A stretch of 64,000 bases of DNA from Bryoerythrophyllum caledonicum (lineage: Eukaryota; Streptophyta; Bryopsida; Pottiales; Pottiaceae): positions 16,756,291 through 16,820,290 of the forward strand of contig OZ020515.1 in NCBI GenBank assembly GCA_963971425.1, given 5' to 3'. Positions within the stretch are counted from its first letter, which is position 1. Every line of letters begins with the position of its first letter. Positions 1 through 64,000 of this stretch are shown one piece after another. The position numbers and the translations under genes are program-made. Under the pieces are notes generated by a model that ran no database searches, was not told the origin of the DNA, and saw nothing but the letters and a program-made list of their open reading frames with translations.

Positions 1-1797
1 CCACGATGTTGGAATTTAGTAACAAAATCAAAATCTGTAACCTCACCCAAGATTGATAAATCCTTTTGTAATAGTTTACAAAATGCCTTCGTACAATGAT
101 TGTAATATAAAGCACAAGTCATAGGATTTGATTGTATCAACTCTACAATGTGATTAGAATCTAAAAAATCAAAATTTGGCAAGTTCAATCTTGTAGCATT
201 TAAATCGAATAAAGCTTTCAATAAGGGTTTCCATAATTGCTCACCACTAGTTAAGGCCGACCCAATTCTGTGATCATGTAAAATGAATTTTTACGTAATC
301 CTTCAACATAATCACGTGATGTCCATAATTTTTCCAAATCATGAAAACCTATATAGAAATCTAATATTTTATGTAAATTTAATTCTTCAACAACTTAGCA
401 GGCACTCAGTTTTCAACCAATAAGTTTACCTTTACAAATGCGTATCCAACTAGAATATCAAAGTTTTCAAATACAGGCTTTGATAGCTTTAAAGAATATA
501 TTTTGTATATTTGTAGCAAAATCATGATTTTTATGTAAGATTTTCCAAGTGGCTATTTGGTGATATGAAAATCTCTTAGTCATGTCATCAGCACAAGGAT
601 GGCCATAGAAAAGGGTTGGAAAAATTTTCCTCGCTATGCTTGTCTTTAAAGATTCCAATTGGAGAATTTGCTTGAGCTAGGGCAAGGGAGATTATATTTT
701 CATCATCTCTGATTGTATTTGACTCTAAAAAAATTGTGAATTAATGTTTCACTTGGAGGATCTTCAACATCTTCTTCAAACTCATCTTCATTTGAATTTT
801 GTTCAGAGTTATTTGTGCCATCCATAGTTATGCTAGATTGCATATGTAATGCAAATAAACTTTTTCATTGTGGCCAAATCTTAACATTGATTTCCTTATA
901 AAGCGGAGTATTGATTATAGCATTTAAAACAAGCATTATCATGTTTGGTCTAATATTTTCAGACATGTAAAGAGACTTATATTTTAATTTCCCTTCCAAT
1001 AAAATTTCAATAGTTGTGCCATCTTCAAGAACTCGGGGAAGAAGCAACTAAGTTTGGTCTATATTTGCAAGTACATTTACAATACTTCCATGTAATTTGT
1101 ATTGACCATAATTATACAATTTATGAATTTGTGCAAATGCAAGTTGAGGGAAAATCAACCTTTCTTCCAACATGGTAAGATTTTTAGAGTATCAATTATA
1201 TAATTTCTTCTTATGTTGATTGGAACTTGATAATTAAGAGTTGAAGGGTGTTGTTCTATAAAATCATTAGCTTTGTTCAAAAGAGAAGTATTGTTACTCT
1301 TTTTCAGTAAAATAATCATTGATTCATCTAATCCATTTCATTTGATATACAATTGTTTCCTTCTTGAAGGAATTTTTGAAACCTTCATTTCCTCCGTAAA
1401 AGTTGAATTATGTTCTTCAATATTTTTAGAATTGTCTTTTTTAAAACTTTGTAAATTCTTCATACTTTAATGCCCCTTATTTAATTTTTTTAATGTGCCA
1501 AATAATTTGTTTTGTACTAAAATCAAGTTCTTTATTTTCTGATAAAAAAGACAATTCTAAAAATATTTTCTTGATGCTACATCTGACAAGTTCGAGGTGT
1601 CTTGCATCAAAGATTTTAGCATATGATTTAGTTTTGGCATCCAAACATTTTATTTTCTTTAATGGACCTTTAGAAATTATCTTATTAATCAATTTGTTTG
1701 GAATTAGACTCCATTGAAAACGATCTTGATGTCCATCATTATCACTCATAGAACAAGTTTTGATTGTACCTTCATCATTATTGGAACCTTCAAGCAT
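1..1797 (-). pseudogene. Decayed coding region of unknown family, downstream of the OTU-like domain
   Basis: Short minus-strand open stretches (1477-1797, 865-1047, 467-658) lie in succession and read like protein rather than noise, but frameshifts and stops separate them. The best piece, at 1477-1797 (106 residues), is basic and contains KIKCLDAKTKSYAKIFDARH; no known domain is recognised. It follows the OTU-like segment directly after a frame change near 1800, so it is probably the next part of the same ancestral protein. Function unknown. The region may continue beyond the left window edge. Confidence 0.35.
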
Positions 1798-1809
1798 AGA
1801 ATTATCTAG

Positions 1810-2477
1810 GTCTAATGCTCCTAGATCGTGATTATGAACTTCCGTATACTGTGATTCAAAAATATGAATTTTTTTGGAGAATTTGATTTCTAATTAATAC
1901 TTCCAATGTCTCCTCTTGTCTTAGCATTGTTACAATGAATGTATTGAGGCAATGATATAGGCATATTGTCGTTTAAGCTTTCAATTGGTTCATATTAGCT
2001 AGACCTTAAAGCTAAATGTAAAGCATCTTGATTAAATTGATTTCATGATATGAAGATAATCTTTTGACTTTCATTATTCCAAACATATATTGGCTTTCGT
2101 ATAATCTGATATCCATTTTATAGCCGTAAAATCCCCCCACAAATCGCCTATGCTTGCACATATTGACATTCTTGAATATATTGAGTTTCATTAAATATTA
2201 AATGATGTAGATCATGCAATCATTCAGGATTTAATTCCATTTCTTTTGTCACTATGGCTTTTGGATTATTAATTGAGAAACATTATGAAAGATGGCTCAT
2301 TGAATTCAATCTTAGTGAGGCTGAAGATATTTCATTATTCAAGAGATAGCATATTGAGTCAAATAAACAATCTCCAACAACATACAAGTATGTCCTATTA
2401 CGACGCAAACTGCATTCAACTAGTGCAATATCATTGGTGCCATTTGAAAAACAAATAGTATTGAAATAATATATCAA
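1810..2477 (-). pseudogene. OTU-type cysteine protease-like pseudogene
   Basis: Reading minus from 2477, one frame gives VVGDCLFDSICYLLNN, which matches the catalytic Asp-x-Cys block of OTU deubiquitinases (D-G-N/D-C-L-F followed by a helix). Further on, the same frame reads RKPIYVWNNES and then LHLALRSS-stop-YEPI, matching the late OTU strands and the region where the catalytic His lies. The frame is broken by about seven in-frame stops, one of them at the presumed His position. OTU enzymes cleave ubiquitin chains; copies also occur in transposons. The AT-rich, stop-laden context suggests a dead mobile-element or lineage-specific gene copy. The assignment rests on motif reading by eye. Confidence 0.5.
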
Positions 2478-2544
2478 TGCAAAATGCTATTAGCAACGAA
2501 GTCAAATTGAACAAAAATGTAAACAATGTAATTTGTGAATATGA

Positions 2545-2790
2545 TAATAATAAACTTTAAAATTCAAAAATTCAAAAATTTGAAAATCAAAATTTAGAAA
2601 TCCAAACTTTAATAAGTCAAAAGTTAGAAACTCGATATATAGAAACTCAATATTTGGAAACTCAATATTTCAAAACTTGATATTTGAAAAATCAATGATT
2701 AAATATTTGATAATTTATTACTCGACAGTTAGAAACTCAAAATTGCAAATAAATCAACATTTCGTAACTCATAATTATTGAGAAAATTCA
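2545..2790. repeat. Degenerate AT-rich short tandem repeat
   Basis: The stretch is built from variants of a roughly 15-17 base unit such as GAAACTCAATATTTG, many of them separated by AAAAT. Units are imperfect and no gene is visible. Confidence 0.6.
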
Positions 2791-2915
2791 ATTTTTAAGA
2801 ATTCAAACTATAGATACAACGATTTAAAACATGCAAATTTAAGAACTCAAAGATATAAAAATTCATAAAATTTAAATTTTAAAAAGAATGAGGCAAGCTC
2901 TTTTGGAAATAAAAT

Positions 2916-3434
2916 TTAATATTTATTAATAATGAAATATAATCGAAAAAAATTATAATTTTTTTTTAGATTTTCTCGTTGTAGTACTTGTTGGAGAACC
3001 ATCAATCCCATCACCTTTCTCTTAAGATTGGAATCTGGAAAAACATTTTTATCAATTCTTTTATTTTTAAAACTACAAGAAATATCAGAAGCTATATTTA
3101 CAATGTCTTCACTTGAACTATTTTTTAAACTACTATCTATGCCACAACTTGGAGTTGTGTAAACATTAACCTCCATGTCTTCTTTGAATCCATTTAGAGA
3201 TTCCATTGGTGTTAATTAAAAGGTTCTCCAAATTTGTAATGTTGTTAGTAGCTTGATTTTATGTCCCCATGGCAAGTCCAAAAATTGATCTTCATGCATC
3301 CCTACAAGACTCTCAAACCATTGCCCCTCAAGTGTCATTGGAACCACATGACTTTCCGTTGAAATCTTTCCATTAAAAAATGTACGTTTAACTACACCAT
3401 ATTGACTATGACATACATTACAATAATATCCCAT
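2916..3434 (-). pseudogene. Unidentified coding remnant with CxxC motif
   Basis: Minus-strand frame of 72 codons (3434 to 3216) starting MGYYCNVCHSQYGVV, then one TAA stop, then 96 further codons in the same frame (3206 to 2916). The CNVC pair could be half of a zinc site. The second half is Ser/Lys-rich and low in structure. It shares reading frame with the remnants on either side (1810-2477 and 3823-4610), so all may be exons of one ancient gene. Family not recognised. Confidence 0.35.
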
Positions 3435-3822
3435 ACCAACAATTAATAGATTTGATTGTTAACATTTAATGCAAAGGTTTTGAAAAAGAGCTACTGCCGG
3501 GCTTGAAATCACATTTAGTTAAACACAAATTAGAATAGTAGAAATATAAGCTTGTAATATAGCAACACCAAATTCCAAAGCAGTTAATGCAAATACTAAT
3601 TAAAAAAAGGAGAAAAATAATCCATTAACCTGCAATGAAAACACAACTGAAATAATGTGAAATAATACTTGCAACTTCAAAACCCACATAATAAAGGAAA
3701 TCCAAATAGTTCCAAAAAAAGATTAAAAAAACAAAAGCAATAAAATAGAAGTAAAGAAAACTAAAGTAAAAAAATATATTAAAAAATAATAAGACAAATT
3801 ACGTACCGCCCGATTGATTTCA

Positions 3823-4610
3823 AATGCTTTGTTGTATAACTTCAGATGCATGGACTTCCGTTGAGTATGAATTGCATCATCAACCACATTAGCAATGATA
3901 GAACTAGTATTAGTTTGTAAATGACGATCACCCGAAGGCGTCGCAATTATGTTTTTGAATAGTACCAAAACACAACTTTCATTGGCGAACGCCGTCTGAA
4001 TTTAATTATATTTGTGTTGAAATTGTGGACCAAGTGCAATAATACCTTGATCATCTTGTTTGCAACCATCAACTACTATAAGTTGATTGAATATATCATA
4101 TCTACCTCTATCTCTAATTACACATGTAGTTAATATTCCCGCTGCCCAAGCTTCATGAGATCTCTCACAAGAATTGGCTATAATGTCGGTGTGATAAAAA
4201 TTTGATTTGAATTCATTGTCACATCCCTCTAAAATACTTACTCTAGTACATGGTAGAATATGAATACACCATGGCATGTCGCCCTTTTCATACTATTTCT
4301 TAGATTTTTTAGTTACACCAAAGTTCTCAATTCTCAATCATGACCCAACACGAAACTTGGTTTTATGTTGTTCAATCCAAGGAGGCCTAATACTTACTGT
4401 AACGGTGGTAAAGCCACCCCTATTAATGAGATGTGCGTGAAAATACAGCCACCTCTCACCATCCTTCTTCATATTTCGATACTGCAATAATTTTTTCCCT
4501 TCAAACACAATGTCTCTAACGCCCATGTTTATATCATCAACCCCTACGACCAACCTTGACCTGGTAATACCGGTAGCTATTATAACAAAGAGATAGACAG
4601 ACTTCAACAC
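3823..4610 (-). pseudogene. Unidentified coding remnant, possible OB-fold-like segment
   Basis: Three open stretches in one minus-strand frame (4610-4338, 4277-4002, 3968-3823) are separated by only three or four stops. Readable parts include RLVVGVDDINMGVRD, then LRIENFGVTKKSKK, then DMPWCIHILPCTRVSI and IIATPSGDRHLQTNT. The combination of a short beta-rich segment and basic patch recalls OB-fold DNA-binding proteins such as plant RPA-like proteins, but this is a guess. A splice-donor-like GTACGTAA follows the readable part near 3810. No intact gene is present. Confidence 0.35.
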
Positions 4611-5969
4611 AAATACTTAGTCAAGCACAAACTTTGTTACAAAAGAAAAAACCTTGTGAAAGTGCAATGACATACAATGATTATATAATGAATGGTAATG
4701 TACATTATCTTGCATGTTTGCCGAAAGCTAACTCACATTTGTTGCTTTATGAATTGACCGCTTTTGCATTTGCACACCACGTGTACTAAAATTGGTTTTG
4801 CAAGTTGTTACAAGATGGTAAATATCAATTGTGGCTGAGTGAATTGGGCCATCTACTAATTCAAAGAACTTTGTCTTATATTCTTAATTCTACACATATT
4901 TTTCACTTCTTAGGAGGACCGCTTTATTTACCAACATGTGCATTAACATGTGTTTATATTATAATGGACCGTTTCACTTAACAACATCTAAATCTTGTTT
5001 GTCATATTTTCATATGACCACTTTGAATACAATGAACATTATCATATCTTCTTAATTATAAACTCACATTTGACACTCTTTGGAAGTACTCATTTACTTA
5101 ACATGTCCATCAACATGTGTTATAATTTTATTTATGACTGTTTTACTTAACAACATATAAATCACAAGTGTCATTATTTCTTACAACCTTTATTATTAGC
5201 ATGTGTACTTTTAATTAGCATGTCACATATAACACATGCATGTTCTGATTTGGAATTTGATTTGGAATTTGATTTGAAATATGTCATGAAAATATTTGCC
5301 AATAAAAAATGATTGAATGTTTCTTTACGGTAATTAATTTGGATTTTAGGGTAATCTATTTGAATCATGCAAATTGTTAGGATTGTTTGATTCAATAATT
5401 AATTTGATCATATAATTTAACTATTAATTAGGTCATAGGATTACAATTACAACATAATTCAATCATCCAACACAAAAATCATTAGAAACTATCAAACATT
5501 CAAATAGAATTAGACGAAATAGTCATTTAGAAAATTGAAATGAAATAACAATTCACAAATATTCAAAATAAATAACCAATCAAAAAGTTGAAAATAAATA
5601 ATTATTTTATGTTTTTTGAAAGAGATTGTCGTGAAAGTAATAATAAGTAGACTAATCCTACGCTCTAACCTATCAAAGTAAAAGAATTAAATGTTGAGTG
5701 GTGATTAATATTGGGTTGAAGGGGAGTCAAATCCCATGAGAGATATCACCGCATGTTATATATTCTAGCTTTCACCCCTCGAACACCTCCCCGACGGTTC
5801 TTTGTAATGGACACTCGCTTTCAACTTGTTTCGTAGCAAGTTGTTGTCCAAAGATCCACCTCAAAGGATACCTCCAAAGGACCGTTGGTACCATCAGCTT
5901 GTGGAATATACAATAATACGATATGTCCCTCTCCACTAGAAGGCAACCCTTCAGCTGAATGATTCACCT
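4611..5969. other. Non-coding AT-rich stretch
   Basis: Nothing supportable is seen. Near 4990-5170 there are loosely repeated phrases of the type ACATGTG and TTAACAACAT, too diverged to call a repeat. No open frame longer than about 70 codons. Confidence 0.5.
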
Positions 5970-7122
5970 TTAACCCCTAAAGGACCAGAGTCTCCTTCGG
6001 GGGGATTTCACATTTTGGGCAGGTTCCTAAAATTCGAAAAAAAATCCTTTTTTTTAAAAACTTTTATTATAGATCGGCCCTGATAAGAGCTTCGTGGAGG
6101 TATTTTTAAATTTTTTTTTGGATTTACGGTTTGAAAGTTAGTACCACCTATTGTCAAAAATGGAGAGGATGGGCAGCGTGGGCACCCCTGGGAACCAATG
6201 AAATGCAAGTGTGAAAGAGGGGCAGTAATTAGGGGCACAAAGGGTGGAGAAAGGGTGGGGCAGCCCAAATCAAGGGGAGGAATAGTGGAAGGGAAGACCC
6301 CACAAATTCCAAGAAAAGGGATAAATAGAAAATTTAAAAAAATAGCAAAAAGTGGTGCATGGCACGGGCTGTGGGTATTGAAAGAGATGGCACGTGTGGG
6401 AAAAAAAAAAAAAAAAAAAATGCCGCCTTGCAGTGGCGGGCCACCCCCGAGGAGCTGTGCGGGTCCCGCACAGGGGAGTGGGTGAATGACGTGGCCCTTC
6501 ATTTCTTGAAGAGTCCCCATTTTGAAGCCCTGCCCTCACTTATAATATTTGAATAATTCAATAAATTCATTAAAATTAGAGATTTCACCCGTTTTAGAAA
6601 AAAAAATCTCTAAAATAAGTAAAAAAATAAATTCCACATTTCAACCGTACGGATTTCTAAATTTGTAAATTCATATTTAGCAAATAATTTCTCACTTCAT
6701 TTGTAGTCATTTGCATTGTTTTATACCCCCTTTCACTAAAGTATTTATTTGAGCATGATGTACCACTCGAAATGACCTCAAATTTTGCACACACTTAGCT
6801 AACATCATATTCTTTGTACTGGTTATGATTTCCAACACAATGTACTCTAAAAACTAGGAGATATGCTTAGTCAAAGTGAGCTGACTTTGTCGGGCAAGAG
6901 GGAAAAAAAACTACTTCGTGCACTTCAAACACTATAATCTTCACATCCGTGCGGTGGATTGCAACTAAAATTTTACAGGATTATTATACATGAGTCTAGT
7001 TTTAGATCTTACGGTTAAAAGTTGAAAATTCTTCTAAAAATTGTGATTATTGCGGCCATGTTTGACTATGGCAGTTTTGGACTAGTTTTGGACAGAAAAT
7101 GTCGAGGAACTTTAGGGGTTAA
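5970..7122. mobile_element. Putative DNA transposon remnant with TTAACCCCTAAAG termini
   Basis: The left end reads TTAACCCCTAAAGGACC and the right end is its inverted partner (reverse complement TTAACCCCTAAAGTTCC). Similar ends bound 23500-24310, and a left end of the same type lies at 25681. The interior holds a GC-rich block (about 6140-6530) with a 20-base poly-A at 6401-6420; open frames there are proline- and lysine-rich by composition only and are not considered genes. Target duplication cannot be decided because the TTA/TTAA at each end may itself be the duplicated site. Confidence 0.45.
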
Positions 7123-7742
7123 TGTGTGATATTGAGATGTGTGAGCATTGCCAAGTCCACAACAATTGCGGCGGTAATAACATAATATTGTACCATGAAT
7201 CTCCAAACATATCAAGATTCTATGCAAGTACTGTAGCGGGAATGGAATCAGTGAAAATGATAAAACATGTTGGTGGCAGGCCAGCCCACCATAAATTGTG
7301 ACACATAATTCCTTGACTCTAAATATGGACCTTTTTGTTTGTTTGGAAGATTAGTATTTTAAGAATGAGAGGAAGGCGAAAAGACATGAAATGCTAAAAC
7401 AAAGAGAAGACAACATTGGGGAATCCAGCGTTCCGCAATTTGGTGGTGGTCAAATTTGCGCTTCGGTTTTCAATTTCAATAAATCTTTTGTATTGTGCAA
7501 GACTTTCAAATAACATATTCATTTGAAACTGCAAAGACGCCATTTTGAGCGTCGCCTCACTAAACAAGCGTTTTTAATTTATCCATTAGCTGTATACAAA
7601 CAAAAACTCACAGCCAACGCCTATAAAATTGGGGTATATTCAACCCTCTTCCATCCCATTACCAGCAACTCAGCTCCAAATGGAGGTTTGCTATTAGTCA
7701 GGACCCTTACTTTTGGTCATTGGTTATGCGGGGTACCTACTA
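7123..7742. other. Non-coding stretch
   Basis: No convincing gene. A 109-codon open frame (7523-7852) runs into the MITE at 7743 and shows no recognisable protein features. Confidence 0.45.
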
Positions 7743-8146
7743 AGGTAGAGGTTGATATTTCCGTGCAGTTCCAATTGTCGCACCCTACATTCCAGGGCTG
7801 TGTGTCAGAAACCAACCAGCCTGGCTTCAGAAAGTGTCCAAGCTTGTTCTAATTCCGCCCATGCTTGGGAAAATTGAGAACTTCTGATTGGTTCGAATTG
7901 GTGCACAAGTGCTCTATTTTCAGAATCCAACCTCTCATGAACACCATGACTCTATGAGCGGTTATTGGCCACTCTAGGCCTTCGTTCTTAAAAATTCATA
8001 GAAAATTGTAGAAATGCTCAAAAAATGTTTTTTTTTGGGGATGCCTTTGCAATAGCTTTGCGAAGCATCCAAAAATCATAAAAATTTTCTTTCACAAGTC
8101 TAAATATGCAAACCTGAAATTCGCACGGGAATATCAACCTCTACCT
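7743..8146. mobile_element. MITE with TA target duplication
   Basis: Terminal inverted repeats of about 24 bases, left AGGTAGAGGTTGATATTTCC and right its reverse complement with one change, are flanked on both sides by TA (7741-7742 and 8147-8148). The TA duplication and short non-coding body fit a Tc1/mariner-type non-autonomous element. The shared AGGT start links it to the MITEs at 24824, 26425, 45064 and 52200. Confidence 0.75.
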
Positions 8147-8177
8147 TACTGGCCACCCACTACACATTGCTGCGCAG

Positions 8178-8338
8178 TTTGAAAATTCATAACTAATTCA
8201 GTTTTCATCTAAAAAATATGAAATCACTTGGGGTAGAATTGTAATTCTATTGGCTAACACTGAAAAATAATAGTATAATTATATCCTCTCTCCATATATG
8301 CACATTCCTTAACTTGTCGGTTTTAGGGGGGCTTACCT
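8178..8338. mobile_element. Right-end fragment of the MITE family seen at 45064
   Basis: About 160 bases match 45398-45559 with the same orientation and the same terminus (GGCTTACCT then TA here, GGTTTACCT then TA there). No matching left end is visible upstream, so this copy is truncated or disrupted by the neighbouring MITE at 7743. Confidence 0.65.
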
Positions 8339-8340
8339 TA

Positions 8341-8914
8341 ATGTGAAATGGCAGCTGGACAAGTCTGGGAAAGTCTCTAAAGAAAACAAATTTGACGATG
8401 TGATGATAACATTCTTGGCCACGCTTTGGGTAGTACCTAGAGACTTTGGATGGATTCCAAGCTTGATAATTGCACTTGCAAATTGATAGTTTCACACATT
8501 CGTAGGGAGGGGTTTACACTGGCCAGGGGAAAATTTTGTGTACCCAGTCCTTTGCCCAATCTAAATGTAGTCATTTTGTTGCGGTTTCACACAAGTTAAT
8601 CATTCCTTCCGTACACACAAGGCAATTATTTCTTTGGAGTTTTCCACACCATAATCCGTAATACTTGAAGCCCCCTGCATACGGTTATGTCTTGAGAATT
8701 GGGTATGGTGCACTTGTAGATAATAATTTCAGGAAGAGAACACATTTTTAATTTCTAGGTACCTATGTACCTACCTTCTTGTACCACCTTAATTGTACTC
8801 CATTCTTGCCACCTGAATCCTAACCTTTAAAGATGCCTCTAAATTTTTAAAATTGTATAGTGGTTGAAAGTTGGTTCTACTTCTTATTGTTAATTTTTAC
8901 AAGGCAAATTATTC

Positions 8915-8916
<2 letters not shown>
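8341..8916. other. Non-coding stretch
   Basis: No gene or repeat is supportable between the MITE fragment and the TA microsatellite. Confidence 0.4.
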
Positions 8917-8977
<61 letters not shown>

Positions 8978-9001
8978 TATATATATATATATATATATAT
9001 A
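8917..9001. repeat. (TA)n microsatellite
   Basis: Nearly uninterrupted TA dinucleotides over about 85 bases, broken by a central AAAAATT. Confidence 0.95.
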
Positions 9002-9937
9002 ATTTGTGCCTAGTTCTGAAAAGAAAGTGTAAACTCAAACAAAAATGGAAAAGCAAGACAAGGACCCTACTTGAAACATGAAAAGCTGCACAATACATTA
9101 GATCACCATTTTCTTATTGATATCAATCTTTCTAAAGTAATAATTAAATTTTCTCAATGACTCACTTGTATCCAACTTGCACTACCATCCAAATGGTGCA
9201 AATATATCCAGCTACTAAACATACCTATAAAGTGGCTATACATTTGCTTGTCTAATTATTGTGTGACTTAGTAGACAAAATGAAGTTACTTCAACTTATG
9301 ATTGACACAAAACCTTTAGTAGAATTATCCTAAAAAGTTAGAGATTACCTAGCAAGCATTGGATGTATGGATTTAAGTCACAAATTTGAGGCAAATTTTA
9401 ATACAATAGCCTATGGTCAAATGTGGCACTCGCATTCCAAATAATTTTTTTAAATGAGAAAAGGACATTTGGCATCCAAAAAAGCAACAAAGTATATTTG
9501 ACAAGAAATCATAATGATTGTTTTTAGCACTTTTGAGGCCCATGAGGATTGATCTAAATACCTTAGGGGTCCAACATAAAAGCCTCCACTTAATACTACC
9601 AAACATTGAAGCTTTTCCAAGCCCACCTCCCGTTTCAAGTCTTCATACTCTACATATTTTTATTTTTATTTTTATTTTATTTTTTTCAATTTTGGCATTT
9701 CACTTATTGCTTGGCCAAAGAATTGGACATGTACTTTTTGGCTTATTAACATCCAAACTTGACAGGAGGGTATGGTAATCAACTTTCAGTATAAGCTAAT
9801 TTAAATATTGATAGTGACTTAAATATTGCGTAATCTTACCATTTGAGGACCATAAAGCATCATCAATCCTTCACTCCTTTGGCCATCACTTTTGAATCTC
9901 AAGTTTATTGAATCTCAATTTACTAAAATACTCACAT
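9002..9937. other. Non-coding AT-rich stretch
   Basis: Only short chance open frames are present, including low-complexity Phe/Ile stretches around 9660-9690. Nothing recognisable. Confidence 0.45.
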
Positions 9938-9939
9938 TA

Positions 9940-10055
9940 AGGTGGAGTAACCCAATTCCAATAAGTTAAGCCATATGGGGTCTCAAATGGCATTGTATGT
10001 CAAAAGAAATTATGTACGAAGATGCGGAATTAGGAAATGTAAATTGAAAATTTGC
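9940..10055. mobile_element. Partial copy of the MITE family at 52200-52744
   Basis: Begins AGGTGGAGTAACCC directly after TA (9938-9939) and matches the reverse complement of about 52625-52744 over roughly 110 bases, including the shared block GGCATTGTATGTC. Only one terminus is found, so the copy is truncated. Confidence 0.7.
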
Positions 10056-10673
10056 TACTTCCAAAACATCCAAGAATCACTCTTATTCCAAGTTCACTCT
10101 AAGGGACAATCATACGTCTAGTATTAAGTAATTGTACTCTAATTGTAGGTTAAAAGCTATCTTTTATTGAATACTTAAGGTTATCTATCTACTTTAGAGG
10201 ATTTTAGGTTAAACAAACTTTACTCTTAAAGGATTTAGAAAGGCTCGGTTAACTTCAAGGATAAGAGTGCATGACAAGAGCCTTGCTCCTTGTCTCAACT
10301 GTGCATGTGCTCAAACCTCTAATTTATGCCATGCTTAGCAAATGGATTCTATTTATTTTATTGTTTATTGCTCTTGATTCTTTAATTAAATCCTAAAGTA
10401 GTTTACAAACTTACATTATCCAATCAAGCTCCGTACTTTTCACGTACATCTAATCATATCCATGATTCACGTTCAATTCTTTAACAAACAAATTAGATCT
10501 CCAACATCACACAAGTTAGACGATCTCTATTAATTCTCCACATTCATCACAACCAATTAAGTTTCACAGAAAATAAGTTAATCTGTTTGGAGGCTACTTC
10601 CTCTTATAATTTAGACCTAACTTCAATTACTTGTATGCATATGATGCCACATGCATTGCATTGAGTATGTCAA
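10056..10673. other. Non-coding stretch upstream of the gypsy element
   Basis: No gene or repeat is supportable. This is where a 5' LTR would be expected if the 167-bp repeat found at the 3' end is the true LTR; no good match to that repeat is seen here. Confidence 0.4.
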
Positions 10674-11573
10674 TTGTCATGGCATATGGCAACGGTGAAG
10701 ATTAATTGTCTCTTTAGGGATTGGTAGTATAGTTTTATTGTTAGTATAGCATAAGGGGGGCCTAGTTAGGACTTAAAGTCACTTAATAGGGCTGAATTAA
10801 TACTAGGCGAGTTTGGAAGTGTGAAAGGGGTTATTTCATGAATGGTTTGGGGTGGTTGTAACCCCAAGCCGCCCATGTCACCTTCATTCTTGTCAAGTTC
10901 AGATTTGGATATAGAAGGGAGAGTTGGAAGGATGTGTGGCTTGGAGGCTTGTTGAAGTTGGTGGTTTGTCATGTAATACAAAGCTTAGGGCCGCTTTACA
11001 TCTAGAGGCCGGGCCAATTCATCTCCAAGCCGATTGCACAAAATTTCGGCCAATTTTTGGGCTAGAGGCCAACCTCAAGTAGTCATTATAATAAGATTAT
11101 AACCGGGGCCAATTCTCCCATATGTAAAGCCCTTGGGGCCAAGAAGCCGGGCCGACTCAATAAATCTAGAGAATTTTAGCCCTTTTTTTTTTTGGATATG
11201 ACTTGTTGAAAAAATACATTTTTTAATTCAATTTAAAAAAAAAATTTAAATATGATATTGGCCTCTAGGCGAAGAATTGGCCTTCCATTCTTGGTGCATC
11301 CAATTCACCAAGCTTGGGCCATGCTTGGGCCATGTCAGATCATGGTTTTTCAGAATAAAAAATTCTAACAACCAAGTTGGTCCGGCCTCTAGGTGTAAAA
11401 GGCTTCGGGCCAATTTCAGCCTTTCAGCCAATCCGAAGTGAGGATTTTAAGCCTCTGACACAATGAATTGGCCCGGCCTCTAGCGGCCCTTAGTCGCCGT
11501 TTCTTCTCTTTCTTCACTTTTCTGGACTAATTCTATAGGAATAGAGTAAAAAGAAGGGATATGATCTTCATTA
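10674..11573 (+). repeat. Gypsy leader block, 5' copy, split by a MITE
   Basis: After removal of the 502-base MITE and one TTA, this block of about 395 bases aligns end to end with 20016-20412, with about 23 substitutions counted by eye, mostly transitions. It starts TTGTCATGGCATATGG and ends GATCTTCATTA. It is either the LTR itself or, more likely, the transcribed leader just inside the LTR, because the sequence following the polypurine-like tract at the 3' end is a different 167-bp repeat. Confidence 0.8.
10988..11489. mobile_element. PIF/Harbinger (Tourist)-like MITE nested in the gypsy leader
   Basis: The left end GGGCCGC and right end GCGGCCC are inverted, flanked by TTA at 10985-10987 and 11490-11492. 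The other leader copy at 20016-20412 has the empty site with a single TTA, which defines the insertion exactly. Subterminal CTAGAGGCCGGGCCAATTCAT is present at both ends, inverted. TTA duplication and GG-rich ends fit PIF/Harbinger. No coding capacity. Confidence 0.85.
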
Positions 11574-11887
11574 CTTGACAAGAATCTAGTTTGTTTTAGT
11601 TGTTGGAATTTAGTGCGGAAGACGACGTTGCGGATGTACGGAGGACTGTAGACGCTGTAGAGGCGTTGCGGAGGTGCTACGGAGGCGTGGCGACAACGGC
11701 AGCAAGAGTAGTTGGAGCGGCAACAATGATAGTGGAGCGTCGGAGGTTTTTGGAGTGCTTGTATTTGGGAGCGGTTGTTTTTGGAGGTATTTTGGAGTTG
11801 TTGTCGGAGTTGCAACGTTGATAGAAGAAATTTTGGGAGAGACGAAATTGACTTTGGAGGTAAGGGTGACTAGATCGGATAAGTGAC

Positions 11888-12060
11888 ACGGTAGGTTGTA
11901 ATTAGTAATTGTTGGGCAATAGTAATTGGGTAATTACTGTCGGATAATAGTAACTGGTAATTATTTACCGCGAGGGTAATTACTGCCCGGTCGGCAGTAA
12001 GTGGGCAATTACTGCAAAGGTAAATAGTAACTAAGTTATTGTGGCAGTAATTAGTAAAAA
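11888..12060. repeat. Short interspersed GTAATTACTG-type repeats in gypsy 5' region
   Basis: At least eight variants of the near-palindrome GGTAATTACTG or AGTAATTAGTAA occur in about 170 bases between the leader and gag. They could form stem structures in the transcript; role unknown. Confidence 0.6.
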
Positions 12061-12328
12061 AATAACAAAGTAACCGGGGGCTAGAAAAAGGTGGGGCTCG
12101 AAGGCGGAAGGCATTGCGAGCACCCGAGCACCCGAGTTCCGCGGGCTCCGTGAGGCGAAGCCAAGAAGACCTAGGAAATTTTGACCTAGTTCCCTTGGTC
12201 ACCCATCCAAGTCTTATTCCTCCCCCATTGGGCCATTCCGCTTAACCTCGAGGTTCTCAACAACCTCTAACCGGCTTCTACTAGCCTTGGTGATGTTCAA
12301 GACTTAGAAGTGAATAACTTTCTACTCA

Positions 12329-14254
12329 TTGCTTCGTTTCAAGAATGGTTTGTTGCATGCACATCAAGCTATGATATTTGATCAGTTGATGGTACAAACA
12401 GGTGAGAAAGACTACGGGTCACCAAAGTATTCATCGGTATCCGATAAGGTATATTTGGAGGGCATTGACGATGAAGAACTTGAAGAGGGTGCACATACGC
12501 CCCTCTTTGCGGTTGATCCACCTAAACCTTGGGGGTTTAATGCCTTTGAGGACATGGATGACCACGGTGGTGGATCCATGGTTTGAGATCGATACTCAGG
12601 GAGAGTTGAAGGCATAGCCTTCAACGACTAGAAGACCAGATTTCGATCATGGCAAATAACAATGAAGCAACGTAATCCATTCTTTAATGATTGGTGGGCA
12701 TTTGAGCAATTACCAAACCATTTGGAGTTTGAGGCATTGCAAGCATATGATGCGTGATTTGAAGACCACAAGGAAGATCTTGGTGCTGTTGAGGACTACT
12801 GGACGCGACGCGTGAAGTTGGTTACATCATTGAAGGAGGGTATTGCTATTCCTGCAGCTAGAGCATTGGATGATGATGATGATGATGAGGAAGTCTTGAC
12901 AAGTGGAGATGCAACACAGACAACAAGGCTTCAAGCTGCTGCAGCCAGGGCTTGTAGGGCTAGAGAGAGCACCGCCTCAGGGACAAGAGTCACATTCACA
13001 TCTTGATTGTCCAGAGCATCCACAGAAGCCATAGCCACTATTGGACCTCCGCCTTACTTTGATATGTTGGTAGTATTCTTTGAACACCTGGAGGTTGAGT
13101 TTGGTGGCATACGACGAGATCGTATGCCCCACAGTCATGATTTCAAGAAGAAAGTTGGAGATACTCCAAAGATTATGTATGCACGCCTTGCAAGGTTTGC
13201 TCGTGACAGTGGAGATGCATTTACAGAGCGTCAATTGGTGGAGCTTTACATGAGAAAACAAGACAAGAAGATCCGAGAGATGGCACATCTTCATATGCTA
13301 TTGATGTATAGAGGTCGAGCTACCTTAGCTTAAGCATTTGCAATAGTAGAGCAATTTGACCGAGGGTTGTGCGTGGAAGAAGCTGGAAGATTATCATACA
13401 TTATGACAACAACGACAAGTCAACTTAAGGCTACTACTGGAGGTCCAAGCAAGGGCCATGCAAATTCAAAGCCACCTAAGCAAATTGCAATGGCTGCAGA
13501 AGAGGCAACACCTACAAATTCTCGTATAAAGTGTTGGAGATGTGGAGAATTGGGCCATAGCAAGAAGGATTGTCCAAAGCCTTCTGATCGTGTAGGTGGT
13601 GCAAGTGAAAGTAAAGGAAAAGCAGTTGACAAGGCTCAACAAACAGAGACACAAAGTCAAGGCAAACCTGCCAGCTCTCCTCCTAAATGCTCTCATCCTA
13701 CTTGTGGACGGATAGGGCATACTGAGGCTCAATGATGGATTAAGAATCCACAGTTGAGGCCTCAATCTTTTCAACCACAAGGGAGTGGATCAACCTTTGG
13801 AACTAACAGTTTGGAGGCACGTATGGGTGAATTGCAAAATAGCTTGGCATTGTTGCTTGCAGCAACAAGTAAGCAAACACCTGCAACCTCCAAATCAAGA
13901 TCGGCACATAGTGCCTCTCAACAACCAGAGTATGACAGATTTGAATATGGAGCCCAAGGAGAGTTGATGGCAGCTGCAACAACAAGGTCACAGTTGAAGA
14001 CACCATCACAGACATTAGATATACTTTGAGATCCCGTGTTGGTTGATAATGAGTTTGGTGCACGCCACAAACAACCTGCGGACAATATTGGACAATCACG
14101 ATTGCCCTTGACATTTGGTCTTGCAGATGTGGCAACCAAACCACTTCACAATCAAAGTCTTAATGAGGACAAAACATCTTTGGAGGAGGATATGGTCAAG
14201 AAATTGGAGCTTAAGGTATTAGAGATCCCATTGTTTTCAGGCATGCAAGTGTAG
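12329..14254 (+). pseudogene. gag (capsid/nucleocapsid) of the gypsy element
   Basis: Gag would package element RNA. One frame runs across 12329-14254, broken by stops. A retrotransposon-gag-like helical region is readable at 13007-13333, including FKKKVGDTPKIMYARLARFA. A CCHC zinc knuckle CWRCGELGHSKKDC lies at 13532-13573, and a second, CSHPTCGRIGHTEAQ, follows about 110 bases later with its last Cys codon replaced by TGA. An Asp/Glu-rich run is encoded at 12864-12890. The zinc knuckles and position ahead of protease make the gag call firm; boundaries are not certain. Confidence 0.75.
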
Positions 14255-14581
14255 AGTTTGAACTTTGATGCAGCTATGTTCTATTATATGGCTGGAAAGA
14301 TAATACAAGGGAAAGTGCTATTGCCTGCCAATGTAGCTATAAAAGAAACAAAAGAGGCTATTGTGACTGAAGATATAGAAGGTGAAAAAAAACAAGCTGC
14401 TTCTGAGGCAAGTGATGCACTCAGGCGCTAGAAGGATTGGAAGAAGGAACCTCCTTTGGCAGTAGAGTTTGATAGCGGCTTACATTTGAATGAGAATCAT
14501 TTTGATTTGGGAGATGATATGAAGGTTGCTACAAAGTACTTGGCTAATATTCCAGCCAGGGAAACTCGTGAGCGATTGTAG

Positions 14582-15229
14582 ATGAAGCCAGGGGTGGTTA
14601 AATTGGCCAATTCAGGCCATGTATTTTCTGTAGCTAGAGGTAATGGTTCTAAGGTGTACCCACAAAAGGTTTTGCTTGATATAAGGGCTCAACCAATAAT
14701 GTTGGAAAAGAACCTAACAGAGAGCCTAGGTATTAAAACAGAAGACCTTGATCCATGCCCTTTTATAACTGCAACATCTCTTGGGGGCACATAACATCCA
14801 ACAGGGCTTATAAAAGAACCTCTAAAGCTACAATTCAAGGTGGACAACGATGCATATACTCACATATCTGTAAGATGTGTGATCACGGGTGCCACCACTT
14901 ATGATATACTTTTAGGGCAACATGCATTGTACCCCATTGATTTTGGTCACGATTGCTGGACTGAGGAGACATGGTTTAGATCGGGTTGGTCTCAAGGAGA
15001 TGGAAGGAAGGAAGTACTCCTAGTCAACTTTGGTGCCACTGCAAAACTAGTACATAGACAAGTAGCAATGTATGGATGCGTTGCCGAGTGGTTTGCATAT
15101 GGTGATTTGCTACTTGAGGGAAACACATCTTCATTGGATTCACCTCCACAATCAGACATGCAAGTGCCAACTCAATTGGGCAAGTTTGTTAGGCATCCAA
15201 AGGATCCAACGCCACCGTGGACTTCATAA
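14582..15229 (+). pseudogene. Aspartic protease region of the gypsy element
   Basis: This would cleave the polyprotein. KVLLDIRAQPIMLEKNL corresponds to the retropepsin active-site block, where D-S/T-G-A is expected; here the Gly is Arg, so catalysis is doubtful. ITATSLGG and TTYDILLGQHALYP match the flap and the later (I/L)LG strand of retropepsins. A TAA at 14792-14794 interrupts the frame. It lies in the same frame as gag and the methyltransferase that follows. Confidence 0.75.
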
Positions 15230-15235
15230 AAAGGC

Positions 15236-16708
15236 TTGATGGATCAATGCCAAGAATTGGTGAAAAAAATTGATCAACACCTTTGGGAGCCAAAATATAC
15301 AAGGCCTCCTCTGCAGAAGCTTGTGGAGCTTTACATAGAGGCTGGGAGCATAGTTCTTGTAGAACTATTTGCTAGACTTGGTACAAGATTGGCTGCTGCT
15401 TTAGAAGCTCGATTATCTACACAAAGTTATACATATGTGGATAATAATGTCATTGTCAGCACAACAACAAAGCATCATCTTCAACACTTGCAGATGAGAT
15501 ATTTAACGCAATTACCCGCAAGTGCTATTCAAGATTGTATGTCACGTTTACCATCGGACATTGCTTTGATTGGCCAAGAGGATCTTCGAAGGTTAGGAAG
15601 AGTGGACCTTGTGATGGCTGGATGGCCTTGCCAAGGGCTATACCGAGTTGGGCCAGGTCAAGGCCTCCAAGACCCTCGATCTGCTCTATTTTGGGAGCTA
15701 TTGCGGTTGTTGAAGTGGTGGCAACGCCTTCAAGCCACTCATGTAGCCTATATCTTTGAGAATGTCCCACCATTAGGGATGGTCAATGCACAATTGCAAA
15801 ATGCTGCAGCAGAGACGTGCGTACATCTTGGAAAACCAGTACTAGTGGATACAACAACTCTTGGTTCTTATGCCAACCGCAAGAACCAAAAATTTCCTAG
15901 TGGAAATGGACAAACTTGGCTTCCGCACGAGGTATTTGGGCAACATTGGGGCAACTTACACGTCCACAAGGGAGGCATGTTGACCACATTTTAGATGTTG
16001 GTCGCTTTGCTCAACAAGTGGTGCAGGCAGATTCAGCCCCATTTGCCTAATAAATAATCTAGGGGAGCCTCGTTTGGCTTTGCCTACATTCATGAGTTGT
16101 CCTCGATCTTTCGCATTTCGTGAAGGAGGACCAAGCTTAGTATTTGATACTAGCACACAAAGTCTTCGTAAGCCTTGTGCTGATGAATGGGAGAGAGCCA
16201 TGGGCTTTCTTATAGGTACAACAAGTGGCCCTGGAATTACAGAGTCTCAACGCCGCCACATCCTTGGACAAACTATGGATTTAAACTCCATGACTTGGTT
16301 TCTAGGGGTTTGTCTAGCAGCTCAAGTGCATCAAAATGGTGGCTTGGATGGACATCCGGGGGCAAAGTCTTCAAGTCAGGGGCACAGGGTGGAATGACAC
16401 CTCATGATATTTCAAAAGAGGTTCATCCAGATGTAGAGGTGTGGCTGGAGAGTAAGCAAGCCTGGGATACAACCCTTAGAGGAATGAAGACGCGAGATGG
16501 AGGTGCCTTTGAATGGGTTGTAGAAGATGAACTACGAGGTCAAGGGGTCTTGGCGGCATTGGCCCAAAAATTGGGTAAGGAGAATGCTAAGGAAGTTTTT
16601 AACAAGGTATTTTTTGTAAAGAAAGCACCTCCTTTGGCTCATGTTCATGATAAAAAGATAACATTTATTGCCTTGGAAAAGGGCAATGGTGCATCTTCAT
16701 CCAACTAG
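15236..16708 (+). pseudogene. C5-cytosine DNA methyltransferase domain inside gypsy pol
   Basis: The enzyme class transfers methyl from SAM to C5 of cytosine in DNA. Motifs appear in canonical, unpermuted order: motif I as VLVELFARLGTRLAAALEA (15350-15400; the two Gly of FxGxG are Arg here); motif IV as AGWPCQGL with the catalytic Cys codon at 15629-15631; GLQDPRSALFWE after it; motif VI as FENVPP (about 15755-15770). A target-recognition-like stretch follows, then motifs IX/X as EWERAMGF and RRHILGQTMDLNSMTWFL at about 16180-16305. A TAG at 15992-15994 and a frame disturbance near 16000-16070 interrupt it. The canonical order separates it from plant DRM enzymes, which are permuted. It shares frame with gag and protease and precedes RT, so it belongs to the element and is not a nearby host gene. 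Confidence 0.85.
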
Positions 16709-16799
16709 TAACTAGAAGGAGTGCCAGCACCTATATTGGAATCCTTAGGAAAGAATGTAATCTTGCCAGTTCAGAAGGATTGGGAGATGGACATAGAGA

Positions 16800-18430
16800 T
16801 GGGACTTAAGGTCCAGAGGCACGGAAGGTGCGAGCTTTCATTCGCTCGTACAAGGCATGCTTTGCTTTCAAGCTCACTGATTTAGAGGGCTATAAGGGCA
16901 AGCCGGTAAGAATACAATTGGAAAACGATTATCCAATATTTAGACGTCCATACATGTTGAGTATTTTTGAAAGAGATGGGGTCAAACTGGGATGCTAGGA
17001 GTTGTTTGATGCAGGTTTGGTGGAGCTCTCAGATGGTGAATATGCATGTGCAACGGTCATGCTAGCGAAGAAGGACATTCTTAGAAATTGGACGGAGAAG
17101 CGTATGTGTGGAGACTACCGGCCAGTTAACAAGAAGACCAAATCGGATCGCTACCCTATGCCTACACCTGAGGAGTTATTTGATGCAGTTGGAAAAGCAA
17201 GAGTCTTTAGTACTTTGGACTTGAGGTCACGGTACCACCAATTGCTATTGAGAAAAAAAGATCAGTGGAAGACAACATTTTGGGGAGTAAATGATGATGG
17301 AAGAGATATGCTCTTTCATTGGAAGTTTTTACCTTTTGGATTAAAGAATGCTCCAGCGGAATTTCAGCGTGTGATGGATCAAGTCTGAAAGGGTTTGTCA
17401 TTTGCTCGGTATTACATAGATGATGTTATTATCTTTAGTGATACACCACAAGAGCATGTAAAACATTTGCAGCAAGTATTTGAAAGGCTACAATAATGGG
17501 GTCTTCGCTTGCATCATGGAAAGTGCAGGTTTTTTCATGATCAATTTCGTTATTTGGGCCATATGATCACGCCAGGAAGTTTAGGTGTACAACAAGCGAA
17601 GGTGGAAGCCTTAAATAGAATTCCAATTCCTAGAGATGTGTCAAGGTTGAGAGCTTTCATGGGTTTAGCAAACTATTATGGTCGATTTGTTCCTGGTTTT
17701 ACTCTTTTGGCTAAACCTTTGACTCTATTGACATGCTCTGATCAAGAATGGATGTGGGGCCCTACTCAAGAAGAAGCATTCGAGGCCTTGAAAGGAGCAC
17801 TAGGTTCAGCACCAGTGTTGAGGAGGCCAGATGCAAGACGGCCATTCCAACTCCATATAGATTGGAGTATGTTGGAAATTGGTGTTGTTTAAACTCAAAA
17901 GGATGATGATGGAAAGGAGTATGTCATTGCATATGCTTCTCGAAGTAACAATGATGTAGAGGCCAAATATTCATCTGATGAAGGAGAATGTCTTGCGGTA
18001 GTATGGGCGGTGGTGTATTTCCGTCCATACCTTTATGGACAAAGCTTTACACTTGTGACTGACCATCAACCTCTTAAGTGGTTGATGGAATCAAACAAGC
18101 TTACAGGGAAGTTAGCCAAATAGGCATTATTATTACAAAAATATGATTTTGAAGTAGTCCATAAGGCATGGTTGCAAGATTTGGATGCAGATGGCTTAAG
18201 CTGTTATCCAAGCCCATTGCAAGAGGACTTGACCGGTGCCAGGTAGCACAGTACCTCTGACCAAGAGGTAGTGCCAAGTTGGCATGCTTCAACTTATTTG
18301 GCATGGATGGAAGGGAAATCTGGCCAAACTATTGAAGAAGCTTTGGGAAATGTTGTAGATGAACAGTCAGATGAAAAGGGATCTAGAATCACCGTTGATG
18401 TGTGGCGAGATGAAGGAATTTTGTATCGTC
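16800..18430 (+). pseudogene. Reverse transcriptase and RNase H of the gypsy element
   Basis: RT copies element RNA into DNA. Readable blocks: GYKGKPVRIQL then CGDYRPVNKKTKSDRYPMPT (about 17107-17165), VFSTLDLRSRYHQL, FLPFGLKNAPAEFQRVMDQV and the catalytic YIDD at 17413-17424, intact. RNase H follows, with IAYASRSNNDVEAKYS and LVTDHQPLKWLM. TGA (17386) and several TAG/TAA stops break the frame, among them TAG at 16996-16998 and 18121-18123. Relative to gag-MTase this region is shifted one frame; whether that is decay or an original frameshift site between 16.7 and 16.8 kb cannot be told from one copy. Confidence 0.9.
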
Positions 18431-18564
18431 TATAATATGGGGAGTTTCTTCCTAATACCACACCTCAAGAGCAGGACCGGATAGCTCATAGAGTGGCTAG
18501 ATTTCATTGAGAGGGTGGACTTATATTTTGGAGATGGGAAGATGGAACACGGAGGGTAGTTCCT

Positions 18565-19610
18565 AGGCCAGAATAACGTCTATAGTTGATACAACAAATG
18601 CATGAAGACTTGGGACATTTTGGAGTACGACGCATACACTCAATGTTGCGTGGTCAATTTTGGTGGATGGGCATGCAACAAGAGGTGGCAACCTATGTGG
18701 GGAGGTGTGAAGTTTGCGATCGGGTTAGATCAAGCTTCAATACCTTGTCTTCCCAACTACAACCATTACCAATTATGGGATTGGGCTATAGGTGGAGTCT
18801 TGATTTTGCTGGACCATTGATGACCACAAAACGAGGTGTTAAGTATGTGCTTGTTATGGTGGAGCATTTCAGCAAGTGGATTGAGGTGGTGGCTTTACCG
18901 CAAAATTCCCTAAGCTAGTAGCGGAGGCATTCCTAGATCGAGTTCTAGCTAGGTTTGGAGCCCCTACAGAGGTGTTGACAGACCAAGGGAGGGAGTTCCT
19001 TGGGTCTTTTGAAGAGCTTTGCATTAAAGCTCTAATTGATCATCGAATAACTTCTAGAGACCACCCAGAGGCAGATGGATTGGCAGAGAGAGTGGTTTAG
19101 ACAATCAAACGTGGATTATGTAAATATGGATTGCTAGCAGGCAATCATAGAGATTGGGACATCAAGCTACCGTGGATAGCGATGGATTATCGTTTCAGTC
19201 GGCAAGCTTCTCTGGCATGTTATAGTCCTTATCAGCTACTCTATGGCAGAGAGCCAGTATTGCCTTCGGCAGTAAGAGAGAAACTAAACACTGTTGTGGA
19301 CTAGGATGATCCGAAGATTTGGGCACAAGTGCTACAAGATCGTGTTGAGAATTTCCAAAGGGCCATACCTATGGCTATGGAGAACTTGGCAATAGCGCAA
19401 CATAGAGATAGGTTGCATTATGCATGTATTAGGAGTGGAGCTTATAAACTTCAGCTTCAACGTTTTCAAGTAGGTGATTATGTATATTTACAACGTGAGG
19501 CACCCACAACCTTTGATGTTCGAGCAGGTAGAACCATCTTGCGGGTCAAAGAGATCTTGCCAAGTGGGATCAATACATCAAGAGATGGCGGTGGTTCCAG
19601 CTGGATATAG
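18565..19610 (+). pseudogene. Integrase of the gypsy element with GPY-like tail
   Basis: Integrase inserts element cDNA. The HHCC zinc domain is readable: LGHFG, IHSML, FWWMGM, CEVCD (18610-18725). The DDE core residues are all present: Asp in SLDFAGPL (codon 18803-18805), Asp in LTDQGREF (about 18981) and Glu in LAERVV (19086-19088). A frame change at about 18905 and TAG stops (for example 19098-19100) disable it. The tail VGDYVYLQREAP and ILRVKEILPSGI resembles the GPY/F module that follows gypsy integrases. No chromodomain is seen; a PHD finger follows instead. Confidence 0.88.
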
Positions 19611-19761
19611 ATGTTTTGTTTGTGGAGAAACCAAGGGCGCAACAACTATGTTGTTATGTGACCAATGTCAGAGAGGGTGGCATATGGCATGTCTTCATCC
19701 TCCTCTGGCAACACTTCCTGAAGGAGATTGGAATTGCCCATGGTGTAAGAAATCAAGGTAA
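19598..19761 (+). pseudogene. PHD zinc finger at the C-terminal end of gypsy pol
   Basis: The sequence reads YRCFVCGETKG, MLLCDQCQRGWHMACLHPP and GDWNCPWCKKSR, then TAA. Cys/His spacing is C-x2-C-x11-C-x2-C-x4-H-x2-C-x14-C-x2-C, the full Cys4-His-Cys3 PHD pattern, with the Trp two residues before the last Cys pair typical of histone-H3-reading fingers. No ligand residue is lost and there is no internal stop, in contrast to the rest of the element. It lies one frame from the GPY-like tail, so a small indel near 19560-19600 probably separates them. PHD fingers bind histone tails; here it could direct integration or tether the complex to chromatin (inference). Confidence 0.85.
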
Positions 19762-19832
19762 TCCTATGTTGCGTGGATGAAGTGAGAATGTATCATCATC
19801 TTTGCTAGCTGAGTTGCGAGGGCGCTATACTC

Positions 19833-19847
19833 AGCTAGGGGGGCAAT
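19833..19847 (+). other. Polypurine tract before 3' terminal repeat
   Basis: AGCTAGGGGGGCAAT directly precedes TGTGGAATTC, as expected for the primer of plus-strand synthesis followed by an LTR starting TG. Confidence 0.65.
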
Positions 19848-20014
19848 TGTGGAATTCTACAAGATTGTCTTGTATTGTGTGGATTTGCTGATAGTTACAT
19901 GTTACGTATGCTTATGAAAGGATAGCTCTTATGAGATTTGCATAGATCATGAGTATATATAGTAGTGAAGTGGCTATACGACACATACTATTGATGACAT
20001 GAAGAGATACGACA
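19848..20014 (+). repeat. 167-bp terminal repeat, copy 1 (probable 3' LTR)
   Basis: Starts TGTGGAATTCTACAAG and ends GATACGACA, so it has TG...CA ends, and it follows the polypurine tract. It matches 20413-20579 with about eight substitutions over 167 bases. It is short for a gypsy LTR. Confidence 0.65.
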
Positions 20015-20015
20015 G

Positions 20016-20412
20016 TTGTCATGGCATATGGTATCGGTGAAGATTAAGTGACTCTTTAGGGATTGGTAGTATAGTTTTATTGTTAGTATAGCCTAAGGAG
20101 GGGCCTAGTTAGGACTTAAAGTCACTTAATAGGGCTGAATTAACACTAGGCAAGTTTGGAAGTGTGAAAGGGGTTATTTCAGGACTGGTTTGGGGTGGTT
20201 GTAATCCCAAGCCGCCCATGTCACCTTCATTCTTATTAAGTTCAGATATGGGTGTAGAAGGGAGAGTTGGAAGGATGTGTGGCTTGGAGGCTTGTTGAAG
20301 TTGGCGGTTTGTCATGTAATACAAAGCTTAGTTGTCGTTTCTTCTCTTTCTTCACTTTTCTGGACTAATTCTATAGGAATAGAGTAAGAAGAAGGAATGT
20401 GATCTTCATTAT
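20016..20412 (+). repeat. Gypsy leader block, 3' copy
   Basis: Copy of the block at 10674-11573 without the MITE. It lies between the two 167-bp repeats and begins a few bases after the first one, where TATGGTATCGG loosely resembles a tRNA primer-binding site. It probably derives from a second, internally deleted element sharing the LTR. Confidence 0.75.
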
Positions 20413-20579
20413 TGTGGAATTCTACAAGGTTGCCTTGTATTGTGTGGATTTGCTGATAGTTACATGTTATGTATGCTTATAATAGGGTAGCTCTTATGAG
20501 ATTTGCATAGATCATGAGTATATGTAGTAGTGAAGTGGCTATATGACACATACTATTGATGACATGAAGAGATACAACA
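20413..20579 (+). repeat. 167-bp terminal repeat, copy 2
   Basis: Second copy with TG...CA ends (TGTGGAATTC to GATACAACA). Flanking bases do not form a clear target-site duplication with either candidate left end. Confidence 0.65.
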
Positions 20580-21622
20580 CACTCTTAATGCTTTACAATG
20601 CAATTGTTTCAATAAGAATGTTTTATCCCCACTCTTATATTTTCATCTTTCAAGTATCTCCCACTTGAATTCATAGATTTTAACTTATGCTTACATTTTC
20701 ACTCAAATTAATTTAATCACAATCACTCTCTTATAAGGATATATTCACATAAATTTAGTCTTTAATCACACAATATCACATTTGACCTAGATAGGTTTTG
20801 CCCAAATTTTGAATATGAAGACCTGATGTTAAATATACTTATGCATGGACTTGACTTCACACAAACAAGACCTAATGCAAACAAGTACAAAATATTAACA
20901 ACACAAAGTAATACAATATCAATGTATATTAAATAAATAAGGACTCTTACATAACCAAGAAGAGCTCCTTGACTAGCTTCTCCTAAAGCTAGGACTCACT
21001 CCATCTTCAATGTGTGTAGTGTTGAATAATGCTACTTTGGCTAGCTATTTATACTACCTATTTTCTAAAGGTTGCACCTTTTAACAAAAGGTTTTTTCCT
21101 TTTCTAGCCAATAGAATTTTTTTGATTTATTTCCGACACCTCTTCATGGAAAGGTCCATCTTTCTCAAAGGGTGTGAGTTTAACCCTTTTCCCATTGTTT
21201 CCCAATCATTCAATATGAAGAGGTACTTTTTAATCAGTTAGCTACTTAGTGTGAACATTACCACTATTTTATCTAATTTTTAATATATCTACAACCCTTT
21301 TTACACTATAAAAATTTGAAAAATCTAATTTTAACATTTTGGCTCTACAAGAAAGAAACTCAACAAAGATTTTTTCAAATTTCATCTCAAAGATGTCAAA
21401 TTGATACAAAATTTAAAAGCCCAAAATCCACTAGAGCCCATAATTGTGTTGTAGAGAATGTAATACTGTAGTTGTTATGAGGTGGGTTGGATTTTGTGCC
21501 CTCCTTCGACTAATGCTAACAAGTGACAGTGAGTAAAAGCAAGAAGAGATGCCATACATGATCCAATTCAGCATCCCTTTTTGAGACTTTTGAGGCAAGG
21601 CCACCAATGAGGAGCTTGAGTA
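20580..21622. other. Non-coding AT-rich stretch
   Basis: Nothing supportable; the 70-codon open frame at 21029 is Phe/Leu-rich and looks like chance. Confidence 0.45.
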
Positions 21623-21787
21623 GGGTGGTGCACACCTTAAGACCCAATACCGCTACTGACTATTTTTAATTACTAACATTTTCAGATATTTTGAGCGATT
21701 ATGAGTTGACTTCAACATTACATGCACAATTTCATGCATACTCTACATAGCAAATTCGGGTCGGATCGGATTTAGGTCGCTCCACCT
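21623..21787. mobile_element. Possible short MITE with TA flanks
   Basis: Left GGGTGGTGCACACC and right (reversed) AGGTGGAGCGACC are loosely inverted, each bordered by TA. It is similar in style to the AGGT-ended MITEs but the repeats are imperfect. Confidence 0.35.
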
Positions 21788-21789
21788 TA

Positions 21790-23499
21790 TCATGCACTAG
21801 AGTATCATTATTGTTCCATTAGCATTTGCAAGATGAGAATTGAATTTGGTAACTTTGAATGGTGTTTGGTTCTCGACAAGTTTCATATTCACTTATGGTG
21901 GAATCAAGATCATTGGTGAAAAAAAGTATGCAGGAAAGTATATCCCACCCTGTAATTCATACCAATTATGTGAATGACCTTATGTAGACATTGAGATCTT
22001 ATAACAAATAAGAAAAAGAAAATATATAGACATATTGTAAAACAAATATTGTCTTCAGTGCAAAAATTCCATTTTAACCCCCAAGGAACCACAACATTTT
22101 AACACCCAAACTCATTGAAAATTGCCAATTTCAATGCATTCAACACAAAATTCAAACAAACATAGTTTTTAAACAAACCTAACCGTAGGATCTTGTATTA
22201 GGATTGTACAAGTGTGGTAAAAAAAATTCAGTTTGACTACACAGATCAAAAGATACCAACCTTTGTACTGAGACATGAACTCTTCTTGAGGTCATACTGA
22301 ACACCTTCAACAAACTTTGACCACCTTCTATGGCAACTGTTTGCACTATAGTCCATGATATTCTAATTTTAAATTAAAAAGGATCAAGCTCGGCACATGT
22401 GCACCAAATTCTAGAAATAGAAGAGGAATAGAAGATGTCCTTAAAAATCCTGCAATGCAACTATATGCTAAAAATCAACAATACACTTCAAGTTTTACAT
22501 ATATACTTCTTATATTATTAAAACTCAAGAATCCATACATTAGATGCAAAGATTTCCATTCCCTTTGCAAAAGGATTTTTTTTAAATGGACAAAAACTCA
22601 AATCTCTATTGAATTTAGAATGAATTAAAGTTTTGCTACACTATTTGTTATATGTGACACTAAACCGCTGCACTATTTGTATATGTTACTAAAAAATGTT
22701 TATAGCCTTTGAACCATAAGTCGGATTTCTACAAAAAAATATGTCGGCAAGAAGCTAATAAAAAGGTGTCCATTCAATAAATAATCTCATAAAATTATGC
22801 TTGATTTGAGATTATGGAACCCTACCCAAACTCAAAATGTCCTCCAAGGGAACATTGGTCCATTAGGGGTTAATACAAGTCAAACATTTTTCGGCAGTAT
22901 TGAATCTCGTACCAAAAAACCTTCTTATTTTCGACATAAAATTCATGAACTACAACTCTGGCACAAATTTATGAACTACAACTCTGGCACAAATTTAAAC
23001 TATGCTATACATTCAGCTCCATTTACAACAGCCCTGTTGGATCTACCTGTTATACATAGAGCTGCTATATTGAGCAGTTGTTATAATGGAAAGGGTGGGT
23101 GAAGGCTGTTACATGGGAACGTTGAACGAATGGTTCTATTAAAGGATGACATCACTTCTCTAGTTCTGACATGCATCTAGTTCTCACATGCTTTATTTTG
23201 AATGGATGTCATGCGGGGTGACAATTTAGTTTGATGGGTGTTGCTGTAATACCAAGTGGCTCTTTCAGAGAGCAATTTTTTGTTCTGGACCCATGCCACT
23301 TATTATAATGAATTTGTTGTTGTATCAAACGTTATTGTAAAGAGAGCCCATTGTATCTATCTTCTACTCCTAAAATTTGGTATATAAGCAGCTGACATCA
23401 TATAGGAATTTGATTGCACGGATTGCACACATGTATAAGATTTAGACCTTGCATATTGCAAAATTTTGACACGAAGTGTAGTCAAAGTCTGTCAATCTT
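21790..23499. other. Non-coding stretch
   Basis: No gene supported. A local duplication of about 20 bases (ACTACAACTCTGGCACAAAT) occurs twice in tandem at 22949-22996. Confidence 0.45.
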
Positions 23500-24310
23500 T
23501 TAACCCCTAAAGTCGAAATCGACCAGAATGTGGTCGATCTGACTCTGGTCAGGCTCTCAGTTACTAAATTTAGATCGTATGAAGTTACAACTTTCTGCAG
23601 GTTGTAGAGTTTTCCCATACCTTTAAAATGACACCATTCATGCTTCAAAATTCCTCATACTTTAGGAGATATTCACGGTCAAAGTTTGAAAACAGTGTTA
23701 GGGCATGCTGAAATCTGCCCAAAATCAATTAGATCGCAGTAACTTCAAAAATTCACCAAAAATTGAGATTTTACTTTTTTTCGAATTTTGTTTTTCGAAC
23801 ATGTAAAAGAGGTAGTAAAGCATGATCTCACCGTTTGGATTTTCAATCCGATGATTTTTTACATGCCTTTTTAATTGTTGAAAATGGGCATTTGTATTTG
23901 TATTTCAGCATACCTCCATGTGAAAAATTAAGTATTTCTTTAGGTTTTATAGGTTTTTATGAGGGTAAAAATTATATGGACATATTCCTTACTCACATAG
24001 GAACAAGAATTTGAAGAGCCTCATGTCAAATTTCCTTACAAAAATGGTTTTTTTGGCCCCCAAAACATTAGTTTTCCATTCTACGACAAGGAAAAAATCT
24101 TTTTTTTCAACTTTGAACATTACGATCTCACAAATGGTGAGGAATTTGAATCTAAGATTTGGTATGCATGTACATGTACAAGTTAGGTACTAGATCTTAT
24201 GGTTACATACTCGAAAATTTGTCAAAAGTTAAAAAATTTCACCTTGCATTGAAAGAGGGCAGTTTTGAGGGTTTTTGGCAGTTTTGAGGGCTTTCGACTG
24301 TAGGGGTTAA
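23500..24310. mobile_element. Putative DNA transposon with TTAACCCCTAAAGTCGAAA termini
   Basis: The left end TTAACCCCTAAAGTCGAAA and the right end, reverse complement TTAACCCCTACAGTCGAAA, are inverted repeats with a single mismatch over 19 bases. The body is AT-rich and non-coding. Same terminal family as 5970-7122. Confidence 0.6.
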
Positions 24311-24823
24311 ACACGGGGAAGAAAAAGAACCTTGTTCTTCACTTGATATGGTAACGTTTTCTGGTCCATACAATCAAACTTTATGAAACCTTGTGAGCAC
24401 TCGATTTATGAATGTAGATCAAGATTCTAAAATTAGAAATGAAAATGAAACAATTGTTTTCTCCTTTTTCACTCTTTTCACAAGAATGGGCAGTTTCCAA
24501 GTTTTTTTTTTGTTTGAAATAGTCAAGAAACTCTACAGGTTGAAGGTATCAGTGATGCACAAGCTGAAGCTTGCAGCCCACCATTTTCATGGCAGGCTGT
24601 GGTCAGGCAGTTAATCCTTGGGAAACTCATAACAAGCAAGATCATGGTGTCAATTCAATTGACCAGAACCACCAGCCAACAACTTCACAATCAGCCACAA
24701 ACATGAGAAATGTCCGGTTGACTTGCCTCACATCAGAACTCACATCCCTCGAAGTTGTTTAGAATTTTACTTGTGGGCTGACCCCTCATTCGCACATGAA
24801 ACAATGGAAACCATATGATTGTA
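24311..24823. other. Non-coding stretch
   Basis: Only short chance open frames; no repeat or gene recognised. Confidence 0.4.
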
Positions 24824-25223
24824 AGGTTGGATGACCTATAACCACCAACTTAAGCTTGATGACCTATTTATAGCGTTTGTATATGTAGTAAGAATTTTTT
24901 TGGGAATTCAAAATAGGATTTCATGAATGTTGCAATTGTCGTGACCATTTATTTCTTCATATTGGAATTGCTACAAATTTTTAAGGTGGATAGTAAGCCG
25001 TGACCCATTCTCGACATACAAAACTCTCTACTTCCACAGTAAGTTGTGCTAATGACCACTTGTGCAAGAGATTAAAAACCGAGAGCTTTGAACCAATTAG
25101 AAACTAACACCCAATCATAACTGACTTTCCTAAAATTTCGGAAATGGGGTGGGCGGCTCGTGGTTTCGGCCCACATAAGACTGTTGATTTTGGGGTTGGT
25201 GGTGGTGATAGGTTATCCAACCT
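24824..25223. mobile_element. MITE with TA target duplication
   Basis: The inverted ends are AGGTTGGATGACCTATAACC on the left and AGGTTGGATAACCTATCACC (reversed) on the right, flanked by TA at 24822-24823 and 25224-25225. Body non-coding. Confidence 0.7.
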
Positions 25224-26424
25224 TAGATTTCAGCAGAGCTGAAGATATTCACTTCTCCACCATAGAGCAATTCTTATCGATGGAGCCAATCATAGATTTT
25301 AGAGGTGCATGGGACGAGTTCTTGGTTCGTAATATAAACTGCCCCTTAGATTGAGAACCCTAAAACAAGCATTGAATAAAGCACTGTTGTCCCACCTGCA
25401 TTCCCCCACATCCAAGCACACTTGTGGGTTTCTTTCCACATCTACCCTACTTGCGGGTCACCTTCATACATATTTTGTTCACAATGGAGAATGTCCAATT
25501 TTTTTGGAAAATTCAAGATATTTGTCAAGGTGATATCCAAGTAATTCTTAGGTGATAACCAATTTTTCAAATTCACCTTGAAGAAAAAAGAATTATTTCG
25601 GCACTAGAGTGCCAAAACTATCCTGCACATATGATACTTGGACATGGAAATTTTAAGGGTTACTTGACCTCACAAATGTATTAATCCCTCTAGGACTAAA
25701 TGTCCTAGAACGGGATTTTTTAAGAATTTGGGTAGGTTCCTATGGTGTCAAATTTCAAAAAAATTGCTTTGAGACTTTTACTATGGATGAGCACTTCTAA
25801 AATCATTATTATTTAAATGATTATTATCATTATTATTTAAAAAACCAACATTTGATGAATGAGTCACCCTACCTCAAGCAATTTTTATGGGAGGGAGGGC
25901 AGTTTAGACAATTTGCCATGTTACTTAAAAAATCTGAGATGCCTTTTACAATTAAATAATGTAACTTCCTTTGAGATTTTTTTAACAATGCAATAACTTC
26001 ACACCAAGAGGCATCAAAGTTTCTAGGCAATGTGCCAAAAACTTTAATTATTCCACATATACAAGTACCAAATTTTTAGACTATTCACTTTTATTTATTT
26101 ATTTATTTTTATTTCAAGAAAACATAATGATCTTTATTTTCACCATTTAGATCAAGATTTTATATAAAATTGAGACCGCAAAAAATAAAATGTATTTTGA
26201 GTGATATTGGATGCCTTCTTGTCGCAAGATTCATTTGGATATGCTCAACACCTTCAACAAGCATAAATTTTTTTGGATAAAATCATGTCTACATAAAAAA
26301 AAAATATTTAATCAAAAAAGAATCGGATAAACATCTTACATCATAGTGTGGTGGTAAAAAATTGCATTTTTGCATAGTGTAAGTTTATTTATTTATCAAA
26401 AAAATTTAATGTGCTTACCCACTA
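25224..26424. other. Non-coding stretch with a partial TTAAYCCC-type end
   Basis: From 25681 the sequence TTAATCCCTCTAGGAC and the following GGTAGGTTCCTA match the left part of 5970-6075, so this is a truncated family copy. Otherwise nothing is seen. Confidence 0.45.
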
Positions 26425-26643
26425 AGGCAGCACAACCCAAAACGGACCAGCAACCCAATACCACTCCCATCTAGACCCTTCCTAGATTTTAAGGAGGAAA
26501 TGTAGCCGATCATCATATCACTTATAAATTCATTGGTCAATGCATTGGTTATGTAAAGGAGGCTACATTTCCTCCGTGGAATCTTAGAAGGGTATAGAAG
26601 GGAGCAATATTGGGTCATTGGCTCGTTTTGGGTTGTCCTACCT
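26425..26643. mobile_element. Foldback MITE with about 80-bp inverted arms
   Basis: Left arm from AGGCAGCACAACCCAAAACG to GGAGGAAATGTAGCC; right arm is its reverse complement (AGGTAGGACAACCCAAAACG when reversed). The arms pair over about 82 bases around a loop of roughly 55 bases. TA lies before the left end; the right flank is CA, one change from TA. A transcript would form a long hairpin, as in MITE-derived small-RNA loci. Confidence 0.75.
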
Positions 26644-28195
26644 CAATACATAATAAAATTGTGCGGTAATAAATGGAGTGAGATCATCATTTGTTTATTG
26701 CTAATAGAATAAATTTATTCTATTAGCACTAGGAAAGATGGTTTTGAAGTTCTTTTTCTATAAACGCATTGTAGTATTCATGGTCCTTTTGAGGTTGGTT
26801 AACCTCAAAACACCTGAGAAGCCAAAAAGTGGCTTCTTGGATGACATTTGAGGATGATAATCAATATAAACGATCCATTTTCATCCAATACTATTTGTGG
26901 ATAGTTCATTGAATGTATGAGTATTAGATGATGATGAAACTTGCCTCATTTGGATAATCGTGTTATATCTAAAGAAGAAAATGTTTGTGACATGGATCTT
27001 AATGTACTGAATTTTAAAAACTTCTAGCTCTAGCTCTAAATCTCAATCCAAGCCATTAAAATGATATTTTTAACTTTTGAGTCCAACTAATGAAATGAAT
27101 TTTATGAAGACTAGTTTCCATTTCAATTCAATTTTTTTTTTAAATACATAAAATTAAATAAGTTATTGCAATTTGAACTTTGGTCCTATAACCATGGTTG
27201 ACCGATTATCTGATTTCCTCTAAACACGGAAGTTTCATTTACACCACAAGTTTTGGCAGTATAATGTATACCTTTGGTGAAATTTTTAGAATCTTTGAGC
27301 ATATTTTGTATTCAATATGAATTTCTTCACTTTTTCTTCAAAAATTCACATTAATTCCGTGATTTTTCTGTGATATATTTGACATAGACAAAACATGTGA
27401 TCTCATCTCCAAAAATTGAAATAAAAAAAGATCCACTAATATTTATTGAAGAATTAGAGCACATAATAAAATGGAAATTGGGATTGATGCCACGGCCATA
27501 GGCTCCATTGTTCTAGGGTAGATTGGATCTTCCTATTTACCCTGATCAAGCGTTGCACCAAGACACAGCCTTGGATGGATCCATTTTTCTGGCCTTTTAA
27601 CTTTTGGCCCTTGGGGCTCTAGAGGTTTTTTTGGAAATTTTTGGGCCAAATTTAGGACCTGCAACCCCAAATTACCCCCGGAAGCCCCCCCTTAGACCAA
27701 ATAGGCCCCACCTCCAACATAAAAATAGGGGCCGGTTTTATCCCAACCCTTGCCCACCCTCCCAAGCGTGAGGCTTGATGCAATGCTTGACCCGGGTATT
27801 TAGGCAAATCTGGTTGATCGGGCACAATTCCATGCACAGTTAACAAGCAAGTTCGTTCCTGACAGCAACGGGTTGATGAGGCACCGACATCATCAAAATA
27901 TAAGCATCACCAGAAGACTTGACAAATGGAGATGGCTTACGTGAATTTCAAAGGTGCCTTGTGTGCCTCATGGTTTTGGTGTGTGCAGAAAGGACAGGAG
28001 GTGCGGCTATTTTTTGTACCTATTCAAACATTGTTAACTGCCGTCATGGGTGTGGCGTGCCCCACCTCCAGCCTGACAATCCAGATCCCCACAAGAAATC
28101 ATTTAGTTGAGGAGAAGGGCGCCATTGATCTCAGCTTTTCCTCGTCCTGGCTGCAATGTCTCTGAATCCCCCACCAGATGTCACCTGTCGGTGCT
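26644..28195. other. Non-coding stretch, GC-richer near 27480-28190
   Basis: The last 700 bases are richer in G and C than their surroundings but contain only short open frames without recognisable motifs; a diverged processed fragment cannot be excluded. Confidence 0.35.
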
Positions 28196-29483
28196 CACTA
28201 CACTAAGGATCGCATTTAGTGTATGGACACAAATAGTGCACTTACTCTAGTACATTATTTGTGAATAAGTTCACAATTAGTGTTAGCTGCCAATGTTATT
28301 AATGATACCCCCAATCAATCGCATTCCCTTGACTTCTTCACGTTCGCTCTCGGCCGTTTTCTTCTTCTACTTTACCCTTTACCGCCTAGGAAGTCCAAAA
28401 TGGGACTCCGGAGGTGCTAAAACTCAATTTGCATTAAATTGAGGAGAAATTAGGCTTCAAGATACCACGTTCAGATTTGCGCACACATTACATGAATACT
28501 CTTCATCAATCAGATCATGATTTGGATTCATAAACTCTTGGAAAAGCTAGGGATACAACGCGAAACACATCAAATACACTAAAATACAGTGAATACCATG
28601 TCACATACTATGTTGTATTTCACACATGCACATTGATTTTGGTCTTCGGTTTTGATTGAACCTCGTCTTTAAGGCATTCTTCATTGTTTTGGGATTGTTA
28701 ATCTTTCTCCTCACATACGAGACTTCCGTTTTGATTTGTACAAGGTTGGAACATTTTTGTATACAATCAAGTAGGCAAAAGCAAAAAAATCACCAATAGT
28801 TGTGTATAAATATTTTCTTCACATGTGATATGACAATGCGAAGCTATCAACCTTGTGCACATGTGAACGGCTTTTTATTCAAAGTAAAAAAATTCTTGCA
28901 AGAATCTATCGATGGTTGAAGTAGTACACCCTCCAAAATCCATAGTTTTCACTACCAATATACGGTAACTGTAAACACTATAATCTATTCCATCAATGAT
29001 TGGATGGTGTGCAAAATTTCCCCAAAGTTCACGTCATGGGTTAAATTCAATTTTGTAAGGTTAGATATTAATATTAGTCGTTGTATTTCCATCAAATCCG
29101 GTTCAAAGAAGAAAATCAGCAGAAATCTTGGTTTTTCCAGAAATGTAGCTGGGCGGTAAAGGGTTGACCAGAAATTTCGAATGGCCATTTCTTACCCATA
29201 TTTTGCCCAAATCGGGCATATGAGGTGTTTTTTGACATCTACATTTTCTGTAGATGTCAAAAAAACATCTCATATGCCCACTTCGGACAGTTTTGAGCGA
29301 ATTATGCTCTTCCAAAGATTGCTGATTTTCATACATGGCGGACAATCTTTACTGAAATTCAGTGTAGTTTTTCACATTTAGTGTATTGTTATGTCACTAC
29401 ACTAATTGCTATTTGTACATTTAGTGTATGGGGTTTGTTTGTATTTAGTGTGCAATACACTAAATACGATGCTTTGTGTACTG
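28196..29483. mobile_element. CACTA-like non-autonomous DNA transposon
   Basis: The left end starts CACTACACTAAGGATCGC and continues ATTTAGTGTATGGACAC. The reversed right end reads CAGTACACAAAGCATCG and then ATTTAGTGTATTGCACAC. These pair over about 40 bases with several mismatches. ACACTAAAT motifs recur just inside both ends, as subterminal repeats do in CACTA elements. Three-base flanks are GCT and GTT, so the duplication is imperfect or absent. No transposase remains. Confidence 0.6.
29214..29279. repeat. Near-perfect 30/31-base hairpin inside the CACTA-like element
   Basis: GGGCATATGAGGTG...GACATCTACA pairs with TGTAGATGTC...CATATGCCC across a five-base loop (TTTTC). Only one G/A difference and one extra base separate the arms. 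Confidence 0.9.
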
Positions 29484-29982
29484 GTTATATTATGGACCCT
29501 TTTTCCCAAACAGAAATCACTTGGTTCGTGCGCTGTGGAATGGCAGGTGGCCGGGTCAGCGTCGATGTTGCGTTCCCTACCACGAGGCTGCCAAATTTGG
29601 CTTCAAGGATGCCTCGAATCGGTATCTCGTGGCCCATTTTAGACCCGAATTTCTGGGAAACGTTGGACGATGTGCAATTCCATCCAGCTACTATTTCCAG
29701 TTTAATGGTTTCTGTGTGGACCTTAGCAGCCCTCGCTGTCCAGTCAGGGACGATCCTGTAAGTTACATTGGTATCTTCTCCTCTAACGAGGCCTGGAGGT
29801 GCACAGAAACATCAGTGACGTTAATGCAGTTAAATTACGAAGACAGTAGAATCACGCATCGGAGGACAGAATCATTTCCTTCTCGAAGTTTGGAGGCAAC
29901 GTGTCAGAAAACTCTTACAGAAAATGCTATGGAGGTTCTGTATCATGAGTCTTTCTCCTCCCGGATGGTCACGACAGATTAA
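29476..29982 (+). CDS. Hypothetical open frame of 168 codons, origin unclear
   Basis: An open frame of higher GC content than its flanks begins just inside the right terminus of the CACTA-like element and ends about 1.3 kb from the APC1 stop codon. The product contains HEAAKFGFKDASNRYLVAHF and SSYYFQFNGFCVDLSSPRCP, which do not match a family I know. A second frame (29381-29761) overlaps, so this could be a chance opening or an exon of an unseen gene. No RNA-processing signals were identified. Confidence 0.25.
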   Translation: MYWLYYGPFFPNRNHLVRALWNGRWPGQRRCCVPYHEAAKFGFKDASNRYLVAHFRPEFLGNVGRCAIPSSYYFQFNGFCVDLSSPRCPVRDDPVSYIGIFSSNEAWRCTETSVTLMQLNYEDSRITHRRTESFPSRSLEATCQKTLTENAMEVLYHESFSSRMVTTD

Positions 29983-31303
29983 ATTCAAGGTTTTTGCAAA
30001 AGTACATGATATGAACTTTTACACAAGTCGAGTTTATATTATTGATTAATACGGTAGATAGAACACAGCGCCCACGATGAATCCAGAAATGACTAACGGC
30101 TCACCTTGAATCGTGTACAGCTAGCAGTGTCATCCCGAATCCTAGAAGATCAAATGTAGAACATTAAAATAGCATTAAAAACGATAACAAGATAATCCAC
30201 AAGAATGTTGTGGTCGAACACAATACAGATTTATAATACAAATTGTGCTAAAGAATATATAAATCACGGTCTACCTTACTTTCCATGAAGACCACGACAG
30301 TTTCAGCAGAATTACAAACAGGACCAGGAAGTATCTTCCTCCACAGTTGTTGCTCCCAAGAATGGCACAAGCTGGACCATCTTCAAATTAGCTGCGTACA
30401 GATGCTAAGGCTTGAATGTTCAGGCAATGGATGATATTTCAAATAAGTATGTGTCCCAATTTAAACACATGAAGGACAAATCTATGGCAATATACTTTCT
30501 TGCATTAGCTTCACAATGAACAAGCATCATTGAATCTGCAAAGAGCGCAGGTATCTGCCCTACTTCCTACCTCTCTGATAAGAATACGGCCGACATGATG
30601 GTACAATCCCGCAGAGTTGGCAACTGTCTTCTTTCCAAATACACGGAAGCTGAGTCAGCGTGATGCAGACCTGAAGTGCAATCTGCGAGAGCTCCACGAA
30701 TAAGATTAAATTTTTTTTCATGCGTTTATTAAAGGACTCCCAGTATCAATCGCATTGCAGTAAATTAGAGAAGATGAAGCCCAAGAAAAATGAAAATGAT
30801 CTAGGAGATACCAACCAGCAGGAAGGATGATAAAACTCATAGCAAATAAAGAAACAACTCAATATTACCAAATGATATCTGATACACTTGAAACCCATAG
30901 CGAAATTGACTATCAGAACACATCATACATTCATAACATCATCAATATACAACCGAAGCCTGGTTGAAGGAAAGAAAACATCAAACAGCCACTTGAGGAT
31001 CGAAGTTAAACCTGAAAATTATGATTCCTGAATCATGCTTCTGCTTTAGTGCAAATGTGCTTTCTTCCGCACCAAAATCGACGTACAACCATTTCTTATT
31101 CTGCTTCTCTCCACAAATCTCTTCCGGATTTTCTACACAGGCGGACTTGAAACAGGAAAAAGCATGAGTAATTCGGATCACCAGCCAGAAAAATCGCACA
31201 CCAGGATTCCAACCAAAACTTCTCGATGAAACTCAAAATCCTGTGCGTATCATATGACCATATTAGCTTCAGAAAAAACTTCCTCATGCATGGCGATGTT
31301 TCC
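29983..31303. other. 3' flank of APC1
   Basis: Presumed to hold the APC1 3' untranslated region on the minus strand. GTAAGG overlaps the APC1 stop codon, and a polypyrimidine tract with AG lies near 31145, which could frame an intron in the 3' region. Joining these sites does not keep a coding frame. Confidence 0.35.
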
Positions 31304-34300
31304 TTACTTGAATTTAGAAAGAGAAAGAAACGGAAGACACTCAGAAATCCGTAATAGTGCTGGCAATGGTGTGCTGGGTAGCGCAAGTGCAAGCACTGGA
31401 AGCGCGGAATGGAGATCGGATCGCATGATATTTGGAAAATCTGGAACCTCGTGTACTAACTGTCGGAGCGCAGAGATTATACGCCGTGGCTGAGGAATTC
31501 CGTACCAACAGAGAAAACATGAGAACAGGATACGGCACACTCTTGTGTCTAAAGCGGATGCTTTCATCAATCCATAATCTGATATCCGAGCCTGCTTCAT
31601 TGGGAACTGCCGGCTGTCAAGGTAAGCAAACAGCTCAGAAAAGAAGGGCTTCAGTTCTGGGTTCTGAGCCTCTGAGGAGAAAAGAGAGGGGCTGTTGAGG
31701 ACGTCATCCACCCGCTTTGCTAGCCCAGTCAAGAATGTGCGCTGGACGAGAGGCTTGCTTTCTCCACTTTGATCTATAATATCACAATATGCAACCGCAA
31801 TCTTCAGACTGTATATAGAGAGAGAGTCACTGCAAATACTGTTTGCACTTGTTCCCCTCCCAGTGGCACGATCTATTAGAGCCTCGACAGAAGTATATAA
31901 TGCCATGTAGGTCTGCAGTAACGCTGGACGATCAGTGCTCACGGATTCGTATAACGCTTGTAAACAGAAATTGTCGAAATCTCCACTTGACTTGCTGTTG
32001 TCCGCTCTGCTGCAGAAGAGTTGGGCAAAAGCTAACATGCTAGGATCGGCTGAGAATGTGCTCACTAGCTGATCTACCTCAGAGAGTTGGCTTCTACCAG
32101 CTGCTTGTGAGCAGTTGCCATCGCCACTTTTATGAATTGCTCGAGAGAGCAAAGATCGGCAGCCTATTGGATCGTCTGCATACGAGCGCGCTCCAACTTT
32201 ACGCTTCACGTACAAAGTTCCTCCATCAAAAGGTCCTGATTCACCCGGTTCCCACCAAGGTTTGTCCACAGTCGGCAACTCAATATCCTGGGGCCAATAG
32301 CGCGGACCACAAACCCTCACTCGTTTCAGAAGATTCCGTTCTGGAAGTATACAAGGCGTTACCCGGCTAAAAGTAGTTTCCCCGTAGTGTAGCGTTTCCT
32401 TCAACGTCATTTCGATGGGTACATAGACAGGTAGTCCAGTGTCCACATCAACTGTCTGCAAACAGCGTTTCTCTGTTGCCAATACATATAAATGTCGGAA
32501 TGCTTGTAGGTGACATCGATGATCATTAGGTGCAGTAGGGAACCTGGGGTACAACGCAATCAGAAGTGCAGCTACGGCACCATTGTTGGTCGCAAATGTA
32601 AGACCACCTCCGCCAAGAAACAGAAATCCAATGGCCATGCTTATGGCCATCTGGTTCCCATATGTGATTCCATCGGCATCTGTTCTTCGTCTCAGGAACC
32701 TCAGGAGTCTGAAGGTCTCAAGATGGCCTGTGCCAGCCATGACCAAGCTCAAAGAGAGCACAGCGACATTGAGACACGTCTCAAGGGTGCTGCGGTCAAC
32801 ATACTGTCGTCTGTTACTAGGGCTTGCCGCGGCACCATGTGGAACTGCTGCACGCTTCTCGTTCATGAAATAGAGAGCATAGTGTCGTAGTGATTGCTGA
32901 GCTTCGGCACTAGCTGTCCCTGCATATCTCAATCCAATTGATAAACACGCTCCAGCCAAAATGTTGACATGTGCTTGCGCAAGGGCCTCAAGATCTGCAT
33001 CCGCATTCAGAGGCAGCTCAGGAGAACCATCCTCCTTCGAAGATACGAGCACAGCCTCTTTCACAATACCAGGTATCTGAGACTGTATCCACTCCTCCGT
33101 TGGCTGCACACTATCCCATAAAATCAAACTCCGAGCTACCAATCGTAACAATATAAAATCCGGTCGAACATACTCAAGGGCAAAATGTGTATCCGGAACG
33201 ACTAGGCGAGCCGCTACCACCTCGCAATTGGTCTTCAAAAACATGAGCCCAAGAGCTAAAGTTGCACCAGGTGCAGTGACATCTAAATTCACTGTCGAAC
33301 CTTCCATAACTTGCGACTGGTCGTCAAAACCTCTCGGCACGGAATTGATGCTGCTCACAGTCCCATCGAACCGCCTTTGTCTTTCATCGATGGTATCACT
33401 TCCTCCAGACATGTAGTGTCTCAAGCGATCCTCAATGTGAAGATCAGCTAGACCCCACGCATCCCTTCCTCGACCTAATGTCACAAGCCCTAAAGCAAGA
33501 CCAGCCGCAAGAGCATACCCTTCCCTATCCAAAGCATTATCACCACCAGGCTTCCGTCCAATCTCAGCAAGAAGAATCTCTGTAGTCAATCGGTGCGCTG
33601 AGCCTTGATACAAAAGACCAACAGCTAACAAGGCTGCAGATTGCACAAGGGTTGGCAACTCCAGCTCTGGATAAGAAGGGGGGTGCCGTGCAGGAATATG
33701 GAGATACAACATTTTGGAAATCCCAGGATCCATAGTACCTCGATGAGCTGCAGACATACCTAAGAGTACACCTACAGTCGTTGCCTCGTGCTCCTGAGAA
33801 AGATACCGGTATACATCTGTTGCTGCGAGAACACCAAGGTGTTTGTGTAATCCCAAAGCCATCAGCAAGCCAGCGTGTGAAAAATTTGGCTCATCAGGTT
33901 TATTGTAGACAATCCAAGTACGAGATATCTTTGTCTGACCCGGAGCCAGCCGAAGACCAGCAGCGACGCCATTGTGAAATTCCGGCCAAGAAGTGACATC
34001 GGCAAGATTGCCTGTGTTTGCATCCAAATTCACAGTGGCGTCGTGTTGCGAAGGAAGGCGTCCAGCAAGTACAAGTTTTGGAATGGGCAGAGCCTCTGTC
34101 AACATTGCACTCGATGTCCCCAAGGTGAAAGCTCCTCGTCCAAAAGGCAACGCGGTAGTCCGCTGTGCTAGCTGCCACAACTGTGCCTGCTGCTGAGCAA
34201 CAATATCAGGATCACTAACATCTGGTGCGTTGCTTGTTCGCACAGCCACGGGCTTCGACGAACCTAGCAACCGCCTGACCTCGTTCAAACGGAGATCCCG

Positions 34301-37060
34301 ACCAAATCGAAGCGGTGCTGATGTGGTCGCCATGTGCTCCATACCATCAACCACTTGAGGGTCCACTCCAGCCGAGGTACCATCAGGGTCTGCAGAATCA
34401 TTCGGATCACTAGAGCCAGGAAGACTAGAGATCGGCCGTAGGTGTAGAGTGTAAGGGGCGGCCATCCAAAGGTCATCGATCTGCTTGGTCACTGAAGATG
34501 CGTCATCCACGTTAAGCTTCTCGCCAATCTTGTGTGTTACCATACGTTTCAAGGGCCTCGCTACATGTGTGGAAGCCAGATCTTCACGGCCAATAAGAAC
34601 ATACGCTTGAGCTGGCCAATTTCCTGGAGGAGCTTCACGACACCTATCCAAAGCATGACGCAATGGAAGGGAGACGCCAGGAGGAAGGCGATCTAATTCG
34701 GGAAGTCCGAACCCTTCAGCTACCATAGCAAGCACCGTGCGCTGCTCTGCACCAGTGGAAATGCCTGGTGCAATGTGTAACTGCACTCCAGATGGCAATC
34801 GTCCATTCACAACTTCCCCACCAGTCAACAGATCATAGAAACCAATCACTCGACGAGACCAATCAACACAACTCGCAGACTCCTTCGTAAGCAAACCAGG
34901 CAAATTCTCCATATTTTCAGCCGGACGTTTGCCTCTCAGACAATTCTCAAGCCACTGAAAGAGGTTAGGAGGAACTTTCCCGTCGTTTCTCAAGCTCGCT
35001 GAATCCGGCAGAACAGGCAACGTCGGGACAGCCAAGGGGAAGTCGCGTGAGTAGTGGTCTAGATATTCCATTTCTCCAGCTGCTGCTGCTAGACTGCTCA
35101 GCGTTGCTCCCAACTGCCAAAGCTCTCGCCAGCGCAAAGTGTCTAGCTTGCAGTCTTCATAGACAGCATGCAACACTTCAAGAATTTCAATCATCACCGA
35201 AAAATAAACAGCCGTCTCTGCATCAACGTCGTCCGTAATGATGGGACCGGGCATTGGGAGAGTCTCGGCAATGCTGCCAGATTCCTTCGGCATCAACGCT
35301 GGATACCTCAAATTTGCCAAATTGCTGCGATGCATACTACTCTGCAACAGAAAGTTCCACGCAGACGAATCGTCCTTTACGGGCTTGTGAGGAGGAGCCT
35401 TCTTAGGCGGAAGTATCTCCCCGGGCATGTCTCTAATAATCTCGGTGATGAGCCCAGAAAAGGCTGCCCATTCCAGGTCGGGCTTGCCACTGGCTTTAGC
35501 CGTTGTTACACGCAGAGCATCTGCAACTGGAAACTCTCGCTCAAGCAGTCGGGACAACAAATAACGGTAGAGCGCAGGGCGAAGACCTTGAGACAAGGCA
35601 TTCACACAGAGAACAGTAATGGCTGATGCGGGGGTCAAACCAACTGCGCATCGGTACATCATTCCAGATTCCGTCACCACATTCACACGCCCCTGCACTG
35701 GATCACAGAGCCTCACGATCTTCTCCGCCTCGTCTCGCCTACTGCTCGCTCCATCCACCGGCATCAGAGAGCCCTTGCCTGGAGACCTTACACCGCACGA
35801 CAGCACCGCCGAGACAGGAAGATAATATCGGCACACATGATACCGACCTGTATGAAGCGACAGAGTGCCATCCGGGGACAACGTCAGAATATCATATGCA
35901 GGACCGCCTCTGTTTTTCAGCCCCGGGCGAGTGGCAACGATCGGAGCAGCTGAGATAGCAGTGATTGTCCATGCAACCTCCATCTTCGGCTCACCCTGCG
36001 CATCACTGGTAATATCCGAACTATGAAGCCTGAAGGAAAACAACTGCTGCGACTCCGCAATCACCAGGCACAACAATGCCACTCCATCCTCATCGGTCGC
36101 CACGAACACCTCCCTCGCCTGTTGCTGCTCGCCCTTCTTCGTCCACGAGCGCTGCAAACTAATACTCTCCATGATATCCCACGCAGGCGCGTCCTTCAGA
36201 ACATTAGACTCCGAATCCGCAGGCGCTGCCTTCACCTTCCACACAGTATGCTGCCTCTTCCCTGCGTTATACGTCACAACATACGGAACTACAGTGCTGC
36301 TCCAAATTATGCTCTCATCCATATCAGCCAACAACCTCGACTTCGCTCCCTCCTCAACCTTCACCGGATGCGGCATCTCCAGCGGATGCTGCAGATAGAA
36401 AAACGTCGACGTTGGCCTGCAGGCCGGCGGCGTGGACAAAAAACTCGACCGCCTGGACGGCATAGGGGAGATCACATTCTCGCGAAATCCTTCCCGCAAC
36501 CAATCACGATGATGAATCGGCGACTCCATCGCCATGGAGAACGTGTCCGAGCTCAGCGTCGGCGTCCGATCCGCTCCACGCTGCAGCAATAATCCACACG
36601 GAAGCGGCCAAATGGCGGAGACGCGGCAATGCAGCGGCACAATGTGCATCTCCCCAGACGGCGTATACGTATTGATGAAATCGGAATGCAACACGCACAG
36701 CAGCGGCTCGCGCGTATCGCTCATCCGACACCACTTCGCCTGCACGACGGTCGCCGCGCAGCTGAAGCGCTTGCGCACATGCCGCCCGGCGCTCCACACC
36801 ACCGTGTTGTTGTGCACGTAGAGCTCCTCGTCGTGGTCCCCGAACGTCGTCGCCCCGATCTCCACACTGCCTCCCTTCTCGCACACGGCCTCCGCGTCGA
36901 ACAGCGAGTACTTCTCCTCCTTCCCGGAGACGCTGCTTTCCGCGCCTGCATTGCTCTCCACCTCCCGCCCGTAGGGCTCGAACGCGCCTACCAGGCACAA
37001 TGGCCTCGTCGACTTCGGCATGCTTGCTTGCGGGCGATATCCGCCACCATAGAGCGTCAC
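31304..37060 (-). CDS. APC1: Anaphase-promoting complex subunit 1, single uninterrupted frame
   Basis: APC1 is the largest scaffold subunit of the anaphase-promoting complex/cyclosome, the nuclear E3 ubiquitin ligase that targets cyclins and securin. The 1918-residue product begins with the plant-type N-terminal segment RPLCLVGAFEPYGREVE, followed by a beta-propeller-like region with ELYVHNNTVVWSAG and VVQAKWCRM (residues about 1-500). Proteasome/cyclosome (PC) repeats, Gly/Ala-rich helix pairs such as AGLLMALGLHKHLGVL, ALLAVGLLYQGSAH, YALAAGLALGLVTLG and MAIGFLFLGGGGLTF, lie at about residues 1060-1510. The C-terminal helical part ends SECLPFLSLSKFK. Length fits the family (about 1700-1950). 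A second Met at residue 14 (37021) is an alternative start nearer the conserved segment. No introns are seen, unlike the many-intron gene expected in flowering plants. Coding GC content is well above the surroundings, especially near the 5' end. Confidence 0.95.
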   Translation of the reverse strand: MTLYGGGYRPQASMPKSTRPLCLVGAFEPYGREVESNAGAESSVSGKEEKYSLFDAEAVCEKGGSVEIGATTFGDHDEELYVHNNTVVWSAGRHVRKRFSCAATVVQAKWCRMSDTREPLLCVLHSDFINTYTPSGEMHIVPLHCRVSAIWPLPCGLLLQRGADRTPTLSSDTFSMAMESPIHHRDWLREGFRENVISPMPSRRSSFLSTPPACRPTSTFFYLQHPLEMPHPVKVEEGAKSRLLADMDESIIWSSTVVPYVVTYNAGKRQHTVWKVKAAPADSESNVLKDAPAWDIMESISLQRSWTKKGEQQQAREVFVATDEDGVALLCLVIAESQQLFSFRLHSSDITSDAQGEPKMEVAWTITAISAAPIVATRPGLKNRGGPAYDILTLSPDGTLSLHTGRYHVCRYYLPVSAVLSCGVRSPGKGSLMPVDGASSRRDEAEKIVRLCDPVQGRVNVVTESGMMYRCAVGLTPASAITVLCVNALSQGLRPALYRYLLSRLLEREFPVADALRVTTAKASGKPDLEWAAFSGLITEIIRDMPGEILPPKKAPPHKPVKDDSSAWNFLLQSSMHRSNLANLRYPALMPKESGSIAETLPMPGPIITDDVDAETAVYFSVMIEILEVLHAVYEDCKLDTLRWRELWQLGATLSSLAAAAGEMEYLDHYSRDFPLAVPTLPVLPDSASLRNDGKVPPNLFQWLENCLRGKRPAENMENLPGLLTKESASCVDWSRRVIGFYDLLTGGEVVNGRLPSGVQLHIAPGISTGAEQRTVLAMVAEGFGLPELDRLPPGVSLPLRHALDRCREAPPGNWPAQAYVLIGREDLASTHVARPLKRMVTHKIGEKLNVDDASSVTKQIDDLWMAAPYTLHLRPISSLPGSSDPNDSADPDGTSAGVDPQVVDGMEHMATTSAPLRFGRDLRLNEVRRLLGSSKPVAVRTSNAPDVSDPDIVAQQQAQLWQLAQRTTALPFGRGAFTLGTSSAMLTEALPIPKLVLAGRLPSQHDATVNLDANTGNLADVTSWPEFHNGVAAGLRLAPGQTKISRTWIVYNKPDEPNFSHAGLLMALGLHKHLGVLAATDVYRYLSQEHEATTVGVLLGMSAAHRGTMDPGISKMLYLHIPARHPPSYPELELPTLVQSAALLAVGLLYQGSAHRLTTEILLAEIGRKPGGDNALDREGYALAAGLALGLVTLGRGRDAWGLADLHIEDRLRHYMSGGSDTIDERQRRFDGTVSSINSVPRGFDDQSQVMEGSTVNLDVTAPGATLALGLMFLKTNCEVVAARLVVPDTHFALEYVRPDFILLRLVARSLILWDSVQPTEEWIQSQIPGIVKEAVLVSSKEDGSPELPLNADADLEALAQAHVNILAGACLSIGLRYAGTASAEAQQSLRHYALYFMNEKRAAVPHGAAASPSNRRQYVDRSTLETCLNVAVLSLSLVMAGTGHLETFRLLRFLRRRTDADGITYGNQMAISMAIGFLFLGGGGLTFATNNGAVAALLIALYPRFPTAPNDHRCHLQAFRHLYVLATEKRCLQTVDVDTGLPVYVPIEMTLKETLHYGETTFSRVTPCILPERNLLKRVRVCGPRYWPQDIELPTVDKPWWEPGESGPFDGGTLYVKRKVGARSYADDPIGCRSLLSRAIHKSGDGNCSQAAGRSQLSEVDQLVSTFSADPSMLAFAQLFCSRADNSKSSGDFDNFCLQALYESVSTDRPALLQTYMALYTSVEALIDRATGRGTSANSICSDSLSIYSLKIAVAYCDIIDQSGESKPLVQRTFLTGLAKRVDDVLNSPSLFSSEAQNPELKPFFSELFAYLDSRQFPMKQARISDYGLMKASALDTRVCRILFSCFLCWYGIPQPRRIISALRQLVHEVPDFPNIMRSDLHSALPVLALALPSTPLPALLRISECLPFLSLSKFK

Positions 37061-37198
37061 GCGGGGCTCGTTCGCATCGCCTTGCTGTTGTGAGTCTGCG
37101 AGCTGAGGTGACCGTTCAGCGAGTGCGCGGTCCTGGAGGTTCCCGCGTCGTCTTCGCCATCGCCATGGCGTTGTTTGCGAAACCTTGGAAGCTTGAGG

Positions 37199-37209
37199 AT
37201 TAGGGTTTT
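37199..37209 (-). promoter_or_regulatory. Telo-box-like element upstream of APC1
   Basis: The minus strand reads AAACCCTAATC about 140 bases before the APC1 start codon. AAACCCTA telo-boxes are known in promoters and 5' leaders of plant growth and cell-cycle genes. A single motif this short could be chance. Confidence 0.35.
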
Positions 37210-38926
37210 AGGTCCGTTTGGATGAATTTCCGCTTCGGGGTTGGAAATGGCTCGTTTCACATTTGGGTTTGCGTCACGTGCATGTGACGCTCGCTGCTCA
37301 TACACGAAGTACTTTGAATAAATCAACATTTTGTTGAAATAATCAACATTTTCTCCATATGTAGTGTTGGTGGTGGTAACAATGTGGTAGCTTGTAATCG
37401 TAATTTTGAACATGGTAACGTTCATTTTCTTATTTTTAATAGTGTTTTAGTTTTTTATATTAGAAAGAATTAAAATATTACATATTAATATGAATTCTAT
37501 AGATTGAGATCCTTGTAGAGATATTGCTTTTATGTATGCTACCGTATTTCTAAAGAGCTCGTGTTGCCACTGATACCTACAACGTGTTGAGAGCAATCAA
37601 TGAGTTTTTTCAATTGGCCCTCTTCTCCAACAAACTTCGGAGTTGCGCACGCTCTTCCTAATCTCATTTTTCCCTCATATCCTTCAAATGACAAAGACTA
37701 GGACATGTAATGTGTAAATTCTGGTGAATTCTTTGTGTTGAATTCATTTCTCATTCTCCACTCTTGGCATTAGCGACAGATGCGCTCTTTCTTTGGGATG
37801 GACAGTGCACAAATTGTTGATATACAAGGAGGTCAATAGACGCGTTGGCTAGGATGTTGCTCATCATATCAAATTTGTTTCCACAACTTGTTTCTTTGTG
37901 CGAGCTGCACGCTTTTCTCCATCATTTTCTCCATCATTCTTCAACCATCCGCATCTTTAGCTAAACTTTATTTTTCCAAGTGAGCGTTGTGAGCCATTTT
38001 TCGTCTCCTATTGCTCTCTCGGGGGGTGCACTGTACTAAACATGTACGAGTATACGTGAGTGCACAGGAGGGGTATTGATTAGAACCTTGCCGTATTACG
38101 TATACATATGGTATATATATTATATATTGTAACTACGTACATATATGAAAGGCCTTTAAGAAGTATACAACAATTGTACTTGTATGGTAGCATTACCATA
38201 CTACATAGGATAAGTTTTCATATTGGATGAAACTAGGATGAATGATTTTCATTAGCAATGTACTTGCATCAGGGTAATATCGGGCAAAAAGACAGTATTA
38301 GGGTTTTAGGACGATTCATTAAGCTCATTCGTTATCTTGTGGTCGGCCGCCGCTGTTCGACTTGCCTGAGCGCTCGCTTAGGTTTTTGTTTTTTGTTCTG
38401 GTTGGCCGCCGTTGTCCCGCTTGCTTGAGCGCTCGCTCGTCGCTCGTTGCTGTGCGTTCATTGTGCTTCCTCAACGTTCCAAGGCTCTATGGTTTTAGGC
38501 TGGCTTCGACAGTTCAAGTACGGCTTTGTTTCTCTTCGTTTGTCTTATTTCTCCGTCGTATGGCTTTGTTTCATCTATGGCTAGATCAATAAGATTAGAA
38601 AAAAGAAAAAGAAAACATAAGAGAGAGAAGAACAATTAGGCATAAAGCCAAGGAGAAAAATTAAGCCAAGAGAAGATTAAAGGCTTAAAACAAAAGCCTT
38701 CAACCAATTACTAGTTCAATTAGAGTAGTCACATGCAAATCGTGACATGATACTAGGTAGAATTGGATAGAGTAAAAAATCATGAAGTAGTGGCATGTGG
38801 GTTGGGACGAATTTAGACAACCTTAAACAAATTTAAGTGGAAAAATTTGCACCAATTATTGGCAATCATGGGCTGCCCTTAGTGGCATGCCCGAATTTAC
38901 CTTTTTAAATCCTTTGACATACTTTG
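37210..38926. other. Upstream region of APC1, no gene seen
   Basis: Presumed APC1 promoter followed by non-coding DNA. A second TTAGGGTTTTAGG occurs near 38299. The local duplication GGTCGGCCGCCGCTGTT / GGTTGGCCGCCGTTGTC with CTTGCTTGAGCGCTCGCT sits at 38340-38440. Confidence 0.4.
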
Positions 38927-39551
38927 GATGTTCTTGTTGATGAACATGAAGGTGCTGAAATTTCCTCTCTATCAAATGTAAAGTCAAGTGTGGCTTATGT
39001 AATGGTAGGGGAGTCTAGAATTTTTAAAAGTACACTTGTTAGTCTATTGAAAGTAATCCTTCTTTGTCTAAAGATCGGTTGAATGGAATTAAGGCTGGCA
39101 TATTGTATATGAAGCCTAAACTCCTTAGTCCCGGAAGCCATGATACTTTGCTAAAGCTTGGTTGTGACTGTGGTATGTGTTTTTTGAACACACCTGAAGC
39201 TAAAATTGTGAAAAAACGAGGGAGGCCAAAAAAATCTACTGAAGTGAAGGTTTGGTTTGTTGGAAGGGTTTATAGGATGCGGAGAAAGTTTGGTAATCGT
39301 TGGGTGGAGTATAGGGATCCAATTGACTTGATGGACCGTCCATCAAATGTGGAGATTGGTTTATGTTGGTATCAAAAAGGGACTAACAACAAGTGGACAT
39401 ATGATCTTACTGATCATTTGATGGTAGACTTAGAGACAATAATTGCATTGGCTACAATGACTCTACAATGACATATATTGCCGAATTAAATGTTTATGAG
39501 TTACATCCAGGTGATGAAAAAGTTTTCAACGACTTTGTTGATGAAAGTTAG
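38927..39551 (+). pseudogene. AT-hook protein pseudogene, family unknown
   Basis: Three overlapping frames make one readable protein of about 200 residues. The first frame (38927 to about 39050) gives VLVDEHEGAEISS and MVGESRIFKSTLVSLL. The second (39050-39471) gives SKDRLNGIKAGILYMKPK, then KKRGRPKKS, an AT-hook with the GRP core that binds AT-rich minor grooves, then VYRMRRKFGNRWVEYRDP and LTDHLMVDLETIIA. The third (39468-39551) gives MTYIAELNVYELHPGDEKVF and ends DES-stop. Two frameshifts break it. The family resembles multicopy, possibly transposon-linked proteins of non-flowering plants from memory only. Confidence 0.5.
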
Positions 39552-42500
39552 AATATTTTGTTATACATATTATAGGGGTTGATTTTTGTTCAAAAGTATA
39601 TTTGTATACTTATGTTAATGACTATATATGAATGGATTTTTTTTGTGTATACATATTGTCACTTGTATATTTATTGTTGTAATTGTATGTATATTACCTC
39701 CTTTCACAAAAAGAAAGTTGTATATAGGGGGTTTTAAAAGTAGGCTGCGCACGCACGTGATTCTAGGTTTTAATGAAAGGTGCACCCCCCGAGATTGCTC
39801 TGATCTTCATCTTCAGCAGTAGACTTTTAGTTCTTGCCATTTGGAAGAACTCTACGCATCGCAACAAGGTGATATATGTAAGGCTCCCCATCATGTGCCA
39901 TACAAAATAAATATTTTCTTCTTGGCTATTGTAAAATTGTTTAGAATCAATTGTAGAATACTTGAACAACCATTGCAAAATTCATCTGGTAAACATTTTT
40001 TAGAGAAGTGTGGACCATACCATCTTTATGGTGTTGCAACCCTTGTTTGCCAACAAAAGATACCTTGTCTCTATACAAGTATTTCCTCTAATACTCTACT
40101 AGTTGAAGTTTAAATTCTTCAATCCTTTGCTCACATTGTTAACTTGAGTATTGTCCTAAACAACAATCATTTCAGCACATATCTTTGCACAATGATTTGT
40201 TTTTTTTGGGCAAGTTTGCCCCTCCTCTCCAACTTCCTCTCTTTGAAAGGACGTACTCTTCATGCCGTTACTTCTGACAAATTCTTCTAATGGACTTTTG
40301 GCTTTGTTACAACGACAAACTTTCAAACTTCTCCTATCTTTTTAATAAGTTAGACTCTACATATAAGTTAGATTTAAATTGGACTTTATCTTCTACATTC
40401 AAGTTATTTGCATCCATGTCAAATACAACTTTTAGTTTTCTAAAACCTAAATGAAATATTATTTAACAAAGTATGCTCTTGAATATTATGGAATTGTAGT
40501 CATATATGTGTATAATCATAAAAATTCTAAGTACAAAGCAAACCCAAGAATTTGAAATATGAAGGTTTTTTTAGGAAGTCTAGTTGTTTGTCTAACATTT
40601 ATGACTAAGGTTAGATAGCAAAGTAAAGTTCTTTAGTTATTTTAAGGATTTGTTTTTATTAGACTAAATTTGGATCATAATTCATCTATTTAGAGCAAAG
40701 TGATAATAATCCTACTTTCACAATCATAAATATTGATCTTTAACAATCATTAATACGTCATACTACCTCCTAAGATACAAAAGGAAAGGTACCGGTTGCA
40801 AGGATCTTCATCTTCACATTTATAATCCATGCACCCAATATGTTGTCCAGCTTCTACATCTCCGTAATGCCTATTATTCATATTACAAGCTGTAAGAATT
40901 GCTTTACTATACATAATTCTTCTAGATTGACCTACAACAACACTCTTTACAAGTGGTTGAATTCTTAAATTGAGACTTCCTACAATACTACAATTTCTGT
41001 AAGTAACACACTATAATGTGTCATACAACATTGTAGTTATATAACTTTATATTAGGTTATAGAAAGGTCATACATAATCCATTTCTATCAAACTAAACAT
41101 TGTAAATTTCTAATGATGGAATCAATATTTTTGACAATAACAGCAAATGACAAGTTATGAATAACTCAGACACGAGGACTATAACTTTACATCAGTCTGC
41201 AATTTTTATTTTATTTTTGAGATAATTATGACAATTCTAAAAATGCTCTTCATGATTTTAGACTTTTCTCCTCTCAAATTTCTTCATTCATATTTCTATA
41301 ATTCCAAAGAACATCTATCATTATTCTCTCATCCCCTAATTGCAATTTCAACAATTTAAATTATCATTCACAACTTTTATGACTACAACAATATACTTTC
41401 TTGCAAAGAAAATTTTAGCTTTTAATTCATAACATCAAGACTCAACAATGAAACTCTACAATTTTAATCACCAAAAAAGGATTATGATCAGAATTCTATC
41501 ACAGTCAATCTCACTTTCATCTTAAGTGCAGATTATTTAGTCTTAATTTACTAGCTCTCTATCTATAGCTAGGACACGAACATTTAACTACAAGATTTAG
41601 CAAATCTAAGCTTGTGTGGTATTGAGATTTTATGTATTTTGTCATAAGTAGTCTTCATAGCTTCATGGCAGGTTCTTTTACAATTATAACTGCTCTTACA
41701 AGTCTGCAACCTTGCACTTAAAGCTATGTTCTTATAGATCCATGTCTCTTTAGGATTTTCAAAGCGTTTCATTTGAGGAGTTCACATTCTTAAGACTTTT
41801 AGAGCTTTTCTACAAGACAATTCATACTTAAAAACTAAAAATTCTCTTTACAATGTGAGATTTTGGCGGTTCTAAAACCGCCTTTACAAAATTATCTACT
41901 ATGCCTTCTACCAATTGTTTGCATTAAGTATATGCCATTTGGATTTCAAATTTGCAAAATTATGTCATTAATCTTTGCAATAATTTAGATTTAGGCTTGT
42001 AATTATTTTAGAAGCGTACTCATGGATTGATTTATAATTTCATTCAATGACAAATGCACTTCTTACTATTTAAATTGTATAAATGCCTTGTATTTTCACA
42101 ACCAAATAGAAAACACTTCTTAGTAATGTTGAAAATAGATTATTGGCCATGTTAAGACCATGTATTGTATGTGAAACATTTTTTGTGTTGCTCATTATAT
42201 TCAATATTAGAAGAATGGTTTATATTTGTCCATTGCAAATACTTAATATGTTTCTTATTTTCCAAGTTCTTTGCAAGGTTTTCAATAGCATACATGCTCT
42301 CTTCCAACACTTTTGGAGAAATATTATTTATTTCTTCTTTTTCTTAAGATTTGTGCAACTTTGTATCTTGCCTTATAAGGATGTCTGTCAAAAATAAATT
42401 AAAAGAATGGACAGGCCAACTCAATGCATCAAAAATTTGTATTGGTCTTGCACATTTAATTTTGTAATAAAAAAATACATGTAATACAATATTAGTTAAC

Positions 42501-44156
42501 AATGGTTACAAGTCCAAATATCAAATAGAAATAGAATTTTGAATTTGCAAAAAATGCCATTTTTATTATTTCATTATTAAGTTCTACATTTGTAATATAC
42601 AAGTCATGACAAAATCTTAGCAAGGGAGACGCCCCATACAATGGTGCTTTACCTCCCCAACCCGACATTCCCCGCTATGCTCCAAACAACTCCTAATGTC
42701 CTCTTGAACCGCTCCTACAACGCCTCGACTAAATTGTTCTGTTCCTACAAGTTCTAATAATTTCCCAAGCTACCGCTTGTTCCTACATCCTCCAATGTTT
42801 CTACCATAGCTTCCAGACACCTTCCTCCACCACGGGCAACACATCCACATATAGAGAATTGGTGTACATATAAAAGCATCATGTTTAAAAACTGTTGCTA
42901 AACGGGTTATTATTCTTACGTATAAACTTGTAGATAATTGAACCTTCTAGAACATGGTGCTTATTCATGTGTCTTGTACTCTTTTTTTGTATGTATTATA
43001 TTATTGAAAACTTATTGACTTTGAGGATCTTCTACACAAGACATTAGATATAATGAGTTGCTTGTGGTTAGTGAGAGATAGAGGATGGTTTGCATAGAAC
43101 GTCAATGTGGTATATGTGCTGAGCAATGTGGTATATGTGTTGTACATACGTCCGCTTCTACCTCGGTGGCTTTTCCTGGACTTCAGCTAATCCTAGCTAA
43201 GCCTGTCGCACATATGGTCTCCTTGCTATTGGAGTAGCTTCACAAGTTATAAAGCAAAATTGAAACATTATAAGGTCGGTAGAAGTCATCAACAAATGAT
43301 TTCCATGGATGAACATGGATGTTGAGAACCTTGATCGTAAGCAATGACATGTACTAAAAAAAAATAGAAAAAAATATAAACCTCCTTATAACTGACAAAC
43401 TAAATAACGTGCATGTATGGAGAGCCCAAATAAATAAAGAATACATTAAGTTTTAGTGGTAACCAAACAAATTACACTTTTGTCCCAAGTGAATTCATAT
43501 TTTTCCATTGCGTCATGAATCACATTAAAAAATTTAAGCTGTACTACCATGTTTAATCAATGTCCGGCAATATGTATCCCCACTAATCCTATGACCAAAA
43601 GTAAAGGGACATGTGTAATAACAAACCATTATTTGTAGTTGAGAGGGTCGTAATAGGATGGAAGTGGTTCAGACATACCCAAATTTAAAGGTCGACAATT
43701 ACCAAATTTGGTGGATTAATAACGAGGTTATCATATGCTTGGACCTTCTGCACATCATGGTGGACAAAGCCTCTATATAGCATTCTAGAGATATAACAAT
43801 TGGTACAGAGAACGAAACCCTCTTTATTGTGAAAGAAAAAGGATAACAATCACACTTGAATATATTTTGCAAAATGACAAAATGACAACTGTGAACTACG
43901 TAGGACAACATTGTATTATGTAAGTATTCATTGCTTCAGTTTTAGGGTTTACAATCAAATATTACCATGACCAGGAGAAATCTCATTTCTGAATCCTTCA
44001 TGATGGCCAATTTTATGTTCCGCAGCACCAACCTATACACCCTTAAATTGAACTGCGGATTTGGTTGAAATAAATAAATTTGATTCAGTAAAGACTAATA
44101 ACATAAAATTTCCATTGACCTACCTTTATCAGCTATTGAAATTGAAGCAAATGTAC
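39552..44156. other. Long AT-rich non-coding stretch
   Basis: Open frames are short and Phe/Ile/Leu-rich by composition. A slightly GC-richer patch at 42620-42850 has no readable protein. No inverted-repeat element was found with confidence. Confidence 0.45.
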
Positions 44157-44159
44157 TAA

Positions 44160-44752
44160 GGGTCTATTTGCACCTGGAGGTATGTACCAACCATTGGTGG
44201 TTCCTATTTTCATTTTATCTCGAAACTTGTAGACCTATTCATACTAGTTAATTGAGAATTGGTTTGAGTAGTTTCCATCCATTGCTGTAAGGGGTGGTAG
44301 GAATGAAGGCATTCGCACTCCAACCACTATTTGCATGGTCATTAGTTATTTCCTTTTGACACATTGAAGAGGAGATTCAGGGATGGATCTAAAATTGTGG
44401 GAATTGTTTATCCATGCATCATGCACTAAAAACAAAACCCATACTTGACACTTTAAGTTGCTACTGTGTTGGCAAATATCTTAAGGTGACCTTCAAGGCT
44501 GAAATTGGTACCTCTCACTTACTTGCGATGATTGGTAGATTTTGTTCTACAGAATGTTCATTTTACGAAGATTTAAAAAACACATATATCCCCTCCACTA
44601 AATCCAAACCACCGCCTTACCTTTGCTCTACCTCCACTATCCAGCTCATATTTTCATCCTTGCCATGTCAGTTCTACAACTAACATCATTTCTGGTGCGA
44701 AACCACATTTTCCACCTTGACACCCCATGTACCTCCAGGTGCGAATAGACCC
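44160..44752. mobile_element. PIF/Harbinger-like MITE with TAA duplication
   Basis: Terminal inverted repeats of about 24 bases: GGGTCTATTTGCACCTGGAG on the left and GGGTCTATTCGCACCTGGAG (reversed) on the right. TAA flanks both sides (44157-44159 and 44753-44755). A three-base TWA duplication with GGG ends is typical of the Tourist/PIF-Harbinger group. The 593-base body is non-coding. Confidence 0.85.
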
Positions 44753-45063
44753 TAACTAACATGCTGGAATTGGTTGTTTCCTTCAATGTGAATTCCGTGG
44801 TTGCCATGGCTGAACAACCCTGATACTTCTCCATGGACACTTGTGGCAACCATCAAGGCACGAAAGCATCAACTTATTAACGCACCACATACTATTCCAG
44901 AACATGAAAGGATAAAAGTGTAAGTCTCATGATTTCAAAGTTAGACATCAATCGGAGAATTGGAAAATTTGCAAATTGGATACTGTAGTAGTACTACTAC
45001 AAATGGAGCTATTTCTAACACTCAAAATTCAACACCTTTCTACTGAGTGTTTTGTAAATTATA

Positions 45064-45559
45064 AGGTAAGCCACCCTAAAACCGCCAATATCCCATGGCC
45101 GACAGCTACTTTTTCACTAAAAACCGCCACTACATGCACATGTAACCAACTCTCTATTTTTAATGGCGGGAGTAAAGGCAAGGGTGGCATGAATTGGATG
45201 CACAGTTGGTGGTTTCAGGGGAATGGGATCTTCTAGACTTATTGTACATGCAAGAGTGGAGAAAATGGAATATTTCTAGAATTAGTTTAAGGTTGACTCA
45301 TTGCCGGTTTTTGGTTGTTATGCATGCGGTTTTAGGCCATTTGTGGAAGGGTCATGGCCCTCACCTATTGACACTCACCCAACTTTCTTCACTTGCGCCT
45401 TTGAAAATTCATAACTAATTCATAACACATTGGAAAAATATGAAATCACTTGGGTTGAAATTGTAATTCTATTGGCTATCACTGAAAAATAATTTAATTA
45501 TTATCTAGGTTCTCTATATATGCAAACTGCTTAACTTGACGGTTATGGGGGGTTTACCT
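45064..45559. mobile_element. MITE with TA target duplication
   Basis: Ends AGGTAAGCCACCCTAAAACC and, reversed, AGGTAAACCCCCCATAACC, flanked by TA at 45062-45063 and 45560-45561. Its right 160 bases recur at 8178-8338. No protein is supported. Confidence 0.7.
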
Positions 45560-45769
45560 TATATGTTTTTCACACTTCACCAAGAAGTGTTGAATTTTGA
45601 GTGTCTAAAAATGCAAGAACTGTACTAGTCATTTTAAAATTGTAGAGGTTGCAAAACAACAATACTGTACCATATATAAATTTCACACATAAAAACTCTT
45701 ATGAAAAATGTTGAAATAGCATTCAAATGTCAAATTTATGAAAATTGCTGGAAATGTAGAAGTTATAAT

Positions 45770-46312
45770 ATGAAATTTCTAAACTAGTAGAAATTACTCA
45801 AATAGAAAGAATTCTAGAAATAGATAAATGATTTTTTTTCTTAAATTACATAAACTACATTAATTACAGAAATTCTAAAAATTATATAAAGGTCAAATAC
45901 TCCCAAAACTACAGAAATTATGAAAATTCCAGATCTTATATGAATGAAAACAATTCCCCGAAATGACCTAAATTACAAAAAAAAATTGAGAATACTCAAA
46001 TGGAAAAAATTCTAGCCATTACATGTATTACATACATACAAAAATTCCAGAAATGGAAAATATTCCAGAAATTTCAGTACTGAAGAATTTATGAAATTTC
46101 AGCACCGAAGAATTTATAAAATTTCAGCATTGAAAATTTTTCTAAATTTTTAGCATTGTCCATGGAGAAGTACAATTCAACAAGTGCACAAATTACAATA
46201 CATAATTGACATAAATGTAAGAAATTCCAAAATTTTTAGGATTGGAGAATGTAATAAATTTTAGCATTGTCCACGGAAAGTACAATTCATCAAGTGCAGA
46301 AATGAGTCCATT
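45770..46312. repeat. Degenerate tandem repeats at the copia insertion site
   Basis: Two kinds of repeats are visible. AAATTTCAGCATTGAAGAAT-type units occur at about 46064-46140. A longer unit beginning TTAGCATTGTCCATGGAGAA occurs at about 46157 and again at about 46262 (TTAGCATTGTCCACGGAAAG), each followed by TACAATTCA. Shorter AATTACAGAAATT variants fill the rest. Confidence 0.65.
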
Positions 46313-46317
46313 CAAAT

Positions 46318-46629
46318 TGTTGAGAGACGCGAGTATGAGAGAGGAGAGACCAGCAAAAGAACAAGAGCTCCTAATCAAATCCAGGGTTTAATCCCTGGAG
46401 GTTGGTACATTGGGAGTCCGTTCATTGGTGATAGGATCCCTATGTCGTACCATTAGTGGTAGTTAAACTAGTATTAAGTGTCATGATCAAGTGGTAATCC
46501 CATTACGATATGGTAATCCCACTACGATACGGTTAGGTGAACCGTACTAGGTCTAGAGTAGGTCTAGACTAGGTCCTAGTTAGTGGAGGACCCTGGAGTA
46601 GATGGATGTGCTATCATCCTATCTCAACA
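46318..46629 (-). repeat. Copia 3' LTR
   Basis: On the plus strand it runs from TGTTGAGAGACG to ATCTCAACA. It matches 51506-51817 with seven substitutions over 312 bases. Confidence 0.95.
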
Positions 46630-46690
46630 CTCCTCCTCGAACGATGAACTTCCTCATTAAAAAACCTAATCATTAGGAAAAAGAGGGAAT

Positions 46691-48250
46691 TCACCGTTCG
46701 CCTGATTCTTCTAGGGTTCGCATTCCGGTTGCCCTGATGAGTTTTCGATGTTGATGTGCGGGAAGTGCCTTCGTGAGGACGTCGGCTATGTTCTCCGCTA
46801 AAGCAATCTTCTTCACTTGAATCTGATTTGTATCCGTCAGGTCTTGTGTGTATCCGAAGATATGAGGGCTGATGTGTTTTATTCTATCAACTTTGATGAA
46901 GCCCGAGGTGACTTGTTCTACACACGCGGCGTTGTCCTCAAAGATCGTGGTCGGCTTGTCCGAGTTTGTGATCCCACACTGTTGAAAGATAGCCTGTTGC
47001 ATCGTCCACAGCCATACGGCTTTCCTGGACGCTTCGTGGAACGCAAGTAATTCAACATGGTTGGTGGAGGTAGCTGTCACGGTCTGCTTGGTTGACCTCC
47101 ACGAAATTGGTGCCCCATTCTTCACGAAGATATATCCTGTTTGGAATTTGCCTGTGACACGGTCGGTTTTAAAACCGGAGTCGGCGTAGCCAATGATATC
47201 ACTACCGGCGTTCTTTTGGAAGTGTAGACCAAGGTCTTCAGTGCCGTGTAGATAGTGTAGGAGATGTTTAATCCCCTGCCAATGACGCATTGTTGGTCGC
47301 TGGTTGTGCCTTGCTAGTATGCTGACTGCAAATGATATATCGAGTCGCGTGTTTGTCGCGAGATAGAGTAGTGCTCCCACTGCGGCTAGATATTGTGTCT
47401 TATCGACCTCCTCCTCGTCATCTTTGGCAAGTCTGTAGGGGTCATCTTCAGTCTTGCTTCGACTGATCATGGGCGCGGACAATGCATTGGCGTTCTCCAT
47501 GTTGAATGTGCGCAGGAGCTTCTTAACATAGGTCTGCTGATGGAGTAATATACTCCCATCGGAATAGTGCTGTACCTGTAATCCAAGGCAATACGACGTG
47601 CGGCCTAACACTTTCATTTCAAAAGTTTTGGTTAGTATGCTCTCCACATGAGCGCATAAGGTAGCAGTGCCAATGGAGTTTAAATCATTGACGTATAGCG
47701 CCAAGATGACAAACCCTGATTCATCCTGCAAGACAAATACACAGGGTAGCGCTGGATGATTAGAAAATCCATGCGCAAGCAAAAAAGCTTTTAAATGATG
47801 GTACCATGCCCTACCTGCCTGCTTCAGGCCATACAATGCCTTGTGGATTTTTAGGCCGGTGAACTTGCCGGGCTTGGCAGAATTTACGTTAGGCAAGAAA
47901 TCAAGTGGCGGTTTAATATGAATTTCCGCATCTAGATCTCCGTAAAGATACACTGTCACTACATCGAGCAAGCGAGTTTCCAGCGTCATTTGAACTGCAA
48001 GGCTCAATATATATCTAAAGGACGTGCTGTCTTTAACTGGGGAATAGGTTTGCTCAAAATCAATGTCGGGTTTCTGTGAATAACCCTGGGCTACGAGCCG
48101 AACCTTGAATCGGACCACATGTCCGTGTTCGTCGCGTTTACGCGTGAATATAAGCCTGTGACATATCGGTTTGGTGTCCAGGTTTGTGATTAGTGGTCCG
48201 AAGACTCCACGTTTACGTAGAGATTGGTATTCCGCCTGTAGGGCAACTTC
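46691..48250 (-). pseudogene. Copia reverse transcriptase and RNase H
   Basis: Copies the element RNA. Readable RT blocks are VRLVAQGYSQKPDIDFEQTY, YGLKQAGRAWY and FVILALYVNDLNSIG. The catalytic YVDD is YVND here (about 47683-47694), an Asp-to-Asn change expected to kill activity. The RNase H end contains IADVLTKALP. The frame continues upstream to a TAG at 48251-48253 that cuts it from the integrase; both sides are in the same frame, so a single nonsense change is enough. Confidence 0.9.
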
Positions 48251-48253
48251 CTA

Positions 48254-49555
48254 TTGTGGCCAATCGGGTCTATGTTTAGCCTGATCTAGGGTCATAGGGT
48301 CAGAGTCAAGGTTAGTCAACCTCGAGACAAATATTTCTGGATCCTCCCATGGGACTCCAGTGGACTCTATCAATGTTGATGTGATATGTCGGTCCGTATG
48401 CATGGTGGTTGCATGTATGTGCAAGGTACTAGGGATTGAGCTAGAGTGTCGCGTTTTCCTCTTTCTTGCTGGAGCTACGGGTACTGGGTTGCCGGAACCT
48501 GGTACTGGGCTCCTGATTATATGTGGGCCTGACTGGAATCCGTCTGGGATCTTCTCAGCGAGGTTCTTTAAATTAATTATTTTTCGGACCTCTGCGTCTA
48601 CTAGCGCGGTCTGAGGATCAGGGTTCAAAGTCAAAGTTTCTAAGGCTCTGAAGTTCAGGTCAGGGTCACGCCCTTGGTGTAATGAGCCAGAGAATTTATT
48701 TTCCACAAACTTACAGTTCACGAATCTGGCTTTGTATATAGCATCGCTAGTAGGTAGTTTATACCGTATAATACTAGGTGTGTCGTAGCCTAGGTAGATG
48801 GCCTTGTGCCTGTGAGGTGCAATGGTTTTTAGTTTCGGTTCGGGTAGGGGTATCCAGACTTCGCAACCAAAAGTACGTAGGTGAGCTACGTGGGTTGTGT
48901 GTCCTGACATCAGCTCTAGTGGGGTTTGAGTGAGTAACAGGGTTGGTCTAAGTCGCAGAAGTAGAGATGCGTGTAAGACCGCATGTTCCCACATCGAGGG
49001 GGATAAACATGCATGAAGCAATAAGGGTCGTACTACAAGCTGCAGTTTCTTGATGTAGGCCTTATCGAGACCATTCTGTGAGTGCTCATATGGCACCGAA
49101 TATGTGAGTTCTATCCTTGAGGCTGTACAAAAGTCCTCGAAGGCTTGGGATTTAAACTCTAAAGCATTGTCCATTCTTAGGAAAAATACTTGGTTATCGG
49201 GGAAGTGGTTCCTGAATCTCAGGATCATAGCTAAGGTTTTCGAAAATACCATGTTCCTAGTCGTTAGCAACGAGACCTCAGTGTGTCTTCCCGAAGCATC
49301 AACTAAAACCAAGAAGTACTTGAACTGACCTGATTGCGGTGTGATTGGGCCGCAGATGTCGCCCTGGAGGCGATACAAGGCAGCTGGCATCTCCGCCGGT
49401 AACTTCCCCCGCGACGGTTGCCTTATGAGCTTGCCCTGAATGCAGGCTTCACACGCGTCCACGCGCTCCGCGTCGCTAGCATAGAGGCCGTGACCGGTCA
49501 ACATGGGAATCATCTTCCTCATGGTAGTTGTCCCAGGGTGTCCAAGCCGGCGATG
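48254..49555 (-). pseudogene. Copia integrase
   Basis: The HHCC zinc region starts HRRLGHPGTTT directly after a TAG (49556-49558) and continues to CEACIQGK. Core residues: Asp in LQGDICGP and Asp in RMDNALEFKSQ are present, but the third, expected as Glu in NGxAE, lies in NGLDKAYIKKL as Lys. The chain then runs into the usual Pro/Ser-rich linker before RT. The protein is therefore truncated at its N-terminus and lacks a catalytic residue. Confidence 0.88.
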
Positions 49556-49674
49556 CTATACATCCACTTTGCTACTTGCAACGTGGAATGTTGTTTTTTC
49601 GCTTCCCTGAGACATGCAAGGGGTATTAGCTCTTAGCCATGAGGCCCTCGAGTGTTCGCCAACCTCTTCTTTAC

Positions 49675-50097
49675 TCAAATGAGCAAGCTTGCTTCCATAT
49701 CAGAGATTTTAAGCTCGTATAGGCCGTTGGCTCCCACGTGTGCGGTGGCGAGGATCCTCATCCCTCGCCTGAGCTCCAACGCCTCTTCATCGTTCGCACT
49801 CGCAATGGAAACGTGGATACAGTTTGCTCTCAAATCTCGGTAGTTGATCAGGCTACGAGGAGCGTCCGGGGCGTACATAGCCCGTTCACAAATCAAAGGG
49901 TGGCCCCTGGGCAATGCTATTGTTGCCCAGCCCTCACGGAATCTGAAATTCCGTGGCCCCGCAATAGTGACGATGTCACAACATTGCCATGGGTCGTTTT
50001 TATTTTTAAACTCAAAGAACCTAGAGTCTTGTAAGATGGTGTGACTTGATGCACTATCGAGCAAAGCGATTTTTGCTTTGGTCGTCTGTGATACTCT
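49675..50097 (-). pseudogene. Copia aspartic protease
   Basis: ALLDSASSHTILQDSRFFEF contains the single retropepsin Asp, but the following Gly of DSG is Ala. It lies in the same frame as gag after a TAG at 50098-50100, and one frame away from integrase, so a frameshift lies between 49559 and 49675. Confidence 0.8.
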
Positions 50098-50100
50098 CTA

Positions 50101-51111
50101 GACCATATATATTTTAGGATCTAGTTCGCAGAGCGTGAGGGATGGTGCATCAAGAGTGTGCGTTTCTCTTTTCCCATCCTTCAGCGCCTGGAGTTCCTTA
50201 AACATCTCAGTGAAATAGTGCGGAGCACGACATTCTTTGGCATAGTGTCCCTTTCGGCCACACTTATGACAAGCTCCTTTAATATTTTTACTAGATGGCT
50301 GAGACGACTTGTCTATCTTTGGTTTGTTCGCATACCTTTGGTGCGTTGAACGTTCGCCTTTCGGCTTGTTTCAATCACCTTTCTGTTTGCGTTTAGGTGC
50401 GTCCTTGACGAGCGACTCGCGGCTAGGGTTCAGCTCCTTCTTTGTGGACGAAGTCCCCGCACTCGGAGTCTTGGACGTCTTGTCAATTTTGCTCGCGTGC
50501 ACCTCCTTGGCTGGGCGAGACTCTACATTCTTGAGTAGCAGCTGTTGTTGCTTCTCGGCTAATAGCAAGTATGACATTAGTTCTGAATGTTTGGTGAATT
50601 TCATATTACGGTCCTGCTGAGCTAAAATCGCACAAGCAGGAGGGAAGGTAGATAACGTCTTATCTATAAGATCGGTATCGGAGAGCCTGTCTCCACAGAG
50701 TCGGAGCTGCGCCGCTATCCTATGAAGCTCGGCGTTGAAGAGGAGGAAATTTGGAAAGTCCAGTACGCGGAGGTTTATCCAATCACTCCATGCTTGGGGC
50801 AGAAATATGGTCTCCTCGTGCTTGAAGCGCGCCTCCAGCGCCGCCCACAACTCCGAGGGTTCATCGACTTGGATATACTGCTGTCTCAGGGAGGCGTCGA
50901 GGTGCCGTTTGATGATGAGTAGTGTCTGCCATATGAATGGTGGCGGTAGATCCACCGCGGTTGTCTCGTCCAGAGCTCCAATCAATTCCTCTGCACACAG
51001 GTAGGTGCGTACATCAATATTCCACTCAAGATAGTTAGACCCCTCGGGTTCCAGTGGATCGAAGTAAAGTGGATGTGTCCGGGTCTCCCGGGCTCGTGGC
51101 AGTGTTGCCAT
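50101..51111 (-). pseudogene. Copia gag with CCHC knuckle
   Basis: The N-terminal 246 codons (51111 to 50374) read as a copia gag domain: YLEWNIDVRTYLCAEELIGA, then ELWAALEARF and LRLCGDRLSDTDLIDKTLSTF. After a TGA at 50371-50373 the same frame continues to the zinc knuckle CHKCGRKGHYAKEC at about 50229-50270. Gag would form the particle and bind RNA. Confidence 0.88.
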
Positions 51112-51505
51112 GCATATAGGTTCTATCGTGACCTAATTCGCGTAGACTCCAGGAGCTGTAGCTTAGTGTTTGTTCAAAGGCTCAGTCGCTAGAATCTAGG
51201 GTTGTAATCAACGTGTGCATGGGGTCACTGTGAGTGAACAATCAGTGAGTAGTCTCTCTTGACGTCTATTGTGCCTGTGAACAGGGTCTCTAGACATCAA
51301 ACTGTGACTCTGAATAGTATCTTAACGTCAACTGTAGCTGTAGACAATGTCTCTAGACGTCGAATTGTGATATGCTCTCTCTCTCTCCGCTGGTTTGCTC
51401 ATTGACCGACGTAAGTAAAAACCTAAAACAACATGAGATGATCTATGGTCGATCCGCTCGGTAGAAGGAAAAAAAACGATCAAGAGCATGAGCGTGCTGA
51501 TAACG

Positions 51506-51817
51506 TGTTGAGAGACGCGAGTATGAGAGAGGAGAGACCAGCAAAAGAGCAAGAGCTCCTAATCAGATCCAAGGTTTAATCCCTGGAGGTTGGTACATTG
51601 GAAGTCCGTTCATTGGAGATAGGATCCCTATGTCGTACCATTAGTGGTAGTTAAACTAGTATTAAGTGTCATGATCAAGTGGTAATCCCATTACCATATG
51701 GTAATCCCACTACGATACGGTTAGGTGAACCGTACTAGGTCTAGAGTAGGTCTAGACTAGGTCCTAGTTAGTGGAGGACCCTGTAGTAGATGGATGTGCT
51801 ATCATCCTATCTCAACA
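51506..51817 (-). repeat. Copia 5' LTR
   Basis: Partner of 46318-46629. Between this LTR and gag (51112-51505) is the leader, with a CT microsatellite at about 51367-51387. Confidence 0.95.
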
Positions 51818-52199
51818 GAAATATTGCAGTAATCGCTACTTTTAAGTCTATTCAGAAAATGTACAAATCAGTAGAAAAAATAAAAACTGGTAATTTGCAC
51901 AAACTTTAATGAAATCAGCCATTCAGAAATTATACAAAACTTAGTCAATTGAAATAAAAATTTGAAAGCAACAACATGCGTGCCCGCAAAAATTGCAATG
52001 AATAGACCACAATGAACAACAACAATAAGAATAGGCGGAAGCATCGCATGACAACATGTGAATTTCACCACGACTTGTAGAAACATAAAATGCATTTTTG
52101 CAGTCTATGCACTGCAACCGATTGCAACCAACACACATTGTAATGGACAGTTTTAGAGAAGAAGAACTCCGATCTCCAAAGGAGACCACCGTGAATATA

Positions 52200-52744
52200 A
52201 GGTAGAGGCACCCAATTCCGATCGGCCACCCAATTCCAATCAGTGGAGTATGCATGGCATGATGCATGAAAATGGCAAATGCATGAAATGGTGCATGAAG
52301 TGACCCAAAACCGATAACTCAAAATTTGAAAACACTAGTCATTATCGGCATTGGGTCATGAAGTGTGCAATTTTGGGTTACTCCACCTCAATTGAGCTCT
52401 CATTGGTGGCCTTCCCTCGAAAGTTGAACAAGGCCGATCGGCATTGGGTATCCTCTATGAGTTGGTTATCCATGGCATGTCTTGTCTTTTTTTCTCACTC
52501 TCACTTGTTGGCATTGGGCAAAGGAGGGCACTAAATCTCACCCACTCGGTAGTTTGATTATGGGCTCCGGTGGTTTTTGGGCTTCTAAATTCAATATCAA
52601 TTGTAAATCTTTGAGATTAAATTTGAAAAAATATTTGTTTAGTTTCATTCCTAATTCGGCATCTTTCTACATAAATGTTTTTGACATACAATGTCATTTG
52701 AGTCCCCAACTGGCTTAAGTGATCGGAATTGGATGCCTCTACCT
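52200..52744. mobile_element. MITE with TA target duplication
   Basis: Ends AGGTAGAGGCACCCAATTCC and, reversed, AGGTAGAGGCATCCAATTCC, pairing over about 24 bases, flanked by TA at 52198-52199 and 52745-52746. A related terminus (TTGGGTTACTCCACCT) lies inside at about 52373-52394, suggesting a nested shorter copy. The right 110 bases recur at 9940-10055. Confidence 0.75.
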
Positions 52745-52970
52745 TAGTGTTTGTTCATTTTCTTCACTTAGAAGAATATGGCCACGGGACATAGGCTAGT
52801 GTAATAGAACTACTTCCCCCTCTCGAGGGTAACACTTTTCTACACTAAGTGCTTCTCTACACTAATTGCCTTAGAGACAACCGACATGTAATCTTCCCCA
52901 AGGGCTTTGAGGGACCCCATACAACGAGGCCTTGGAACTCCCCACCATAATTGGATGGACTATGGTGGTA

Positions 52971-53055
52971 GGCACCAAGCGGCAATAGGACTTGAACTGA
53001 CAACCACCTCACCTGAGTGCCATGACCTAAACCACTACACCAAGGCCATGGTGCC
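52971..53055 (-). ncRNA. tRNA-derived head of a SINE
   Basis: On the minus strand the region starts GGCACCATGG and ends CTTGGTGCC, so seven bases at each end pair like an acceptor stem. A pol III A box (TGGTGTAGTGG) and B box (AGTTCAAGTCC) are present at tRNA-like spacing. The T-arm and anticodon arm do not form a proper tRNA, so a SINE head or tRNA pseudogene is more likely. A SINE body could extend to about 52790; no clear tail or target duplication is seen. Confidence 0.6.
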
Positions 53056-53059
53056 TATT

Positions 53060-54195
53060 GATAGTTTTACACATTATAATGCACACTAGTGCACACACTA
53101 AGAGACAATAATGCAAACGGATAATGCGCACATGGATTTTGAAAAAAATAGTTCCCTCACTAAACTGCCTTAAGAATTACACCATCAAATCTACAACTCC
53201 ACAAACGTGCAACTAGATCACTCCTCCAGGTAAAAATGTTTCGGCAAAGCACTTAGTCAACGACGTTGAAGAATCCATCGAGACTCTCCTCTAATCTCCG
53301 CGCCGTCCACTAAAAGATGACTTTTTGATGACGTTGAAACAAAAATCATAAACATGGTCCTTCAAGCTATCCAAGTGATACAAGAAAAAGAATGTGCATG
53401 TTCGGCGGTAGCAAAAGATTACGCATAAGGATTGCGTCCATGTAACCTACAAATGCATCGCGTTTGCTTGATTGTTGTTTCTTTGTTGTGCGCCAATGCA
53501 ATTAGCAACGCCTCCTCATCAAGGTGATGTGGTAGAGATGAAGCCTAGATAAATTTGGGCTCCCGTCACTGCACAACTAATGTATCTCTTGCTCTAAGCC
53601 CTTGTCCCTTGTCCTTCCATATTATATTAACGACTTGCTTGCAGCCGCTACCACTCAAAGAAAATCCCACAGCCTCCTTGCTACAAATTGCACTTCTCTA
53701 ATGTAGCCTCTCTCCCTAACCTACAAAATATCTCCGCCATTGAAAGTGTTGTGGAGTTTGAACCACATCTCAAAAATGTAAGCGCCATAAATTTGGAGAC
53801 ATGTAGGTTTCCAAATCATGTTGTTGTTCCACTCTCATATTCACTTCATTATTGACTACCAACCTAGTACTGCAAAATCTATGCTATACACAGTGGTACC
53901 CAAAAATAGTGGTACAACTGGAGCTCTTTTAGAAAATGAGCTACAAAATCTACATGAAGTGATAAAACAACAAGAACACAACCACAAGCACATATTGTTG
54001 CAACAAGCATAAAGCACAAAGTTTTCAATGAAAATATGAACTAGAAAAACACACAATAATTTAAATATGCAACAAGCTTGTACAATCTTTTATTGTCAAA
54101 GTGATTTTTATTACATATCAATTATAGAAAAGAAGACTAAAGATTACTCTACAACTTTACAACTCAATGATTCAACTCATTAGCACTCACAAACA
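53060..54195. other. Non-coding stretch
   Basis: No gene supported. TATACACAGTGGTACCC near 53885 loosely resembles a Tc1-type terminus and could belong to the transposase relic that follows; a matching right end could not be confirmed. Confidence 0.35.
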
Positions 54196-55220
54196 CTACC
54201 ACCATGTGTAGCCACCTTTTTCTTGGTAGACATCAAGAGCTCTTTGAGACATAGAGCGTATTAACTTTCTAACAACATCAGGCTCTATATTGTACCAAAT
54301 TTCTTGGATCTTATCTCAAAAGTTACTTTTACTAGTGGGTTTCATCTTAGACCTTTTCATACGACGATCTACTTCATTCCAAAGATGTTCTATTGGATCA
54401 AGGTTAAGTGATTGTAAAGGGTGTCCATTAAACTAAGATTTTTGAGCACGGAACCAGTCTACAATTTAATGTGCAGTATGCTTTGGATCATTGTCATATT
54501 GAAAAATAACCTCATCCTCTTCTAAACCTTATATCCGTACAGTGCCCATAAGTTCCGTCTCTAAAATGTTGCAATATACATATTTATCCATCTTCCCTTT
54601 AATCAGATGAAGCTTGCCAACTCCTTCTCAACTCATACAATCCCAAACCATTATGCTTCCTCCTCCATCTTTGACTATAGATTTCACATGTTGATCTAAA
54701 ATACATTCTCCACTCTTTCTCCATCAATATTGACGTCCGTTGAAGCCAAAAAGATTGAAATTGGACTCATTAGAAAAATGACATGAGCCCAAAACTCCCA
54801 ATCTGCATGCTTGCACTTTTTTGCCTAGTGCAAACAACGTGCTTGATGTTACTTTGTCAAAAGTGGCTTCTTGGTCTTCACACATGCCCTCAACCCTTGC
54901 CTTCAAAGACTCCTTTTAACCGTAATATCAGTCAATTGCAAGCCCTCAAATCAAAACACTCTTCCTATAGCTGACACTATACTAGTATTTGGATCATTTA
55001 ATCTCCTCACAATGTCATGGTCACCACGTTCATCAAAAAGTATAGGTCTACCGAGTGAAGTTTTGTTTGTTAGGCTCTCTCTCTCACAAAACCTTTGCAA
55101 TATGTCAGAAGAAGTGCTTCAAGGAATGCCCAAAATTACTGAAATCCCACCATATGAGTTGCCTTGCTCATACATCTCAAGAACTCCCCTACGTTGACTC
55201 TCAGACCTTCTAGGAGCCAT
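54196..55220 (-). pseudogene. Tc1-type (DD34E) transposase relic
   Basis: Cut-and-paste transposase of the Tc1/mariner superfamily, about 341 codons as in intact Tc1 proteins. The start is MAPRRSESQRRGVLEMYEQG, an N-terminal helix-turn-helix region. The first catalytic block reads FSNESNFNLFGFNG, with Asn where Asp is expected. The second is FQYDNDPKHTA, and the third is PLQSLNLDPIEHLW, where Glu follows the second Asp after 34 residues. At least four in-frame stops and one frameshift (frame of the N-terminus differs from the C-terminus) make it dead. Plant mariner elements are usually DD39D, so the DD34E spacing is unusual. Confidence 0.85.
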
Positions 55221-56199
55221 AGCAAATCACCAAAGGCCTCTCCAAATCTTACCAAAAAAATCCAAAACAAAAGCCTTACAAGTGCACTTGTATTGAATAG
55301 ATAGTGGTGTGTTCCACTTATGTGCATATTAAGTTGTACACACCCCTTCATGATTTTTTCATGTATAGTCTTTAAAAGTGGAAAATTTTGAGGGAGTCAA
55401 TGCTAATTAGGTGCCATGTGGTGTACTAATTAAAGCTATTGTCAACACCTATTGGAACGTTGATTCATTGTCCGAAGACTTTTGATCGCCATTGTATGCT
55501 GACAAACACCTTACAACCGACAAATCTAACACAATTTGAATTCAACATTATACTTAAAATCCAATATACCATCTGCTCTATTTCACAGACAAGAACCCTA
55601 CAACTTGTTGTCCAAACATGTAAGTTGGGAACCCTTGAGTTGAACAACTCGTTTACAACCTTGAGCCCGTGGTACCTAAAACCATTCATCTAAGCAAATT
55701 TGTTACCGCCGCGTATCACCTGAATATTGCAGTTGCATTTTTTCCATCACGTATACGGCGTATTGTACGTGTACCAACAAACGCAATAGAGTTTTCATGA
55801 AAGTTGTGTTTTTACGAGGTGGCCAACCTGTTTCAGGCATAAAGGCCAGGTGTAGCACAACATGCAGATCCTGTGTCTTTTTCTAAACTCTAATACCATA
55901 TGAGATGTATAAACAACAATTTTTGTTGGGTGAAAGTTTTGACCCTGCATATTTTGTGTGTCGTTTCTGCCTTAAAGTGTGTTCAAGGAATAGTGTACTA
56001 CGTGCCAAGAATAGTGCATACTATTCTCTTCCATGATTTGTTGAAGGGAAGCAATGTGTGAGGTCTGGCTCGTCTAGGGTTTGGAGCTTCAAACTTCTTG
56101 TTGGAGATGTGATGAGAAGTTGCGACCAACGCCTAGGTTTTAGGTGCAACCAAGATCTCGTGCAACCTGAAACTGCGACCAACACCAAACTTAGGTGAC
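55221..56199. other. Non-coding stretch
   Basis: Probable remainder of the Tc1-type element on the left, then unassigned DNA. Nothing further is recognised. Confidence 0.4.
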
Positions 56200-56425
56200 G
56201 ATCACAATCTGCGAGCAAGGACCCATTCACAAACTGCGAGCAAAAAGTCGATCACAAGCTGCGAGGAAGAAGTCAATCACAAGATGCGAGGTCGGTGAGG
56301 AAGAAGTTGATCACAAGATGCAAGGTTGGTGAGGAAGAAGTCGATTACAAGTTGCAAGGACGAAGTCGATTATAAGTTGCGAGGTGGGTGAGGAAGAAGT
56401 CGATCACAAGCTACGAGGTGGGTGA
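56200..56425. repeat. Tandem repeat, about 25-35 base unit
   Basis: Six to eight variants of TCGATCACAAGCTGCGAGG followed by TGGGTGAGGAAGAAG or a shorter GAAGAAG spacer lie head to tail. Unit length alternates between about 25 and 35 bases. Confidence 0.85.
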
Positions 56426-57506
56426 GGATATTTTGTTGTTTATGTATGACCTTTATGCTTTTTTTCTCCTTCATTCGGATTTCATGCTTTAGTTCCTAAA
56501 TAGATTCGACCAGAGATAAACTTCTTGCTCGACTTGAGATGTATTCAGAACTTGAGATCTTCCTGAATAGATTCCTGAATAACTTCTTGAATAGATCTGA
56601 ATAGCAAGAAGTTGAATGGCAAGAAGTTGATCTCTAGTTCCTGAATAGCTCCTGAATAGATCTCTGGATTTTGTTGTTGCTCAATGCATTCACAACTTAG
56701 ATGTAATGTAACTTGCTCACATAGAAATAACAAAGAACTAGGGCTCGTCTTATTGTTGAGAATAAGTCGAGTTGATGCTAAGAGTAAGTCGAGTTGATGT
56801 TGAGAGTTGATGACGACAGTAAGACGAGCATATTCAGGTCGTGAATATCTCAACATCAGCTCGAATGGCAACCGAGATATTCACGTCGTGAGAATTTGAA
56901 TGGCGCTTTTGTACACTATCTTAGTCTAGATTCATATGTTTGTTTGAATCAAGTAACAGGGGCTAATATTACAAAGGTTTTACATATTTATTACATGCTA
57001 GCAGTGTGACGTCTCGAGATGTGAATAATTCTCCCACGTTACAGTATTTGTTTTATCATATTTGCACGCGTTAAGGCTGAGTGATGATATTAATCTAAAC
57101 GAGGTGTATGCTCTGGACTTGGTTTTTTCCACACTTTCTTCATGAATCCATTCAGGAATTGAAGCATGGAATTGAATCTATTCAGGAAGTTATCTATATT
57201 GGCAGAAATTTTATCTGTGATGCTACAGAATGTAGTTCTTGATCATATAATCTTTACAATTGGTAGATTGTCCCCAGCCTGAGTAGGCACTCTCACTTTG
57301 TTTGCATTTACTTTTGCATGCATCAGTGCTGAATAATTTGTATGTCATCAATGCAAAAACTTCGTGGGAAAGTGACTTGAAAAGATACGACGGTGTTTAT
57401 TTACTTTTGACAATATATTTTCACTTGCTTTGCTATTCATATTTGTAGTTTATCATTCCCATGTTTGCTTTTCATTTAAGATTGATATATTATTGAGATT
57501 TTGTAG
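56426..57506. other. Non-coding stretch with CTGAATAG repeats
   Basis: About six copies of CTGAATAG lie irregularly at 56560-56660. The remainder could be the 5' region of the gene fragment that starts at 57507. Confidence 0.4.
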
Positions 57507-58403
57507 ATGGACTTCTTGGGTGGATCGGGTGATGTGTCGGGCCGTGGCGATGGAGGTCAAGTGCCTTGGAGATATCTGAACATGGGAGCTCCTCAATCAT
57601 CTTTCAACTTTATGAATCCTGCATCAAATTCTAATTCAAATGTCTCTACCCTCCTCCACTTCATGGTAAGTAACTCTCAAACCTAACTTCTTTCTCATGT
57701 ATTTCTTATTTATTTCTTTTCTAATTATCACATTTTCTTGTGTTTGAAATGGTTTGCGGTCTTGTTAGGATTTTGTTAAGGTTTCTTAGGGTTTTAGTAG
57801 TATTTGAGTTCATATCCAAGGTGTATGTGTAATAGTTGATGATGTCTTTGCTTGTGCAACTTTTTTTATGTAAAGCGTCAATTTGTGGCTTGTTTGCAAT
57901 GTTTGTGATGTTTTACGATGTTGTTAGGTTTTTGCCAAGGTTTCTTAGGATTTCAGCAATGTTTGAGTTCTTTCAAAGGTGTATATGTAATAGTTGACGA
58001 TGTCTTTGCTTGTGTAAGTTTATTTATTATGATTTGTTTTGCTTTTTTGCAATGTTTGTGCTTGTTTGGGTTGTTGTGGGGTTGTTTCAGGGTTGCACTA
58101 CCTACAAACATTTGTATGGTTTCAAGATGATTCACAATTTTTTTAGAATGGTGTATTTGGTGTTGTAGGGACATGGTCAGCAGGTAACTTCTGTGTATCA
58201 CCCGCCTCCGCTTTTGGGTGCAAGTCGGCATTTGCCATATGGAATGTCGTTGTTGCCGTCCCCTTTACCTTTCAAAGGTGCGGCAACAATTCGAGCCCCG
58301 CCATCTCCAAATATTGATAAGAGTATTGATGGATCAGCTCATGATGAATGTGTTGTAACGGGCTTTATTCACGGACGAAGCTATTTTGCGTGCCCAGAGC
58401 GGT
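57507..58403 (+). CDS. Two-exon gene fragment, product unknown
   Basis: Exon 1 (57507-57665) starts MDFLGGSGDVSGRGDGG and ends in frame at a perfect donor, ATG|GTAAGT. Exon 2 (from 58169, after TGTTGTAG) continues GHGQQVTSVYHPPPLLGA to FACPER and a stop at 58403. The joined product of about 130 residues is Gly/Pro/Ser-rich, like the disordered N-terminus of a larger regulator or transposon protein. A GT at 58353 (GTTGTAACG) might be another donor, so further exons could exist. No domain is recognised. A GTGAGCG-type repeat begins at its end. It converges with the methyltransferase gene on the other strand. Confidence 0.4.
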
Positions 58404-58441
58404 GAGCGGTGAGCGATGAGGGGTGAGGGGTGAGCTGTGAG
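58396..58441. repeat. Seven-base tandem repeat (GTGAGCG-type)
   Basis: About six consecutive units of GGTGAGC/GGTGAGG/GATGAGG. Confidence 0.85.
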
Positions 58442-59966
58442 CCCAAGGTTACAAAAAAGGGTTTTTTAGGATTTTTAAAAGGATTCCTTATGTTTAAAAA
58501 AAACAAAAAAAAATGAAATTTTTACTGCAAGTTCAAAGAAATATAAGTAAAAGTTAAAAAATGTAAAGTAAATGTTTGTTGAAGAAATTGTAAATAAAGA
58601 TAAAAGGCAAGAAGTTTGAAAAAGTTGTTAAAGTTTTAGTGAAAAAGAAAAGGTAAAAAGTAGAGGCCTACAGCCGCGGAAGTAGTGGAATAATTGAACG
58701 AGAAGATTAAACTTAAAAACATGAAGTACATTACGAGCCTCTGATTGACTTAATAAGTGGGAAATATTCTCTTTTGGTGAATGAAGTTAGTTCGATTAAA
58801 ATGTGATCAAATGTTTGAAAAGTGTTTTGTTTTGGTGATTGAAGTTAGTTCTATCAAAATGTGATCTTGCTAAAGTAGAGGATGCAAATCATAAGCGAGA
58901 AAAATGTAATCTTGCGGCAAAGAAGGGCCATCACTGTTAGATGTTTTTTGAGATTGTCCGGAATAGATCAAAGTGATATAGTTATGTAAATTATCCTATA
59001 GCCGTGGATATATACTTCCATTGTGGAATTTAGCGTGTTCACACTTACCATTTTTTGATACATTTGTTTTTTACATCTTATTTACAAGTAATAATGCTAC
59101 ATCAAATCCTAAATCATAAATCCTAAGCCCTAAATTCTAAAGTTTTAGTCCTAAATCCAAAACCGTAAACCCTAAACTCTAAGAGCTTGGAATTTTTCAA
59201 TATAGATCAATAGATTAAAAGATCGATTCTTTAAACACCAAATTGACTTAGACATATGGGAGAGATAGTTTAATCCAAGCATGTCATTTGACTTTATCGC
59301 CTTCTTGTAGAATTGAGCTCCATGGTCCATTACAAGCAATTCAATAATTTCTTGACTCCTTGTCACCACGATCTTGCTACCACATGAAAGTCCAATATTT
59401 AGATATTTTTGTACATCATTATTAGAATTGTCTGGAATTTCAATTTGTTAGTTGGTATAAATATTTGGCGAAACTGGTTCATTAGGCCATTATTTATGCA
59501 ATAACAACCGTGCTTCAAATGAAGTTTACTTGTTATGTTAGAAAGAACACACCCTTGAAAACTACAACGATCTGGAGACATTCAACTAGAAGAGACTGTA
59601 TTTATCAGATATTTATCAATTCATGCCGAACTAGTCCCAGTAAATCTAAAGATTGAACAGAACAATAAAAGCCACATTAAACAAATACCAGATAAATACC
59701 TAATAAATATCTGATAAATACATGTTTATGTATAAGTGAGGTATATTTTATTTGACAGCTTTTAGTTAAGGTTCATTCATCATTAGAGATGCATACATGC
59801 AGTTCATTTGGAACGGTTCGAACTTGGAGAAAGATAAACCATTGTTCAAAGACATGCATAAGACAATAGAAAATATGAAAATATAATCACATATATAATG
59901 ATTTCAAATAAAAACCAAGTAAAGGACAAATCACATCCAAATAAAAATAGACACATAAAAATACTA
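58442..59966. other. Non-coding stretch with telomere-like patch
   Basis: Apart from the telomere-like repeats at 59100-59182 and a small inverted repeat (TATCAGATATTTATCA at about 59596, inverted near 59705), nothing is seen. Confidence 0.45.
59100..59182. repeat. Degenerate interstitial telomere-like repeats
   Basis: Successive variants of CCTAAAT, CCCTAAA and CCTAAGC, including TAAACCCTAAACTCTAAG, fit a degraded array of the plant CCCTAAA heptamer. Confidence 0.6.
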
Positions 59967-60222
59967 TCAATGGCTACCAAGACTATAACTACTACTAGTG
60001 TCTTCAAAACTGCTTTCAGTACCTGAACTTTCATGAGCCTCGTCATCAACAAACTTCAAAACCCGAGGATCATAAGGACGTTTTGATGGCTGTAGAGATG
60101 GAGATGTTATAGCTGCATAAACCTAAGCCATTTGCTCTGCATAGTGTGGAAGGAATAGGCTTGAGGATGGTGTAAATTCTAGCGACATCATCGTAGTAGA
60201 AGTAGGGGTCATTGCCAAAGAT
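59967..60222 (-). pseudogene. Possible last exon of the ParB/methyltransferase gene
   Basis: After an acceptor-like TTTTATAG, one frame reads TPTSTTMMSLEFTPSSSLFL, then after one TAG continues SLQPSKRPYDPRVLKF and ends FEDTSSSYSLGSH-stop. The Ser/Thr/Glu-rich tail looks like coding sequence. The upstream exon ends at TGA followed at once by a strong GTAAGT donor, so the TGA may be a mutated sense codon and this the true C-terminus. Joining the two leaves a phase mismatch, so an indel or another exon edge is required. Confidence 0.35.
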
Positions 60223-60313
60223 CTATAAAAGAATTCAAGGAATTAGATAATACGTGATAAGGGTAACTTGGAAAGACATTTGAAATGAATACCAACATTA
60301 AAACACAACTTAC

Positions 60314-63300
60314 TCATAAGAAAACGCGGTTGCGTTTCTGCTTCTTCTCTGGGCGGTCTTTGGGATCAAGCCGCCTAACCTTTAGCTTTTCAACAACTGT
60401 TGCAATAGAAGGAACATGGATAAGACGCTCTAGAAGAGCCTTGAAGATCTCAAGGTCTTCTTCAAATGCCAGTATATGTCTGCCAAGAGATTGACAAGCT
60501 CGAATAGAGGCACCTGGAAAAACAAAGATTTATGTATTAATTAACATAAGTTTAATAATGAAAAAATGAGCTAAAACAATAAAGGTTGGGATTGGGACTA
60601 ACCAGTAGAAGCAGACCAATCCAACACAATGTCTCCAACCTTGGTAGTGGTGTCAATAAAAGCCTTCACAAAATCTTTAGCTTTCTCCCGAGGTCCTCTC
60701 CATGGTACAGTTCCTCGCATATGCAGCATCTCAGAAGGCAACATGTTCCAAACCATGTCTTTCTTCTCGATATCACATGTGATGGAGAACTTGGATTGCA
60801 CAGGAGTGTCCCGCACAAATAGTTGAACCCAAAAACGAGTGCACTACAAAAACAAAGTGGGTGGAAGAAGCTTTAATGATAAAAGAAAACCTTTGGAATG
60901 AATGAAACAATAGTAACAATGAAAATTTATTAGATGATAAAAATCAATAATATAAAAATGACAAATTACCGTAGACTTTGGATTCCGTGGTGAAGTCAAA
61001 GGAAGTTCATTCATTGCCTACCAATCGTGCTCCAAACGAAAGCTATAAGTCTCTGCACAATCCTCCACTTCTCGAAGAAGGTCGCGTTCGTTTGGATGAA
61101 ACAGTAAAAGGACCGCATCATCATGAAGGTACAAATCAGCAAACTCAAATATAGTCTCAACATAATTTGTAGGCCTAATATTCTATGACGGAATTGCCAT
61201 AGAAGGTGTTGAAATCCCCAGTACACGTAAATTTTCGGGAATGTCTGCAATAAGCAAATCAATTCCCATATGTTGACATATCTCTCAAGAGACACAACGA
61301 CTCCTCCCTCCACCAACCTGAGAATAAAATGAAAAAAATATAATTACAACAATGCTTTGAAATATTATAAAAATAGAGATTTCTTGTAGTACTAAACAAC
61401 ACAGAGATTAGCCAAACTTTGAAATATAAGTTACTTACCCTAGCAACAAAATCATGAAGAGATTGCCATAATGGATGAGGTCCTGAGGGTTGCTCCAAGG
61501 AATCCATCAAAGTTGATATTGAGGCATTGTGGATGAATGACTCAGATGGGGTAGGCGTAGGAGGTGCAGAAGAGCCAGATGGAGTTAGACGGTGTTGGTG
61601 TCGTTGCCGCACTACATCTCTAGTTGCTTGGATATAGCTTGAACTGGCTGCGTGAGACTCAATCACAGGAGGAGAATATCCTGCAACATCTCCTACCGGT
61701 GAACTATCGCTAGGTGGAGAAATTGAAGGATCCACTTTGGCAAGAGCCTCCACTACAGCCTTTTCAACAGCTACAGCTTGCTCAGTTGCAACTTTGGCTG
61801 CTAACTCTTTTTCTAGTTTGATCTTTTGAACCTTTGTTAACCTCTTCTTCTTTAAATTCGTACCATCTGCAATGGTAAGTAGAGATGATGAAGGTTCAAA
61901 GAGAACAACATCATCTTCATTACCTGATTTTTGAAGATCAGCCACATCAAGAGAGCTCCAAAGTTCACTTTCCTCATCAGGTGTATATGAGCCTTGGCAC
62001 TCCAAATACCAACCTCCTCCACGGAGATGTGATGCAGAAAACCTATTTTCTTGTTGCTTATCGTAGATGCACATACCGGAACCAGGCTGCGTCCAAGCAG
62101 CAAAAAAGGTAGGACTATTGTTCTACCCTAATGCATTCTTTGGTGTGAGCTCTCGAACAATGTACCTGCAATTGAAACAAATTATAAAGCACATAATATA
62201 TATGTAATAAAATCAAAATTAAAAGGGTAAATAAATTGCTCACCTATAGAGAGTCTGCTAGACATCAACCTTAGCAAGAGGACGGTTCTCAAATGAAGTG
62301 CTTTTCAAAAATGGAGGCTTTACGCTTGGATGCAAAAATGATTAGAATGCCCTGTCCCATAGAAGAATTCGCCATCTATCGACGTACTCAGCAGGTTTGA
62401 GAATTTTCGTTGATACCTCCCAATTAACAGAAATACATCCATCTTCACAAAACTTCTCAAATTCCTACATAAAAGCCACTTCAAACTGGAAAAAAAAGTA
62501 TTGAAACATGAGAAAGTATTGAATAAGATAGATTGTACATTGAATTCCAAAAAAAAATTATTACCTCTGCCCAGAAAGTTGCCCGACTCACCCACAAATC
62601 GAGGGTACTCTCTTTTACATCTCCATCAGGGAATCGAAAAGAAGTGCGAAGAAGAGAATTAGAATTCCACCAGTGCAACCATTTCTCCATAAAGCGAGGC
62701 TCCACAACACAAGTGACCACTTTTTGTAACTTTTCAATGGTCATTTGTGGCTTCTTGAAGTGGCTAAAATGGTAATTGTTCTAAAAAAACAAAAACAATG
62801 TCAAATGATTCAAAAGGCAAAGTAATTTGAGTTATATAATTTGTTATAAAAAAATATTGAATTGAATTAATAACGTCATACCTCTTCAAAAAATGCATCT
62901 CCATGCACGGGTTTGGCAACTGCAAGATACTTCACAAAGTCCTTCAATTTGATTGCCTTCACCATTTTCTCTGCAGCAGAAGTCATAGCTTGCCAAATTC
63001 CTTCAGCTGATTTGTCTTCTTTGGGTGTTTTTTCTTCATACTCAATAGCTGCTTCATCAGAAGTCCATGCAATGTCTTGCTGTATTAAGCATGGAATATT
63101 CAACATATATTAGCCATGAAATTGTTAGATAATGAAATTATTGGATGAAAATGAAGACAATAAAGACAATTACCCGATATAAGAAGGATACAAAAACGTC
63201 CATAGTAAGTGGATACCACGACGGTCTAGATTTCTTGACTTTCACGCAAGTTCTATACTCGTCTGAAGTTAACAAGTCCTTGAAGTCTTCAAGCTTCAAA

Positions 63301-64000
63301 CCACCGTAGTAACGCATGCGGTGAAGCCTAGCGGTAAGACTGGACTTTACATAATCATTTTGAGTTGACCTACACATAAACAATGATTAATATATAGGTA
63401 AATGAGAAGTGAAAGCTCCAATCAATAAAATCAATGATAGAAGTTTTACCAGTTGACGTCGTGCATGGCATTCAGAAGTGACAATACTTTATCCTTTGGA
63501 TAAACAACAGCACTGAAGACTGAATAGTGCCAGTGGCGGTCTTCAGAGTGCAAAGCAGAAATATGCCGCCACCATGCTGTATACCAATGGTTTCCATCCC
63601 ATATTAAAAATATCTTTCTAACAAAAGATGCCTACTGTGGATCTGCCTTCAAAGTTGCCTCAAAGCAATTGTTAATATCACGCCAATGTGAATTCCATGA
63701 AACAATAGTGTCCTCAGTCACATCTGATGTGCACTCTTTATCATCATAAATGGAAACATAGATAGCACGATCTCTTTCAAGGTACCCCCTTTCAAACCTC
63801 TTTTCTAAAGTCATCACATCCACTTCTAGAATGGGTCTTACTCTAGAAAGCGGAACCATACGACATAGTGGTATATAAAACCGCTCGCAAGACACGCGCA
63901 TGATGTCAAAGATGGAAACAAAATCTGACTTGCTTTGAAATCTCTTTGCTCGCGCACCAACAGCTGAATTTCCAAGACCAGTTGGGCATATTGGAACACT
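60314..64000 (-). pseudogene. ParB-like / N6-N4 DNA methyltransferase gene, multi-exon, with premature stops
   Basis: Nine exons join in frame through GT-AG introns: 63450-64000 (open at the window edge), 63174-63369, 62882-63079, 62565-62780, 62244-62485, 61439-62165, 60970-61317, 60603-60843 and 60314-60513, about 972 visible codons. Exon 1 reads VSIYDDKECTSDVTED and FLIWDGNHWYTAWWRHI, a ParB/sulfiredoxin-type block (DGNHR expected; Arg is Trp). Exon 6 has a Lys/Ala coiled-coil-like run and a Pro/Ser linker. Exon 7 gives GIDLLIADIPENL, at the place of the DPPY motif, then DLYLHDDAVLLLFHP. Exons 8-9 give GDIVLDWSASTG-ASIRACQSLGR then ILAFEEDLEIFKALLERL, the SAM-binding motif I of permuted (beta-type) N6/N4 methylases. 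Eight premature stops: TAG 63632-63634; TAG 62465-62467, TAA 62342-62344, TAG 62258-62260; TAG 62123-62125; TGA 61285-61287, TAG 61183-61185, TAG 61018-61020. All splice sites look intact, so decay is recent or partial. Confidence 0.75.

What the first reader, a model, noticed from the sequence alone, without database searches (positions are those of the whole stretch)
15236..16708. A gypsy retrotransposon that encodes its own C5-cytosine DNA methyltransferase
Canonical-order C5 methyltransferase motifs (I, IV with PCQ, VI with ENV, IX/X) lie between the protease and reverse transcriptase of a Ty3/gypsy element and share the gag-protease frame. Methyltransferases inside retrotransposons have been reported for dinoflagellates and charophyte algae, with the proposal that elements self-methylate their new DNA. 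A copy in what looks like land-plant DNA would widen this. The motif order rules out simple capture of a plant DRM gene, which is permuted; whether the source was a CMT/MET1-like, DNMT3-like or non-plant enzyme is open.
Basis: partly seen in the sequence, partly recalled or inferred. Interest (0 to 1): 0.93.

Follow-up and report, generated by a model that had tools for sequence, protein, structure and literature searches.

The report
Plant jumping gene carrying DNA methylase
A plant-like genome holds at least a hundred copies of a jumping gene that carries its own DNA-methylating enzyme, keeps it under selection, and appears to insert itself by an unusual circular route; similar elements were known from algae.

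Summary
The window copy is a decayed Ty3/gypsy-type element with a canonical-order, DNMT3-type methyltransferase between protease and reverse transcriptase. Its genome (G000, 437 Mb) holds at least 114 scored copies of the enzyme and 150 of the integrase-PHD part. An intact relative sits in a metagenome bin (L010). Of 150 integrase copies, 83 have a listed enzyme upstream; 8 of 8 checked among the other 67 carry all or part of it. dN/dS against L010 is 0.09 (30 copies). The window copy belongs to a second subfamily.

A PHD finger ends ORF2. Gag-protease-DNMT ends at an in-frame TAG CAA TCA (29 of 29 readable), a readthrough-type stop. The terminal repeats are split, X-coding-Y-X-Y, as reported for KnitGypsy-Dnmt3 and DIRS, yet 18 of 20 copies with both ends readable (30 fetched) have perfect 4-bp target duplications. 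The X-Y border is a join of the predicted cDNA ends. I infer a 2-LTR circle opened by a DDE integrase at a palindrome inside the LTR.

Methylation of the element's own new DNA is plausible but untested, as is the host's land-plant status.

The parts
10671..10674 (.). left target-site duplication (CAAT), 3 of 4 identical to the right one
   Evidence: family-wide 4-bp duplications
10675..11572 (+). 5' repeat X1 (only the X part of the LTR; no Y upstream), interrupted by the insert at 10989-11488
   Evidence: 94.4% identical to X2; the family's 5' ends begin at the same place
10886..10898 (+). self-primer sequence ATTCTTGTCAAGT, predicted start of the RNA (R)
   Evidence: perfect 13-nt complement of the PBS; 0 of 5000 shuffles reach 13 (X2 of the window copy no longer holds the perfect complement)
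10989..11488 (.). nested insert with inverted ends, in X1 (probably a small DNA transposon; flanking TTA)
11573..11585 (+). primer binding site ACTTGACAAGAAT (self-priming)
12758..14600 (+). gag region (broken), with CCHC zinc knuckle at 13526-13579
14600..15226 (+). aspartic protease region (broken)
   Evidence: sequence; 43% identical to L010 ORF1 upstream of its DNMT; L010 itself matches Asp_protease_2 at 8e-4, just below that family's cut-off
15359..16394 (+). DNMT3-type C5-methyltransferase domain, frameshifted after about 15880
16395..16705 (+). linker between DNMT and the end of ORF1
16706..16708 (+). TAG at the place of the ORF1/ORF2 readthrough-type stop
   Evidence: TAG CAA TCA in 29 of 29 readable family copies of 30; the window copy differs after the TAG
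16810..18230 (+). reverse transcriptase and RNase H (broken)
   Evidence: (RVT_1 3e-12, RT_RNaseH_2 1e-9)
18496..19571 (+). integrase: H2C2 zinc binding and rve core (broken)
   Evidence: Integrase_H2C2 3e-15, rve 5e-4; 84-85% identical to L010 over 108 aa
19612..19746 (+). PHD finger at the C-terminal end of ORF2
   Evidence: PF00628 9e-11; also in L010
19837..19845 (+). polypurine tract GGGGGG + CA next to Y1
19846..20014 (+). Y1 (first part of the LTR defined by reverse transcription)
   Evidence: 94.7% identical to Y2
20011..20020 (.). palindrome GACA GT TGTC at the Y1/X2 border: site at which the circle is inferred to be opened
   Evidence: GACAGCTGTC in L010 and in 17 of 20 copies
20015..20410 (+). 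X2
20411..20579 (+). Y2; the border 20410/20411 is an exact join of the two predicted cDNA ends
   Evidence: family
20580..20583 (.). right target-site duplication (CACT)

Best explanation
The window holds a decayed copy of a multicopy Ty3/gypsy-type retrotransposon family that has made a DNMT3-type cytosine methyltransferase one of its own genes. ORF1 is Gag-protease-DNMT. ORF2 is RT-RNaseH-integrase-PHD, reached by readthrough of a TAG CAA TCA stop, so DNMT would be made in Gag-like amounts and end up in the particle with the cDNA (inferred). The RNA primes its own reverse transcription through a 13-nt repeat. The linear cDNA (YX-coding-YX) is joined end to end into a 2-LTR circle. The DDE integrase cuts a palindrome (GACA GC TGTC) inside one LTR and inserts the permuted form X-coding-Y-X-Y with a 4-bp target duplication. 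The PHD finger probably guides integration to a chromatin state. DNMT most likely methylates the new element DNA, as cDNA, circle or fresh insertion. Shown by sequence: family, gene content, selection, repeat layout, junction, target duplications. Inferred: circle intermediate, readthrough, PHD role, self-methylation. My separate estimates: element gene under selection 0.97; circle opened at the palindrome 0.75; methylation of its own DNA 0.5.
For: At least 114 scored DNMT copies (2299 first-look candidates) and 150 integrase-PHD copies (2351) in the same genome. 83 of 150 integrase-PHD copies have a listed DNMT 2.5-7 kb upstream on the same strand (54 of the top 60), and 8 of 8 checked of the other 67 carry all or part of it. 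Intact relative L010 has the same order. Median dN/dS of the 30 top-ranked copies against L010: DNMT 0.091 (max 0.112; residues 1-105 0.047, 70-190 0.037, 180-310 0.108), RT 0.043, PR 0.103 (29 copies); between copies, DNMT 0.153 and RT 0.108; GWPCQGHS in 30 of 30. DNMT3-type: best solved match DNMT3A at 1.2e-7; tree 86/89 with DNMT3A and DRM, CMT/DNMT1 rejected at p 1e-4. Layout in 30 fetched copies: 5' X found in 25, with Y upstream in 0 of 25; Y on both sides of X in 22 3' pieces; 18 of 20 copies with both ends have perfect 4-bp duplications against 2 of 380 mismatched pairs. X2-Y2 border: of 18 copies that can be held against their own two ends, 16 are an exact join and 2 have one extra base; 3 more show the same form. 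X and Y pairs have equal divergence, 1.46% and 1.51%, so they arose together. Self-primer complementary in 21 of 22 copies, with changed pairs in L010 and the window. TAG CAA TCA in 29 of 29 readable copies.
Against: No methylation, expression, protein or circle data exist here. CpG depletion of the window copy (observed/expected 0.47) is no stronger than in the surrounding intergenic DNA (0.49), so it gives no sign of special methylation. In a direct score comparison of the window enzyme with 11 references, two phage and two plasmid enzymes (37.6, 34.0, 32.0 and 30.2 bits), picked as best hits of large collections, scored above human DNMT3A (28.8), and the tree does not reject a phage DNMT3-like grouping. 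The copies measured rank high by protein similarity, which favours conserved ones. 2 of 20 copies lack a perfect duplication. The layout could come from reverse transcription itself, as in models for DIRS elements, rather than from a circle. The only tested Klebsormidium enzyme was inactive in yeast, which its authors call inconclusive (PMC5890265). Host taxonomy was not tested.
Confidence: 0.62

Rival explanations
1. The same element, but the split repeats are produced during reverse transcription (as proposed for DIRS-type elements, recalled) and the integrase acts on a linear DNA that already has the form X-coding-Y-X-Y.
For: The layout equals the published A-coding-B-A-B of DIRS and KnitGypsy-Dnmt3 (PMC5890265 figure legends). 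TGTC...GACA ends with 4-bp duplications do not by themselves show a circle.
Against: The primer site and polypurine tract predict ordinary linear cDNA YX-coding-YX, and the X2-Y2 border is the join of those predicted ends, exact in 16 of 18 copies comparable with their own ends and with one extra base in 2, as end joining would give. The opening site is a palindrome that would yield both processed ends at once.
Confidence: 0.25
2. The DNMT acts mainly on the host or on rivals: it methylates the target neighbourhood or competing elements, or damps the family itself, rather than marking its own cDNA.
For: The PHD finger on the integrase ORF could bring the complex to particular chromatin; de Mendoza et al. 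discuss host-benefit and host-methylome effects.
Against: The position in the Gag-protease ORF before a readthrough-type stop suggests packaging at high dose with the cDNA.
Confidence: 0.3
3. The domain is kept for a non-catalytic or RNA-directed role.
For: Weak similarity to DNMT2 (14.5 bits), although a DNMT2 grouping is rejected at p 0.027; LINE-type retrotransposon DNMTs are discussed as possible RNA enzymes (PMC5890265).
Against: PCQ and ENV motifs conserved across subfamilies that differ at 43% of residues, dN/dS of the core 0.04-0.05, DNMT3 affinity.
Confidence: 0.1
4. A local host-gene fragment or chance insertion into one element.
For: None found; the window copy alone could not have excluded it.
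Against: More than 100 copies, those checked at the same place, an intact relative in another record, purifying selection.
Confidence: 0.01

Closest known systems
KnitGypsy-Dnmt3 of the charophyte Klebsormidium nitens (de Mendoza et al. 2018, PMC5890265; text parts 1-4 of 7 and passages read)
   Same: Gypsy domain set, DNMT3-type enzyme in canonical order, repeats laid out as in DIRS (figure legend), purifying selection on the DNMT (Ka/Ks below 0.2 there, 0.09 against L010 here).
   Different: There the DNMT is described as part of the Pol polyprotein ORF; here it ends the Gag-protease ORF before a readthrough-type stop. The word PHD does not occur in that text; the passages read name no self-priming, target duplications or opening site for it. 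Its sequence could not be compared here.
SymbioDIRS-Dnmt3 and SymbioLINE-Dnmt of Symbiodinium (same paper)
   Same: A retrotransposon carrying a DNMT; split repeats in the DIRS type.
   Different: Tyrosine recombinase or LINE machinery; here an rve integrase with 4-bp target duplications.
REM1 of Chlamydomonas (Perez-Alegre et al. 2005; not held, known from citing passages in PMC2774666, otherwise recalled)
   Same: A Ty3/gypsy relative with unusual structure in a green alga; split repeats are recalled, not checked.
   Different: Integrase described as truncated and in reverse frame; no DNMT known to me.
Tcn1 and Tf1/sushi elements (self-priming; passages of PMC6317226)
   Same: Self-primed reverse transcription; Tcn1 occurs in mosses.
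   Different: Chromodomain instead of PHD, ordinary LTR layout as far as recalled, no DNMT; neither methyltransferase nor PHD occurs in the text of that plant survey.
Plant DNMT3 and DRM host genes (Yaari et al. 2019, PMC6453930, passages)
   Same: DNMT3-type catalytic domain.
   Different: Host DNMT3 carries DUF3444 and DRM is permuted; neither sits in an element.

Membership tests
Ty3/gypsy retrotransposon | pol order RT-RNaseH-integrase (H2C2 + rve) | tested here: met
Ty3/gypsy retrotransposon | two identical full LTRs flanking the element | tested here: not met
   5' end holds only X, 3' end holds Y-X-Y; PBS, polypurine tract and LTR-LTR junction fit gypsy-type reverse transcription
KnitGypsy-Dnmt3 type | gypsy element with canonical-order DNMT3-type domain | tested here: met
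KnitGypsy-Dnmt3 type | DIRS-like repeat layout A-coding-B-A-B | tested here: met
KnitGypsy-Dnmt3 type | DNMT in the Pol polyprotein ORF with RT | tested here: inconclusive
   here DNMT ends the Gag-protease ORF and RT follows in frame after a conserved TAG; how the published ORFs were drawn could not be seen
KnitGypsy-Dnmt3 type | common descent with the Klebsormidium element | not testable with these tools
DIRS elements | tyrosine recombinase, no target duplication | tested here: not met
   rve integrase; 18 of 20 copies with 4-bp duplications
DNMT3 family | groups with DNMT3 rather than DNMT1/CMT, DNMT2 or the plasmid enzymes | tested here: met
   86/89 with DNMT3A and DRM, not starred; CMT/DNMT1 rejected; phage DNMT3-like not rejected
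DRM | permuted motif order | tested here: not met
chromovirus | chromodomain at the integrase C-terminus | tested here: not met
   Pfam at E up to 0.01 lists PHD and no chromodomain in L010 ORF2

The most novel reading that the evidence does not exclude
In a land plant (probably a moss), a gypsy-type element integrates from a covalently closed 2-LTR circle that its DDE integrase opens at a palindromic site inside the LTR, the circle-junction route once proposed for retroviruses and abandoned (recalled). It carries a DNMT3-type enzyme at Gag dosage that methylates this circle before insertion, and a PHD finger that picks the target chromatin.
Probability: 0.35. Interest if true: 0.9.

Novelty: new variant of a known kind. 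Interest (0 to 1): 0.78.

Why it matters
A 2019 paper states that transposons encoding DNA methylases are absent from land plants (PMC6338049, passages). A family with more than a hundred conserved DNMT copies in a plant-like genome would overturn that if the host is confirmed as a land plant, and would put the question why an element should methylate DNA within reach of a plant laboratory system. The repeat layout with 4-bp duplications makes a definite, testable claim about integration from circular DNA. It also offers a reading of the DIRS-like repeats of the Klebsormidium element, which the passages I read leave unexplained.

Tried and rejected
Local host-gene fragment: rejected. DRM, CMT/MET1 and DNMT2 as source: order or tree against. 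My first reading of the window repeats as an ordinary TG...CA LTR (note) was wrong: the family shows that cDNA ends lie at the PBS and polypurine tract and that the TGTC/GACA ends lie inside the LTR. A chance linearised circle in one copy: rejected, since the layout is family-wide among the readable copies. Structure prediction from single sequences gave useless models (window ORF pLDDT 37.5; L010 DNMT 34.3), so no fold search was made. Viral contigs gave no useful relative (three weak 34% integrase pieces, not followed). The first genome-contig scan, with the DNMT piece, confirmed none. The zero stops in the DNMT pieces of the window are partly by construction, because the pieces were cut at frameshifts, and I draw nothing from them. 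A first dN/dS script stopped with an error and had minus-strand copies unturned; its figures are discarded and replaced.

Unanswered: copies found with the window's own DNMT piece, LTR-based copy count, host DNMT3 gene, land-plant microRNA marker. Literature: 10 searches; none of the listings or passages seen shows a DNMT-bearing retrotransposon in a land plant. PMC12344493 (passages) cites streptophytes and dinoflagellates. PMC6338049: part 1 of 4 and passages. Open-licence papers only; no preprints.

Full report
What was checked. The claimed methyltransferase is there. ORF 15230-15994 scores 2e-7 against Pfam DNA_methylase and 4e-8 against NCBIfam dcm, below that model's curated cut-off. Among solved structures its best matches are the DNMT3A/3B enzymes at about 4e-4, with HaeIII (8e-4), HhaI and DNMT2 behind; no CMT or DNMT1 chain is listed at E up to 1. 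Motifs I, IV (PCQ) and VI (ENV) are in the gag-protease frame. Motifs IX and X are in another frame, and alignment to the intact relative traces residues 1-344 of the domain through three frames, window 15359-16394. The flanking domains are those of a Ty3/gypsy pol: CCHC, RVT_1, RNase H, H2C2 and rve integrase. An unexpected PHD finger ends ORF2 (9e-11).

Relatives. A scan of prokaryotic genome contigs with the window integrase returned one relative, L010 (CADCWO010000201.1, 9285 bp, filed under a Synechococcales bin), 84% identical over 108 aa. Its first and last 127 bases are identical, so it is an assembly circle of 9158 bp, as collapsed repeats often give. It carries an ORF1 (gag, protease, DNMT) that is open on both sides of the contig ends and an open ORF2 (RT, RNase H, integrase, PHD). 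Its DNMT matches Pfam at 6.8e-12 and DNMT3A at 1.2e-7. I take the contig to be eukaryotic contamination of the bin, because genome G000, in which the window lies, holds copies up to 95% identical to it in the DNMT.

The family in the window's genome. With the L010 DNMT as query, 114 copies were scored out of 2299 first-look candidates in G000 (437 Mb; lower bounds by the tool's own statement). With the integrase-PHD part, 150 were scored out of 2351. Matching the two lists, 83 of 150 integrase-PHD copies have a listed DNMT 2.5-7 kb upstream on the same strand, including 54 of the top 60. All 8 carry it at the expected place, 7 over most of its length and one (L110) only residues 191-357 within the piece. 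Two of these, L115 and L116, form a second subfamily: their DNMT reading frames are open, 57% identical to L010 and 81% to the window piece. The window copy is thus a decayed member of that second subfamily. No relative lacking the DNMT was found, but 59 of the 67 remain unchecked.

Selection. In the 30 highest-ranked copies, median dN/dS against L010 is 0.091 for DNMT (max 0.112), 0.103 for protease (29 copies) and 0.043 for RT. Within DNMT, residues 1-105 and 70-190 give 0.047 and 0.037, and residues 180-310 give 0.108. Between copies the medians are 0.153 for DNMT and 0.108 for RT, with wide ranges (5-95%: 0.09-0.44 and 0.05-0.45). GWPCQGHS and LGQAIDLN are identical in 30 of 30, and LFAGIGT, FENVPPLG, SYAHRPR and ERAMGF each in 26 of 30; 24 of 30 have no stop. 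The ranking by protein score favours conserved copies, but the between-lineage dS of 0.32 is not produced by that.

Kinship of the enzyme. Scored singly, the window enzyme matched two phage enzymes (37.6 and 34.0 bits) and two plasmid enzymes (32.0, 30.2) better than human DNMT3A (28.8), then DRM (16.8), DNMT2 (14.5), CMT (1.6) and DNMT1 (0.0); the phage and plasmid ones were chosen as best hits of large collections. A tree of five elements, the window piece and ten reference enzymes groups the elements at 100/100 and joins them to human DNMT3A and tobacco DRM at 86/89 (not starred; which of the two is nearer is unresolved). It rejects grouping with CMT/DNMT1 (p-AU 1e-4) and with DNMT2 (p 0.027). 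Grouping with the two phage DNMT3-like enzymes is not rejected (p 0.11). One further phage enzyme (phagePCA1) was dropped; it scored -0.9 bits and its annotated frame lacks the N-terminal motifs in the alignment. The eukaryotic references are single examples and the element branch is long, so DNMT3-type is supported while the exact donor is open.

Repeat layout. In the window, X1 (10675-11572, with a nested insert) precedes the coding region, and Y1-X2-Y2 (19846-20579) follows it. The X pair is 94.4% and the Y pair 94.7% identical. I fetched 5' and 3' pieces of 30 of the 114 copies, mostly high-ranked with some low-ranked. In 25 of 30 the 5' X was found, with Y upstream in 0 of 25; of 18 such ends whose letters were printed, 17 begin TGTC and one TATC. 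In 22 of 30 the 3' piece has Y on both sides of X. Of 20 with both ends readable, 18 have a perfect 4-bp target duplication, one 3 of 4 and one none; mismatched pairs of copies agree in 2 of 380. The other 10 copies lacked one or both ends in the fetched pieces and were not counted. The window copy reads CAAT/CACT, 3 of 4. In the 20 copies X pairs differ at 100 of 6854 sites and Y pairs at 31 of 2053, so both pairs date from one event per copy.

How the layout arises. The primer site after X1 (ACTTGACAAAGAC in most copies) is perfectly complementary to a stretch in X1 in 21 of 22 readable copies. In L010 and in the window both sides have changed together. This is self-priming as known from Tf1/sushi and Tcn1 elements (passages of PMC6317226). 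A polypurine tract precedes Y1. Ordinary reverse transcription would therefore make linear YX-coding-YX, with ends just before the primer site and just after the polypurine tract. The X2-Y2 border was readable in 21 copies. Of the 18 that can be held against their own two ends, 16 are an exact join and 2 have one extra base; the other 3 lack their own primer-site context but show the same form. The window shows the exact join. X-coding-Y-X-Y is what results if such a joined circle is opened once at the Y/X border. That border is the palindrome GACAGCTGTC in L010 and in 17 of 20 copies. A cut after CA on each strand would give two recessed CA ends at once, the form that DDE integrases use (established knowledge), and 4-bp duplications are in the usual range for plant LTR elements (4 or 5 bp). 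The circle itself is inferred.

Expression. ORF1 ends in TAG CAA TCA in frame in 29 of 29 readable copies (of 30) and in L010, where ORF2 continues open in the same frame. This fits the UAG-CAR-YYA readthrough context of tobacco mosaic virus (recalled). If it works so, Gag-protease-DNMT is the main product and RT-integrase-PHD the minor one, so the enzyme would sit in the particle at high dose with the cDNA.

Function. Most likely the enzyme methylates the element's own new DNA, as de Mendoza et al. propose for their elements (PMC5890265). Nothing here measures methylation, and CpG depletion of the window copy equals that of its surroundings.

Known and new. The Klebsormidium element KnitGypsy-Dnmt3 is the same kind of thing: gypsy domains, DNMT3-type enzyme, DIRS-like repeats, purifying selection. 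New here are a host that is probably a land plant (untested), the large conserved family, the PHD finger, the DNMT in the Gag-protease ORF before a readthrough-type stop, self-priming, 4-bp duplications and the palindromic opening site. None of these features of the element was named for that one in the passages I read. A 2019 paper holds that land plants lack methylase-bearing transposons. Host identity: G000 is 437 Mb with chromosome-scale contigs, and the window has an APC1 gene, a copia element and TTTAGGG-like repeats; a moss fits, but this is inference.

Noticed in passing
window 31304-37207 (-): A full-length anaphase-promoting complex subunit 1 reading frame of 1967 codons without introns and with higher G+C than its surroundings; whether it is the functional gene or a retrocopy was not tested.
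   Followed up: partly
window 46691-51132 (-): A Ty1/copia element with long open frames (RVT_2, rve, weak gag match); CpG observed/expected 0.88 against 0.47 in the gypsy copy, so perhaps younger.
   Followed up: no
window 10989-11488: A 500-bp insert with inverted ends inside X1, flanked by TTA; probably a small DNA transposon.
   Followed up: partly
L010 1-9285 and G001: A plant-type retrotransposon contig filed in a cyanobacterial metagenome bin; the same bin has further retrotransposon-like reading frames at 23-38% identity, so the bin seems contaminated with eukaryotic DNA.
   Followed up: partly
L115, L116 (G000:C836, C642): A second subfamily with open DNMT frames, on small contigs; its copy number was not measured.
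   Followed up: partly
L007, L008, L009: Three IMG/VR contigs with a weak 34% match to part of the integrase.
   Followed up: no
window 59104-59176: Degenerate CCTAAACCCTAAG-type repeats like plant telomere sequence away from a chromosome end.
   Followed up: no
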